Part shown: positions 1-34,413 of the stretch, piece after piece
Layout of the letters: the number at the start of each line of letters is the position of its first letter
Numbering within the stretch: position 1 is the first letter of the stretch
NCBI RefSeq assembly: GCF_001646785.1
Contig: NZ_LRRH01000090.1
Coordinates: forward strand, 1 to 34,413
DNA length: 34,413 bases
Direction: 5' to 3'
Source of the DNA: Rhodococcus phenolicus
GTDB lineage: Bacteria > Actinomycetota > Actinomycetes > Mycobacteriales > Mycobacteriaceae
Made by a program: the position numbers and the translations under genes
Notes under the pieces: generated by a model
Databases searched by the model: none
What the model was told of the DNA's origin: nothing
Seen by the model: the letters and a program-made list of their open reading frames with translations, nothing else

Positions 1-531
1 GGCGGGCGCGGGTGCGGCGGGCGCGTCGTCGACCGACACTCCGTGGTCGGTGACCAGCGCGGCGAATCCACCGGCGTAACCCTGTCCGACGGCGCGGACC
101 TTCCACGCTCCCTGGCGCCGGTACAACTCGAGGGCGATGACGATCGATTCGCTGCTCAGACCCTCGATGCGGTACTCGTACAGCACGCCGGTGGCGTCGC
201 TGACCCGTGCGGTGGGCGGTGCGAAACGGCCGAAGGTGCTGGACGCGTCGTCGAGGGTGATCACCGCCCGGACCTGCTCGATGTCGGCGGGGATCGCGCC
301 GAGCGACACCGCCAGCGATGCGGCCTGCCCCGGCGATCCCGGAACCAGGCGCACACCCGGGCCCGAAGGCTGGTTGAAGAACACGAAGTCCGCGTCCGAC
401 CGGACCTTTCCGTCGGCCTTGACGAGCAGAGCGGACAGATCGGCCGGGGTGGTCAGCTCGAGCGAGACCACCACGTCGGAAGCGGTGATCGAGCCGTTCT
501 GGCCCTTGGTGAGCGAAGTGGTCAAGGTCAA
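1..531 (-). CDS. TerD-family stress protein, C-terminus beyond window
   Basis: TerD-domain protein of the tellurite/stress Ter system, read from a TTG start at 531. A GAGG Shine-Dalgarno lies 5 bases upstream; a second in-frame TTG at 525 is the alternative start. The first ~165 residues form one TerD domain ending in the family-typical stretch [18 protein letters not shown]. The domain is then followed by an Ala/Pro-rich linker that runs off the window, so a second domain probably follows. The usual calcium site of TerD (the GWD...FDLDAS region plus an acidic loop, both present in the terD at 6386) is missing; the equivalent stretch reads PADLSALLV. It may therefore not bind calcium, or bind it differently. 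It lies 62 bases after the HAD gene on the same strand, probably as the last part of the same operon. Family is certain; full length and role are not. Confidence 0.85.
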   Translation of the reverse strand, partial: MTLTTSLTKGQNGSITASDVVVSLELTTPADLSALLVKADGKVRSDADFVFFNQPSGPGVRLVPGSPGQAASLAVSLGAIPADIEQVRAVITLDDASSTFGRFAPPTARVSDATGVLYEYRIEGLSSESIVIALELYRRQGAWKVRAVGQGYAGGFAALVTDHGVSVDDAPAAPAPA

Positions 532-593
532 TCAGTCCTCACTGATAGGCGGCACTGGCAGGCGATGGGGCATCGGTCGAGCTCGGTCCTACT

Positions 594-1430
594 CTACGAA
601 CCGGCCGGAATGCGGGTGAATCCGGCAAACCAGGCGAGGATCTCCTCACCTGCCGACACGCCGGCCGCCTCCGTGACGGCGACGGTCGGATGCTGCCAGT
701 CGAGCGCTTCGAGTTCGCCGTGACACGGCCGGATCCCCGCGTCGGCGGCTTCGAGCATCGGCGCGTCGAGAGCACCGTCTCCGGCGGCGAACACCGGGGA
801 ATCCTCGCTGAGCACGCCGTCGGAGACGAGCCGCCGGTACACCTCGGCCACCGCGTGGCTCTTGCACACACTGTCGGGGACCGTGTAGATCTTCCGGCCC
901 TGCTGGGACGCTCCCCAGCCGCGGGCGCGGCACCACTCGTCCCACTCGGCGAGGAACTCGGCGGGCTGCGCGTCGACATCGACGACGAGATAACAGAACA
1001 GGTCGTCGGCGATCCGCAGCTTGCGCACCCACTCCGGGGAGATGCGGGCCCGCAGTGCGGTGAGCGCCTCGTCGAGCCCGGCGCCGCCGGCGCGCACCGC
1101 AGTGTCGAGCCCCTCGCGCCAGACCGGGTCCGGCTTGCCGTCGACGAGGATCGCGCCGCCGTTGCTGGTGATCGCGTACCGCCACGGCCCGCCCGGCAGC
1201 GCGATGCGCCGGAACTGGGCCGGGGTACGGGTGGTCGTCGGGACCAACTGTGCCGCCGCGCTCAGATCCCGCAAGCGTTGCGCGGACGTCTCCGTCAGGT
1301 ACGACAGCGGGGATCCGTCGAGGTATTCGACGCACAGCAGGTCGTCCCGGTCGAGTTGGGCCTGCGTCATGGCGGCGCGTGAATAGATGAGCGTGCGGTC
1401 CAGGTCCGAAGCGATCAGCGCGGTGGTCAC
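594..1430 (-). CDS. HAD-family phosphatase of the Ter cluster
   Basis: Haloacid dehalogenase-superfamily hydrolase of 278 residues. All four HAD motifs are visible: motif I DLDRT (D9, D11), motif II around PTTTRT (65-70), motif III lysine in VCKSHA (K190), and motif IV GDGALDAPML (217-226). The cap lies between motifs II and III, as in Cof/sucrose-phosphate-phosphatase relatives. The GTG start overlaps the stop of the StiP-like gene (GTGA), indicating translational coupling; an ATG reading further upstream would run through that gene and is a shadow. Ter-associated HADs are predicted to dephosphorylate an intermediate of the nucleoside-like product made by the neighbouring phosphoribosyltransferases. 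That role is inferred from context; the substrate is unknown. Confidence 0.85.
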   Translation of the reverse strand: MTTALIASDLDRTLIYSRAAMTQAQLDRDDLLCVEYLDGSPLSYLTETSAQRLRDLSAAAQLVPTTTRTPAQFRRIALPGGPWRYAITSNGGAILVDGKPDPVWREGLDTAVRAGGAGLDEALTALRARISPEWVRKLRIADDLFCYLVVDVDAQPAEFLAEWDEWCRARGWGASQQGRKIYTVPDSVCKSHAVAEVYRRLVSDGVLSEDSPVFAAGDGALDAPMLEAADAGIRPCHGELEALDWQHPTVAVTEAAGVSAGEEILAWFAGFTRIPAGS

Positions 1431-2533
1431 GGCAGGTCCTTGATCAGTCCCATACAGGAATAGGCGAGGTCGGGGACCTCTTCGACCGGAACTCCGCGCG
1501 CGGCCGCGAGCATCCGGATGTGGGCATGCTCGGTGGCGTCGGCCTCCCGCACCAGCACCATCCACGGGACCCGCCGCAGCAGCACCCTCGTCGTTTCTCC
1601 CACACCGGGTTTCACGAAGTTCACCGTGGAGATCCCGTATCGGGCGCGGATCTGTTCCACCGACGCCCAGCCCGCCCAGGTCGGGGTGCGATCGGAGTCC
1701 ATCACCCGGCGCGCGTCGGCGACCGCGGTGTCGCGATCGCCGAACTCGGCGCACACGGCGTCGATCAGCGTCGCCGACACGTCCTCGTCGGCGAGTTCCG
1801 CGTAGAACTTGGCGCCGTGGAACTCACCCGGCCCGATCAGGGTGTCGTTGAGGACCGTGCGCGAGATCAGCCCGGACACCGTGGAATTGAGGCATGCGGA
1901 GGCGATGAGGAAGTCGTCGCGGGTACCGTAGGTGCGTACGCACTGCCCGGGATCGGCCAGCACCGCGAGGTCGTCGGACAGCGCCGGACCACCCGCTGCC
2001 GTGTATTCGGCGAGTGCCGCCGACAACTCGCGTGCGATCGCACCCTTGCCGGTCCACCCGTCGACGAAGACCACCGACGCAGGATCGTGCCGCGCGGTGA
2101 TGTGGTCGAGTGCGGCGGCGTCGATCCCGCGGCCGCGCACGATCGACACCGCGTAGTGCGGCAGCGACAGTCCGCGATGGTGTTGTGCCCATCGGCGGAT
2201 CAGGACGCCGACCGGCGTCCCGGCCCGGGCCAGCGATACGAGTGTCAGGTTCGGGCCACGTTCCGCGAGAAGGAGTTCGGTGACCGTGCCGACCGCCCGG
2301 GCGAGTCGTCCCGCGGTCTCCGCGAGCACCTTGTCGAACAGTTCGCGGTACGCCGCGTCGGGCCGGTACTCCACCGGCAGCGACTCGGCGTAGTGCGCGA
2401 GCCCCGCCTGGATGCGCTGCTCCCGTTCGGCGACATCGGCTTCGAGATCGACGTGCGAGAGGTCCTTGAGAAGCCAGATCACGTCGTCGGATTCGTACGA
2501 CCCGAAAGCGGGCCCGGTCAACGGTGCCGTCAC
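1427..2533 (-). CDS. StiP-like phosphoribosyltransferase with C-terminal PELOTA-like domain
   Basis: 368-residue protein matching the family often labelled 'cysteine protease StiP' (PF11202), reinterpreted in work on Ter systems as a phosphoribosyltransferase-like enzyme. The central strand-loop FVDGWTGKG (156-164) resembles the PRPP-binding loop, and LVSLARAGTPVGVLIRRW (98-115) the preceding phosphate/base site. The last ~65 residues, beginning TVNFVKPGVGETTRVLL and ending LAYSCMGLIKDLP, have the alternating strand/helix pattern of a PELOTA/L7Ae-like RNA-binding domain. The GTG start overlaps the stop of the TRSP-type phosphoribosyltransferase by four bases, and its own stop overlaps the HAD start. 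I infer a step in production of a ribosylated metabolite. The protease label is not supported by any motif I can see. Confidence 0.82.
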   Translation of the reverse strand: MTAPLTGPAFGSYESDDVIWLLKDLSHVDLEADVAEREQRIQAGLAHYAESLPVEYRPDAAYRELFDKVLAETAGRLARAVGTVTELLLAERGPNLTLVSLARAGTPVGVLIRRWAQHHRGLSLPHYAVSIVRGRGIDAAALDHITARHDPASVVFVDGWTGKGAIARELSAALAEYTAAGGPALSDDLAVLADPGQCVRTYGTRDDFLIASACLNSTVSGLISRTVLNDTLIGPGEFHGAKFYAELADEDVSATLIDAVCAEFGDRDTAVADARRVMDSDRTPTWAGWASVEQIRARYGISTVNFVKPGVGETTRVLLRRVPWMVLVREADATEHAHIRMLAAARGVPVEEVPDLAYSCMGLIKDLP

Positions 2534-3846
2534 GGCGCCTCCCTGCTGGTGCGAAGCGCGACCGGATCGGTCGCGGGAACCGTGGCGACGACCACGTCCT
2601 CACCGGCCGCGGTGAGAACGTCGACGAGCCCTCCGGTCGCTCGGAGCCGATCGGTGTCGGCGGGGCTGTCGACCACGAGCACGAGCGCGGGCCGCCGCCC
2701 GGCGTCCGGCCACTGCGCGTTGTACAGGTAGCGGGGCGCCTCGGCTTCGTGGGTCTCGGGCACGTGTTCCGGTGCGAGGAACACGAATCCGCGGCGCAGG
2801 GGATAGCCGGAGACGTCGAGGACGTAGCCGGGGGAGCGGGTGGTGGTCTGGAACCGGGTGACGGTGCCGCGGGCCGCGAGTGCGTCGGCGAGCCGCAACG
2901 GCAGATACATCAGTTCTTCGTGCCCGATCACGATCGCCGGGCGGCCCGGGTCGAGCGCCGTCATGAGGACATCGGCAGCCGTGATGATCGCGGCGTCGAA
3001 ACCCGCGGCGTCGACGTTGCGGAAACCGTGCCGACCGCCGTCGGGGACCGTTGCCGGCCAGGGTAGTTCGACAAATGACGCGGACCCGCGGTGCGACGCG
3101 CGCGGGTTCAGGTCCGGATCTGGAAGCGCGGTCACCCGCTCGGTGGTGCCCTCGGGGATCTCGGCCCGGCCGGACGCGAGCGACACGTGCTCGATCCGCG
3201 CGCCGATCTCCCCGGCGGCCTCCGCGACCGCGCGCCGGTGTTCCTCGGTGCGCATGTCGACGAGGGAGGCGATCACGTACCGGGTGCGCGGCTGATGCCC
3301 GTGCAGTGCGCGAATGGCATCGAGTGCGGTTGCCCCGGTGGAGATCTCGTCGTCGACGAGCACCAGCGGCGCGGGGTTGGCAAACAGATCCGGCGACGTC
3401 GGCTGCAGCATGTGGGAGGTCGCGTGCGAGTGCCCCTCCTCGAACCCCGCGAATGTCTCGGCACCCGCAACGACGCGGCGGGTGGAATGCAGATAGCAGG
3501 CGGCGCCGATGCGTGTCGCCACACAGTGGCCGAGGCCGGTGGCGGTCTCCGCGAAGCCCAGCACGACCGCGGTCGGAGCGTCGTCACCGAGCAATTCGGC
3601 GACCAGATCGCCGAGCCGGTCCCCGGCACCGATCACGACAGCGGGATCGGTCGGCACATGCTTGCCCAGCACGGTCGAGACCAGCAGATGCGCGCGGCGC
3701 GGATTGCGGCGCAGACCCGGCCGGACCAGTTCCGGCACCCGATACCCGGCGGCCGACTCCCGATGATGCAGCGTCAGCCCGAATTGCTCTGTCGCCCACG
3801 GTGTCCGGAATCCCTCGGCGGCGCCGGCCGGCGCGACCGTGTTCAC
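2530..3846 (-). CDS. Phosphoribosyltransferase with TRSP domain (Ter cluster)
   Basis: 438-residue two-domain protein. The N-terminal half is a type I phosphoribosyltransferase (PRTase_2-like): GAGDRLGDLVAELLG (73-87), then the PRPP loop LVDDEISTGAT (163-173) with its two acidic residues. The C-terminal part (about 290-438) contains IVIGHEELMYLPLRLADAL and RRGFVFLAPEHVPE and ends in a second Rossmann-like segment; this matches the TRSP domain that accompanies these enzymes. GTG start at 3846 overlaps the stop of the CitE-like gene (GTGA); start and stop are both coupled to neighbours. Family knowledge: this enzyme pairs with the StiP-like protein in Ter operons. Attachment of ribose phosphate to an unknown base or base-like acceptor is the inferred reaction. 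Confidence 0.87.
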   Translation of the reverse strand: MNTVAPAGAAEGFRTPWATEQFGLTLHHRESAAGYRVPELVRPGLRRNPRRAHLLVSTVLGKHVPTDPAVVIGAGDRLGDLVAELLGDDAPTAVVLGFAETATGLGHCVATRIGAACYLHSTRRVVAGAETFAGFEEGHSHATSHMLQPTSPDLFANPAPLVLVDDEISTGATALDAIRALHGHQPRTRYVIASLVDMRTEEHRRAVAEAAGEIGARIEHVSLASGRAEIPEGTTERVTALPDPDLNPRASHRGSASFVELPWPATVPDGGRHGFRNVDAAGFDAAIITAADVLMTALDPGRPAIVIGHEELMYLPLRLADALAARGTVTRFQTTTRSPGYVLDVSGYPLRRGFVFLAPEHVPETHEAEAPRYLYNAQWPDAGRRPALVLVVDSPADTDRLRATGGLVDVLTAAGEDVVVATVPATDPVALRTSREAP

Positions 3847-5033
3847 CGGTGCACCAATGCGGTCAGCAGATCCACGAACGTGACTCCCTTGTTGGTGACG
3901 CCGAACACCGACGCGCGCAGTACCGTCTGCTGCGCCCACGTGCGGTGCGGACGGCGTTCGTTCATCTTGTTGCGGTAACCGGACGCGCGGACGCCGCCGG
4001 TGTCGCCGCCGAGGATGTCGACGGCGTCGTGGTACTCCTCGTGGGTCACCGCGGAAAGTGCGTGCACGGCCGCGACGTGCGACGGATGGATCACCGTCTT
4101 GCCCTGGATGCCGTTGGCGCGATCCAGGGCGATCTCCCGGAGGAGCCCGTCGAGGTCGCGGCTGACGAGTTGCTGGCGGAACACCACCGCATCGTGTTTC
4201 TCGAACGGGGTGGCACGCAGCATCGGCCGGAACATCCGTTCGTGGTCGGCGAAGTACTCCCACACCGGCCCGGTGATGACGAACCCGGTGCCGTCGGTGC
4301 GGCCGAGGTAGTTGACGACATCGGCGATGACATCGACGACGACCCGCACGTCGTAGATCGTGAGGTCGCGGTCGCGGCGGATCCCGAACGTGCCGCACAT
4401 GTCGGTTGCCCCGATCCGCACGGCCAGCACCCGCTGCCGGTGCACGGCCAGCAGGGAAGAGATCGCCTGGAGTTCGTGATCGCGGGTCTGGCGGTGGACG
4501 AGCTCACTGGACTCGAGTACCGGCATCGCGTACAGGTGCTTGCCCAGCCGCTCCGACGCCGCGGAGACCGCCTCGAGAAACGCGGATCCGGTGTCCGCTC
4601 CGAACTTGGGCAGTACGAAGCCGGTGAGCGCGCCGACACCCGGGCCGAGCTCGGAGGCGATGCGGTCCACCCCGTCGGGGGTGCGGACCCGGACGAACAG
4701 CAGCATGCTCGCGACGTCCGTCCCGGCCAGCCGGTCGAGCGCGTCGACGGCGTTGCGGAGCGCTTCCTCCACCTCGTCGTCCGCGACGGCGTCCTCCAGA
4801 TCCAGGACCATCGAGGTCACGCCTTCGGCGGCGCGGCGCGCGACGGTCGCGGCCAGGTCCGGGCGGGTGGCCGGCACGTAGAGGGTCGCTCCGAGCGCGA
4901 CCGCGAGGCGTTCACGGTCGTCGCTGTCGTCGAACGGTCGGGGATGATGGAGGAACAGGGCGTCCCGTGTCTCCGGATCCAGATGCCGGAAGTGGCATGT
5001 GCCGTGCACTTCCGTGAAGGTCCCCCCGCTCAT
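3843..5033 (-). CDS. HpcH/HpaI aldolase / citrate-lyase-like protein (CitE-like, Ter cluster)
   Basis: 396-residue TIM-barrel lyase of the CitE/HpcH family. Recognisable are LYVPATRPDL (51-60) and the metal-site strand MVLDLEDAVADDE (75-87). The C-terminal segment NGIQGKTVIHPSHVAAVHALS holds the G-K-x-x-I-H-P motif conserved in citrate-lyase beta subunits. It is about 100 residues longer than ordinary CitE, with an N-terminal extension and a C-terminal tail (NKMNERRPHRTWAQQ). The ATG at 5033 overlaps the upstream stop as ATGA; a longer reading to 5195 lies inside the upstream gene and was rejected. In Ter operons this enzyme is predicted to make or break a C-C bond in the precursor of the nucleoside-like metabolite. 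Substrate unknown. Confidence 0.85.
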   Translation of the reverse strand: MSGGTFTEVHGTCHFRHLDPETRDALFLHHPRPFDDSDDRERLAVALGATLYVPATRPDLAATVARRAAEGVTSMVLDLEDAVADDEVEEALRNAVDALDRLAGTDVASMLLFVRVRTPDGVDRIASELGPGVGALTGFVLPKFGADTGSAFLEAVSAASERLGKHLYAMPVLESSELVHRQTRDHELQAISSLLAVHRQRVLAVRIGATDMCGTFGIRRDRDLTIYDVRVVVDVIADVVNYLGRTDGTGFVITGPVWEYFADHERMFRPMLRATPFEKHDAVVFRQQLVSRDLDGLLREIALDRANGIQGKTVIHPSHVAAVHALSAVTHEEYHDAVDILGGDTGGVRASGYRNKMNERRPHRTWAQQTVLRASVFGVTNKGVTFVDLLTALVHR

Positions 5034-6229
5034 GGGCCGTCCGTCCGTCCTCTCATTCGTTGCACCACTCCGGTGATGAAGTCCGTCACCGCGTCGAGGT
5101 CGCGCACATACGCCCAGTAGTCCGGGTGGATTCCGGTCAGTGAATCGACGGCTCTGTCGATCCGGGCGAGTTGTGCGTCGAGCACCGAACCCCATTCTGC
5201 GGTCATTCCCCGCTGCACCGCGAGGTGCTGCGCGTCACGCAGCCGGAACCGGACGGTGTCGACCTTCTCACCGGGATTCTCCCGCACGGCGCGCAGTGTC
5301 GCGAGCCGGCCGGTGACGGCGTCGACGTTCTGCTCGGCCTGTGCCAGCTGTGAGCGTGCCGCGGTGGCGTGATCGAGGGCCTGCTCGGGCCGGCCGGCCG
5401 CCAGCGCGGTGCGTGCCGCGACCAGGCTTTCCTCGGCTTTCGCGAGCAGTTCGGCGGCGTGCCGGTCGTTGCCGGTCAGGTCCGCGGAGCTCGCCGCGTT
5501 GAACTCGCGCAGCAGTGCCGAGTACGCGGTCGAGAGTCCCTCGGATCGGGTGCGGACGGCTCCGATCCGCGTGGTGACGGAGGCCACAGCATTCCGGGCC
5601 CGGGTCGACTGTCCGGGTGCCCGGGCGAGCGTTTCGCGCAGTGCTGCCGCGGCCTGCTCGACCCGGCCCGCCCACTCCCGCGTCGCGACGGCCCCGGTGG
5701 CGGCGTCGAGCGAAGCCAGGGCGGTGTCGAGAGTGCCCGCCGCGGCCTGTACCGACGGGTAGTCGGCGAACTCGGCGTTCTCCGGCGATTGCAGCGTCCG
5801 TATCGCCGCCCGGGCTTCGGTGCGTGCCCGATGCGCGAACTGCGGGGTGGCCGCCGCCACCGCCATCGCATGTTCGAGGTGGGCGCGATGATGTCCATAG
5901 AAATCATCGAGAGTTCTTGTCGCGGAGCCGATCTGTTGTATCGCCCGCTCGTATTCGGCGGTGCTCGCCAAGGGCTGTTCCGGTTCGGTGCGGGCGAGCT
6001 GCAGGTAGGTCTCGGCGGCCCGGTAGCATGCTTCACGGATCGGGGTCCAGGTGCGGCTCAGGCCTCGTTCGGGTTCCAGTTCGTGCGAGGCGGTGACCGC
6101 GGCCTCTGCCACCGACTGCCGTCGGTCCATGTCGAGGAAGGCCGCCACCATCGTGTCGTGGGCGTGGCGGGCCGCGGGATCCTCGGTAGGTCCGCTCCCG
6201 AAGAGTCGGCGCGTGAATCGGCTCGCCAC
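5030..6229 (-). CDS. Uncharacterised long helical protein heading the Ter operon
   Basis: 399 residues, no family I can name. The sequence is almost wholly helical, rich in Ala, Glu, Arg and Thr, with few prolines and many heptad-like stretches, for example in the region with [22 protein letters not shown] and the following repeat-like [20 protein letters not shown]. This suggests an extended coiled-coil or helical bundle. There is no signal peptide or membrane segment; the N-terminus [16 protein letters not shown] is basic, then flexible. GTG start at 6229; its stop overlaps the ATG of the CitE-like gene. As first gene of the operon and divergent from terD, it may be a structural or scaffold partner of TerD. 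That is inference only. Confidence 0.75.
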
Positions 6230-6385
6230 GATCCGAATGGTACTGGTCTCCCGCGCGTGCTCGCCGGGGCCTGTGAGGTGGGCAGAAGCGCAGCGGCGGA
6301 TATCCGTTTAGGCTGGAGTGAACACGCGCAAATCGGGCGGGTCCATTCGGACGCGCCGACCCACGATCGATCGAAAGGACCCCGC

Positions 6386-6961
6386 ATGGGTGTCAGCTTG
6401 ACCAAGGGCGGCAATGTTTCCCTGACCAAGGAAGCGCCGAACCTCACCGCCGTGGCCGTCGGTCTCGGCTGGGATGTCCGCACCACGACCGGCACCGACT
6501 TCGACCTCGACGCCAGCGCGATCGCGACCGGCGCCGACAAGAAGGTCGTCTCCGACCAGCACTTCGTGTTCTTCAACAACCTGAAGTCGCCCGACGGCTC
6601 GATCGAGCACGCCGGTGACAACCGCACCGGTGAGGGCGAGGGCGACGACGAGGTCATCAATGTCGACCTCGCGGCGGTCCCCGCCAACATCGAGAGCATC
6701 TTCTTCCCCGTCTCGATCTACGACGCCGAAACCCGAAGCCAGTCGTTCGGCCAGGTCCGCAACGCCTACATCCGCGTCGTCGACCGCGCCAACGGCACCG
6801 AGCTGGCCCGCTACGACCTGTCCGAGGACGCCTCCACCGAAACCGCCATGGTGTTCGGTGAGCTCTACCGGCACGGCGCCGAGTGGAAGTTCCGCGCTGT
6901 CGGCCAGGGCTACGCGTCCGGCCTCGCGGGCATCGCCCGCGACTACGGCGTCAACGTCTAG
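6386..6961 (+). CDS. terD: TerD tellurium resistance / calcium-binding stress protein
   Basis: 191-residue single-domain TerD with the classic N-terminus [20 protein letters not shown]. Both calcium-binding regions are present: [18 protein letters not shown] (28-45) and the acidic loop around [14 protein letters not shown] (76-89), with [30 protein letters not shown] at the C-terminus shown here only to identify the family. ATG at 6386 has an AAAGGA Shine-Dalgarno at 6374-6379. TerD proteins confer resistance to tellurite, oxidative and membrane stress through calcium-dependent assemblies near the membrane with TerC. It is divergent from the Ter biosynthetic operon and is followed by a terminator and the DUF475/TerC gene. 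High confidence in identity. Confidence 0.96.
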
Positions 6962-6976
6962 TTCGCCGACGGCATG

Positions 6977-7007
6977 ATCCGGCCCCGGGAAGACACCGGG
7001 GCCGGAT
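6977..7007 (+). terminator. Hairpin after terD
   Basis: Perfect 12-bp stem (ATCCGGCCCCGG / CCGGGGCCGGAT) with a 7-base loop, starting 15 bases after the terD stop and followed by a weakly T-rich stretch. It separates terD from the DUF475 gene, so read-through may be limited or tuned. Confidence 0.8.
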
Positions 7008-7071
7008 TCGTCACTCCTGTTTGCAGTACCTCGCTGCATCGACCTGACTACTGACAAGAAAGGCCGCAGTC

Positions 7072-8163
7072 GTGATACTGCGAATATTCGGTGCGTCGTT
7101 CGCCGTCACCGTCGTTTCTCTCGTCGTCGCCTTCCTCTACGGCGGCCCCCAGGCATTGTTCCTGTGCGTGATCCTCGGCATCCTCGAGGTGTCGCTCTCG
7201 TTCGACAACGCGGTCATCAACGCGACCGTGCTGCAGCGGATGAGCGAGTTCTGGCAGAAGATCTTCCTCACCGTCGGCATCCTCATCGCCGTGTTCGGTA
7301 TGCGTCTGGTGTTCCCGCTGGTCATCGTGTGGGCCGCGTCCGGTCTCGGACCGGTCGAGGCGCTGGACCTGGCTCTGAATCCGCCGCCGGACGGGGCCGC
7401 CTACTTCCCCGACGGTAGCCCCAGCTACGAAACACTCATCACCGACGCGCACCCGCAGATCGCGGCGTTCGGCGGCATGTTCCTGCTGATGCTGTTCCTG
7501 CACTTCATCCTCGAGGAGCGGGACATCCACTGGCTGCGGTGGATCGAACGTCCTCTCGGGAAGGCCGGCAAGCTCGACCAGCTCGAGGTCGTCATCGCGT
7601 CGGTGCTGCTGCTGATCACGGCCACGGTCATCGCGCCCGACGACAAGGTGTCGACGGTGATGATCGCCGGTGTGCTCGGCATGATCACCTACATCGCGGT
7701 CAACGGGCTCGGCGAGATGTTCCACATACCCGAGGAAGGTGAGGAGGGCTCCGGCGGGCCGTCCGGTCTGGCCAAGGCCACGGGTAAGGCAGGCTTCTTC
7801 CTGTTCCTCTACCTCGAGGTCCTCGACGCGTCGTTCTCGTTCGACGGGGTGATCGGCGCGTTCGCGATCACGTCCGACCCAATCATCATCGCCCTGGGCC
7901 TCGGCTTCATCGGCGCGATGTTCGTCCGTTCGATCACGATCTTCCTGGTGCGCAAGGGCACCCTGTCGGAGTACGTGTACCTCGAGCACGGTGCCCACTG
8001 GGCGATCGGCGCGCTCGCGCTGATCCTGCTGTACTCGATCGGCACGCACGTTCCCGAGGTGATCACCGGCCTCGTCGGTATCGCCCTGATCGGTGCGGCG
8101 TTCGCCTCGAGCATCTACCGCAACCGCAAGGTGAAGGCTCAGGAGGCACTCGCTTCCTCCTGA
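7072..8163 (+). CDS. DUF475 / TerC-superfamily integral membrane protein
   Basis: 363-residue polytopic membrane protein of the DUF475 family, part of the TerC superfamily. It has about eight hydrophobic segments and two acidic intramembrane motifs that are hallmarks of the family: LEVSLSFDNAVINATVL in the first half and LEVLDASFSFDGVIGAFA in the second. These form an internal duplication with a conserved Asp in each. GTG start at 7072 has an AAGAAAGG ribosome-binding site at 7057-7064. TerC-like proteins are thought to move or sense metal ions and to anchor TerD complexes at the inner membrane. It follows terD after a terminator hairpin, so it may have its own promoter in the 64 bases between the hairpin and its start. 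Confidence 0.93.
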   Translation: MILRIFGASFAVTVVSLVVAFLYGGPQALFLCVILGILEVSLSFDNAVINATVLQRMSEFWQKIFLTVGILIAVFGMRLVFPLVIVWAASGLGPVEALDLALNPPPDGAAYFPDGSPSYETLITDAHPQIAAFGGMFLLMLFLHFILEERDIHWLRWIERPLGKAGKLDQLEVVIASVLLLITATVIAPDDKVSTVMIAGVLGMITYIAVNGLGEMFHIPEEGEEGSGGPSGLAKATGKAGFFLFLYLEVLDASFSFDGVIGAFAITSDPIIIALGLGFIGAMFVRSITIFLVRKGTLSEYVYLEHGAHWAIGALALILLYSIGTHVPEVITGLVGIALIGAAFASSIYRNRKVKAQEALASS

Positions 8164-8178
8164 CCTGCCCGCCCTGCT

Positions 8179-8229
8179 CGGTGAGGGGAACCATCATTCG
8201 GTCGAACCGGGTGATGGTTCCCCTCACCG
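8179..8229. terminator. Strong bidirectional terminator
   Basis: Perfect 18-bp inverted repeat (CGGTGAGGGGAACCATCA and its complement) with a 15-base spacer, followed on the plus strand by GTTTTC. It lies between the convergent DUF475 and lipoprotein genes and ends 22 bases before the lipoprotein stop, so it can serve both. Confidence 0.92.
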
Positions 8230-8251
8230 GTTTTCGTGGCAGGTGCGGGTG

Positions 8252-9064
8252 TCAGGAGATCGGTGCCGGCGGCGCGCTCGCGCGATCGAACTCGGGGACG
8301 GTGAAGTCGACGTCGTACGACGTCGTCGTGTCGTTTCCTGCGAAGACCTCGCGCACGATGCGGCCCTTCCCGTCGACCCACAATTCGATGGACGGAGGGG
8401 TCTGCTCGATCATGATCCGGCGCATGTCCTCGGCGCTCGGGGTACCGGGACCGGCGGGAAGCGACGCGGCGAAGGTCTCGAGGAGCGCATCCGTGTAGGC
8501 CGCGACGTCCAGGGTGGCGGCGTATCGGGTGACGTCGCCCGCCTGCACCACCTCGGTGCCCTTCTCCTGCGCATCGACGGTGAATTTCGCCAGGAGCGCA
8601 CTGCTCTGCTGCCGGTTCCGGACCAGGTCCCGGATGAGGAACATCTGTCCGGTCGAGTCCGATCCGACGTCGACGCGATACCAGACGTCGGGCTCGAGGA
8701 CCGCTGCGGCGGCCTCCGGCACATCCGTGAACTGCACGAAGACGTCATCGCCTTCGAACAGCACCTGGAGCGGCCCCTGCGGCGAATTCGGGATCTGTCC
8801 GAGAATGATGTCGCGTGCGGTGTCGATGGTCGTGGTGATGATGTTGCCCTGTGCGGAAATCTCGCCGTGCTGGACTTCCTGGCCCGCCGTGACCTCGAAT
8901 GCGGCGCGGACCTTGTCGAGAGCGGTCCCGGCCGAGGTGTACGCGTCGGCCGAAGCACCATCGGTCGGTGTGGCGTTCTCTTCGCCGGAACAGCCGGCGC
9001 CGAGCAATACCGCGGAAACCGCGAGCACCGCGCCGGCCGTACGAAGACGTGTCGATACGAACAT
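8252..9064 (-). CDS. LppX/LprG-like secreted lipoprotein
   Basis: 270-residue lipoprotein precursor. The N-terminus MFVSTRLRTAGAVLAVSAVLLGAGCSGEE has a basic start, hydrophobic core and lipobox ending at C25 (LGAGC), so it should be anchored outside the membrane. The rest resembles the LppX/LprAFG or LolA-like lipid-binding fold: VRAAFEVTAGQEVQHG, GNIITTTIDTARD, VWYRVDVGSD and the closing IELWVDGKGRIVREV. The start was set at the ATG at 9064, which has a GGGGGAA site 9-13 bases upstream; a GTG at 9091 is a weaker option. The fold suggests it binds and carries lipids across the envelope. The specific ligand is unknown. Confidence 0.78.
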   Translation of the reverse strand: MFVSTRLRTAGAVLAVSAVLLGAGCSGEENATPTDGASADAYTSAGTALDKVRAAFEVTAGQEVQHGEISAQGNIITTTIDTARDIILGQIPNSPQGPLQVLFEGDDVFVQFTDVPEAAAAVLEPDVWYRVDVGSDSTGQMFLIRDLVRNRQQSSALLAKFTVDAQEKGTEVVQAGDVTRYAATLDVAAYTDALLETFAASLPAGPGTPSAEDMRRIMIEQTPPSIELWVDGKGRIVREVFAGNDTTTSYDVDFTVPEFDRASAPPAPIS

Positions 9065-9156
9065 GGTCGAGCTGTTCCCCCTGGTCGTCACGAGCGCCCA
9101 CTCGGCGCCCTCGCCGGGATACTATCCCGCCGCGTGCGGCTCGCATCCGGCACGGG

Positions 9157-10158
9157 TCACTGCGGGAAAATGCCCTCACGCAGAAGAGTTTCCGCGTCGG
9201 CGAACGCTCGTGCCCGGCGCACGATCGTCGGCGGGCCGGGCGGGTTGCCGTTCCACTGATCGAACAGGGTGCTCAGGCTCAACACGATCCGTTCGGGTGC
9301 ACGCCATCGGCTCCACGGTTCGAAATCTCTGCTGCGCACGAGTTCCCGGGCAGTCTGCCGGACGGAGGTGCCACGCGCGTGACGGTCGCGCCCGGCGTCG
9401 CGGAGCCACAGCCAGTAGTCGCGGAGTGCGCGCAGGTCGTCGACGCTGCCCGCCGGTCCGTGGCCCGGTACGTACACCGCGGCGTCCCACCCGATCAGGC
9501 GGTCCAGGGCGGCGAGCCAGTTGTCGAGGGGGCCGTTCCACAGGATCGGGGTGGACTCGACGAACAGGAGGTCGCCGGTGAACGTCACGCCGGCGTCGGC
9601 CACGTGTGCCACGAGGTCGCCTGCGGTGTGGCACGGACCGAGCCGTTCGAGTTCGACGGTCCGGTGGCCGACCGTCAGACGGTGGGACGTGTCGAACGTG
9701 CGGTCCGGAAAACGTGGTGTGCGACGGGGGAATCGCGCATCGGCCCGAACCCGCGTCATGAACGACGCCGCGGCCCCGACCGGTCCGGGCAGGCGACCGA
9801 TCAGCTCACCCGCGGTCGCCATCGCGGTCAGGGCGGCCGGTGGCAGATCCTCGTGCATTCCGTCCAGAGATGCTGCGCTGGTGGTGATTCGCGCTGTCGC
9901 CGGCAGTGTGTCGTTGCCCCACCAGTGGTCCCCGTCGGAATGGGTGTTGACCGCCTCGGTGACGGGGGCGTCGGCGACCAGTGGCCGCTGCACATCGGCG
10001 ATGCGTTTCGCCCACGCCACATCCCAGACGGTATCGACGACCAGCGACGCGGCACCGGGCGAGACGACGAGTCCGGTGTTCGTTTCGCCCCAGCCTCCGG
10101 TCGGGCGCATGAACGCCCACACGCCGTCGCCCATCCGGATCAGGCCACTCTGTTCCAT
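9157..10158 (-). CDS. Metallo-beta-lactamase-fold hydrolase with altered metal motif
   Basis: 333-residue MBL-fold protein. Metal-site elements are readable: the first motif HSDGDH (73-78), then H177 in GPCHTAGDLV, D196 in FTGDLLF and H233 in PGHGP. The canonical first motif is HxHxDH; here its second histidine is Asp (D75). About 100 residues after H233 form a helical C-terminus. ATG at 10158 follows a GGGGGCGG site; the open frame continues far upstream through other genes, but that is high-GC read-through. Related proteins include glyoxalase-II-like hydrolases and lactonases; the substrate cannot be assigned. The start overlaps a possible small gene by 19 bases. Confidence 0.88.
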   Translation of the reverse strand: MEQSGLIRMGDGVWAFMRPTGGWGETNTGLVVSPGAASLVVDTVWDVAWAKRIADVQRPLVADAPVTEAVNTHSDGDHWWGNDTLPATARITTSAASLDGMHEDLPPAALTAMATAGELIGRLPGPVGAAASFMTRVRADARFPRRTPRFPDRTFDTSHRLTVGHRTVELERLGPCHTAGDLVAHVADAGVTFTGDLLFVESTPILWNGPLDNWLAALDRLIGWDAAVYVPGHGPAGSVDDLRALRDYWLWLRDAGRDRHARGTSVRQTARELVRSRDFEPWSRWRAPERIVLSLSTLFDQWNGNPPGPPTIVRRARAFADAETLLREGIFPQ

Positions 10159-10280
10159 TCCGCCCCCTGGTCTCGGTGGAGCACCCACCGTACCCAGTGC
10201 GGGGCGGCGTCGGGTTTCGGCCTGACGGTGACCGGGTAGTCGCGGGGCACCGGGATGTCGACGAGAGGTGATGTGCACAT
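10140..10280 (-). CDS. Possible overlooked small protein (46 aa)
   Basis: A 46-codon ORF starting ATG at 10280 and ending TGA at 10140. From codon 7 on, about 35 of 40 codons end in G or C, a bias typical of true genes in this genome; the peptide reads PVPRDYPVTVRPKPDAAPHW and then VRWVLHRDQGAEWNRVA. It overlaps the first 19 bases of the MBL-fold gene in another frame and touches the tspO start on the other strand. No clear Shine-Dalgarno precedes the ATG; an internal GTG at the VPRDYP codon is another start. I recognise no family. It fills most of the gap between two divergent genes that otherwise has no explanation. Confidence 0.4.
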   Translation of the reverse strand: MCTSPLVDIPVPRDYPVTVRPKPDAAPHWVRWVLHRDQGAEWNRVA

Positions 10281-10758
10281 GAGGCCGGCGACCGTTCTGG
10301 GTACTGCAGCGGCGACCACGATGACGGCTCTCGTCGGGTCCGTGGCCTCCCGCGAGACGGACTCCCGCTGGTACCGCAAGCTCCGCAAGCCGGCATTCCA
10401 GCCTCCCGCCGCGGTGTTCCCGATCGTCTGGACCGCGTTGTACGCCGACATCGCTGTCACCTCGGCGGCGGCGATCGACGAGTTGACCGAGCGCCGCGAC
10501 TTCGGCGAGCGGCGCACCTACATTGCGGCACTCACCGCGAACCTCGCACTCAATGCGTCGTGGACCTGGGTGTTCTTCCGGGGAGGGCGACTCATGTCGG
10601 CGACGGCGGTGGCAGCGCTCCTTGCCGTCAGCAGCGCGGATCTCACGCGACGAACCGCGGTAGTGGTGCCCGCCGCCGGCGCGGCCCTGGCGCCGTATGC
10701 GGGGTGGACGGGCTTTGCCACCGTGCTCAGTGCTCGTATCGCACAGCTCAACCGGTGA
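10279..10758 (+). CDS. TspO/MBR-family membrane protein
   Basis: 159-residue TspO (tryptophan-rich sensory protein / peripheral benzodiazepine receptor) homologue. Five hydrophobic segments are visible. The family signature is WYRKLRKPAFQPPAAVFPIVW (31-51, given as WYRKLRKPAF then QPPAAVFPIVW), with the later helix NLALNASWTWVFFRG. TspO proteins bind porphyrins and are linked to tetrapyrrole handling and stress. The ATG at 10279 was chosen because AGAGGTG ends 8 bases upstream; an ATG at 10255 is possible but lacks a site. It is divergent from the MBL-fold gene. The partly repeated membrane pattern and 160-residue length are typical of the family. Confidence 0.9.
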   Translation: MRPATVLGTAAATTMTALVGSVASRETDSRWYRKLRKPAFQPPAAVFPIVWTALYADIAVTSAAAIDELTERRDFGERRTYIAALTANLALNASWTWVFFRGGRLMSATAVAALLAVSSADLTRRTAVVVPAAGAALAPYAGWTGFATVLSARIAQLNR

Positions 10759-10806
10759 CTCCGGGTGCATCGCGGGCGACTTTCGCGTGTGCGCGATGAT
10801 GGAGGC

Positions 10807-10989
10807 ATGCTCGAAACACCCGTGATCGTCGGCATCGGCTCGATCTGCATCGGATTCGTGTTCTTCCTTGCGGCGGCGAGCGGGGCGCGTTCTCGCTGGG
10901 ATCGGAAGGTGACGATCACGCTGTTCGCGATCGCGATCGTGTTCATGACGATCATCCCGGTGATCGGGGCGATCGGTTTCGCTGCCTGA
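10807..10989 (+). CDS. Small two-helix membrane protein
   Basis: 60-residue hypothetical protein with two hydrophobic helices, VIVGIGSICIGFVFFLAAASG near the N-terminus and ITLFAIAIVFMTIIPVIGAIG at the C-terminus, joined by a basic loop ARSRWDRKVT. The GGAGG at 10801-10805 is too close to the ATG to act as a normal ribosome site; an in-frame GTG at 10789 (six residues longer) or leaderless translation are alternatives. It follows tspO by 48 bases and ends 8 bases before the convergent hydrolase. I do not recognise a family; the membrane pattern and high GC3 support a real gene. Confidence 0.65.
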   Translation: MLETPVIVGIGSICIGFVFFLAAASGARSRWDRKVTITLFAIAIVFMTIIPVIGAIGFAA

Positions 10990-10997
10990 ATTCTCCG

Positions 10998-11819
10998 TCA
11001 CAGCGGATCGAGGATCTCCCGCAGCCGCTCGACGAACTTTTCCGGCTGATCGATGAATCCGGTGTGCTCGCCGGGAAATTCGACGGTCGAGACGGCGATC
11101 GCCTCGGCAAGCGCAACCGAGGTGGCCGAGGTGAGGAGACCGCCCGACTCGGCGCCGATTCCGACCACGATTCGTGCGGGGCCGTTCGACAGCGCCTCGC
11201 GATCGGGCACGTAACGGGTGGTTCCCCGTAGCTCGTGCGCGAAGAATCGGGCACCGTCGGCGAGGTCCTGTTCCGAGGATTCGCCGGGTGGCGGACCGGC
11301 CTGCTCGTCGTCGTCCGGCCCGGCGGTGTCGTATCCCGCCGTGGCCATGAACGCACCCCATGCCGCACCCACCCCGTCGCGGTGGAACGTGTCGATCACC
11401 GCGTCCACGGCGGCGCGGTGCTCGGCGGCGTCGGGGAGCAGCTCGAGCAGCGGGGGCTCGTGGGCGACCACGGTCCGCGCTCGGTCCGGAAACCGGGTCG
11501 CGAGAGCGAGGCCGGTGACCGCCCCACCGCTGGTGCCGAACACGTCCGCGGATCGGGTGCCGAGATCGTCGAGCACGGCGACGAGGTCGGCGGCGCGCAG
11601 GTCGGGGGTGGAATCGGAGGCTGCATCGTCGAGCAGGCTCCGGCCGATGCCGCGGGGATCGTGGGTGACGACGGTGTGGTCGCGGGCGAGCGCATCCGCG
11701 AGTGGCGCCAGAGCCGCGGCACCCATCGGGGAGCCGGTGAGGATCAGGAGCGGTCCGGTACCGCGGATCTCGCAGTACAGCCGGCCACCGGAAACGGGGA
11801 GAGTGCGTGTGATGGTCAT
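10998..11819 (-). CDS. Alpha/beta-fold hydrolase
   Basis: 273-residue single-domain alpha/beta hydrolase. The nucleophile elbow is VFGTSGGAVTGL (S97), the oxyanion/HGxP-equivalent loop near LILTGSPMG, HDPRGIGRS is the typical D-x-R-G-x-G-x-S strand, and the catalytic histidine lies in FPGEHTGFID near the end. The order and length fit the haloperoxidase/esterase-like group. The ATG at 11819 has no obvious ribosome-binding site; an upstream in-frame GTG at 11837 would add MWVHIG. It is divergent from the DinB-like gene across a 117-base gap with an inverted repeat. Substrate unknown. Confidence 0.88.
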   Translation of the reverse strand: MTITRTLPVSGGRLYCEIRGTGPLLILTGSPMGAAALAPLADALARDHTVVTHDPRGIGRSLLDDAASDSTPDLRAADLVAVLDDLGTRSADVFGTSGGAVTGLALATRFPDRARTVVAHEPPLLELLPDAAEHRAAVDAVIDTFHRDGVGAAWGAFMATAGYDTAGPDDDEQAGPPPGESSEQDLADGARFFAHELRGTTRYVPDREALSNGPARIVVGIGAESGGLLTSATSVALAEAIAVSTVEFPGEHTGFIDQPEKFVERLREILDPL

Positions 11820-11866
11820 GCCGATATGGACCCACACCGTCGTGAATTCTCATCGCTCGTGTCAAA

Positions 11867-11885
11867 GCGGACCGAAGTTGTCCGC
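11867..11885. promoter_or_regulatory. Inverted repeat in divergent promoter region
   Basis: GCGGAC-N7-GTCCGC lies between the divergent hydrolase and DinB-like genes, 52 bases before the DinB-like start. It could be a regulator site. No matching copy was noticed elsewhere. Confidence 0.3.
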
Positions 11886-11936
11886 AATCGTTTCTACAGT
11901 CGAAGACATCAGCGGAATCGACGACGGGACGGAACC

Positions 11937-12473
11937 ATGACCGACACCAACACGACCGGAGAACGCGCCGACATCCTCGCGATGCTCGCGGAGCAGCGCG
12001 ACATGCTGTTGATCACTGCCCGCGATCTGACCGACGAGCAGGCACGCACCCGCAGCACCGTCAGCGACCTCACCGTCGGTGGGTTGATCAAGCACGTGAC
12101 TGCAACGGAGAAGAGCTGGATCTCGACCATCCGCGAACTCGACGAGACCGCGACGTTCGACATGGACTCGGCGATGGAGTTCTACTACATGCGCGACGAC
12201 GAAACCCTCGCCGGCCTGCTCGATACGTACGCTGCGGTCGCGCGGGAGACCGAGCGGTTCGTCACGGGGCTCGACGACCTCGACCTGCAGGTACCGATGC
12301 CGACCGCGCCCTGGGCACCCGAGCGGCAGTGGTGGAGCGCGCGAAAGATCCTGCTGCACATCATTCGTGAGACCGCGCACCACAGCGGCCACGCCGACAT
12401 CATCCGGGAGTCGCTCGACGGCGCGAACAGCACGATGCAGCGCGGCGCCGATGCGGGCATGACGTTCGAGTAG
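11937..12473 (+). CDS. DinB-fold protein of the DUF664 family
   Basis: 178-residue four-helix-bundle protein of the DinB/DUF664 group. The metal-binding histidines expected for the family are visible: H53 in GLIKHVTATEKSW and the C-terminal block HIIRETAHHSGHADIIRE (141-158) with H148/H149 and H152. In actinobacteria this fold includes mycothiol- or bacillithiol-dependent transferases, and DUF664 proteins are often annotated so without proof. The ATG at 11937 follows GGACGGAACC. No operon partner: a divergent hydrolase is upstream and the convergent symporter gene downstream. Thiol transferase activity is an inference from the family. Confidence 0.85.
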   Translation: MTDTNTTGERADILAMLAEQRDMLLITARDLTDEQARTRSTVSDLTVGGLIKHVTATEKSWISTIRELDETATFDMDSAMEFYYMRDDETLAGLLDTYAAVARETERFVTGLDDLDLQVPMPTAPWAPERQWWSARKILLHIIRETAHHSGHADIIRESLDGANSTMQRGADAGMTFE

Positions 12474-12516
12474 CCGTTCCTGCTCGACCTCTCCGTACCG
12501 GCCTCGTCCGGAAGGC

Positions 12517-12558
12517 AGGGGCCCGGGCCTCGGAAATCAGGGGCCCGGGCCTCGGAAA
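12517..12558. repeat. Tandem 20-bp repeat, possible terminator
   Basis: Two identical 20-base copies (12517-12536 and 12539-12558) separated by two bases, period 22. Each contains the self-complementary GGCCCGGGCC, so the two copies can pair as a 10-bp hairpin. It sits between the convergent DinB-like and symporter genes and probably ends transcription, though no T-run follows. Confidence 0.6.
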
Positions 12559-12587
12559 GCGGGGGCGTGGACTGCCGGACGGCGGTG

Positions 12588-14204
12588 TCAGTGCGAGCCG
12601 GCGACCTCCGCGCCGATGCCCGTTTCGGCCCGTACCAGCATCTCGGCGAATTTCTCGTCGTTGTGGGCGCCACGGCCGTGGCGCTTCTCGCCGACCAACG
12701 ATCCGATGACGCACGCGGCCAGGCCGAGCGGCATGGTGATGATCACCGGAAGCTGGATCGTCAACGGGGCCGGGCCCTCGCCGAGCCACAGAGCCTGCGT
12801 GAACATGAGGCTGACGACGGTGGAGACCAGGCCGACGAGGATGCCCCACACCGCACCCGTGCTGTTGAACCGACGCCAGTTGAGGCTGAGCACCAGCGCG
12901 GGCAGGTGTGCGCTGCCGGCGACCATGAACGCCATGCCCATGAAGTACGTGATGTTCGTGTCGTCGCCGATGAGCATGGTCAGCACGATCGCGATGACGC
13001 TGAATGCGACCGCACCGATCCGCGCGACCCGTGCCTGCGCTTCGTCTTCCCGGACGCGCGCCGCGTCGTCGAGATTCTCCACCGCAGCCTTGCGTGTCAG
13101 CGTAGGCCACACGTCGCGAGCGAATGTGCCTGCGGCGGAGATCACGACGCCCGCGACGACGGCGACGATGCTCGCGAACGCGACCGCCGCGACGAGGGCG
13201 AGGGCGACCGAACCGCCGACCGTTCCGACACCGCCGCCGAGTTCGGTGACGAGGACGGGAGCTGCCAGGTTGCCGCCCGCACCGACCCGCTGCGCACCGT
13301 CGTCACCGAGAAGCGCTGCGGCACCGAAGCCCATGACGATGACGACCAGATAGAAGCCGCTGCACAGCGCGACCGTCCAGCCGAGAGAGCGCCGTGCGGT
13401 CCTGGCCTCGGGCACAGTGAAGAACCGGATGAGGATGTGCGCCATCCCCGCGGTGCCGAGTGCGAATGCCAGCGAGTACGAGATCAGGTTGAGTGCGCTC
13501 GTTTCGCCGAAGATCAGTCCGGGCGCCAGGATGGCGTCCCCGGCAGCGGCGTGGTCGGTGGCGGCGCCGAGGACCTTGGGGAAGCTGAATCCGAACTGGG
13601 CGAGAATACCCAGGCAGACGATGATCGCGAGGATCGACAGGATAGACGACTTGATGACCTGAACCCAGGTGGTCGCGAGCATGCCGCCGACGAACACGTA
13701 GATCCCCATGAGGGAACCCGCGACGATCACCGACAGCCAGAACGGAATGCCGGACACGGATTCGAGCAGCACGCCGGCCGCGACGAGCTGGGCCAGGAGA
13801 ACGAAGGTGCCGGTGGTGATCGTGCTGAGCGCGACCACGACCCGGACGTTGCGGGATTCGGTGCGGAACACCAGAACATCCGCGAGCGTGTACTTGCCCA
13901 GGTTGCGCATCTTCTCCGCGAGCAGGAACAGCACCGGCAGGAACGAGACGACCGACGTGAACAGGATGACCGTTCCGTCGACGCCCTTGGAGAAGATCAG
14001 CCCGGTCGTACCGAGAAAACTTCCCGCGGAGATGAATTCGCCCGCGATCGCGAATCCGTTCTGCCAGCTCGAGATCGAGCGTCCGGCCGCGAAGAACCCG
14101 TCGGCGCTCTTCGCGCGGCGGGACGCGGCGAACGTCACCCACAGGGTCAGTGAGATGACGGCGCTGCAGATCGCGATTGCCAGGTAGTCGGCGTCGCCGG
14201 TCAT
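12588..14204 (-). CDS. Sodium:solute symporter (ActP/MctC-like monocarboxylate transporter)
   Basis: 538-residue sodium:solute symporter with about 13 membrane helices. Family features: SADGFFAAGRSISSWQNGFA followed by GEFISAGSFLGTTGLIF, the segment GGMLATTWVQVIKSS, and TYFMGMAFMVAGSAHLPALV near the end. These match acetate/pyruvate/propionate permeases such as ActP and MctC. ATG at 14204 overlaps the stop of the DUF485 gene, a pairing typical of the yjcH-actP arrangement. A C-terminal cytoplasmic tail with NDEKFAEMLVRAETG is also typical of ActP. Its operon is led by the NTF2-like gene and shares an operator box with the catabolic operon at 15881, so it probably imports that pathway's carboxylate. 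Confidence 0.92.
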   Translation of the reverse strand: MTGDADYLAIAICSAVISLTLWVTFAASRRAKSADGFFAAGRSISSWQNGFAIAGEFISAGSFLGTTGLIFSKGVDGTVILFTSVVSFLPVLFLLAEKMRNLGKYTLADVLVFRTESRNVRVVVALSTITTGTFVLLAQLVAAGVLLESVSGIPFWLSVIVAGSLMGIYVFVGGMLATTWVQVIKSSILSILAIIVCLGILAQFGFSFPKVLGAATDHAAAGDAILAPGLIFGETSALNLISYSLAFALGTAGMAHILIRFFTVPEARTARRSLGWTVALCSGFYLVVIVMGFGAAALLGDDGAQRVGAGGNLAAPVLVTELGGGVGTVGGSVALALVAAVAFASIVAVVAGVVISAAGTFARDVWPTLTRKAAVENLDDAARVREDEAQARVARIGAVAFSVIAIVLTMLIGDDTNITYFMGMAFMVAGSAHLPALVLSLNWRRFNSTGAVWGILVGLVSTVVSLMFTQALWLGEGPAPLTIQLPVIITMPLGLAACVIGSLVGEKRHGRGAHNDEKFAEMLVRAETGIGAEVAGSH

Positions 14205-14539
14205 GAGAGTTCCCCTCGGTGGTCGGACACGGCGCGGATCGCGGCGTCGGCGGCCGGTTCGATGTAGGTGCGGGACAGGCGGAAATACGCCCACACCAGC
14301 ACCCAGGTGCCGGCGAACTGGGAGAACACCAGCCACAGGGACAGTGGAACGCCCAGCAGCGAGGTGCTGCCCAGCAGTTCGGGGAACGCGATGAAGCCGA
14401 CCAGGAAGCTCGCGAACAACACGATCGTGATCGTGCCCAGCGCGGTGGTGACCGTGCGGCGCCGGCGACGGAGTTCGGCGACCTCGGGAAGTTCGAGCAT
14501 CCGCGCCCAGGTCGGGTTCGGGGCGACGGTGCCGGTCAT
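14201..14539 (-). CDS. DUF485 membrane protein, symporter partner
   Basis: 112-residue membrane protein of the DUF485 (YjcH) family with two helices, GTITIVLFASFLVGFIAF and LWLVFSQFAGTWVLVWAYF, and a short basic N-terminus LRRRRRTVTTAL. The terminal RLSRTYIEPAADAAIR is the usual family ending. ATG at 14539 overlaps the NTF2-like stop, and its stop overlaps the symporter start; both are ATGA couplings. DUF485 proteins are regularly encoded next to acetate-type symporters, perhaps as an accessory subunit. Confidence 0.9.
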   Translation of the reverse strand: MTGTVAPNPTWARMLELPEVAELRRRRRTVTTALGTITIVLFASFLVGFIAFPELLGSTSLLGVPLSLWLVFSQFAGTWVLVWAYFRLSRTYIEPAADAAIRAVSDHRGELS

Positions 14540-15045
14540 GCCCGCACCGCCGCGCGGCGAGCGGAGTCGAGTGCGAAAAGGTTCTCGTCCCAGCCCGATT
14601 CGAGCGGACCGAAGAAATGGAAGCGAACCTGCTTGACCTTGTACAGCCAGCGGCCGTCGATCTTGACGACCTGGTCGGTGTACCGCCCGGCGGCGATACC
14701 GGCGACACCGTCGGTGACACACGGCTGCCACAGGAACGACCGGACCGTCGCCCGGTCACCGTCGAGGTCGATCTCGAGGTTGGTGATGAAGTGCCAGAAG
14801 GCCGTGAGTCCGTCTTCGGCGAGACCGGCGAAGAACGCGCGCATCTCGGTCCTGCCCCGTGGATGGGACAGGCCGTCGAATTCGCCGTCCTCGGTGAACA
14901 GGTCCATCAGGGCGTCCCAGTTCCCGTCGTCGAGGTGGCGGCAGTAGCGCGCGTCGAGCAGGCGAATGGCCTCGAGGTCTTCGAGGCGAGTGATGCGTTC
15001 GGCGATACCGGCCTCGCCGGTGGACTCCGCGGGGGTGGTGGTCAC
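14536..15045 (-). CDS. SnoaL/NTF2-like protein
   Basis: 169-residue cone-barrel (NTF2/SnoaL-like) protein. The pattern LEAIRLLDARYCRHLDDGNWDALMDLFTEDGEFD is the usual helix-helix-strand opening, and later strands include ATVRSFLWQPCV and RYTDQVVKIDGRWLY. GTG start at 15045 with GGAGG 8 bases upstream. First gene of a three-gene minus operon with DUF485 and the symporter. Members act as small isomerases, dehydratases or ligand-binding proteins; I cannot choose, but operon position suggests a step on, or binding of, the imported acid. Confidence 0.83.
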   Translation of the reverse strand: MTTTPAESTGEAGIAERITRLEDLEAIRLLDARYCRHLDDGNWDALMDLFTEDGEFDGLSHPRGRTEMRAFFAGLAEDGLTAFWHFITNLEIDLDGDRATVRSFLWQPCVTDGVAGIAAGRYTDQVVKIDGRWLYKVKQVRFHFFGPLESGWDENLFALDSARRAAVRA

Positions 15046-15078
15046 AGCGTGATCCTCCGAGTTAGAAACGGGATTGTT

Positions 15079-15094
15079 ATTAACGCACGTTCAT
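15079..15094. promoter_or_regulatory. Predicted TetR operator, transport-operon side
   Basis: ATTAACG-CA-CGTTCAT, a near-perfect 7+2+7 palindrome. On the minus strand it reads TGAACGTGCGTTAAT at 15093-15079, matching 13 of 15 bases of the box at 15825-15839 in the same orientation to transcription. It lies just past the predicted start site of the NTF2-like/symporter operon. Confidence 0.65.
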
Positions 15095-15103
15095 GTGAGG
15101 TGG

Positions 15104-15133
15104 ACCATAATCCAGGTCTTCTCCGGCGGTCAA
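15104..15133 (-). promoter_or_regulatory. Predicted promoter of the NTF2-like/DUF485/symporter operon
   Basis: TTGACC (15133-15128), 18-base spacer, TATGGT (15109-15104) on the minus strand, placing the start near 15097, just before the operator box. Confidence 0.5.
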
Positions 15134-15179
15134 GCCGTGGTTCTTGCTGGTCGCATACCCGGCCTCTACGCTCCGAGGC

Positions 15180-15782
15180 ATGAACACTCGGTCGGTTGGT
15201 GTGCAGATGGGGGTGCGGGAACGCATTCTGGAGACGGCGCTCGTCGAGTTCTACGCGTCCGGATTCCACGGGGCGACGATGCGCAACATCGCCAACAGTG
15301 CAGGTTGCAGCGCCGCGAACGTCTACAACCACTTCGAGAACAAGTCCGAGCTGCTCGTCGAGATCCTGCGACGCGCCAGTGACGAGCAGTTCACCGTCAC
15401 ACGCAACGCGCTGCGGAAGGCCGGTGCGCATCCGGCCGAGCGTTGGCGTGCCGCGGTCGTCGCACACGCCCTGTTCACGGCCCGGAATCCGCGCGCGTGC
15501 CTCGTGGCCAACTCCGAACTGCGCTACCTCGGGGAGGTGGACCGGAAGCGTGTCGTCGGCTCCCGCGACGCGCAGGAGCAGTTGTTCGTCGACATCGCCG
15601 AAGAGGGCATCGACCAGGGAGTCTTCTCGGTGCCTCACGTGCATCAGGCGGTCACGGCGGTGTTGACGATGTGTGCCGGTATCCCGCTGTGGTTCCGCCC
15701 GGACGGTCCGCTGACCGCGCAGGAGGTCGCCGACGACTTCGGTGTCTACGCGCTCAACCTCGTCGGATACCGCATTTCCTGA
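15180..15782 (+). CDS. TetR-family transcriptional regulator
   Basis: 200-residue TetR-type repressor. The N-terminal helix-turn-helix is clear: RERILETALVEFYASGFHGATM then RNIANSAGCSAANVYNHFENK, with SELLVEILRR after it. The C-terminal ligand domain ends DDFGVYALNLVGYRIS. ATG at 15180 has no well-placed Shine-Dalgarno, so leaderless translation is possible; an in-frame ATG at 15207 (MGVRERI) is an alternative. It lies between, and is expected to control, the minus transport operon and the plus catabolic operon, whose promoters share a box. The ligand is probably the acyl-CoA or acid of the pathway, by analogy with other TetR regulators of acyl-CoA operons. Confidence 0.9.
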   Translation: MNTRSVGVQMGVRERILETALVEFYASGFHGATMRNIANSAGCSAANVYNHFENKSELLVEILRRASDEQFTVTRNALRKAGAHPAERWRAAVVAHALFTARNPRACLVANSELRYLGEVDRKRVVGSRDAQEQLFVDIAEEGIDQGVFSVPHVHQAVTAVLTMCAGIPLWFRPDGPLTAQEVADDFGVYALNLVGYRIS

Positions 15783-15792
15783 GTCCTCGTCG

Positions 15793-15839
15793 TTGACTGG
15801 CGGGCGGGGTCATGCTGTACTGGGTGAACAAGCGTTAAT
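15793..15839 (+). promoter_or_regulatory. Predicted promoter and TetR operator of the catabolic operon
   Basis: TTGACT (15793-15798), 17-base spacer, TGTACT (15816-15821), then TGAACAAGCGTTAAT (15825-15839) over the expected start site. The last element matches the 15079 box at 13 of 15 positions. A bound repressor here would block transcription of the acyl-CoA dehydrogenase operon. Confidence 0.6.
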
Positions 15840-15880
15840 GACTTGCTTGCCCGCCTTCCCGGCCCATCGAGGGAGTATCC

Positions 15881-17074
15881 ATGACCCACCGGCCGTCCCA
15901 GCCACGCACCGACACGCCGCGTTACCTCACCGAGGACCGTCTCGCCATCCGTGATCTCGCGCGGGACTTCGCAATGACAAAGGTGCTGCCCGTCGCCAAT
16001 GAACTCGACCCCGTCCAGGGCACGATCCCGGATTCGCTGAAGAAGGAAATGGCCGAGATCGGCTTCTTCGGCATCATGATCCCCGAGGAACAGGGTGGCC
16101 TCGGACTCGGCGTGTTCGAGTACTGCCTGGTCGCCGAGGAACTGTCCCGGGCCTGGATGAGCGTGTCGGGCCTGCTCGCCCGCGGCAACGGCATGGGCGG
16201 CGGATTCACCGCCGAGCAGGAAGCGGTGCTGCTGCCGAAGGTCGCCCGCGGCGAATACCTCGGCGCCTATGCGCTGTCCGAGGCCGAGGCCGGATCCGAC
16301 GTCGCGAACATCTCGTGCCGTGCCACCCGCGACGGCGACGACTGGATAGTCAACGGCACCAAGATGTGGTGCACCTATGCGGACGAAGCCGACTACCTGG
16401 TCCTCTTCGCGCGCACCGACCCGGACAAGGACCCGGCGAAACCGCACCGCGGGATCAGCGCATTCCTCGTCGAGAAGGAACGCGGGGGGTTCCCCGAAGG
16501 GATCTCGGGCACGAAGGTCCGCAAGATCGGCTACTTCGGGTGGAGCACGTGGGAGCTGTCCTTCGACAACTTCCGTATTCCCGCCAGCGCGATGCTCGGC
16601 GAGGAGGGCAAGGGCTTCTATCTCGCCGTGTCGGGACTCGAGGTCGGTCGCGCCCACACCGCGGCCCGCGCGATCGGTCTGGCCCGTGCCGCACTCGAGG
16701 ACTCCATCGCCTACGTCCACACCCGCCGCCAGTTCGGCCGACCCATCGGCGATTTCCAGCACCTGCGCTTCAAGATCGCGAAGATGGCCGCCGACATCGA
16801 AGCTGCCCGGCAGCTCATGTACTCGGTCGCCACCGACATCGACACCGGACGGCGCTGCTCGCTCGAGGCGTCGATGTGCAAGCTCGTCGCCACCGAGATG
16901 GCCGAACAGGTCACCAGCGAAGCCGTGCAGATCCACGGCGGTGCCGGCTACACCACCGACTTCCAGGTCGAACGGCACTGGCGGGATGCGCGTCTGACGA
17001 AGATCTTCGAGGGCACCAGCGAGATCCAGATGCGCATCATCTCCGACGAGCTGCTCGGAAGGTCCGAAAGCTGA
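15881..17074 (+). CDS. Acyl-CoA dehydrogenase
   Basis: 397-residue FAD-dependent acyl-CoA dehydrogenase. Visible features: EEQGGLGLGVFEYCLVAEEL near the start, the flavin-binding strand YALSEAEAGSDVANISC, VHTRRQFGRPIGDFQ, and the signature QIHGGAGYTTDFQVERHWRD followed by FEGTSEIQ. E377 in that last motif is at the position of the catalytic base of medium-chain enzymes. ATG at 15881 follows GAGGGAG at 15869-15875. First gene of a six-gene operon in which every junction overlaps. It introduces the alpha-beta double bond in a CoA thioester; the chain or ring it acts on is unknown. Confidence 0.93.
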   Translation: MTHRPSQPRTDTPRYLTEDRLAIRDLARDFAMTKVLPVANELDPVQGTIPDSLKKEMAEIGFFGIMIPEEQGGLGLGVFEYCLVAEELSRAWMSVSGLLARGNGMGGGFTAEQEAVLLPKVARGEYLGAYALSEAEAGSDVANISCRATRDGDDWIVNGTKMWCTYADEADYLVLFARTDPDKDPAKPHRGISAFLVEKERGGFPEGISGTKVRKIGYFGWSTWELSFDNFRIPASAMLGEEGKGFYLAVSGLEVGRAHTAARAIGLARAALEDSIAYVHTRRQFGRPIGDFQHLRFKIAKMAADIEAARQLMYSVATDIDTGRRCSLEASMCKLVATEMAEQVTSEAVQIHGGAGYTTDFQVERHWRDARLTKIFEGTSEIQMRIISDELLGRSES

Positions 17075-17817
17075 TGACTCTCACGACATCCGATCGCATC
17101 ACCGTCGGTGACCGCACCACCGGTGCCGAGCGGGTCCTGGCGCCGCTGCTCACCGAAACGGGCATCGCACTGCCGGCCGGCAGTGTCCTCGCCGGCGCCC
17201 TGGCGGCCGAGCTGCTCACCGCCCCCGTCGACGGCGGGACCCGCACCGGCACCACATGGTGCGCGACCCGTCCGGTCGCCCACGACGACACCGTCCGCGC
17301 GGACGTACTGATCACCCGCGTCGCGGACGGCATCGTCGAACGGTTCGTCCGGCTCCTCGACGACGCCGGAACCGTGCGGGAGTACGGAACCGAAACGTGG
17401 CGCCTCGACGACCCCTCTGTCGCCCGGGCCCAGCCGGCCCTGGATTTCTGCACCGTGGCGTGGGGCGAGCTGCTGCGGGCACGTCTCGACCGGGACCTCG
17501 CCTTCGTTTCGTCGCTGTCGAGCTGGGACGGCACGATCGGCCTGCGCTGCGACGACCGGGAAGTGCACCTGCGGATCTACAAGGGCCGCATCGTCGATGT
17601 CACGCGCCGCACCCCGCACGGCGCGACCTTCACCTTCGTCGCCCCGGCGCACCTGTGGGCCGAGGTGGTCCTCGCCGAACGCGACGACTTCATGCGCCGC
17701 GCCATCGGAGGCGAATTCTCCTCCACCGGAGACGGATACGAGTATCTCCGTCTCACCAAACCGCTCCACATCGTCATCGCGCACGCGCGCGCACTCGCAC
17801 AGGAGGTCCGGCCGTGA
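17074..17817 (+). CDS. Hotdog-SCP2-like two-domain protein
   Basis: 247 residues, not assignable to a named family. Residues about 1-112 look like one hotdog (MaoC/thioesterase) domain: the strand pattern TRPVAHDDTVRADVLITRVADG then REYGTETWRLDD is characteristic. Residues about 120-247 resemble an SCP2 sterol-carrier fold: DREVHLRIYKGRIVDV, AHLWAEVVLAERDDFMRRAI and GDGYEYLRLTKPLHIVI. The MaoC hydratase-2 motif is absent, so it is probably not a hydratase in the usual sense. The A of the upstream TGA stop is the A of its ATG start, and its stop overlaps the next GTG. It could bind or shuttle the hydrophobic acyl-CoA intermediate. Domain calls are by eye. Confidence 0.75.
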   Translation: MTLTTSDRITVGDRTTGAERVLAPLLTETGIALPAGSVLAGALAAELLTAPVDGGTRTGTTWCATRPVAHDDTVRADVLITRVADGIVERFVRLLDDAGTVREYGTETWRLDDPSVARAQPALDFCTVAWGELLRARLDRDLAFVSSLSSWDGTIGLRCDDREVHLRIYKGRIVDVTRRTPHGATFTFVAPAHLWAEVVLAERDDFMRRAIGGEFSSTGDGYEYLRLTKPLHIVIAHARALAQEVRP

Positions 17818-18689
17818 TCGAAGCGCGCTACCTCGACGTCGGCGGTGCCCTCGGCTTCGTCGAGATCGTCACCCCCGACGCGCATCCGGCGCCGGACACG
17901 TTGCCCACCGTGCTGTGCATCCATACCGCCGGGCAGAGCGGGGTGCAGTACCGGCACGTCGCCCGTGACCTCGCCGCCCGCGGCTACCGTGTCCTCGTTC
18001 CCGATCTTCCCGGCCACGGACGTTCCGAACCCGCCCCGGACGGGCCGGTCACGTCGCTGACCGCCTACGGCGACTGGCTCTGCGCCGTTCTCGACGAACT
18101 CGCGATCGAACGCCCCTACGTCGTCGGCTGCTCGATCGGCGGCAAGCTGACCCTCGAACTGTCCGTCCGTCCGGACCGTCCGCTCGCCGGTGCCATCGCG
18201 ATGGAAGCCGAAGCCGGACCCGGTCGCGTCAACGTCGCCGGTCTGCGGCGCGAGCTCGAGGATGTCGCCGGCCCGGCCCGGGCGGAACGCACCTACCTCG
18301 GAACGTTGGCCTCGGTCGGCACGTCGGTGCCCGACGCCGCGGCACGCGTGATCGCCACGATGCACAAGCGCGAGGATCCCGAGATCTCCTCGTCCGATCT
18401 GATCGGCTGGGGTGGCCACGACGTCCGCGACCGCCTGCACCTGGTCGACGCTCCGATCCACCTCGTTGCGGGACTGGACGATCCGTGGATCCGCGCTACC
18501 GACGTCGAGCAGGTCGCCGTGCGGATCAACGCGGCGCATCCGGGTCTCGCGCGGTACACCGGCCTGACCGGGGTCGGGCACTATCCGATGGAGGAGATCG
18601 ACGACTTCGCCGCCCTCGTCGACACCTGGATCCGTGAACTGGACGAAACCGCCGGGGCGGAACCGGATTCCGAGGAGATCGCGTCGTGA
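17814..18689 (+). CDS. Alpha/beta hydrolase of the catabolic operon
   Basis: 291-residue alpha/beta hydrolase. Nucleophile elbow VVGCSIGGKL (S107), PDLPGHGRSEPAPDG (63-77) as the strand-3 loop, an Asp candidate in VAGLDDPW and the catalytic His in GVGHYPME. Unlike most relatives the oxyanion strand reads LCIHTAGQSG rather than HG. GTG start overlaps the upstream stop as GTGA. Its place between a dehydrogenase and a CoA ligase suggests a thioester, lactone or C-C bond hydrolysis step. Specific reaction unknown. Confidence 0.9.
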   Translation: MIEARYLDVGGALGFVEIVTPDAHPAPDTLPTVLCIHTAGQSGVQYRHVARDLAARGYRVLVPDLPGHGRSEPAPDGPVTSLTAYGDWLCAVLDELAIERPYVVGCSIGGKLTLELSVRPDRPLAGAIAMEAEAGPGRVNVAGLRRELEDVAGPARAERTYLGTLASVGTSVPDAAARVIATMHKREDPEISSSDLIGWGGHDVRDRLHLVDAPIHLVAGLDDPWIRATDVEQVAVRINAAHPGLARYTGLTGVGHYPMEEIDDFAALVDTWIRELDETAGAEPDSEEIAS

Positions 18690-20389
18690 CAGCCACCGGC
18701 ACCACTTCCCTGACCGGTCTCCTGGCCGAGCTGGTCGCCGCCGACCCCGACGCGCCGCTCGCGTTCGACGTGGCCGGTGACGAGATCCTGACGTGCACCC
18801 GCGCCCGCTTCGGCGACCGGGTCGAAGCCGTGCGCACCGAACTCGCCGAAGCCGGAATCGAACCAGGACAGTGCATCGCAGTCATGCTGCCGAACTGGTC
18901 CGACGCAGTGGTGTGGCAGTTCGCCGCATCCGCGCTCGGAGCCCACGTCATCGGTGTCAACACGCGCTACAACACCGGAGAGGTCGCGCACATCCTCGAC
19001 GCGGCGCGGCCGGCGGTCGTCGCCGTGGCCGCGTCCTTCCACGGCCTCGACCTGTTCGGAACACTGAGCGCCGCAGCCGGATCCGTACCCGAGGTCGCAA
19101 CCCCCGCTGTCGCGGTCGTGACCGGTCCGTCCGCTGGGGCGACCCCCGCGGACCCGACGGGATTCGATCTCGGCGGTGGAGCATGGCTGGTCGGCAGCGG
19201 CGACCTCCGCGGCACCCGCGTACCCCGCACACCCGACACCGCGACGATCACCGCGGCCGGTGCGGTCGCCGATCCGTCGGACCCCCTCGCGGCGGCGTTC
19301 ACGACCTCCGGCTCCACCGGCACGCCGAAACTTGCCGCACACCGGGATTCGGCGGTGGTCCGGCACGGCCGCGCCGATGCGGAGATCATGGGAGTCACCC
19401 CGGGCGACGTCACGCTGTGTGTGCTGCCGGTGTCCGGAGTGTTCGGTTTCAGCACCGCCATGGCGACTCTCGCCGGCGGCGGAGCCCTGCTCATGGAACC
19501 GGTGTTCGACGCCGCGGCGGTTCTGCGCCGCATGCAGGAACTGAAGGTCACGCACGTCGTCGGCGGCGACGACCTGTTCGGCCGGTTGTACGACACCTGG
19601 CACGCCGAGCAGCGGTCCGATCTGTCGTCGTTGAAATGGCTGGGTATCGCAGATTTCCTGGGGCGCTCCCACGCCATCGCCCGCTGGGCCCGCGACGAGT
19701 TCGGCGCACTGACCTCCGGCGTGTTCGGTTCGTCCGAGGTGTTCGCGCTCACGCTGTTGTGGTCCGACCGGGACCCCGAGTCGGTGCGCTGGAACGGGGG
19801 AGGCCGCCCCGTCGCCTCCTCGATCGAGGTGCGGATCGTCGACCCGGTCGACGACCGCGTGCTGCCCGACGGCGAACAGGGCGAACTGCAGTTGCGTGGC
19901 CCCAACGTCGTCGACGCCTACCTCGGCAATCCCGATGCCGCACGGCGTGCATTCACGGCCGACGGCTGGTTCCGCAGTGGAGACCTCGCGGTCGCCACGG
20001 GTGACGGCGGCTACCGATTCGTGTGCCGCATGGGAGATGTCCTGCGGCTGCGCGGTTTCCTCGTCGACCCCGCGGAGATCGAGCGCCGCCTCGCGCAGCA
20101 TCCCGATGTGGGAGTCGTCAAGGTCGTCGGGATCACCGGCGAGGGCGGCTACACCAGTGCCGTCGGCTTCGTCGTCCTCACCGACGACGCGTCCGCCGGC
20201 ACCGACGCCGGTGTGCTGAAGCAATGGTGCCGTGCGGAACTCGCCGCATTCAAGGTGCCGTCGGCTGTGCACATCGTCGAACACATGCCCACCACCGTGG
20301 GCGGAAACGGAACGAAGATCCGGGCCGTCGAACTGCGCGAATGGGCGCAGAACTGGACCGATCGTGAAAGGGACCACCGCCGTGACTGA
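18686..20389 (+). CDS. AMP-dependent acid-CoA ligase
   Basis: 567-residue adenylate-forming ligase. P-loop motif TTSGSTGTPK (206-215), then GVFGSSEVFALTLLW in place of the usual YGxTE motif, GWFRSGDLA in the hinge region and the C-terminal lysine in GGNGTKIRAV. The substitution of SSEVF for the aromatic-Gly-x-Thr-Glu core is shared by some unusual acid ligases and may affect substrate choice. An Ala/Pro-rich stretch between about 135 and 200 is longer than usual. GTG start overlaps the hydrolase stop. It should activate the imported carboxylic acid as its CoA ester, the first intracellular step. Confidence 0.9.
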   Translation: MTATGTTSLTGLLAELVAADPDAPLAFDVAGDEILTCTRARFGDRVEAVRTELAEAGIEPGQCIAVMLPNWSDAVVWQFAASALGAHVIGVNTRYNTGEVAHILDAARPAVVAVAASFHGLDLFGTLSAAAGSVPEVATPAVAVVTGPSAGATPADPTGFDLGGGAWLVGSGDLRGTRVPRTPDTATITAAGAVADPSDPLAAAFTTSGSTGTPKLAAHRDSAVVRHGRADAEIMGVTPGDVTLCVLPVSGVFGFSTAMATLAGGGALLMEPVFDAAAVLRRMQELKVTHVVGGDDLFGRLYDTWHAEQRSDLSSLKWLGIADFLGRSHAIARWARDEFGALTSGVFGSSEVFALTLLWSDRDPESVRWNGGGRPVASSIEVRIVDPVDDRVLPDGEQGELQLRGPNVVDAYLGNPDAARRAFTADGWFRSGDLAVATGDGGYRFVCRMGDVLRLRGFLVDPAEIERRLAQHPDVGVVKVVGITGEGGYTSAVGFVVLTDDASAGTDAGVLKQWCRAELAAFKVPSAVHIVEHMPTTVGGNGTKIRAVELREWAQNWTDRERDHRRD

Positions 20390-21617
20390 TTCCGTCGCCG
20401 ATGCCACCGACGTGGTGATCTGTGAACCGCTGCGCACTCCCGTCGGCCGATACGGTGGCATGTTCGTCGACGTGCCGGCGACCGACCTCGCCGCACGCGT
20501 CATCTCGGAGTTGCTGTCCCGCACCGGGATCGATCCGGAGAAGATCGACGACGTGATCTTCGGCCAATGTTACCCCAACGGGGAGGCCCCGGCGATCGGC
20601 CGCGTCGCCGCGCTCGACGCGGGCCTTCCCGTCACCGTGCCGGGGCTGCAACTGGACCGCCGATGCGGCTCCGGTCTGCAGGCAGTGCTCGACGCGGCGA
20701 TGCGCGTGCAGACCGGTGTGGCGGACATCGTGATCGCCGGCGGTGTCGAATCGATGAGCCGTGCCGAGTACTACACCGAGTCGATGCGCTGGGGCGCCAA
20801 GGGTGCGCCGGCGGCCCTGCACGACCGGCTCGCGCGTGGTCGCGTCACCGCCGGCGGCCGCAGCCATCCGGTCCCCGGCGGCATGCTCGAAACGGCGGAG
20901 AACCTGCGTCGCAAGTACGGCATCTCTCGACTCGAACAGGACGAACTCGCCGTCGAATCGCATCGCCGTGCGGTCGCCGCGATCGACTCCGGGAAGTTCG
21001 CGGAGGAGATCGTCCCGGTCACCGTGCCGCAGCGCAAGGGCGAGCCGACCGTGATCGACCGCGACGAGCATCCGCGTGCCGGCACCACCGTCGAGACCCT
21101 CGCGAAGCTGCGCCCCATCATGGGCAAGCAGGATCCCGCCGCGACCGTGACCGCGGGCAATGCGAGCGGTCAGAACGACGGTGCCGCAGCATGTGTCGTC
21201 ACCTCCCGGGCCACCGCCGATCGTCTCGGACTGCGGCCCCTCGGCCGGCTCGTCACCTGGGCGGTCGCCGGTGTCGCGCCGTCCGAGATGGGTATCGGGC
21301 CGGTGCCGTCCACCGAGAAGGCGCTGCAGCGGGCGGATCTGTCGCTCTCGGACATGGACCTCATCGAACTCAACGAAGCGTTCGCGGCGCAGGCGCTCGC
21401 GGTGACACGTGAATGGAAGTTCACCGCAGCCGATTTCGATCGCACCAATGTGAACGGGTCCGGTATCTCGCTGGGGCACCCCGTCGGTGCGACCGGAGTG
21501 CGGATCCTCGCGACCCTGCTGCGCGAACTCGACCGGCGCGGTGCCCGCTACGGTCTCGAGACGATGTGCATCGGCGGCGGGCAGGGCCTGACCGCGATCT
21601 TCGAGCGCGTCTCGTGA
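20382..21617 (+). CDS. Thiolase (acetyl-CoA C-acyltransferase)
   Basis: 411-residue thiolase with a complete catalytic set: nucleophile C95 in RRCGSGLQA, NEAF (331-334), H366 in GHPVGATG and C396 in MCIGGGQG. GTG at 20382 overlaps the end of the ligase gene by 8 bases and follows GAAAGGG. It would cleave a 3-ketoacyl-CoA released by the upstream oxidation, giving acetyl- or propionyl-CoA. No enoyl-CoA hydratase or 3-hydroxyacyl-CoA dehydrogenase is encoded in the operon, so those steps come from elsewhere or the route differs from ordinary beta-oxidation. Confidence 0.94.
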   Translation: MTDSVADATDVVICEPLRTPVGRYGGMFVDVPATDLAARVISELLSRTGIDPEKIDDVIFGQCYPNGEAPAIGRVAALDAGLPVTVPGLQLDRRCGSGLQAVLDAAMRVQTGVADIVIAGGVESMSRAEYYTESMRWGAKGAPAALHDRLARGRVTAGGRSHPVPGGMLETAENLRRKYGISRLEQDELAVESHRRAVAAIDSGKFAEEIVPVTVPQRKGEPTVIDRDEHPRAGTTVETLAKLRPIMGKQDPAATVTAGNASGQNDGAAACVVTSRATADRLGLRPLGRLVTWAVAGVAPSEMGIGPVPSTEKALQRADLSLSDMDLIELNEAFAAQALAVTREWKFTAADFDRTNVNGSGISLGHPVGATGVRILATLLRELDRRGARYGLETMCIGGGQGLTAIFERVS

Positions 21618-22756
21618 CCGCCCGCCCGCTCGACGGGGTGCAGGTCGTCGATCTGTCCAGCTTCGTCGCCGGCCCCACCGCGGGCCGCATGCTCGCCGAG
21701 CTCGGGGCCGACGTCATCCGTATCGACCCGGTCGCCGGGGCCGTCGACGGCGGGCGCTGGCCCCTCACCGACGGTGGCGGCAGTCTCTACTGGACCGGAC
21801 TCAACCAGTGGAAACGGTCACTGGCGGTGGATCTGCGCAGCGACGAGGGCCGCGCGGTCGTCGTCGATCTGATCGCGCGGGCGGGCATCGTCCTCGAGAA
21901 CGCGGCCCATGCCCCGTGGCTCTCCCACGAGGCGTTGGCCGCTCGCCGGCCCGATCTGATCCACCTGCACATCGCCGGCAACGCCGACGGCAGCCCGGCC
22001 GTCGACTACACGGTCAACGCCGCGGTCGGTCTGCCGTTGATGACCGGGCCGGTCGAGCACACCGCGCCCGTGAACCACGTGCTGCCCGCGTGGGATCTGA
22101 TCACCGGCGTGCACGCCGCGCTCGGTATCGTCACGGCGCTGCGTCGGCATGAACAGACCGGCGAGGGCAGTTACCTGGAGCTGGCGCTCGACGATGTCGC
22201 CGTCTCCGCGGTCGCGAGCATGGGCTGGCTCGCCGAGGCCGAGGCGCGGGGGACCGGCCGCGACCGGTCCGGCAACGCCCTGTTCGGCAGCTACGGCTCG
22301 GACTTCCCGACGAGCGACGGCCGGTCGGTGATGATCGTCGGCCTCACCCCGGGGCAGTGGCGGGCGCTGGTCGAGGTCACCGGAACCGCCGACGTGTTCG
22401 CGGCACTCGAGAAGCAACGTGGGCTCGATCTCGGGGCCGAAGGCGACCGGTTCGCGGCGCGGGATGCGATCACCGCGATCCTGGCGCCGTGGTTCGCCTC
22501 GCGCACCCTCGCGCAGGTCGAAGCAGACCTTGCGGGCACCCGGGTGCTGTGGGCGCCGTACCGGACGATGGACGAGGTCGCCGCCGATCTCGCGGCGCGG
22601 CCCGACGCGGTGGTGCAGTACGTCGACCAACCCGGCATCGGGCCCGTCCTCACCGCGCGATCGCCACTGCGCTGGAACGGTCGTTACACCGAGGCTCGGC
22701 CCGCGCCGCGGCACGGACAACACACCGGCGAGATCCTCGGATCGCTTCCGATCTGA
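21614..22756 (+). CDS. CaiB/BaiF family CoA-transferase or 2-methylacyl-CoA racemase-like protein
   Basis: 380-residue class III CoA-transferase. Family features: LDGVQVVDLSSFVAGPTAGR at the N-terminus, LAELGADVIRIDPV, the active-site aspartate D161 in LPAWDLITGVHAAL, and the C-terminal WAPYRTMDEVAADL. About 380 residues fits both transferases and alpha-methylacyl-CoA racemases. GTG start overlaps the thiolase stop. Last gene of the operon and followed by a hairpin. As a racemase it would handle a branched acid; as a transferase it would recycle CoA from product to incoming acid. Both fit the operon. Confidence 0.9.
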   Translation: MTARPLDGVQVVDLSSFVAGPTAGRMLAELGADVIRIDPVAGAVDGGRWPLTDGGGSLYWTGLNQWKRSLAVDLRSDEGRAVVVDLIARAGIVLENAAHAPWLSHEALAARRPDLIHLHIAGNADGSPAVDYTVNAAVGLPLMTGPVEHTAPVNHVLPAWDLITGVHAALGIVTALRRHEQTGEGSYLELALDDVAVSAVASMGWLAEAEARGTGRDRSGNALFGSYGSDFPTSDGRSVMIVGLTPGQWRALVEVTGTADVFAALEKQRGLDLGAEGDRFAARDAITAILAPWFASRTLAQVEADLAGTRVLWAPYRTMDEVAADLAARPDAVVQYVDQPGIGPVLTARSPLRWNGRYTEARPAPRHGQHTGEILGSLPI

Positions 22757-22765
22757 CGGATCCCG

Positions 22766-22789
22766 CCGGTTCGATTGCGATCGAACCGG
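22766..22789 (+). terminator. Hairpin after the catabolic operon
   Basis: Perfect 10-bp stem CCGGTTCGAT / ATCGAACCGG with a 4-base loop, 9 bases after the CoA-transferase stop. No long T-run follows. Confidence 0.7.
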
Positions 22790-22821
22790 ATTCGTCCCGC
22801 TGGACGATCCGTTCCGGCGCG

Positions 22822-22850
22822 TTGTGGGTCCGGGTGTCGAATGCTACTGT
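22822..22850 (+). promoter_or_regulatory. Predicted mhpB promoter
   Basis: TTGTGG (22822-22827), 17-base spacer, TACTGT (22845-22850). The expected start falls in the first GTGTATATAC element. Confidence 0.5.
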
Positions 22851-22855
22851 CACGC

Positions 22856-22886
22856 GTGTATATACCGAGGAAGCTTGTGTATATAC
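22856..22886. promoter_or_regulatory. Two GTGTATATAC elements, predicted IclR operator
   Basis: GTGTATATAC occurs at 22856-22865 and 22877-22886, exactly 21 bases apart (two helical turns). Each contains the palindrome GTATATAC. The sites lie directly downstream of the predicted -10 of mhpB. Similar elements occur at 25621, 25681 and 30122. Confidence 0.65.
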
Positions 22887-22995
22887 AGAGCAATGTCGGG
22901 AGCATCGCCGACAAGGCCCCTCGGCCGCGCCGGCTGTCAGCGACAGACGAACCCAGCCTGTGGCCCGCGCAGGCCGGCCGACGGACGGAGTCCAC

Positions 22996-23952
22996 ATGCC
23001 GCTTGCCTTGTGTGCCTCGTCGCACTCGCCGCTGATCGGCTTGAACGATCCGGCACCGGACATCGTGAACGAGGTGTACGAACAACTCGACGCCGCAAAG
23101 GCATTCGTGGAAGCGTTCGATCCCGAGCTCGTGGTCGTCTTCGGCCCGGACCACTACAACGGATTCCTGTACGACGTGATGCCCTCGTTCTGCGTCGGTG
23201 CAGCAGCGGCCTCGGTGGGTGACTACGGCCTGCCGAGCGGGCCACTCGAGGTGGATCGCGCCGCCGCGTACGCGATCACGCGGCACGCACTCGACTCGGG
23301 TGTCGACGTCGCATTGTCCGAAGCGATGCAGGTCGACCACGGGTTCGTCCAGCCTCTGCTCTTCCTGTTCGGTTCCGCGGACAGGATCCCGTCCCTCGTT
23401 CCGGTGTTCGTCAACTGCGTGGCCGAGCCGCTCGGCCCGGCGAGCCGGGCCCGTCTGCTGGGGGAGGCGGTGGGGCGGGTGCTGGGAGAGTCCGGGAAGA
23501 GGGTGCTCATCGTCGGGTCCGGCGGTCTCTCGCACGATCCGCCCGTTCCCCGGCTGGCGGATGCGGCTCCGGAGGTTGCCGCGCGGCTCACGCACGGGCG
23601 CAACCCGACTGCGCAGCAGCGTCGGGAGCGCGAGTCTCGTACCGTCGCCGCCGCCGGCGCGTTCGCTGCGGGATCCACGGATTTCCACGACCTCAATCCG
23701 GAGTGGGATTCCCTGGTGCTCGATGCGTTCGAGTCGGGCGATATCACTGCGTTCGACGAGAAGCCGAACGACTGGTTCATCGGGGAGGGTGGCCACTCCG
23801 CCCATGAGGTCCGTACCTGGATCGCGGCCTACGCTGCCCTGTCCACGCAGGGTTCGTACGAGATGACCAGCCGGTATTACCGACCGATCAAGGAGTGGTT
23901 CGCCGGGTTCGCCGTCACCACTGCGATGCAGAAGGAAGTTGTAGCGCGATGA
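22996..23952 (+). CDS. mhpB: 3-carboxyethylcatechol 2,3-dioxygenase (MhpB/HppB)
   Basis: 318-residue extradiol dioxygenase of the LigB/MhpB class, which cleaves 3-(2,3-dihydroxyphenyl)propionate with Fe(II). The N-terminus ALCASSHSPLIGLNDP is the family signature. Histidines at H10, H53 (FGPDHYNGF), H115 (QVDHGFVQP) and H180 (GGLSHDPP) line up with known active-site residues, including the His115/His179 pair of the E. coli enzyme. ATG at 22996 follows GACGGAG. Its stop overlaps the start of mhpC (ATGA). The upstream leader carries two GTGTATATAC elements, pointing to control by the IclR protein at 24837. In Rhodococcus this gene is called hppB. Confidence 0.95.
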   Translation: MPLALCASSHSPLIGLNDPAPDIVNEVYEQLDAAKAFVEAFDPELVVVFGPDHYNGFLYDVMPSFCVGAAAASVGDYGLPSGPLEVDRAAAYAITRHALDSGVDVALSEAMQVDHGFVQPLLFLFGSADRIPSLVPVFVNCVAEPLGPASRARLLGEAVGRVLGESGKRVLIVGSGGLSHDPPVPRLADAAPEVAARLTHGRNPTAQQRRERESRTVAAAGAFAAGSTDFHDLNPEWDSLVLDAFESGDITAFDEKPNDWFIGEGGHSAHEVRTWIAAYAALSTQGSYEMTSRYYRPIKEWFAGFAVTTAMQKEVVAR

Positions 23953-24806
23953 CGATATGGGACGACCTCGGTTCCGTGGCTCATACGATCGAGTTCCGCG
24001 AGATCGACGGATGGCGAACCCGTGTGCTGCGGGCGGGATCAGGGCCCGCGCTGGTGCTCATGCACGGCACGGGCGGTCACCTGGAGGCATTCTCACGCAA
24101 CATACCGGCACTTGCCGAGCACTTCTCCGTCATCGCCTACGACTTTCCCGGGCAGGGCTACACGACTCCGGCCGATCGCGACCTCGAACTCGATGCCTAC
24201 GTCAACCACCTCGCTGCCCTGCTCGATGACCTCGGTCTGGAGCGGGCGCACCTGTCCGGCGAGTCGCTCGGCGGCTGGGTAGCGCTCAAATTCGCTGTCG
24301 CGCACCCCGACCGACTGCGCCGGATCGTGCTCAACACACCGGGTGGCACCATGGCGGCTCCAGAGGTGATGGCGCGGATCCGGGAACTGAGTCAGGCCGC
24401 CGCCGACGAGCCCACCGCGGAGCGCATCCGCGCGCGTCTCGAGTGGCTCATGGCCGATCCCGCCAGTGTCACCGACGAACTCGTCGGGTGCCGCCGAGCG
24501 ATCTACTCGCAGCCGGGGTTTGCGGAGTCGATGCGCCACGTCCTGTGCCTGCAGGATCCCGACGTGCGCCGGCGCAACATGGTGACCGATGCCGATCTGG
24601 CGGCGGTGACGGTGCCGGTGCTGGTGATCTGGACCAGCGACGACCCGTCCGGCCCCGCAGCGGCCGGAATGGACATGGCCGACAAGCTGCCGAACGGGCA
24701 GTTCCTCTTCATCGACGGCGCGGGCCACTGGCCCCAGTGGGAACAGCGGGAGACTTGCGACAAGGCCGTGATCGGGTTCCTGTGCGACGGCGATACGGGA
24801 CGGTGA
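23949..24806 (+). CDS. mhpC: 2-hydroxy-6-oxonona-2,4-dienedioate hydrolase (MhpC/HppC)
   Basis: 285-residue C-C bond hydrolase of the alpha/beta fold that splits the ring-fission product into succinate and a hydroxypentadienoate. Motifs: LVLMHGTGGHLEAFSRN oxyanion region, YDFPGQGYTTP, nucleophile S106 in SGESLGGWVA, Asp at 231/232 in WTSDDPSG and H260 in DGAGHWPQWEQ. It is translationally coupled to mhpB by ATGA. The usual following genes mhpD/E/F (hydratase, aldolase, dehydrogenase) are not in this window. It ends 30 bases from the convergent regulator gene. Confidence 0.92.
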   Translation: MTIWDDLGSVAHTIEFREIDGWRTRVLRAGSGPALVLMHGTGGHLEAFSRNIPALAEHFSVIAYDFPGQGYTTPADRDLELDAYVNHLAALLDDLGLERAHLSGESLGGWVALKFAVAHPDRLRRIVLNTPGGTMAAPEVMARIRELSQAAADEPTAERIRARLEWLMADPASVTDELVGCRRAIYSQPGFAESMRHVLCLQDPDVRRRNMVTDADLAAVTVPVLVIWTSDDPSGPAAAGMDMADKLPNGQFLFIDGAGHWPQWEQRETCDKAVIGFLCDGDTGR

Positions 24807-24836
24807 GAGACCCGTGTGCCGAGCGCCGGACGATGC

Positions 24837-25538
24837 TCAGGCGTCAATTATCGCTCGGGCGATCTCTCCGGCAGCCCGTACAACCTCCGGTGCGGCCGCG
24901 GCCAGCTGATCCTCTCGGTGGCTCATGAGAGTGAGGCACGCGGTCGGGTGAGAATTCGCGATCGGAGCGGCGACCGCGTAGACGCCGGATTCGATCTCGC
25001 CCGAGCTCGTGGCGTATCCGTGCCGGCGTGCCTCGGCGACGGCCTCGGGTTCGTCGGGCACCTCCGGACCGGCGGCGAGGAGGGCATAGCCGGCCGCGCC
25101 GCGATCCAGCAACGTGCGCATCCCGGCACGGAAGGAGATGTGCTGTGCGACCGTGACCGGCTCGACGACCTCGATGGAGACGGCCTCGTCCCTCTCGGCT
25201 ACGAACAGGTGGACGGTGCAACCGGCGTGGTCGGCGAGGCGCCGCATCACCGGCGTGGCGATCTCGCGCAACGCCGGCAGATAGGCTGTGGACAGGGAGG
25301 CCAGGCGTGAACCGGGACGGTACACACCGTCGGAGCCGGGTGTCACGAACCCGAAATCGCGTAGCGTCTGCAGGATTCGGTATGCGATCGAACGGTGGAC
25401 CCCGAGCTCCTCGGCAAGCCGCTGAACGGTCATGCCGGTGGGGGAATCCACCACCGCGAGCAGCGCGCTGAGCCCGCGGGCCAGTGTCTGGCTACCGACC
25501 TGGGGCTGAGGCCGGGAGCGTGCATCCGATGTCGTCAT
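24837..25538 (-). CDS. IclR-family regulator of the hpp genes (HppR-type)
   Basis: 233-residue IclR regulator. The winged helix-turn-helix covers about residues 20-80: [21 protein letters not shown] then [21 protein letters not shown]. The C-terminal IclR effector domain follows ([42 protein letters not shown]). ATG at 25538 is preceded by an unusually long (about 75-base) predicted leader. Placed convergent to mhpC and divergent from mhpA, as in the R. globerulus hpp cluster (hppR). A TATAAT on the minus strand (25625-25620) is embedded in one of the GTGTATATAC-like sites, suggesting autoregulation. Whether it activates or represses is open: E. coli MhpR activates, but sites at start points here favour repression. 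Confidence 0.93.
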
Positions 25539-25579
25539 GCCGGATCGGGCCGGGTCGAGGCACATTCGCGCATGCGGTG

Positions 25580-25599
25580 CGCACAGACGCATTTGTGCG
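25580..25599. repeat. Inverted repeat in the hppR leader
   Basis: CGCACA-N8-TGTGCG within the untranslated leader of the IclR gene, nested in a wider ATTCGC/GCGAAT pair (25564-25602). It could be an RNA hairpin or another protein site. Confidence 0.35.
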
Positions 25600-25619
25600 A
25601 ATAAAGCAACATGCAACTC

Positions 25620-25630
25620 ATTATATACAC
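25620..25630 (-). promoter_or_regulatory. Predicted hppR -10 overlapping an IclR-type site
   Basis: Minus-strand GTGTATATAA (25630-25621) contains the perfect -10 TATAAT (25625-25620). No good -35 is seen, so activator help or an extended signal may be needed. The arrangement suggests self-control of the regulator. Confidence 0.5.
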
Positions 25631-25647
25631 GGCGTGCATTTCCAGTG

Positions 25648-25715
25648 TTGACACGGCAATCCCTGTTCGACATAGTCTGTGTGTATATAGAAGCGTCATG
25701 TTCGTTAATTACAAC
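25648..25715 (+). promoter_or_regulatory. mhpA promoter, IclR-type site and conserved leader box
   Basis: TTGACA (25648-25653), 17-base spacer and CATAGT (25671-25676) form a good sigma-70-type promoter. GTGTATATAG (25681-25690) covers the expected start, and GTTCGTTAATTACAAC (25700-25715) lies in the leader. The 36 bases from 25680 to 25715 match the monooxygenase leader at 30121-30156 at 29 positions. Confidence 0.68.
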
Positions 25716-25731
25716 GCAACCAGGGGGCGAC

Positions 25732-27381
25732 GTGACCGACGCTCGAGAACGATCCGCCGCGGCGTCGGCCACCGTCGACGTCCTCGTGGTGGGGGCGGGG
25801 CCCGTCGGGCTCACCCTGGCGAACATTCTGGGAGCGCGAGGGCTGCGGGTTCTCGTCGCCGAAGAGCGTGACGTGCTGATCGACTACCCGCGTGGTGTAG
25901 GCCTGGACGACGAGTCCATGCGCGCCTTCCAGAGCATCGGACTGGCGAAACATGTCGAGCGGCACCTCATTCCGAATCAGATCCTGCGGTTCGTCAACGG
26001 CAGGGGTGAACTACTCGCGGAAATGGCGCCGAGCGAAGCGCAGTTCGGCTGGCCGCGGCGCAACGGATTCGTCCAGCCGCTCGTCGATGCAGAACTCCTG
26101 GAAGGACTCCGGCGCTTCGCCACCGTCGAGGTGTGCTGGTCCACCCCCATGCAGACCATGCGCGAGGGGGAGGACGGCGTCGTGGTCGAACTCCTCGGGA
26201 ACGGTCTTCCTCGGCAGGTGCGCGCGCGATACGTGGTCGGATGCGACGGTGGCCGGAGCCGGACCCGCCGGATCATCGGCACGTCGTTCGACGGGGTCAC
26301 GTCGGCCACGCGCTGGCTCGTCGTGGACCTCGCCCACGACCCCCTCGGCACGCCGAACAGCTATGTGGGCGCCGACCCGGAGCGGCCGTACGCCTCCATC
26401 TCGATCGCCCACGGCATCCGGCGCTTCGAGTTCATGCTCATGGACGGCGAAACCGACACCGAGGTCGACGACCTCGGATTCGTGCGGAAACTCCTCGGTC
26501 GGCACGTCCCGCGTCCGGAGGACTCCGAGATCATCGCGTACCGCATCTACACCCACCACTCGAGGATCGCCGGCGAGTTCGGTCGCGGACGCATCTTCAT
26601 CGCGGGCGACGCAGCGCATCTGATGCCGGTCTGGCAGGGACAGGGATACAACAGTGGCGTGCGCGACGCGGTGAACCTCGGCTGGAAGCTCGCGGCGGTG
26701 TGCTCCGGGCAGGCTGAACCCGCTCTGCTGACGACCTACGACGAGGAGCGACGGGGCCACGCACGAGCGATGATCGATCTGTCCACCACGGTCGGACGGG
26801 TGATCTCGGTGCGGAACAAGCGTCTCGCGTGGCTCCGCGACAGGGTGCTCCGGTCGGCGTCGGCGCTCCCCGTGCTGAAGCGATACATCCTGGAGATGCG
26901 ATTCAAGCCGATGCCCCGGTACGAAACCGGGGCCGTCGTCGCTCGTCCCGGCAAGACCTCGCCGGTGGGACGGATGTTCATCCAGCCCGAGGTGGTCACC
27001 GAGAACGGGCGGTGCCTGCTCGACGAGGCACTCGGGAGCTGGTTCGCGGTGCTCTGCTGGAACAACGACCCGACCGCGGTCCTCGGCAAGCGCAGCGTGG
27101 AGGCGTGGCGCACGATCGGCGCTCGACTCGTCGCCGTCGTGCCCGCAGCGCAGATCGGACAGACCTCGTACGGTGACGACGTGACCGTGGTCGGCGACCC
27201 GGGGCAGCTGAAGGCGTGGTTCGACGCCCACAACGAATCCGTGCTGTTCCTGCGACCGGACCGTTTCGTGGCTGCTGCCGGCATCGCCCAGGATGCCGGT
27301 CTGCTGTCGACGCAACTGCTGAGCGTTCTGGGCATGGAGAAGCACCTGGTGGACAACGTTTCGGACGCGACCGCAGTCTGA
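25732..27381 (+). CDS. mhpA: 3-(3-hydroxyphenyl)propionate hydroxylase (MhpA/HppA), FAD-dependent
   Basis: 549-residue group A flavoprotein monooxygenase that hydroxylates 3-(3-hydroxyphenyl)propionate to the catechol using NAD(P)H. Motifs: FAD Rossmann GAGPVG (21-26), DG motif [14 protein letters not shown] (167-180) and the second FAD motif [18 protein letters not shown] (292-309). Length matches MhpA (about 550). GTG at 25732 has a GGGGG site 5-6 bases upstream; an ORF starting before the promoter was rejected. The gene is divergent from the IclR regulator and separated from mhpB/mhpC by it. The neighbours support the substrate, but related phenolic acids are possible. Confidence 0.92.
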
Positions 27382-27465
27382 GGGCGGCGGGAACTCTCAC
27401 GGCCGTTCCCGGGAGTTGTTCTCCGCCTGGTACTTTCGGTATGGACGCGATGGTGTCCGACGGCA

Positions 27466-27478
27466 GGACATATTGTCC
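27466..27478. promoter_or_regulatory. Perfect inverted repeat upstream of the crotonase gene
   Basis: GGACA-TAT-TGTCC, preceded by a looser GGAC-N8-GTCC at about 27443-27458. It lies 108 bases before the crotonase start in a 205-base gap after mhpA that holds no other gene. It differs from the GTGTATATAC sites, so a different regulator is likely. Confidence 0.4.
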
Positions 27479-27586
27479 ATCTACGTGCGTGAACGGCCGG
27501 GTGTCGGGAAGCTCGTGACATTTCGCGCTTCCGATTCGCGGCCGGCCGGGAGGGAAGCGTCACCGGACCAACAGAGGAGTAAGAGG

Positions 27587-28546
27587 ATGTCGAAGAGCGA
27601 ACCTCCGTCGGCAGAGGAAATCGTCCTCTACGAGAAGGACCCGGCAACGAAGATCGCGACGATCACTTTCGATCGACCGGATCGACTGAACGCGCCGACG
27701 GTCGAGGCGCGCCTGCGGTATGCCGAACTCCTGCATCGAGCGAACATCGACGACGATGTGAAGGTGCTGGTGGTGCGGGGCGAGGGGGACGATTTCGGGA
27801 GTGGAGTCGACCTGCCGGACTTCATGGAGGGCGTCGAGAACGGGGACTCCGCCGAGCGTCTCAAGGAGTTCAGGATCGACGACCCGGATGTCGTGTATCC
27901 GCCCAAGGATTCGTACCGCAACATGGGCAACTACGGACCGTGGTTCGCCAATGCCCGGTCGGGTTGCCGGAGTCTGCAGGAGTTCAGCAAGATCAGCATC
28001 GTGGAGGTCAAGGGGTACTGCTACGGGTGGCACTTCTATCAGGCCGCCGACGCCGACCTCGTGATCGCCTCCGACGACGCGCTGTTCGGGCATGCGGCAT
28101 TCCGCTACGTGGGCTGGGGTCCGCGCATGTGGACCTGGGCGATGACGATGGGGATCCGGCGCTTCCAGGAGATGGTGTTCACCGGGCGCCCGTTCACTGC
28201 CGACGAGATGTACGAGTGCGGTTTCCTCAACAAGGTCGTGACCCGCGACCGCCTCGAGGCCGAGGTACAGACCTACGCGCAGGCGTGCGCGCGGAACCGT
28301 CCGACGGACACGGTGGTCATCCAGAAGATGTTCTTCCAGATGATGAAACAGCATCAGGGGGAGTACATGGGAAGTCTGCTCACCGGCATGGTCGAGTCGA
28401 TGGGCCGCCTGGTCCGCCCGGACGAACACGAGTTCCATCTGAACTCCGCGATGATGGAGGCGGGGCTGACCACATCGGTCAAGGCCAACGACGAGAACTT
28501 CCCGCCCGAGTTTCGGCTCAGCAAGGCGGCTCGGAAGCGCCCCTAG
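27587..28546 (+). CDS. Crotonase-fold protein lacking both catalytic glutamates
   Basis: 319-residue enoyl-CoA hydratase/isomerase-superfamily protein. The fold is clear: ITFDRPDRLNAPTVEARLRY, oxyanion loop DDFGSGVDLPDFM (68-80) and VEVKGYCYGWHFYQAADADL (139-158). The two hydratase glutamates are replaced: by alignment to GGGCELA and QPEILLG, E144 corresponds to Y151 and E164 to A171, with a histidine (H169) nearby. It is therefore unlikely to be a simple hydratase; hydrolase, isomerase or C-C lyase activity is possible. ATG at 27587 follows AGAGGAGTAAGAGG. It is downstream of mhpA on the same strand but has its own upstream palindrome, so it may be a separate unit. Confidence 0.85.
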   Translation: MSKSEPPSAEEIVLYEKDPATKIATITFDRPDRLNAPTVEARLRYAELLHRANIDDDVKVLVVRGEGDDFGSGVDLPDFMEGVENGDSAERLKEFRIDDPDVVYPPKDSYRNMGNYGPWFANARSGCRSLQEFSKISIVEVKGYCYGWHFYQAADADLVIASDDALFGHAAFRYVGWGPRMWTWAMTMGIRRFQEMVFTGRPFTADEMYECGFLNKVVTRDRLEAEVQTYAQACARNRPTDTVVIQKMFFQMMKQHQGEYMGSLLTGMVESMGRLVRPDEHEFHLNSAMMEAGLTTSVKANDENFPPEFRLSKAARKRP

Positions 28547-28558
28547 CCTTCGATTGCG

Positions 28559-29992
28559 TCAGTGTTCGGCGTCGTCGAACGTCCTGCGCAGCACTGCGTG
28601 GACGTCGTCGAGAAATCGCCGCGTCTGTCGGGTGCGCGGGCGTGCGACGAATCCGCCGTGGATCACCCCGGGGTAGACGTGGAGCTCGACCGGAACCCCG
28701 GCGCGGGACAACTGTGCGGCGTAGCGCAGGTTGGAGTCGAGCAACGCGTCCACGTCGCCGATACCGATGAATGTGGGTGCCACGCCGCGCAATTCGCTCG
28801 GCGTCGCTCGTCCGGGTGCGGCCGTGGCCGGCGGTGTCGCTCCGCCGAGTCCGCCGAGATAGGCCTGCCACGCGTGACGTTCGGCCTCGAGCCGCCACAG
28901 GCCCCAGTGGCCGGCACCGCCCTCGAGCGCCCGGACGGATCCGTGCTCCCGGTCGTCGAGCATGGGATAGATCAGGAGTTGGAGTGCGGGCTGGGGCAGG
29001 CCGAGCCGGGTGAGGCGGATGCACAGCGCGGTGGCCAGCCCTGCGCCGGCGCTCGCGCCGCCGATGACCAGCCGATTCCGGTCCACTTCGAGGGCATCGG
29101 CGTTGTCGAGGATGTGGCGCCAGACCGTTTCTGCATCGTCGAGTCCGGCCGGGTAGGGATTCTCGGGTGCCAGGCGATAGTCGACGGATACGACGGCGCA
29201 TCCGAGCTCGGCAGCCATGCGATCGAGCCGATCGTCGTTCTCGGCGAGACTGCCCATGATGTAGGCCCCGCCGTGGAAATACATCACAACCGGAAGTTGC
29301 CCCGTGGCCTCCCGTGGCCGGTACCACCGGACGGGCACCTCGGGACGGCCGTCCGTGCCCGGGACCACGTCGTCGATTCGCACGACGTGCCCGGTCACCG
29401 GCGTCGGGGGAGGGGTGACCCCGGCGTAACTCGCGCGGATGGTCTCGATGCCGGTGGTGTCCCATCGGGTCAGGAGATCGAGCCGGCCGAGCGTCGCCGG
29501 CTCGACTCGGCGGTGGACCGCGATGGCAGGTTCCCCCGGCCCCCGGAACACGGGAAGTGTCCCGAGGGCGGCGCGCAGGCCGGCTGCTGTCGGGGCGGCC
29601 TCGGAGGCGGGACGAAATGGCCGGGCGTGAACGGGGGGTTCCTTCCGGGCGCTCACCCGTTCCGCGAGCTCGGTGGCGAGGTGTTCGGACCCCGGTGCAC
29701 CGAGTATCCCGATGCGGCTCGGGTCGGCACCGAATACGTCGGCGGCCACCGAACGAGCCCACTGCAGGGCGCGATCGCTGTCGTCGAGCGCGCTGTCGGA
29801 ACGGGTGGGGACCTCGACGATCACCAGCCCTTCGTCGGCGAGCTTTCGATAGATGTGCACGTAACCGGCTGGGTCGAGACCGCCGTCGACGAGGACGAGA
29901 ACCAGGTACGCGGGGCACGCCGGAGCCCGCCGCGGCGCAAAGCTGCGGACGATCAGTTCCGCCCCCACGTCGTGGGAGTCGCAGTCCGCCAC
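28559..29992 (-). CDS. HSL-type esterase with a degenerate N-terminal hydrolase domain
   Basis: 477-residue alpha/beta hydrolase. The C-terminal domain (about 230-477) is a complete hormone-sensitive-lipase-type enzyme: HGGAYIMG oxyanion motif (240-247), DYRLAPENPYPA (271-282), nucleophile S314 in GGASAGAGLA, Asp region GIGDVDALLD and His in YPGVIHGGFV. The first ~150 residues resemble the same fold: SDRALQWARSVAADVFGADP then SRIGILGAPGSEHLATELA (92-110), but GDSAGG is replaced by GAPGSE, so this copy is probably inactive. GTG start at 29992 follows GGAGG. Convergent with the crotonase gene and divergent from the monooxygenase. It could hydrolyse an ester formed by that monooxygenase. Confidence 0.88.
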   Translation of the reverse strand: MADCDSHDVGAELIVRSFAPRRAPACPAYLVLVLVDGGLDPAGYVHIYRKLADEGLVIVEVPTRSDSALDDSDRALQWARSVAADVFGADPSRIGILGAPGSEHLATELAERVSARKEPPVHARPFRPASEAAPTAAGLRAALGTLPVFRGPGEPAIAVHRRVEPATLGRLDLLTRWDTTGIETIRASYAGVTPPPTPVTGHVVRIDDVVPGTDGRPEVPVRWYRPREATGQLPVVMYFHGGAYIMGSLAENDDRLDRMAAELGCAVVSVDYRLAPENPYPAGLDDAETVWRHILDNADALEVDRNRLVIGGASAGAGLATALCIRLTRLGLPQPALQLLIYPMLDDREHGSVRALEGGAGHWGLWRLEAERHAWQAYLGGLGGATPPATAAPGRATPSELRGVAPTFIGIGDVDALLDSNLRYAAQLSRAGVPVELHVYPGVIHGGFVARPRTRQTRRFLDDVHAVLRRTFDDAEH

Positions 29993-30069
29993 CTCGACCT
30001 CCGTATCAAATAATGAACACAGTCACTCGAAAAATACACAAAAACGGTAGCCGACGGCGTGTCACCCCA

Positions 30070-30092
30070 CAAGGCTCCGAATCGAAGCCTTG
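30070..30092. promoter_or_regulatory. Inverted repeat at the monooxygenase -35
   Basis: CAAGGCT-N9-AGCCTTG; its right arm overlaps the predicted -35 (30090-30095). A protein bound here would compete with or contact RNA polymerase. Confidence 0.4.
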
Positions 30093-30156
30093 ACGGAGAT
30101 GAAGTCCTCCCGACAGAATGTGTGCATATAGAATCAAACAGTTCGTTAATTACAAC
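30090..30156 (+). promoter_or_regulatory. Monooxygenase promoter with IclR-type site and shared leader box
   Basis: TTGACG (30090-30095), 18-base spacer and CAGAAT (30114-30119). GTGCATATAG (30122-30131) differs from the mhpA site in one base, and GTTCGTTAATTACAAC (30141-30156) is identical to the box at 25700-25715 at the same distance. This indicates shared control with mhpA or a copied promoter. Confidence 0.65.
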
Positions 30157-30194
30157 ATCACGTAGGTTGTGTGACGGAGAGGGGGCCCGAACCC

Positions 30195-31991
30195 ATGACG
30201 GAAGCTCGGCACAGCACAGCCGGTGAGATCGATGTTGCAGACCCTGCGGAGGTCTTCGCCGCTTGGCTCGAGGAGTTCGCCGCCGCGCTCGGCACGGGTT
30301 CGGAGGTGGAGCTGGAATCATGCCTCCATCCCTCCGCCACGTGGCGCGACTTCATGGCCTTTCCGTGGGACTTCCACCACGCTGTCGGCGGCGAGCAGTC
30401 GGCCGGACGGCTGACGGAACTGGCCAAGGAATGGAACGCGTCGGGATTCTCCGTGAGCTCCGAGCAGGAACCCTTCGTCTCCGGTGGCGACATCATGGGA
30501 TTCTTCGACTTCACGACCAGCGACCGGATCAACCGCGGGTTCGCCCGGCTCGTGCGTGAGGGCTCTCGTTTCGTGGCCTTCACCCTGCAGACCCAGGTCG
30601 TTTCGCTCGCGGCGTTCCCCGAGCGGACGCGTCACCGCCGCCCGGAGGGCAAGGTCTACGGCATCGTCCCCGGCCGCACGCGCTGGGCCGCCGATCGGAT
30701 CGAGGAAACGTCCTTCGAAAACCGCGACCCCGCGGTCCTCGTGCTCGGAGCCGGCCACAACGGCCTCGCCCTGGCGGCGCGGTTGGGTGCACTCGACGTT
30801 CCGACGCTGGTGATCGACCGCGAGGCGCGCATCGGCGACACGTGGCGCAAGCGCTATGCGTCTCTCGCGTTGCACAGCACCGTCTACGGCGACCACCTGC
30901 CCTATCTTCCGCTTCCCGCAACGTGGCCGGCGCACACCCCGAAGGACAAGTTCGCGAACTGGCTCGAGACGTACGCGACCACTCTCGACCTCAATGTGTG
31001 GACCGGCACGACCTTCCTCAACGGCCACTACGACGAGGCCACGGAACGGTGGACCGTCCGCGTGCAGATGGGCGACGGCTCGATCCGCGAGTTGCACCCG
31101 CGCCACTTCATCGTGGCGGGCGGAATGTTCGGTGCGCCGCGCATTCCCGAGATCGCCGGACTCCAGGAATATCGCGGTGTCGCGGTGCACTCCGACGAAT
31201 TCCAGGACGGTGATCGTTACGCAGGCAAGAAGGTGCTCGTCATCGGGTCCGGGGTCAGCGGCCACGAACTCGCGCACGATCTCTGGGAACACGACGCCGA
31301 CGTCACGATGGTGCAGCGCACATCGACCTACGTCGTGACCTATCCGACCTACCACCGGTACTGGTCGACACTGTTCACCGAGGACATGACCCTGTCGCCG
31401 GACCTCGCGGATCAGATGACCTACGCCCTCCCCAGCGAACGGGTCGACGAGCTCAACAAGGAACTCGTGCAGCTCGCCAAGGAAGCCGACAGCGAACTCC
31501 TCGGTGCGCTCGAGGCCCGGGGCTTCAAGCTCAACTGGGGTCCGGACGGCACGGGGATCATCGGTGCGCACATGTCGGGCAAGGACAGCTATCAGATCGA
31601 CATCGGTGCATCCCAGCTCATCGCCGACGGTCGGGTCCACCTCCGGCAGGGCGTCGAGGTCGCGGAGATCAAGGACGGCACGACAGTGGTGTTCACCGAC
31701 GGGTCGGAGATGCACGACGTCGCCCTGATCGTCTTCGCGACCGGCTACCACCAGTTCTGGGGTCACATCGGGCCGGTCCTCGGTTCGGCGGCCGCCAAGA
31801 TCGACAAGGCCTACGGCCGGGCCGCCGACGGTGAGTACGCGAACACCTGGCGCCGCTCGGCCCAGCCCGGACTCTGGTTCGGGACCGGATTCATCCGCAT
31901 GGCGCGCTTCTATTCGCGCTTCACGGCGTTGTTGATCAAGGCGATCGAGGAAGGCATCGAGCCGGTGGATCCGGAGGGCCGCACGAATTAG
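30195..31991 (+). CDS. Flavin-containing monooxygenase with N-terminal NTF2-like region
   Basis: 598-residue class B flavoprotein monooxygenase. Residues about 15-140 look like an NTF2/SnoaL-like domain (EVFAAWLEEFAAALGTGSEV and following). Then come FAD motif GAGHNG (185-190), the fingerprint Y326-x-G328-xxx-H332-xxx-F336, NADPH motif GSGVSG (351-356) and FATGY (514-518). The fingerprint is closer to FMO than to the strict Baeyer-Villiger form, which ends in W. ATG at 30195 follows GGAGAGGGGG; a GTG at 30171 would add eight residues. It is divergent from the esterase and its leader nearly copies that of mhpA. Oxygenation of a ketone, amine or sulfide is possible; the neighbouring esterase favours a Baeyer-Villiger role. 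Confidence 0.88.
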   Translation: MTEARHSTAGEIDVADPAEVFAAWLEEFAAALGTGSEVELESCLHPSATWRDFMAFPWDFHHAVGGEQSAGRLTELAKEWNASGFSVSSEQEPFVSGGDIMGFFDFTTSDRINRGFARLVREGSRFVAFTLQTQVVSLAAFPERTRHRRPEGKVYGIVPGRTRWAADRIEETSFENRDPAVLVLGAGHNGLALAARLGALDVPTLVIDREARIGDTWRKRYASLALHSTVYGDHLPYLPLPATWPAHTPKDKFANWLETYATTLDLNVWTGTTFLNGHYDEATERWTVRVQMGDGSIRELHPRHFIVAGGMFGAPRIPEIAGLQEYRGVAVHSDEFQDGDRYAGKKVLVIGSGVSGHELAHDLWEHDADVTMVQRTSTYVVTYPTYHRYWSTLFTEDMTLSPDLADQMTYALPSERVDELNKELVQLAKEADSELLGALEARGFKLNWGPDGTGIIGAHMSGKDSYQIDIGASQLIADGRVHLRQGVEVAEIKDGTTVVFTDGSEMHDVALIVFATGYHQFWGHIGPVLGSAAAKIDKAYGRAADGEYANTWRRSAQPGLWFGTGFIRMARFYSRFTALLIKAIEEGIEPVDPEGRTN

Positions 31992-31996
31992 GCCCG

Positions 31997-32025
31997 CCTG
32001 CCCGGGCTCACCGCGCCCGGGCAGG
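31997..32025. terminator. Bidirectional terminator
   Basis: Perfect 11-bp stem CCTGCCCGGGC / GCCCGGGCAGG with a 7-base loop, centred between the convergent monooxygenase and ligase genes. No T-run; very GC-rich. Confidence 0.75.
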
Positions 32026-32038
32026 AGGCGGACCCGGA

Positions 32039-33622
32039 CTATCGGTCGCGAAGGACGTTTCGCTGGATCTTGCCGGTCATCGTCTTGGGGAGCGTGTCGA
32101 GCACGTGAACCTCGCGGGGGCGCTTGTACGCGGCGAGGCGTTCGCCGGCGAACGCGACCAGCTCGCCGGGATCGGCGGTACTGCCCTCGCGCAGTGCGAC
32201 GTATGCGACGATCGCCTCGCCGCGGTAGTCGTCGGGGGCACCCACGACGGCCGCCTCGAGGACCGAAGGGTGTTCGCACAACACGTCTTCGACCTCGCGC
32301 GGCCACACCTTGTACCCGGAGGTGTTGATCTGATCCTTGATCCGATCGACGAGATACACCCATCCCTCGTCGTCGATGACGGCGACGTCGCCGGTGTGCA
32401 GACGACCGCCGGGAAGTGTTCTCTCCGTTGCCTCTTCGTTCTGCCAGTAGCCGGGGATCACCTGTGGTGCGGTGACGACGAGCTCGCCTTCCTCACCTGG
32501 GGACTGCTGTCGTCCCTGTGCGTCGACCGTGAAGACTTCGACACCTCGCGTGGGCATTCCGACCGAAAGCGTCCCGCTCGGTCCGTGGACGGGAGCGGCG
32601 ATGCCCGGTGGCACCGCGATCCCTCCGCCGGTCGTCTCGGTCATGCCCCAGATGTTGTGCAGATAGACGCCGAACCGGGCGCGGAAGGCCTCGATCGTCG
32701 CCGGTGGGACCGGGGCGCCGCCGGAGTAGAGGAACTTGGTGCTCGCGAAGTGGTCGGCGCCGGCGTCGGGGACGCCGAAGAACGCGTTGAAGGCGGTGAT
32801 CGACCCCACCGTCGTGGTCACCCCGTGCTCGCGGAACAGGTCGAGCACCACCGGCGCCTCGAACCGTCCGCCCATGCTCAGGGTCGCGTCGCCCAGCAGC
32901 GCGATCCCGGCGTTGAGCGAGAGCCCGGTGATATGGAACATCGGGGCGATCGCGTAGGACACGTCGCCGGGCTCCAACCGGATCCACTCGCTGTATGCCG
33001 CGACGGAGCAGAGAAAATTGCGATGGGTGTTGAGGGCGCCTTTTGGTGGCCCTGTCGTGCCCGAGGTGTAGGTGATGAAGGCGATGTCGTCGCCCTCTCG
33101 CGCGACCGGAGCGGGCTGCCGGCCACGTCGGTCGGCCAGGACGCCGGCCAGGTCGCCGTCGGGGGAGGGGGCGGCATCGGGTCCGGAGAACATGCGAGAG
33201 TCGTTGCGGGTCTGGAAATCCCGTGAGGATGCCGACAACAACCACCGCACCCGCGTACCGGACAGGGCGCTGCGCGTTGCCTCATCGGTACCGCGAGCGA
33301 CGACGATCCCGGTCGTGCCGGAGTCCTCGACCAGCCGGCGTAGTTCCTCGCCGCGATACATCGGGTTGAGCGGCACCGCGATCGCTCCGGCCTTCCACAC
33401 CGCCAGCAGTGTCAGCGGGTAGTACGGGATGTTCTGTAGATGGATACCGATCCGGTCGTCCGGGCGCACTCCGCGCGCTTGCAACTCGGCGGCCAGCGTG
33501 TCGGAATGTGCGTCCAGGGTCGCGGCATCGACCGTGCCGTCGAAGTAACGGATCGCCGCACGGTTCGGACCGGCGGCGACCCGCTCGCGCCATGCGTCGA
33601 CTATCGAGGCGTGCACGCTCAC
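32039..33622 (-). CDS. Acyl/aryl-CoA ligase (AMP-dependent synthetase)
   Basis: 527-residue adenylate-forming ligase. P-loop YTSGTTGPPKG (185-195), NIWGMTETTGGG as the aromatic-Gly-x-Thr-Glu motif, LHTGDVAVIDDEGWVYLVDRIKDQI in the hinge, and the C-terminal catalytic lysine in KTMTGKIQRN. GTG start overlaps the stop of the FAD-dehydrogenase gene (GTGA), so the two form an operon. It activates a carboxylic acid to its CoA ester; medium- to long-chain or aryl acids are typical. It is a more conventional ligase than the one at 18686. Confidence 0.92.
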   Translation of the reverse strand: MSVHASIVDAWRERVAAGPNRAAIRYFDGTVDAATLDAHSDTLAAELQARGVRPDDRIGIHLQNIPYYPLTLLAVWKAGAIAVPLNPMYRGEELRRLVEDSGTTGIVVARGTDEATRSALSGTRVRWLLSASSRDFQTRNDSRMFSGPDAAPSPDGDLAGVLADRRGRQPAPVAREGDDIAFITYTSGTTGPPKGALNTHRNFLCSVAAYSEWIRLEPGDVSYAIAPMFHITGLSLNAGIALLGDATLSMGGRFEAPVVLDLFREHGVTTTVGSITAFNAFFGVPDAGADHFASTKFLYSGGAPVPPATIEAFRARFGVYLHNIWGMTETTGGGIAVPPGIAAPVHGPSGTLSVGMPTRGVEVFTVDAQGRQQSPGEEGELVVTAPQVIPGYWQNEEATERTLPGGRLHTGDVAVIDDEGWVYLVDRIKDQINTSGYKVWPREVEDVLCEHPSVLEAAVVGAPDDYRGEAIVAYVALREGSTADPGELVAFAGERLAAYKRPREVHVLDTLPKTMTGKIQRNVLRDR

Positions 33623-34413
33623 TCCTCACCCGCACCGACTGCGTGCCGCCCGGCGATCCAGGCGAACGTCATGCCGGGGCCGAGTGTGCCGCCGGGGCCG
33701 CCGTAGGAGGCACCGGTCGGGGAAGAGACGTTGCCGGCCGCGTACAACCCGGTGATGACGTCGCCGTCCAGATCGATCACTCGGGCATGCTCGTCGACCT
33801 TGGGACCGCCCTTCGTGCCGATGACGCCGCTCGTCAGCTCCATGGCGTAGAACGGCCCGTCCGTGATCGGGCCGAGGGTGCCCTCGATGCTGCCCTTCTT
33901 GTACGGGTCGCCCCACCACCGGTCGTGGGCGCTCTCACCGCGGGCGAAGTGCGGGTCCTTTCCGGCGGCGACATTCCTGTTCCACTGCTCGACCGTGCGC
34001 TCGAGCTCATCGCCCGGGATACCGAGTGTCAGGGCGAGGTCGTGCAGAGTGGCGCTCTCCACCAGCCACGGAGGGGTGGTGCCCGTGTAGGGGCGGCCCG
34101 TCGATCCGTAGGTGGTCAGGTAGGTGTGGTCGAAGATCAGCCACGCGGGCAGGTTGGCGTACCGGAACGCGGTGACGTCCTCCTGGTGGAAGGCGCCCAC
34201 GATGGAGTTGTAGCTCACGGCCTCGTTGGCGAAGCGCCGACCGGTCCGGTTCACCATGATGCTGCGTGGCCTCGTGCGATCGCCGTTGATCATCTCCAGG
34301 TTCATCGCATTGATGCCCTCGGGGAGCTCGGTGATGGGAATCCACCAGGCTTCGCGCATGTTCTGGAGCGCGGCCCCGGCACGCATGGCCATGCGCAGGC
34401 CGTCGCCCGTGTT
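33619..34413 (-). CDS. FAD-dependent dehydrogenase, KstD/fumarate-reductase-like, N-terminus beyond window
   Basis: C-terminal 264 residues of an FAD-binding oxidoreductase; the frame is open at the right edge, beginning NTGDGLRMAMRAGA. Features: RSIMVNRTGRRFANEAVSY, GPFYAMELTSGVIGTKGGPK and the closing FAD motif GLYAAGNVSSPTGASYGGPG then GTLGPGMTFAWIAGRHA. These match the 3-ketosteroid delta-1-dehydrogenase/fumarate reductase flavoprotein group. It is coupled to the acyl-CoA ligase by GTGA. Such enzymes introduce a double bond next to a ketone or acid. Substrate unknown because the catalytic N-terminal part is missing. Confidence 0.88.
   Translation of the reverse strand, partial: NTGDGLRMAMRAGAALQNMREAWWIPITELPEGINAMNLEMINGDRTRPRSIMVNRTGRRFANEAVSYNSIVGAFHQEDVTAFRYANLPAWLIFDHTYLTTYGSTGRPYTGTTPPWLVESATLHDLALTLGIPGDELERTVEQWNRNVAAGKDPHFARGESAHDRWWGDPYKKGSIEGTLGPITDGPFYAMELTSGVIGTKGGPKVDEHARVIDLDGDVITGLYAAGNVSSPTGASYGGPGGTLGPGMTFAWIAGRHAVGAGEE

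Follow-up and report, generated by a model that had tools for sequence, protein, structure and literature searches.

We propose that a gene cluster in the window, a 34,413-nucleotide stretch of Rhodococcus phenolicus contig NZ_LRRH01000090.1, provides the lower half of a pathway that degrades methyl-substituted aromatics by ortho cleavage, with a lactone derived from 4-methylcatechol as its entry compound. We put the probability of this reading at roughly 0.6. Its later steps, in which methylsuccinyl-C1-CoA would be converted through mesaconyl-C1-CoA, mesaconyl-C4-CoA and citramalyl-CoA to pyruvate and acetyl-CoA, are well supported by sequence and probably correct; the lactone steps we infer, as we do each single reaction and substrate and the roles of the NTF2-fold and hotdog-SCP2 proteins. 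The evidence, read from sequences, consists of gene content, synteny, conserved active-site residues, a shared putative operator and candidate genes completing the route.

According to this proposal, 4-methylcatechol, arising from p-cresol or p-toluate, would be cleaved elsewhere to 3-methylmuconate and converted to 3-methylmuconolactone. The symporter would import this lactone or a related acid, and the ligase would place CoA on the sole free carboxyl of 3-methylmuconolactone. Following a double-bond shift by the NTF2-fold protein, the hotdog-SCP2 protein or both, the hydrolase would open the ring to 4-methyl-3-oxoadipyl-CoA, which the thiolase would split into acetyl-CoA and methylsuccinyl-C1-CoA. 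Judging by the structure of the substrate, thiolysis should yield the C1 ester, the form requiring mesaconyl-CoA C1-C4 isomerase (Mct); for Cupriavidus, the accessible text of PMC12290011 calls methylsuccinyl-C1-CoA a dead end. The dehydrogenase would then produce mesaconyl-C1-CoA, the CaiB protein would shift CoA from C1 to C4, and a MaoC-type hydratase with a CitE-type lyase would complete the route.

The initial annotation of this DNA listed a symporter with a DUF485 partner, an NTF2-like protein and a six-gene operon, and all of them are present among the ten proteins searched against Pfam and NCBIfam (Table 1). The symporter scores 441 with the MctC model (cut-off 670). No family of enoyl-CoA hydratases or 3-hydroxyacyl-CoA dehydrogenases in these collections matches any of the ten proteins of 12588-22756, confirming an absence already remarked upon, and the locus thus differs from a classical beta-oxidation operon, which has both enzymes. 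A crotonase-family gene lies outside it, at 27587-28546. With the mesaconyl-CoA branch neither enzyme would be needed.

Table 1. Features of the locus and its two candidate operators.
Feature	Position	Strand	Basis or context
SSF-family carboxylate symporter, ActP/MctC-like	12588..14204	-	PF00474, 222 bits
DUF485 symporter partner	14201..14539	-	PF04341
NTF2-fold SnoaL_4 protein; candidate lactone isomerase	14536..15045	-	PF13577
Candidate TetR operator GAACGTGCGTTAAT	15079..15092	-	upstream of NTF2-DUF485-SSF
TetR-family regulator (TetR_C_24)	15180..15782	+	PF17932, PF00440
Candidate TetR operator GAACAAGCGTTAAT	15826..15839	+	upstream of ACAD operon
Acyl-CoA dehydrogenase (ACAD); candidate methylsuccinyl-C1-CoA dehydrogenase	15881..17074	+	PF00441/02770/02771
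MaoC-like hotdog plus SCP2 domain protein	17074..17817	+	profile search and structure model
Alpha/beta hydrolase; candidate lactone-CoA / enol-lactone hydrolase	17814..18689	+	PF12697, PF00561
AMP-forming CoA ligase; candidate 3-methylmuconolactone-CoA synthetase	18686..20389	+	PF00501
Thiolase; candidate 4-methyl-3-oxoadipyl-CoA thiolase	20382..21617	+	NF004853
CaiB/BaiF class III CoA-transferase; candidate mesaconyl-CoA C1-C4 isomerase (Mct)	21614..22756	+	8apq, TIGR04253

Scanning with a hotdog-SCP2 alignment identified 35 named genome loci, some of them clipped by contig ends. The hotdog-SCP2 gene is present in all 35 by construction, hydrolase and ligase genes in 34 each, TetR in 33, NTF2 in 28, ACAD in 24 (it is missing from 11), thiolase in 23, SSF and DUF485 in 17 each and CaiB in 11; nine clusters contain an MHS-type metabolite/H+ symporter instead of SSF. 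The window served to train the simple codon model with which genes of these relatives were called, and some starts are uncertain. Given its recurrence across the 35 loci, the grouping is not due to chance.

The most informative member is CaiB. Its best match among solved structures is 2-methylfumaryl-CoA isomerase (8apq, 350 bits; 7xkg, 347 bits), the next different protein scoring 102. Active-site residues named for the Roseiflexus Mct in the accessible part of PMC9196870, Arg47, Asp165, Arg314, Asn100 and Arg75, correspond in the 8apq alignment to R48, D161, R310, N96 and R75 of the window protein, so that the catalytic Asp and both of its accompanying arginines (Arg47, Arg314) are retained, and all five residues are invariant across 12 operon CaiBs. 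The CoA contacts Phe101 and Arg104 are replaced by A97 and A100. TIGR04253 is the best NCBIfam model, but the score of 362 lies below its equivalog cut-off of 725; copies from Saccharopolyspora and Sinorhizobium score 444 and 397. These likenesses make CaiB a candidate mesaconyl-CoA C1-C4 isomerase (2-methylfumaryl-CoA isomerase).

The dehydrogenase fits the preceding step. Residues R101, R263 and E377 align to Arg252, Arg421 and Glu535 of methylsuccinyl-CoA dehydrogenase (MCD, 6es9) and are kept in all 24 operon ACADs that have a letter there. In MCD, Arg252 and Arg421 are substrate arginines, and Arg252 mutants are inactive (PMC5798300, accessible text). None of four other compared solved ACADs has Arg at the first of these positions; at the second, three have Gln and FadE3 has Arg. 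Thus the dehydrogenase shares with MCD, an enzyme of the ethylmalonyl-CoA pathway (6es9, 8ciw), the catalytic Glu and all but one of the three substrate arginines; the exception, Arg376, is replaced by F219, and the methyl-pocket Ala285 by the canonical Tyr (Y130). The protein (397 aa) is devoid of the N-terminal MCD extension of about 170 residues, its alignment beginning at 6es9 residue 167, and among solved structures FadE3, not MCD, matches it best. We therefore propose that it may work like MCD, as a candidate methylsuccinyl-C1-CoA dehydrogenase, and do not class it as MCD.

Next, we consider the genes that would complete the route. CaiB is followed by a lyase and then a hydratase in four loci (L032, L038, L040, L041) and adjoined by this hydratase in L045; in L055 it is the thiolase that is followed by a lyase and by a MaoC hydratase of another kind. 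These adjacency statements do not count the 35% lyase of L049, which is encoded far from the operon there. In the R. phenolicus genome, an adjacent CitE-type lyase and MaoC hydratase are encoded on another contig (C96:45920-47759), with 65% and 69% identity to their L032 counterparts. The solved structure nearest to the actinobacterial hydratase is that of Rv0216. The initial annotation matched the gene set to no pathway. That no longer holds, since the mesaconyl-CoA branch matches and lyase and hydratase adjoin CaiB in several relatives; its view of an uptake-activation-cleavage system using a non-classical step is supported.

Co-occurrence points in the same direction. In 151 family genomes, Mct-like CaiB (E<=1e-80; 61 genomes) and the hydratase were found together in 52, CaiB only in nine, the hydratase only in five and neither in 85, and the two are direct neighbours in 12, all these counts ignoring kinship. 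The thiolase was left out of the counts because its search matches many paralogues. Hotdog-SCP2 genomes contain the hydratase in 10 of 11 cases and CaiB likewise in 10 of 11, which is weak evidence because all ten sampled genomes of the window's genus have the hydratase; association and adjacency of CaiB with the hydratase are stronger evidence. One genome (G023) carries the operon with no Mct-like CaiB (E<=1e-80) and no hydratase (E<=1e-60), implying that mesaconyl-CoA is handled otherwise there.

A syntenic operon on a Sinorhizobium mexicanum plasmid assembles the proposed steps in one gene run. Hotdog-SCP2, hydrolase, ligase and thiolase are 35%, 52%, 46% and 78% identical to those of the window, and the place of the ACAD is occupied by an MCD-type enzyme of 555 aa, which among solved structures matches 6es9 best (565 bits). 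The run also holds the Mct-like CaiB, a FAS1-type hydratase, a RipC/CitE-type lyase and ETF. This stretch is without annotation, and its genes are predictions of our analysis. Among plasmid records, neither hotdog-SCP2 nor ligase (E<=1e-60) has a match beyond Sinorhizobium.

The enzymes assigned to the lactone half are less distinctive. The ligase (567 aa, 59.3 kDa) scores 645 with PRK06164 (cut-off 677). Residues S106, D222 and H255 of the hydrolase (numbered from codon 17817) are invariant in 35 sequences; its resemblance to enol-lactonases is weak (TIGR02427, 51 against a cut-off of 256; PcaDC, 63 against 390) and does not make it a PcaD. The thiolase (PRK06205 subfamily) exceeds the NF004853 cut-off (725 against 551 bits) and is close to 3-oxoadipyl-CoA thiolases. 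Y34, D39 and H85 of the NTF2-fold protein align with the catalytic Tyr, Asp and His of the bile-acid dehydratase BaiE. For the hotdog-SCP2 protein, neither Pfam nor NCBIfam gave a match at E 0.001; its AlphaFold2 model (pLDDT 94) has PDB matches to the hotdog of an R-hydratase and to sterol carrier protein 2, and together with a profile search this upholds the label it had been given. The MaoC active-site motif GDxxPxH is missing from the window hotdog, which is accordingly no R-specific hydratase by this motif, and present in that of eight of the 35 loci and of Sinorhizobium (counted on stop-to-stop frames, as the gene model fused hotdog to TetR in L042 and L053). The motif has been lost in the window's clade.

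The proposed substrate derives from the neighbourhood. In seven of the 35 loci, and in five arrangements, catA (catechol 1,2-dioxygenase) or pheA1 (phenol hydroxylase) adjoins the operon; in Halopolyspora it is catA together with pcaR and catB (muconate cycloisomerase), the last seen this once. L030, L034 and L036, which adjoin catA/pheA1 despite the absence of CaiB, form one clade, and the estimate therefore uses five cases: at least five such adjacencies in 35 loci would arise by chance with a probability of about 2e-6, rising to 1e-4 if gene density is set pessimistically, the loci being assumed independent. A 32% catA-like match in L042 is excluded from these statements. It is because of this context that we propose opening of 3-methylmuconolactone as its CoA ester by ligase and hydrolase. 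Also in favour of the aromatic reading, the R. phenolicus genome itself has catABC together with pheR-pheA2-pheA1, and another catA besides. Of the branched or cyclic acid suggested at the outset, the branched alternative stands, 3-methylmuconolactone or 4-methyl-3-oxoadipate being likely in view of the adjoining genes for phenol hydroxylase and catechol 1,2-dioxygenase, joined in one case by that for muconate cycloisomerase; alicyclic and terpenoid acids are disfavoured by the same adjacencies.

The same lower half could be entered differently, another lactone or a branched dicarboxylic acid giving a 4-methyl-3-oxodicarboxyl-CoA that does not come from methylcatechol. The evidence for the lower half is independent of the aromatic context, the transporter is of a general carboxylate type, 28 of the 35 loci have no catA or pheA1 at 50% identity within the examined stretch, and blastp against the genes predicted in the 44 kb surrounding the Sinorhizobium operon found none resembling catA or catB. 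Against this stand the five separate catA/pheA1 arrangements, one with catB, and the pairing of CoA ligase with hydrolase, which suits a lactone CoA ester; we regard such an entry as unlikely, albeit a serious alternative.

The window operon's own neighbour is not catA, but an mhp-type meta-cleavage cluster (22996-28546), in which MhpB scores above cut-off and MhpA reaches 840 against 853 for its best model. Being a direct neighbour and containing the crotonase-family gene, this cluster could receive products of phenylpropanoid side-chain beta-oxidation by our locus. However, it adjoins the operon only in L022 among loci L012-L056 and so is not conserved, the dehydrogenase carries two arginines for a terminal carboxylate, and a mesaconyl-CoA isomerase would have no role there, which leaves this explanation improbable. 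Still less probable is a 3-oxoadipate route that would redundantly serve unsubstituted catechol, despite the catA/catB/pcaR adjacency in relatives and the closeness of the thiolase to 3-oxoadipyl-CoA thiolases: dehydrogenase, Mct, hydratase and lyase would be superfluous for succinyl-CoA, and the genome already encodes catABC. Equally improbable is the initial suggestion that an alicyclic or terpenoid acid undergoes non-classical beta-oxidation, as matches to the cyclohexanecarboxyl-CoA dehydrogenase (215, cut-off 575) and ligase (136, cut-off 792) models are distant and far below cut-off, and both the arginines for dicarboxylate binding and the linkage of Mct, hydratase and lyase indicate another route. 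A steroid ring C/D or bile-acid route was rejected, there being no IpdAB- or BaiCD-type protein among the matches listed for the operon, and the likeness to BaiE going no further than the NTF2 fold and the three residues that align.

Comparison of loci also revealed a shared candidate operator. Only two places in the 6.28-Mb genome match the 14-bp pattern GAACNNNCGTTAAT exactly, and these lie at the two promoters of the locus. A repeat search found no inverted repeat in either promoter, and the hydratase/lyase locus (L065) contains no match to the candidate operator with up to two mismatches. The TetR gene, a member of the locus, went unmentioned in the initial annotation.

The proposed 4-methylcatechol route combines elements of several known systems. 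Its intermediates are shared with those proposed for the mml pathway from 4-methylmuconolactone to methylsuccinyl-CoA in Pseudomonas reinekei and Ralstonia eutropha, namely 4-methyl-3-oxoadipate and its CoA ester, with thiolysis to methylsuccinyl-CoA and acetyl-CoA (PMC6449761, accessible part). In contrast to that pathway, the locus has a CoA ligase and an alpha/beta hydrolase, plus the dehydrogenase and Mct for methylsuccinyl-CoA; muconolactone-isomerase (MmlI/MmlJ) and 3-oxoacid CoA-transferase (MmlFG) families are absent among the matches listed for its ten proteins. Rhodococcus rhodochrous N75 reportedly possesses a 3-methylmuconolactone-CoA synthetase with a subunit of about 62 kDa that adds CoA before ring opening (said to have been described by Cha, Cain and Bruce in 1998); the 59.3-kDa size of our ligase is comparable. 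CaiB is closest to Mct of the 3-hydroxypropionate bi-cycle of filamentous phototrophs (Mct, Meh, citramalyl-CoA lyase), catalytic residues being kept, and hydratase and lyase accompany it in relatives as they do there, but here its partners in a degradation operon are thiolase, ligase and dehydrogenase. In Pseudomonas and Cupriavidus, the itaconate/methylsuccinate cluster carries out the same conversions, from methylsuccinyl-CoA through mesaconyl-CoA and citramalyl-CoA to pyruvate and acetyl-CoA, but with the C4 ester, for which Mct is not required (accessible text of PMC12290011).

In a 2026 study of how Rhodococcus opacus 1CP degrades p-cresol, the steps beyond 3-methylmuconate cycloisomerase are termed speculative (PMC13101518), and the accessible text of this transcriptome paper does not name the operon; the locus offers candidate genes for these steps. 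Mct, described from filamentous phototrophs (PMC9196870, accessible part), would thereby be placed in aerobic aromatic degradation, and the wide occurrence of Mct-like CaiB proteins suggests that they are part of a general methylsuccinyl/mesaconyl-CoA module. Chances seem about even that Actinobacteria and at least one rhizobial megaplasmid possess a complete lower methylaromatic pathway, in which ligase, hydrolase and a degenerate hydratase-SCP2 protein would open the lactone as its CoA ester, and methylsuccinyl-C1-CoA would be rescued by a C1-C4 isomerase common to the 3-hydroxypropionate CO2-fixation bi-cycle.

Gene calls and family matches recovered all genes that the initial annotation had claimed for this locus (see the table). 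The window is an entire contig of a 6.28-Mb draft genome, and the nearest named relatives of its hotdog-SCP2 protein come from Rhodococcus sp. HM1 (84%) and R. zopfii (81%). A whole-genome pattern search detected GAACNNNCGTTAAT at two exact sites, one before each divergent unit. One mismatch allowed seven more genome sites, the reversed control pattern yielding two at the same tolerance. At least one exact GAACNNNCGTTAAT site is found in 18 of 20 named Rhodococcus, Gordonia, Williamsia and Prescottella loci and in none of the 15 remaining named loci. Since the exact pattern, a candidate operator, precedes both units, they probably form a single TetR-controlled regulon.

Features of the window and of related loci
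Feature	Replicon or locus	Position	Remark
SSF symporter, DUF485, NTF2-like protein	window		one unit, minus strand
TetR regulator	window	15180-15782	plus strand, between the two divergent units
Acyl-CoA dehydrogenase (ACAD), hotdog-SCP2, hydrolase, AMP ligase, thiolase, CaiB	window	15881-22756	one unit, plus strand; every stop overlaps next start
Hotdog-SCP2 protein	window	17074-17817	
mhp-type meta-cleavage cluster	window	22996-28546	next after operon
Carboxylesterase-type hydrolase, flavin monooxygenase, second AMP ligase, KstD/4-oxocyclohexanecarboxylate-dehydrogenase-like gene	window	28559-34413	last gene truncated by contig end
TerD / StiP / C-C bond lyase / DUF475-TerC stress-resistance cluster	window	1-8163	opposite contig end
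Hotdog-SCP2	NZ_CP041241.1		MaoC motif intact
Hydrolase, ligase, 2-hydroxyacid dehydrogenase	NZ_CP041241.1		in run
Thiolase	NZ_CP041241.1		78% identical to window's
Dehydrogenase, 555 aa	NZ_CP041241.1		best solved match 6es9, 565 bits
Mct-like CaiB	NZ_CP041241.1		TIGR04253, 397 bits
FAS1-type hydratase	NZ_CP041241.1		of a different branch
CitE/RipC-type lyase	NZ_CP041241.1		in run
Both ETF subunits	NZ_CP041241.1		in run
catA/phenol hydroxylase, arrangement 1	R. koreensis, R. wratislaviensis, R. jostii		downstream of thiolase
catA/phenol hydroxylase, arrangement 2	Williamsia		upstream of symporter
catA/phenol hydroxylase, arrangement 3	R. yunnanensis		after hydratase
catA/phenol hydroxylase, arrangement 4	Saccharopolyspora rhizosphaerae		directly after ligase
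catA/phenol hydroxylase, arrangement 5	Halopolyspora		catA, catB, pcaR before hydratase
Dehydrogenase/lyase/hydratase module	L065, window's genome	10264-14766	without CaiB
Short ORF	L045, Halopolyspora	2052-2537	between catB and pcaR

The 35 named loci come from a scan of GTDB genomes with a hotdog-SCP2 alignment, so that this protein is present in all 35 by construction, and contig ends truncate some loci. Hydrolase and ligase are each found in 34, TetR in 33, NTF2 in 28, ACAD in 24, thiolase in 23, SSF and DUF485 in 17 and CaiB in 11; nine loci devoid of SSF/DUF485 carry an MHS-type metabolite/H+ symporter as replacement. By these counts, the constant core consists of NTF2, TetR, hotdog-SCP2, hydrolase and ligase.

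Comparison of CaiB with solved structures gave 350 bits to 8apq and 347 to 7xkg, the next different protein reaching 102; its nearest solved relative is 2-methylfumaryl-CoA isomerase (mesaconyl-CoA C1-C4 transferase, Mct). Arg47, Asp165 and Arg314, named for the Roseiflexus enzyme in the available part of PMC9196870, align with R48, D161 and R310, and the positions of Phe101 and Arg104 are occupied by Ala (Roseiflexus numbers mapped to the 8apq chain with a fixed shift of 21). Four loci (L032, L038, L040, L041) have a CitE-type lyase and a MaoC-family hydratase downstream of CaiB. Such a hydratase adjoins CaiB in L045, and in L055 the thiolase precedes a CitE-type lyase and a RipB/Ich-type MaoC hydratase. 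Among solved structures, the L041 hydratase is most similar to Rv0216 (315 bits) and a beta-methylmalyl-CoA dehydratase (97 bits); the best model for the L041 lyase is citramalyl-CoA lyase RipC/Ccl, at 180 bits below the cut-off of 375. On contig C96, the window's genome carries the completing lyase and hydratase side by side; they share 65% and 69% identity with the Prescottella copies, are unlinked to the operon and have no operator match at their locus. A survey of 151 genomes in the family found Mct-like CaiB (E<=1e-80) together with this hydratase (E<=1e-60) in 52, the two being direct neighbours in 12; nine had CaiB without hydratase, five the reverse, and 85 had neither. G023 carries the operon, yet neither was found there at these thresholds. 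Judged by these homologies, the ACAD and the CaiB/hydratase/lyase branch would lead from methylsuccinyl-C1-CoA via both mesaconyl-CoA esters and citramalyl-CoA to pyruvate and acetyl-CoA, and no enoyl-CoA hydratase or hydroxyacyl-CoA dehydrogenase would be needed.

On the 1.9-Mb plasmid NZ_CP041241.1 of Sinorhizobium mexicanum, an unannotated record for which we predicted the genes ourselves, related genes lie in a single run, flanked by a PrpB-like gene before and a LeuC-like gene after. Its dehydrogenase is closest to 6es9, and thus a methylsuccinyl-CoA dehydrogenase homologue takes the place of the window ACAD; the hydratase, too, comes from a different branch. Of all the arguments for the lower half of the pathway, which we consider quite probable, this exchange of enzymes at equivalent positions weighs most.

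The best solved match of the window ACAD is FadE3 (292 bits), with 6es9 ranking fifth (275 bits). According to the accessible part of PMC5798300, which describes 6es9, Arg252, Arg376 and Arg421 line the terminal-carboxyl site of methylsuccinyl-CoA dehydrogenase, and mutation of Arg252 abolishes activity. The window enzyme aligns R101 with Arg252 and R263 with Arg421, but does not retain Arg376 and Ala285. Both arginines are present in all 24 operon dehydrogenases with a residue at those positions. None of the other four solved ACADs compared has Arg at the first position; at the second, three have Gln and FadE3 has Arg. Module dehydrogenases from other loci have Arg at the Arg421 position only. 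This recurring Mycobacteriales module (L131, L132, L135 and L065) starts with a short MaoC-like gene and GntR (both identified by eye), followed by a dehydrogenase 41% like the window's, a CitE-type lyase and an Rv0216-like hydratase; the first three end in an Mct-like CaiB (46-48%). The best solved match of the module hydratase is Rv0216, that of the window dehydrogenase FadE3. As FadE3, which we take to be Rv0215c, neighbours Rv0216 by locus number, CoA esters of the methylsuccinyl/mesaconyl type may be the substrates of this pair. In L128, L129 and L134, from other genomes, an Mct-like CaiB directly adjoins a thiolase 68-72% like the window's, with dehydrogenases and an SDR-like gene nearby in L129 and L134, hinting at more pathways that pair thiolase with CoA isomerase.

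The upper half concerns the entry compound. Catechol 1,2-dioxygenase or phenol hydroxylase lies inside the fetched stretch of seven of the 35 loci, in five arrangements. If loci are independent, the chance of at least five such adjacencies is 2e-6 (two catA genes per 6.28 Mb), or 1e-4 with a pessimistic density. The Halopolyspora short ORF is an apparent remnant of iron-containing alcohol dehydrogenase / maleylacetate reductase (by eye). The window's genome has catABC and pheR-pheA2-pheA1 on contig C184 (catC and catR identified by eye) and a second catA on contig C32. Catechol without substituent would require none of the lower genes. In the mml route, as given in the available part of PMC6449761, 4-methylcatechol leads to 4-methyl-3-oxoadipyl-CoA and methylsuccinyl-CoA. 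Judging from the structures, thiolysis would leave CoA beside the methyl-bearing carbon, so that dehydrogenation would yield mesaconyl-C1-CoA, the Mct substrate; for Cupriavidus necator, the C1 ester is termed a dead-end product in the accessible text of PMC12290011.

S106, D222 and H255 of the hydrolase are invariant in 35 sequences. In the NTF2 protein, a Tyr, an Asp and a His align with BaiE; the NTF2 protein is a candidate for the double-bond shift. In R. rhodochrous N75, CoA activation of 3-methylmuconolactone itself reportedly precedes ring opening, with ligase subunits of about 62 kDa; the window ligase has 59.3 kDa. The same order here would explain why a ligase and an alpha/beta hydrolase are present and a CoA transferase is not.

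The hotdog-SCP2 protein, matched by no Pfam or NCBIfam model, combines an N-terminal R-hydratase hotdog with a C-terminal SCP2 domain (profile search; AlphaFold2 model, pLDDT 94.2, pTM 0.90). Its MaoC motif GDxHPLH is intact in eight of 35 named loci plus Sinorhizobium (keepers: Amycolatopsis, Halopolyspora, Actinomycetospora, Intrasporangium, Acrocarpospora, Prauserella and Sinorhizobium) and gone in 27, the window's clade included. The SCP2 half is strongly conserved and holds most invariant residues. Because of this and the lost motif, the protein is unlikely to be the missing hydratase; it could share the double-bond shift with NTF2 or carry the CoA ester. We note it as a degenerate hydratase retained within an operon.

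The scheme has several weak points: the completing genes lie apart from the operon and have no operator match, CaiB stands at only 11 of the 35 loci, G023 lacks CaiB and hydratase at the thresholds applied, and the window operon's own neighbour is a meta-cleavage cluster, comprising 3-carboxyethylcatechol 2,3-dioxygenase (above cut-off), MhpC-like hydrolase, IclR regulator, MhpA-like hydroxylase and a crotonase-family gene. Of loci L012-L056, L022 alone has such a cluster beside the operon, and that locus stops after MhpA. The entry substrate could be some other methylsuccinyl-CoA precursor. To the whole scheme, from a methylcatechol through the lower half, we assign a probability of roughly 0.6.

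R. opacus 1CP degrades p-cresol via catechol 1,2-dioxygenase and 3-methylmuconate cycloisomerase, the later steps being called speculative (PMC13101518). Its triple phenol-hydroxylase mutant shows no upregulation of the pca cluster on p-cresol, and the authors argue for a switch to meta cleavage; the available part of that study does not name the operon. Within CC-licensed PMC literature, we found no assignment of the operon genes to a p-cresol/methyl-lactone route. The proposed chemistry amounts to a variation on the methyl-3-oxoadipate pathway; what would be new is the gene set, a ligase as the CoA-activating enzyme and a role for Mct.
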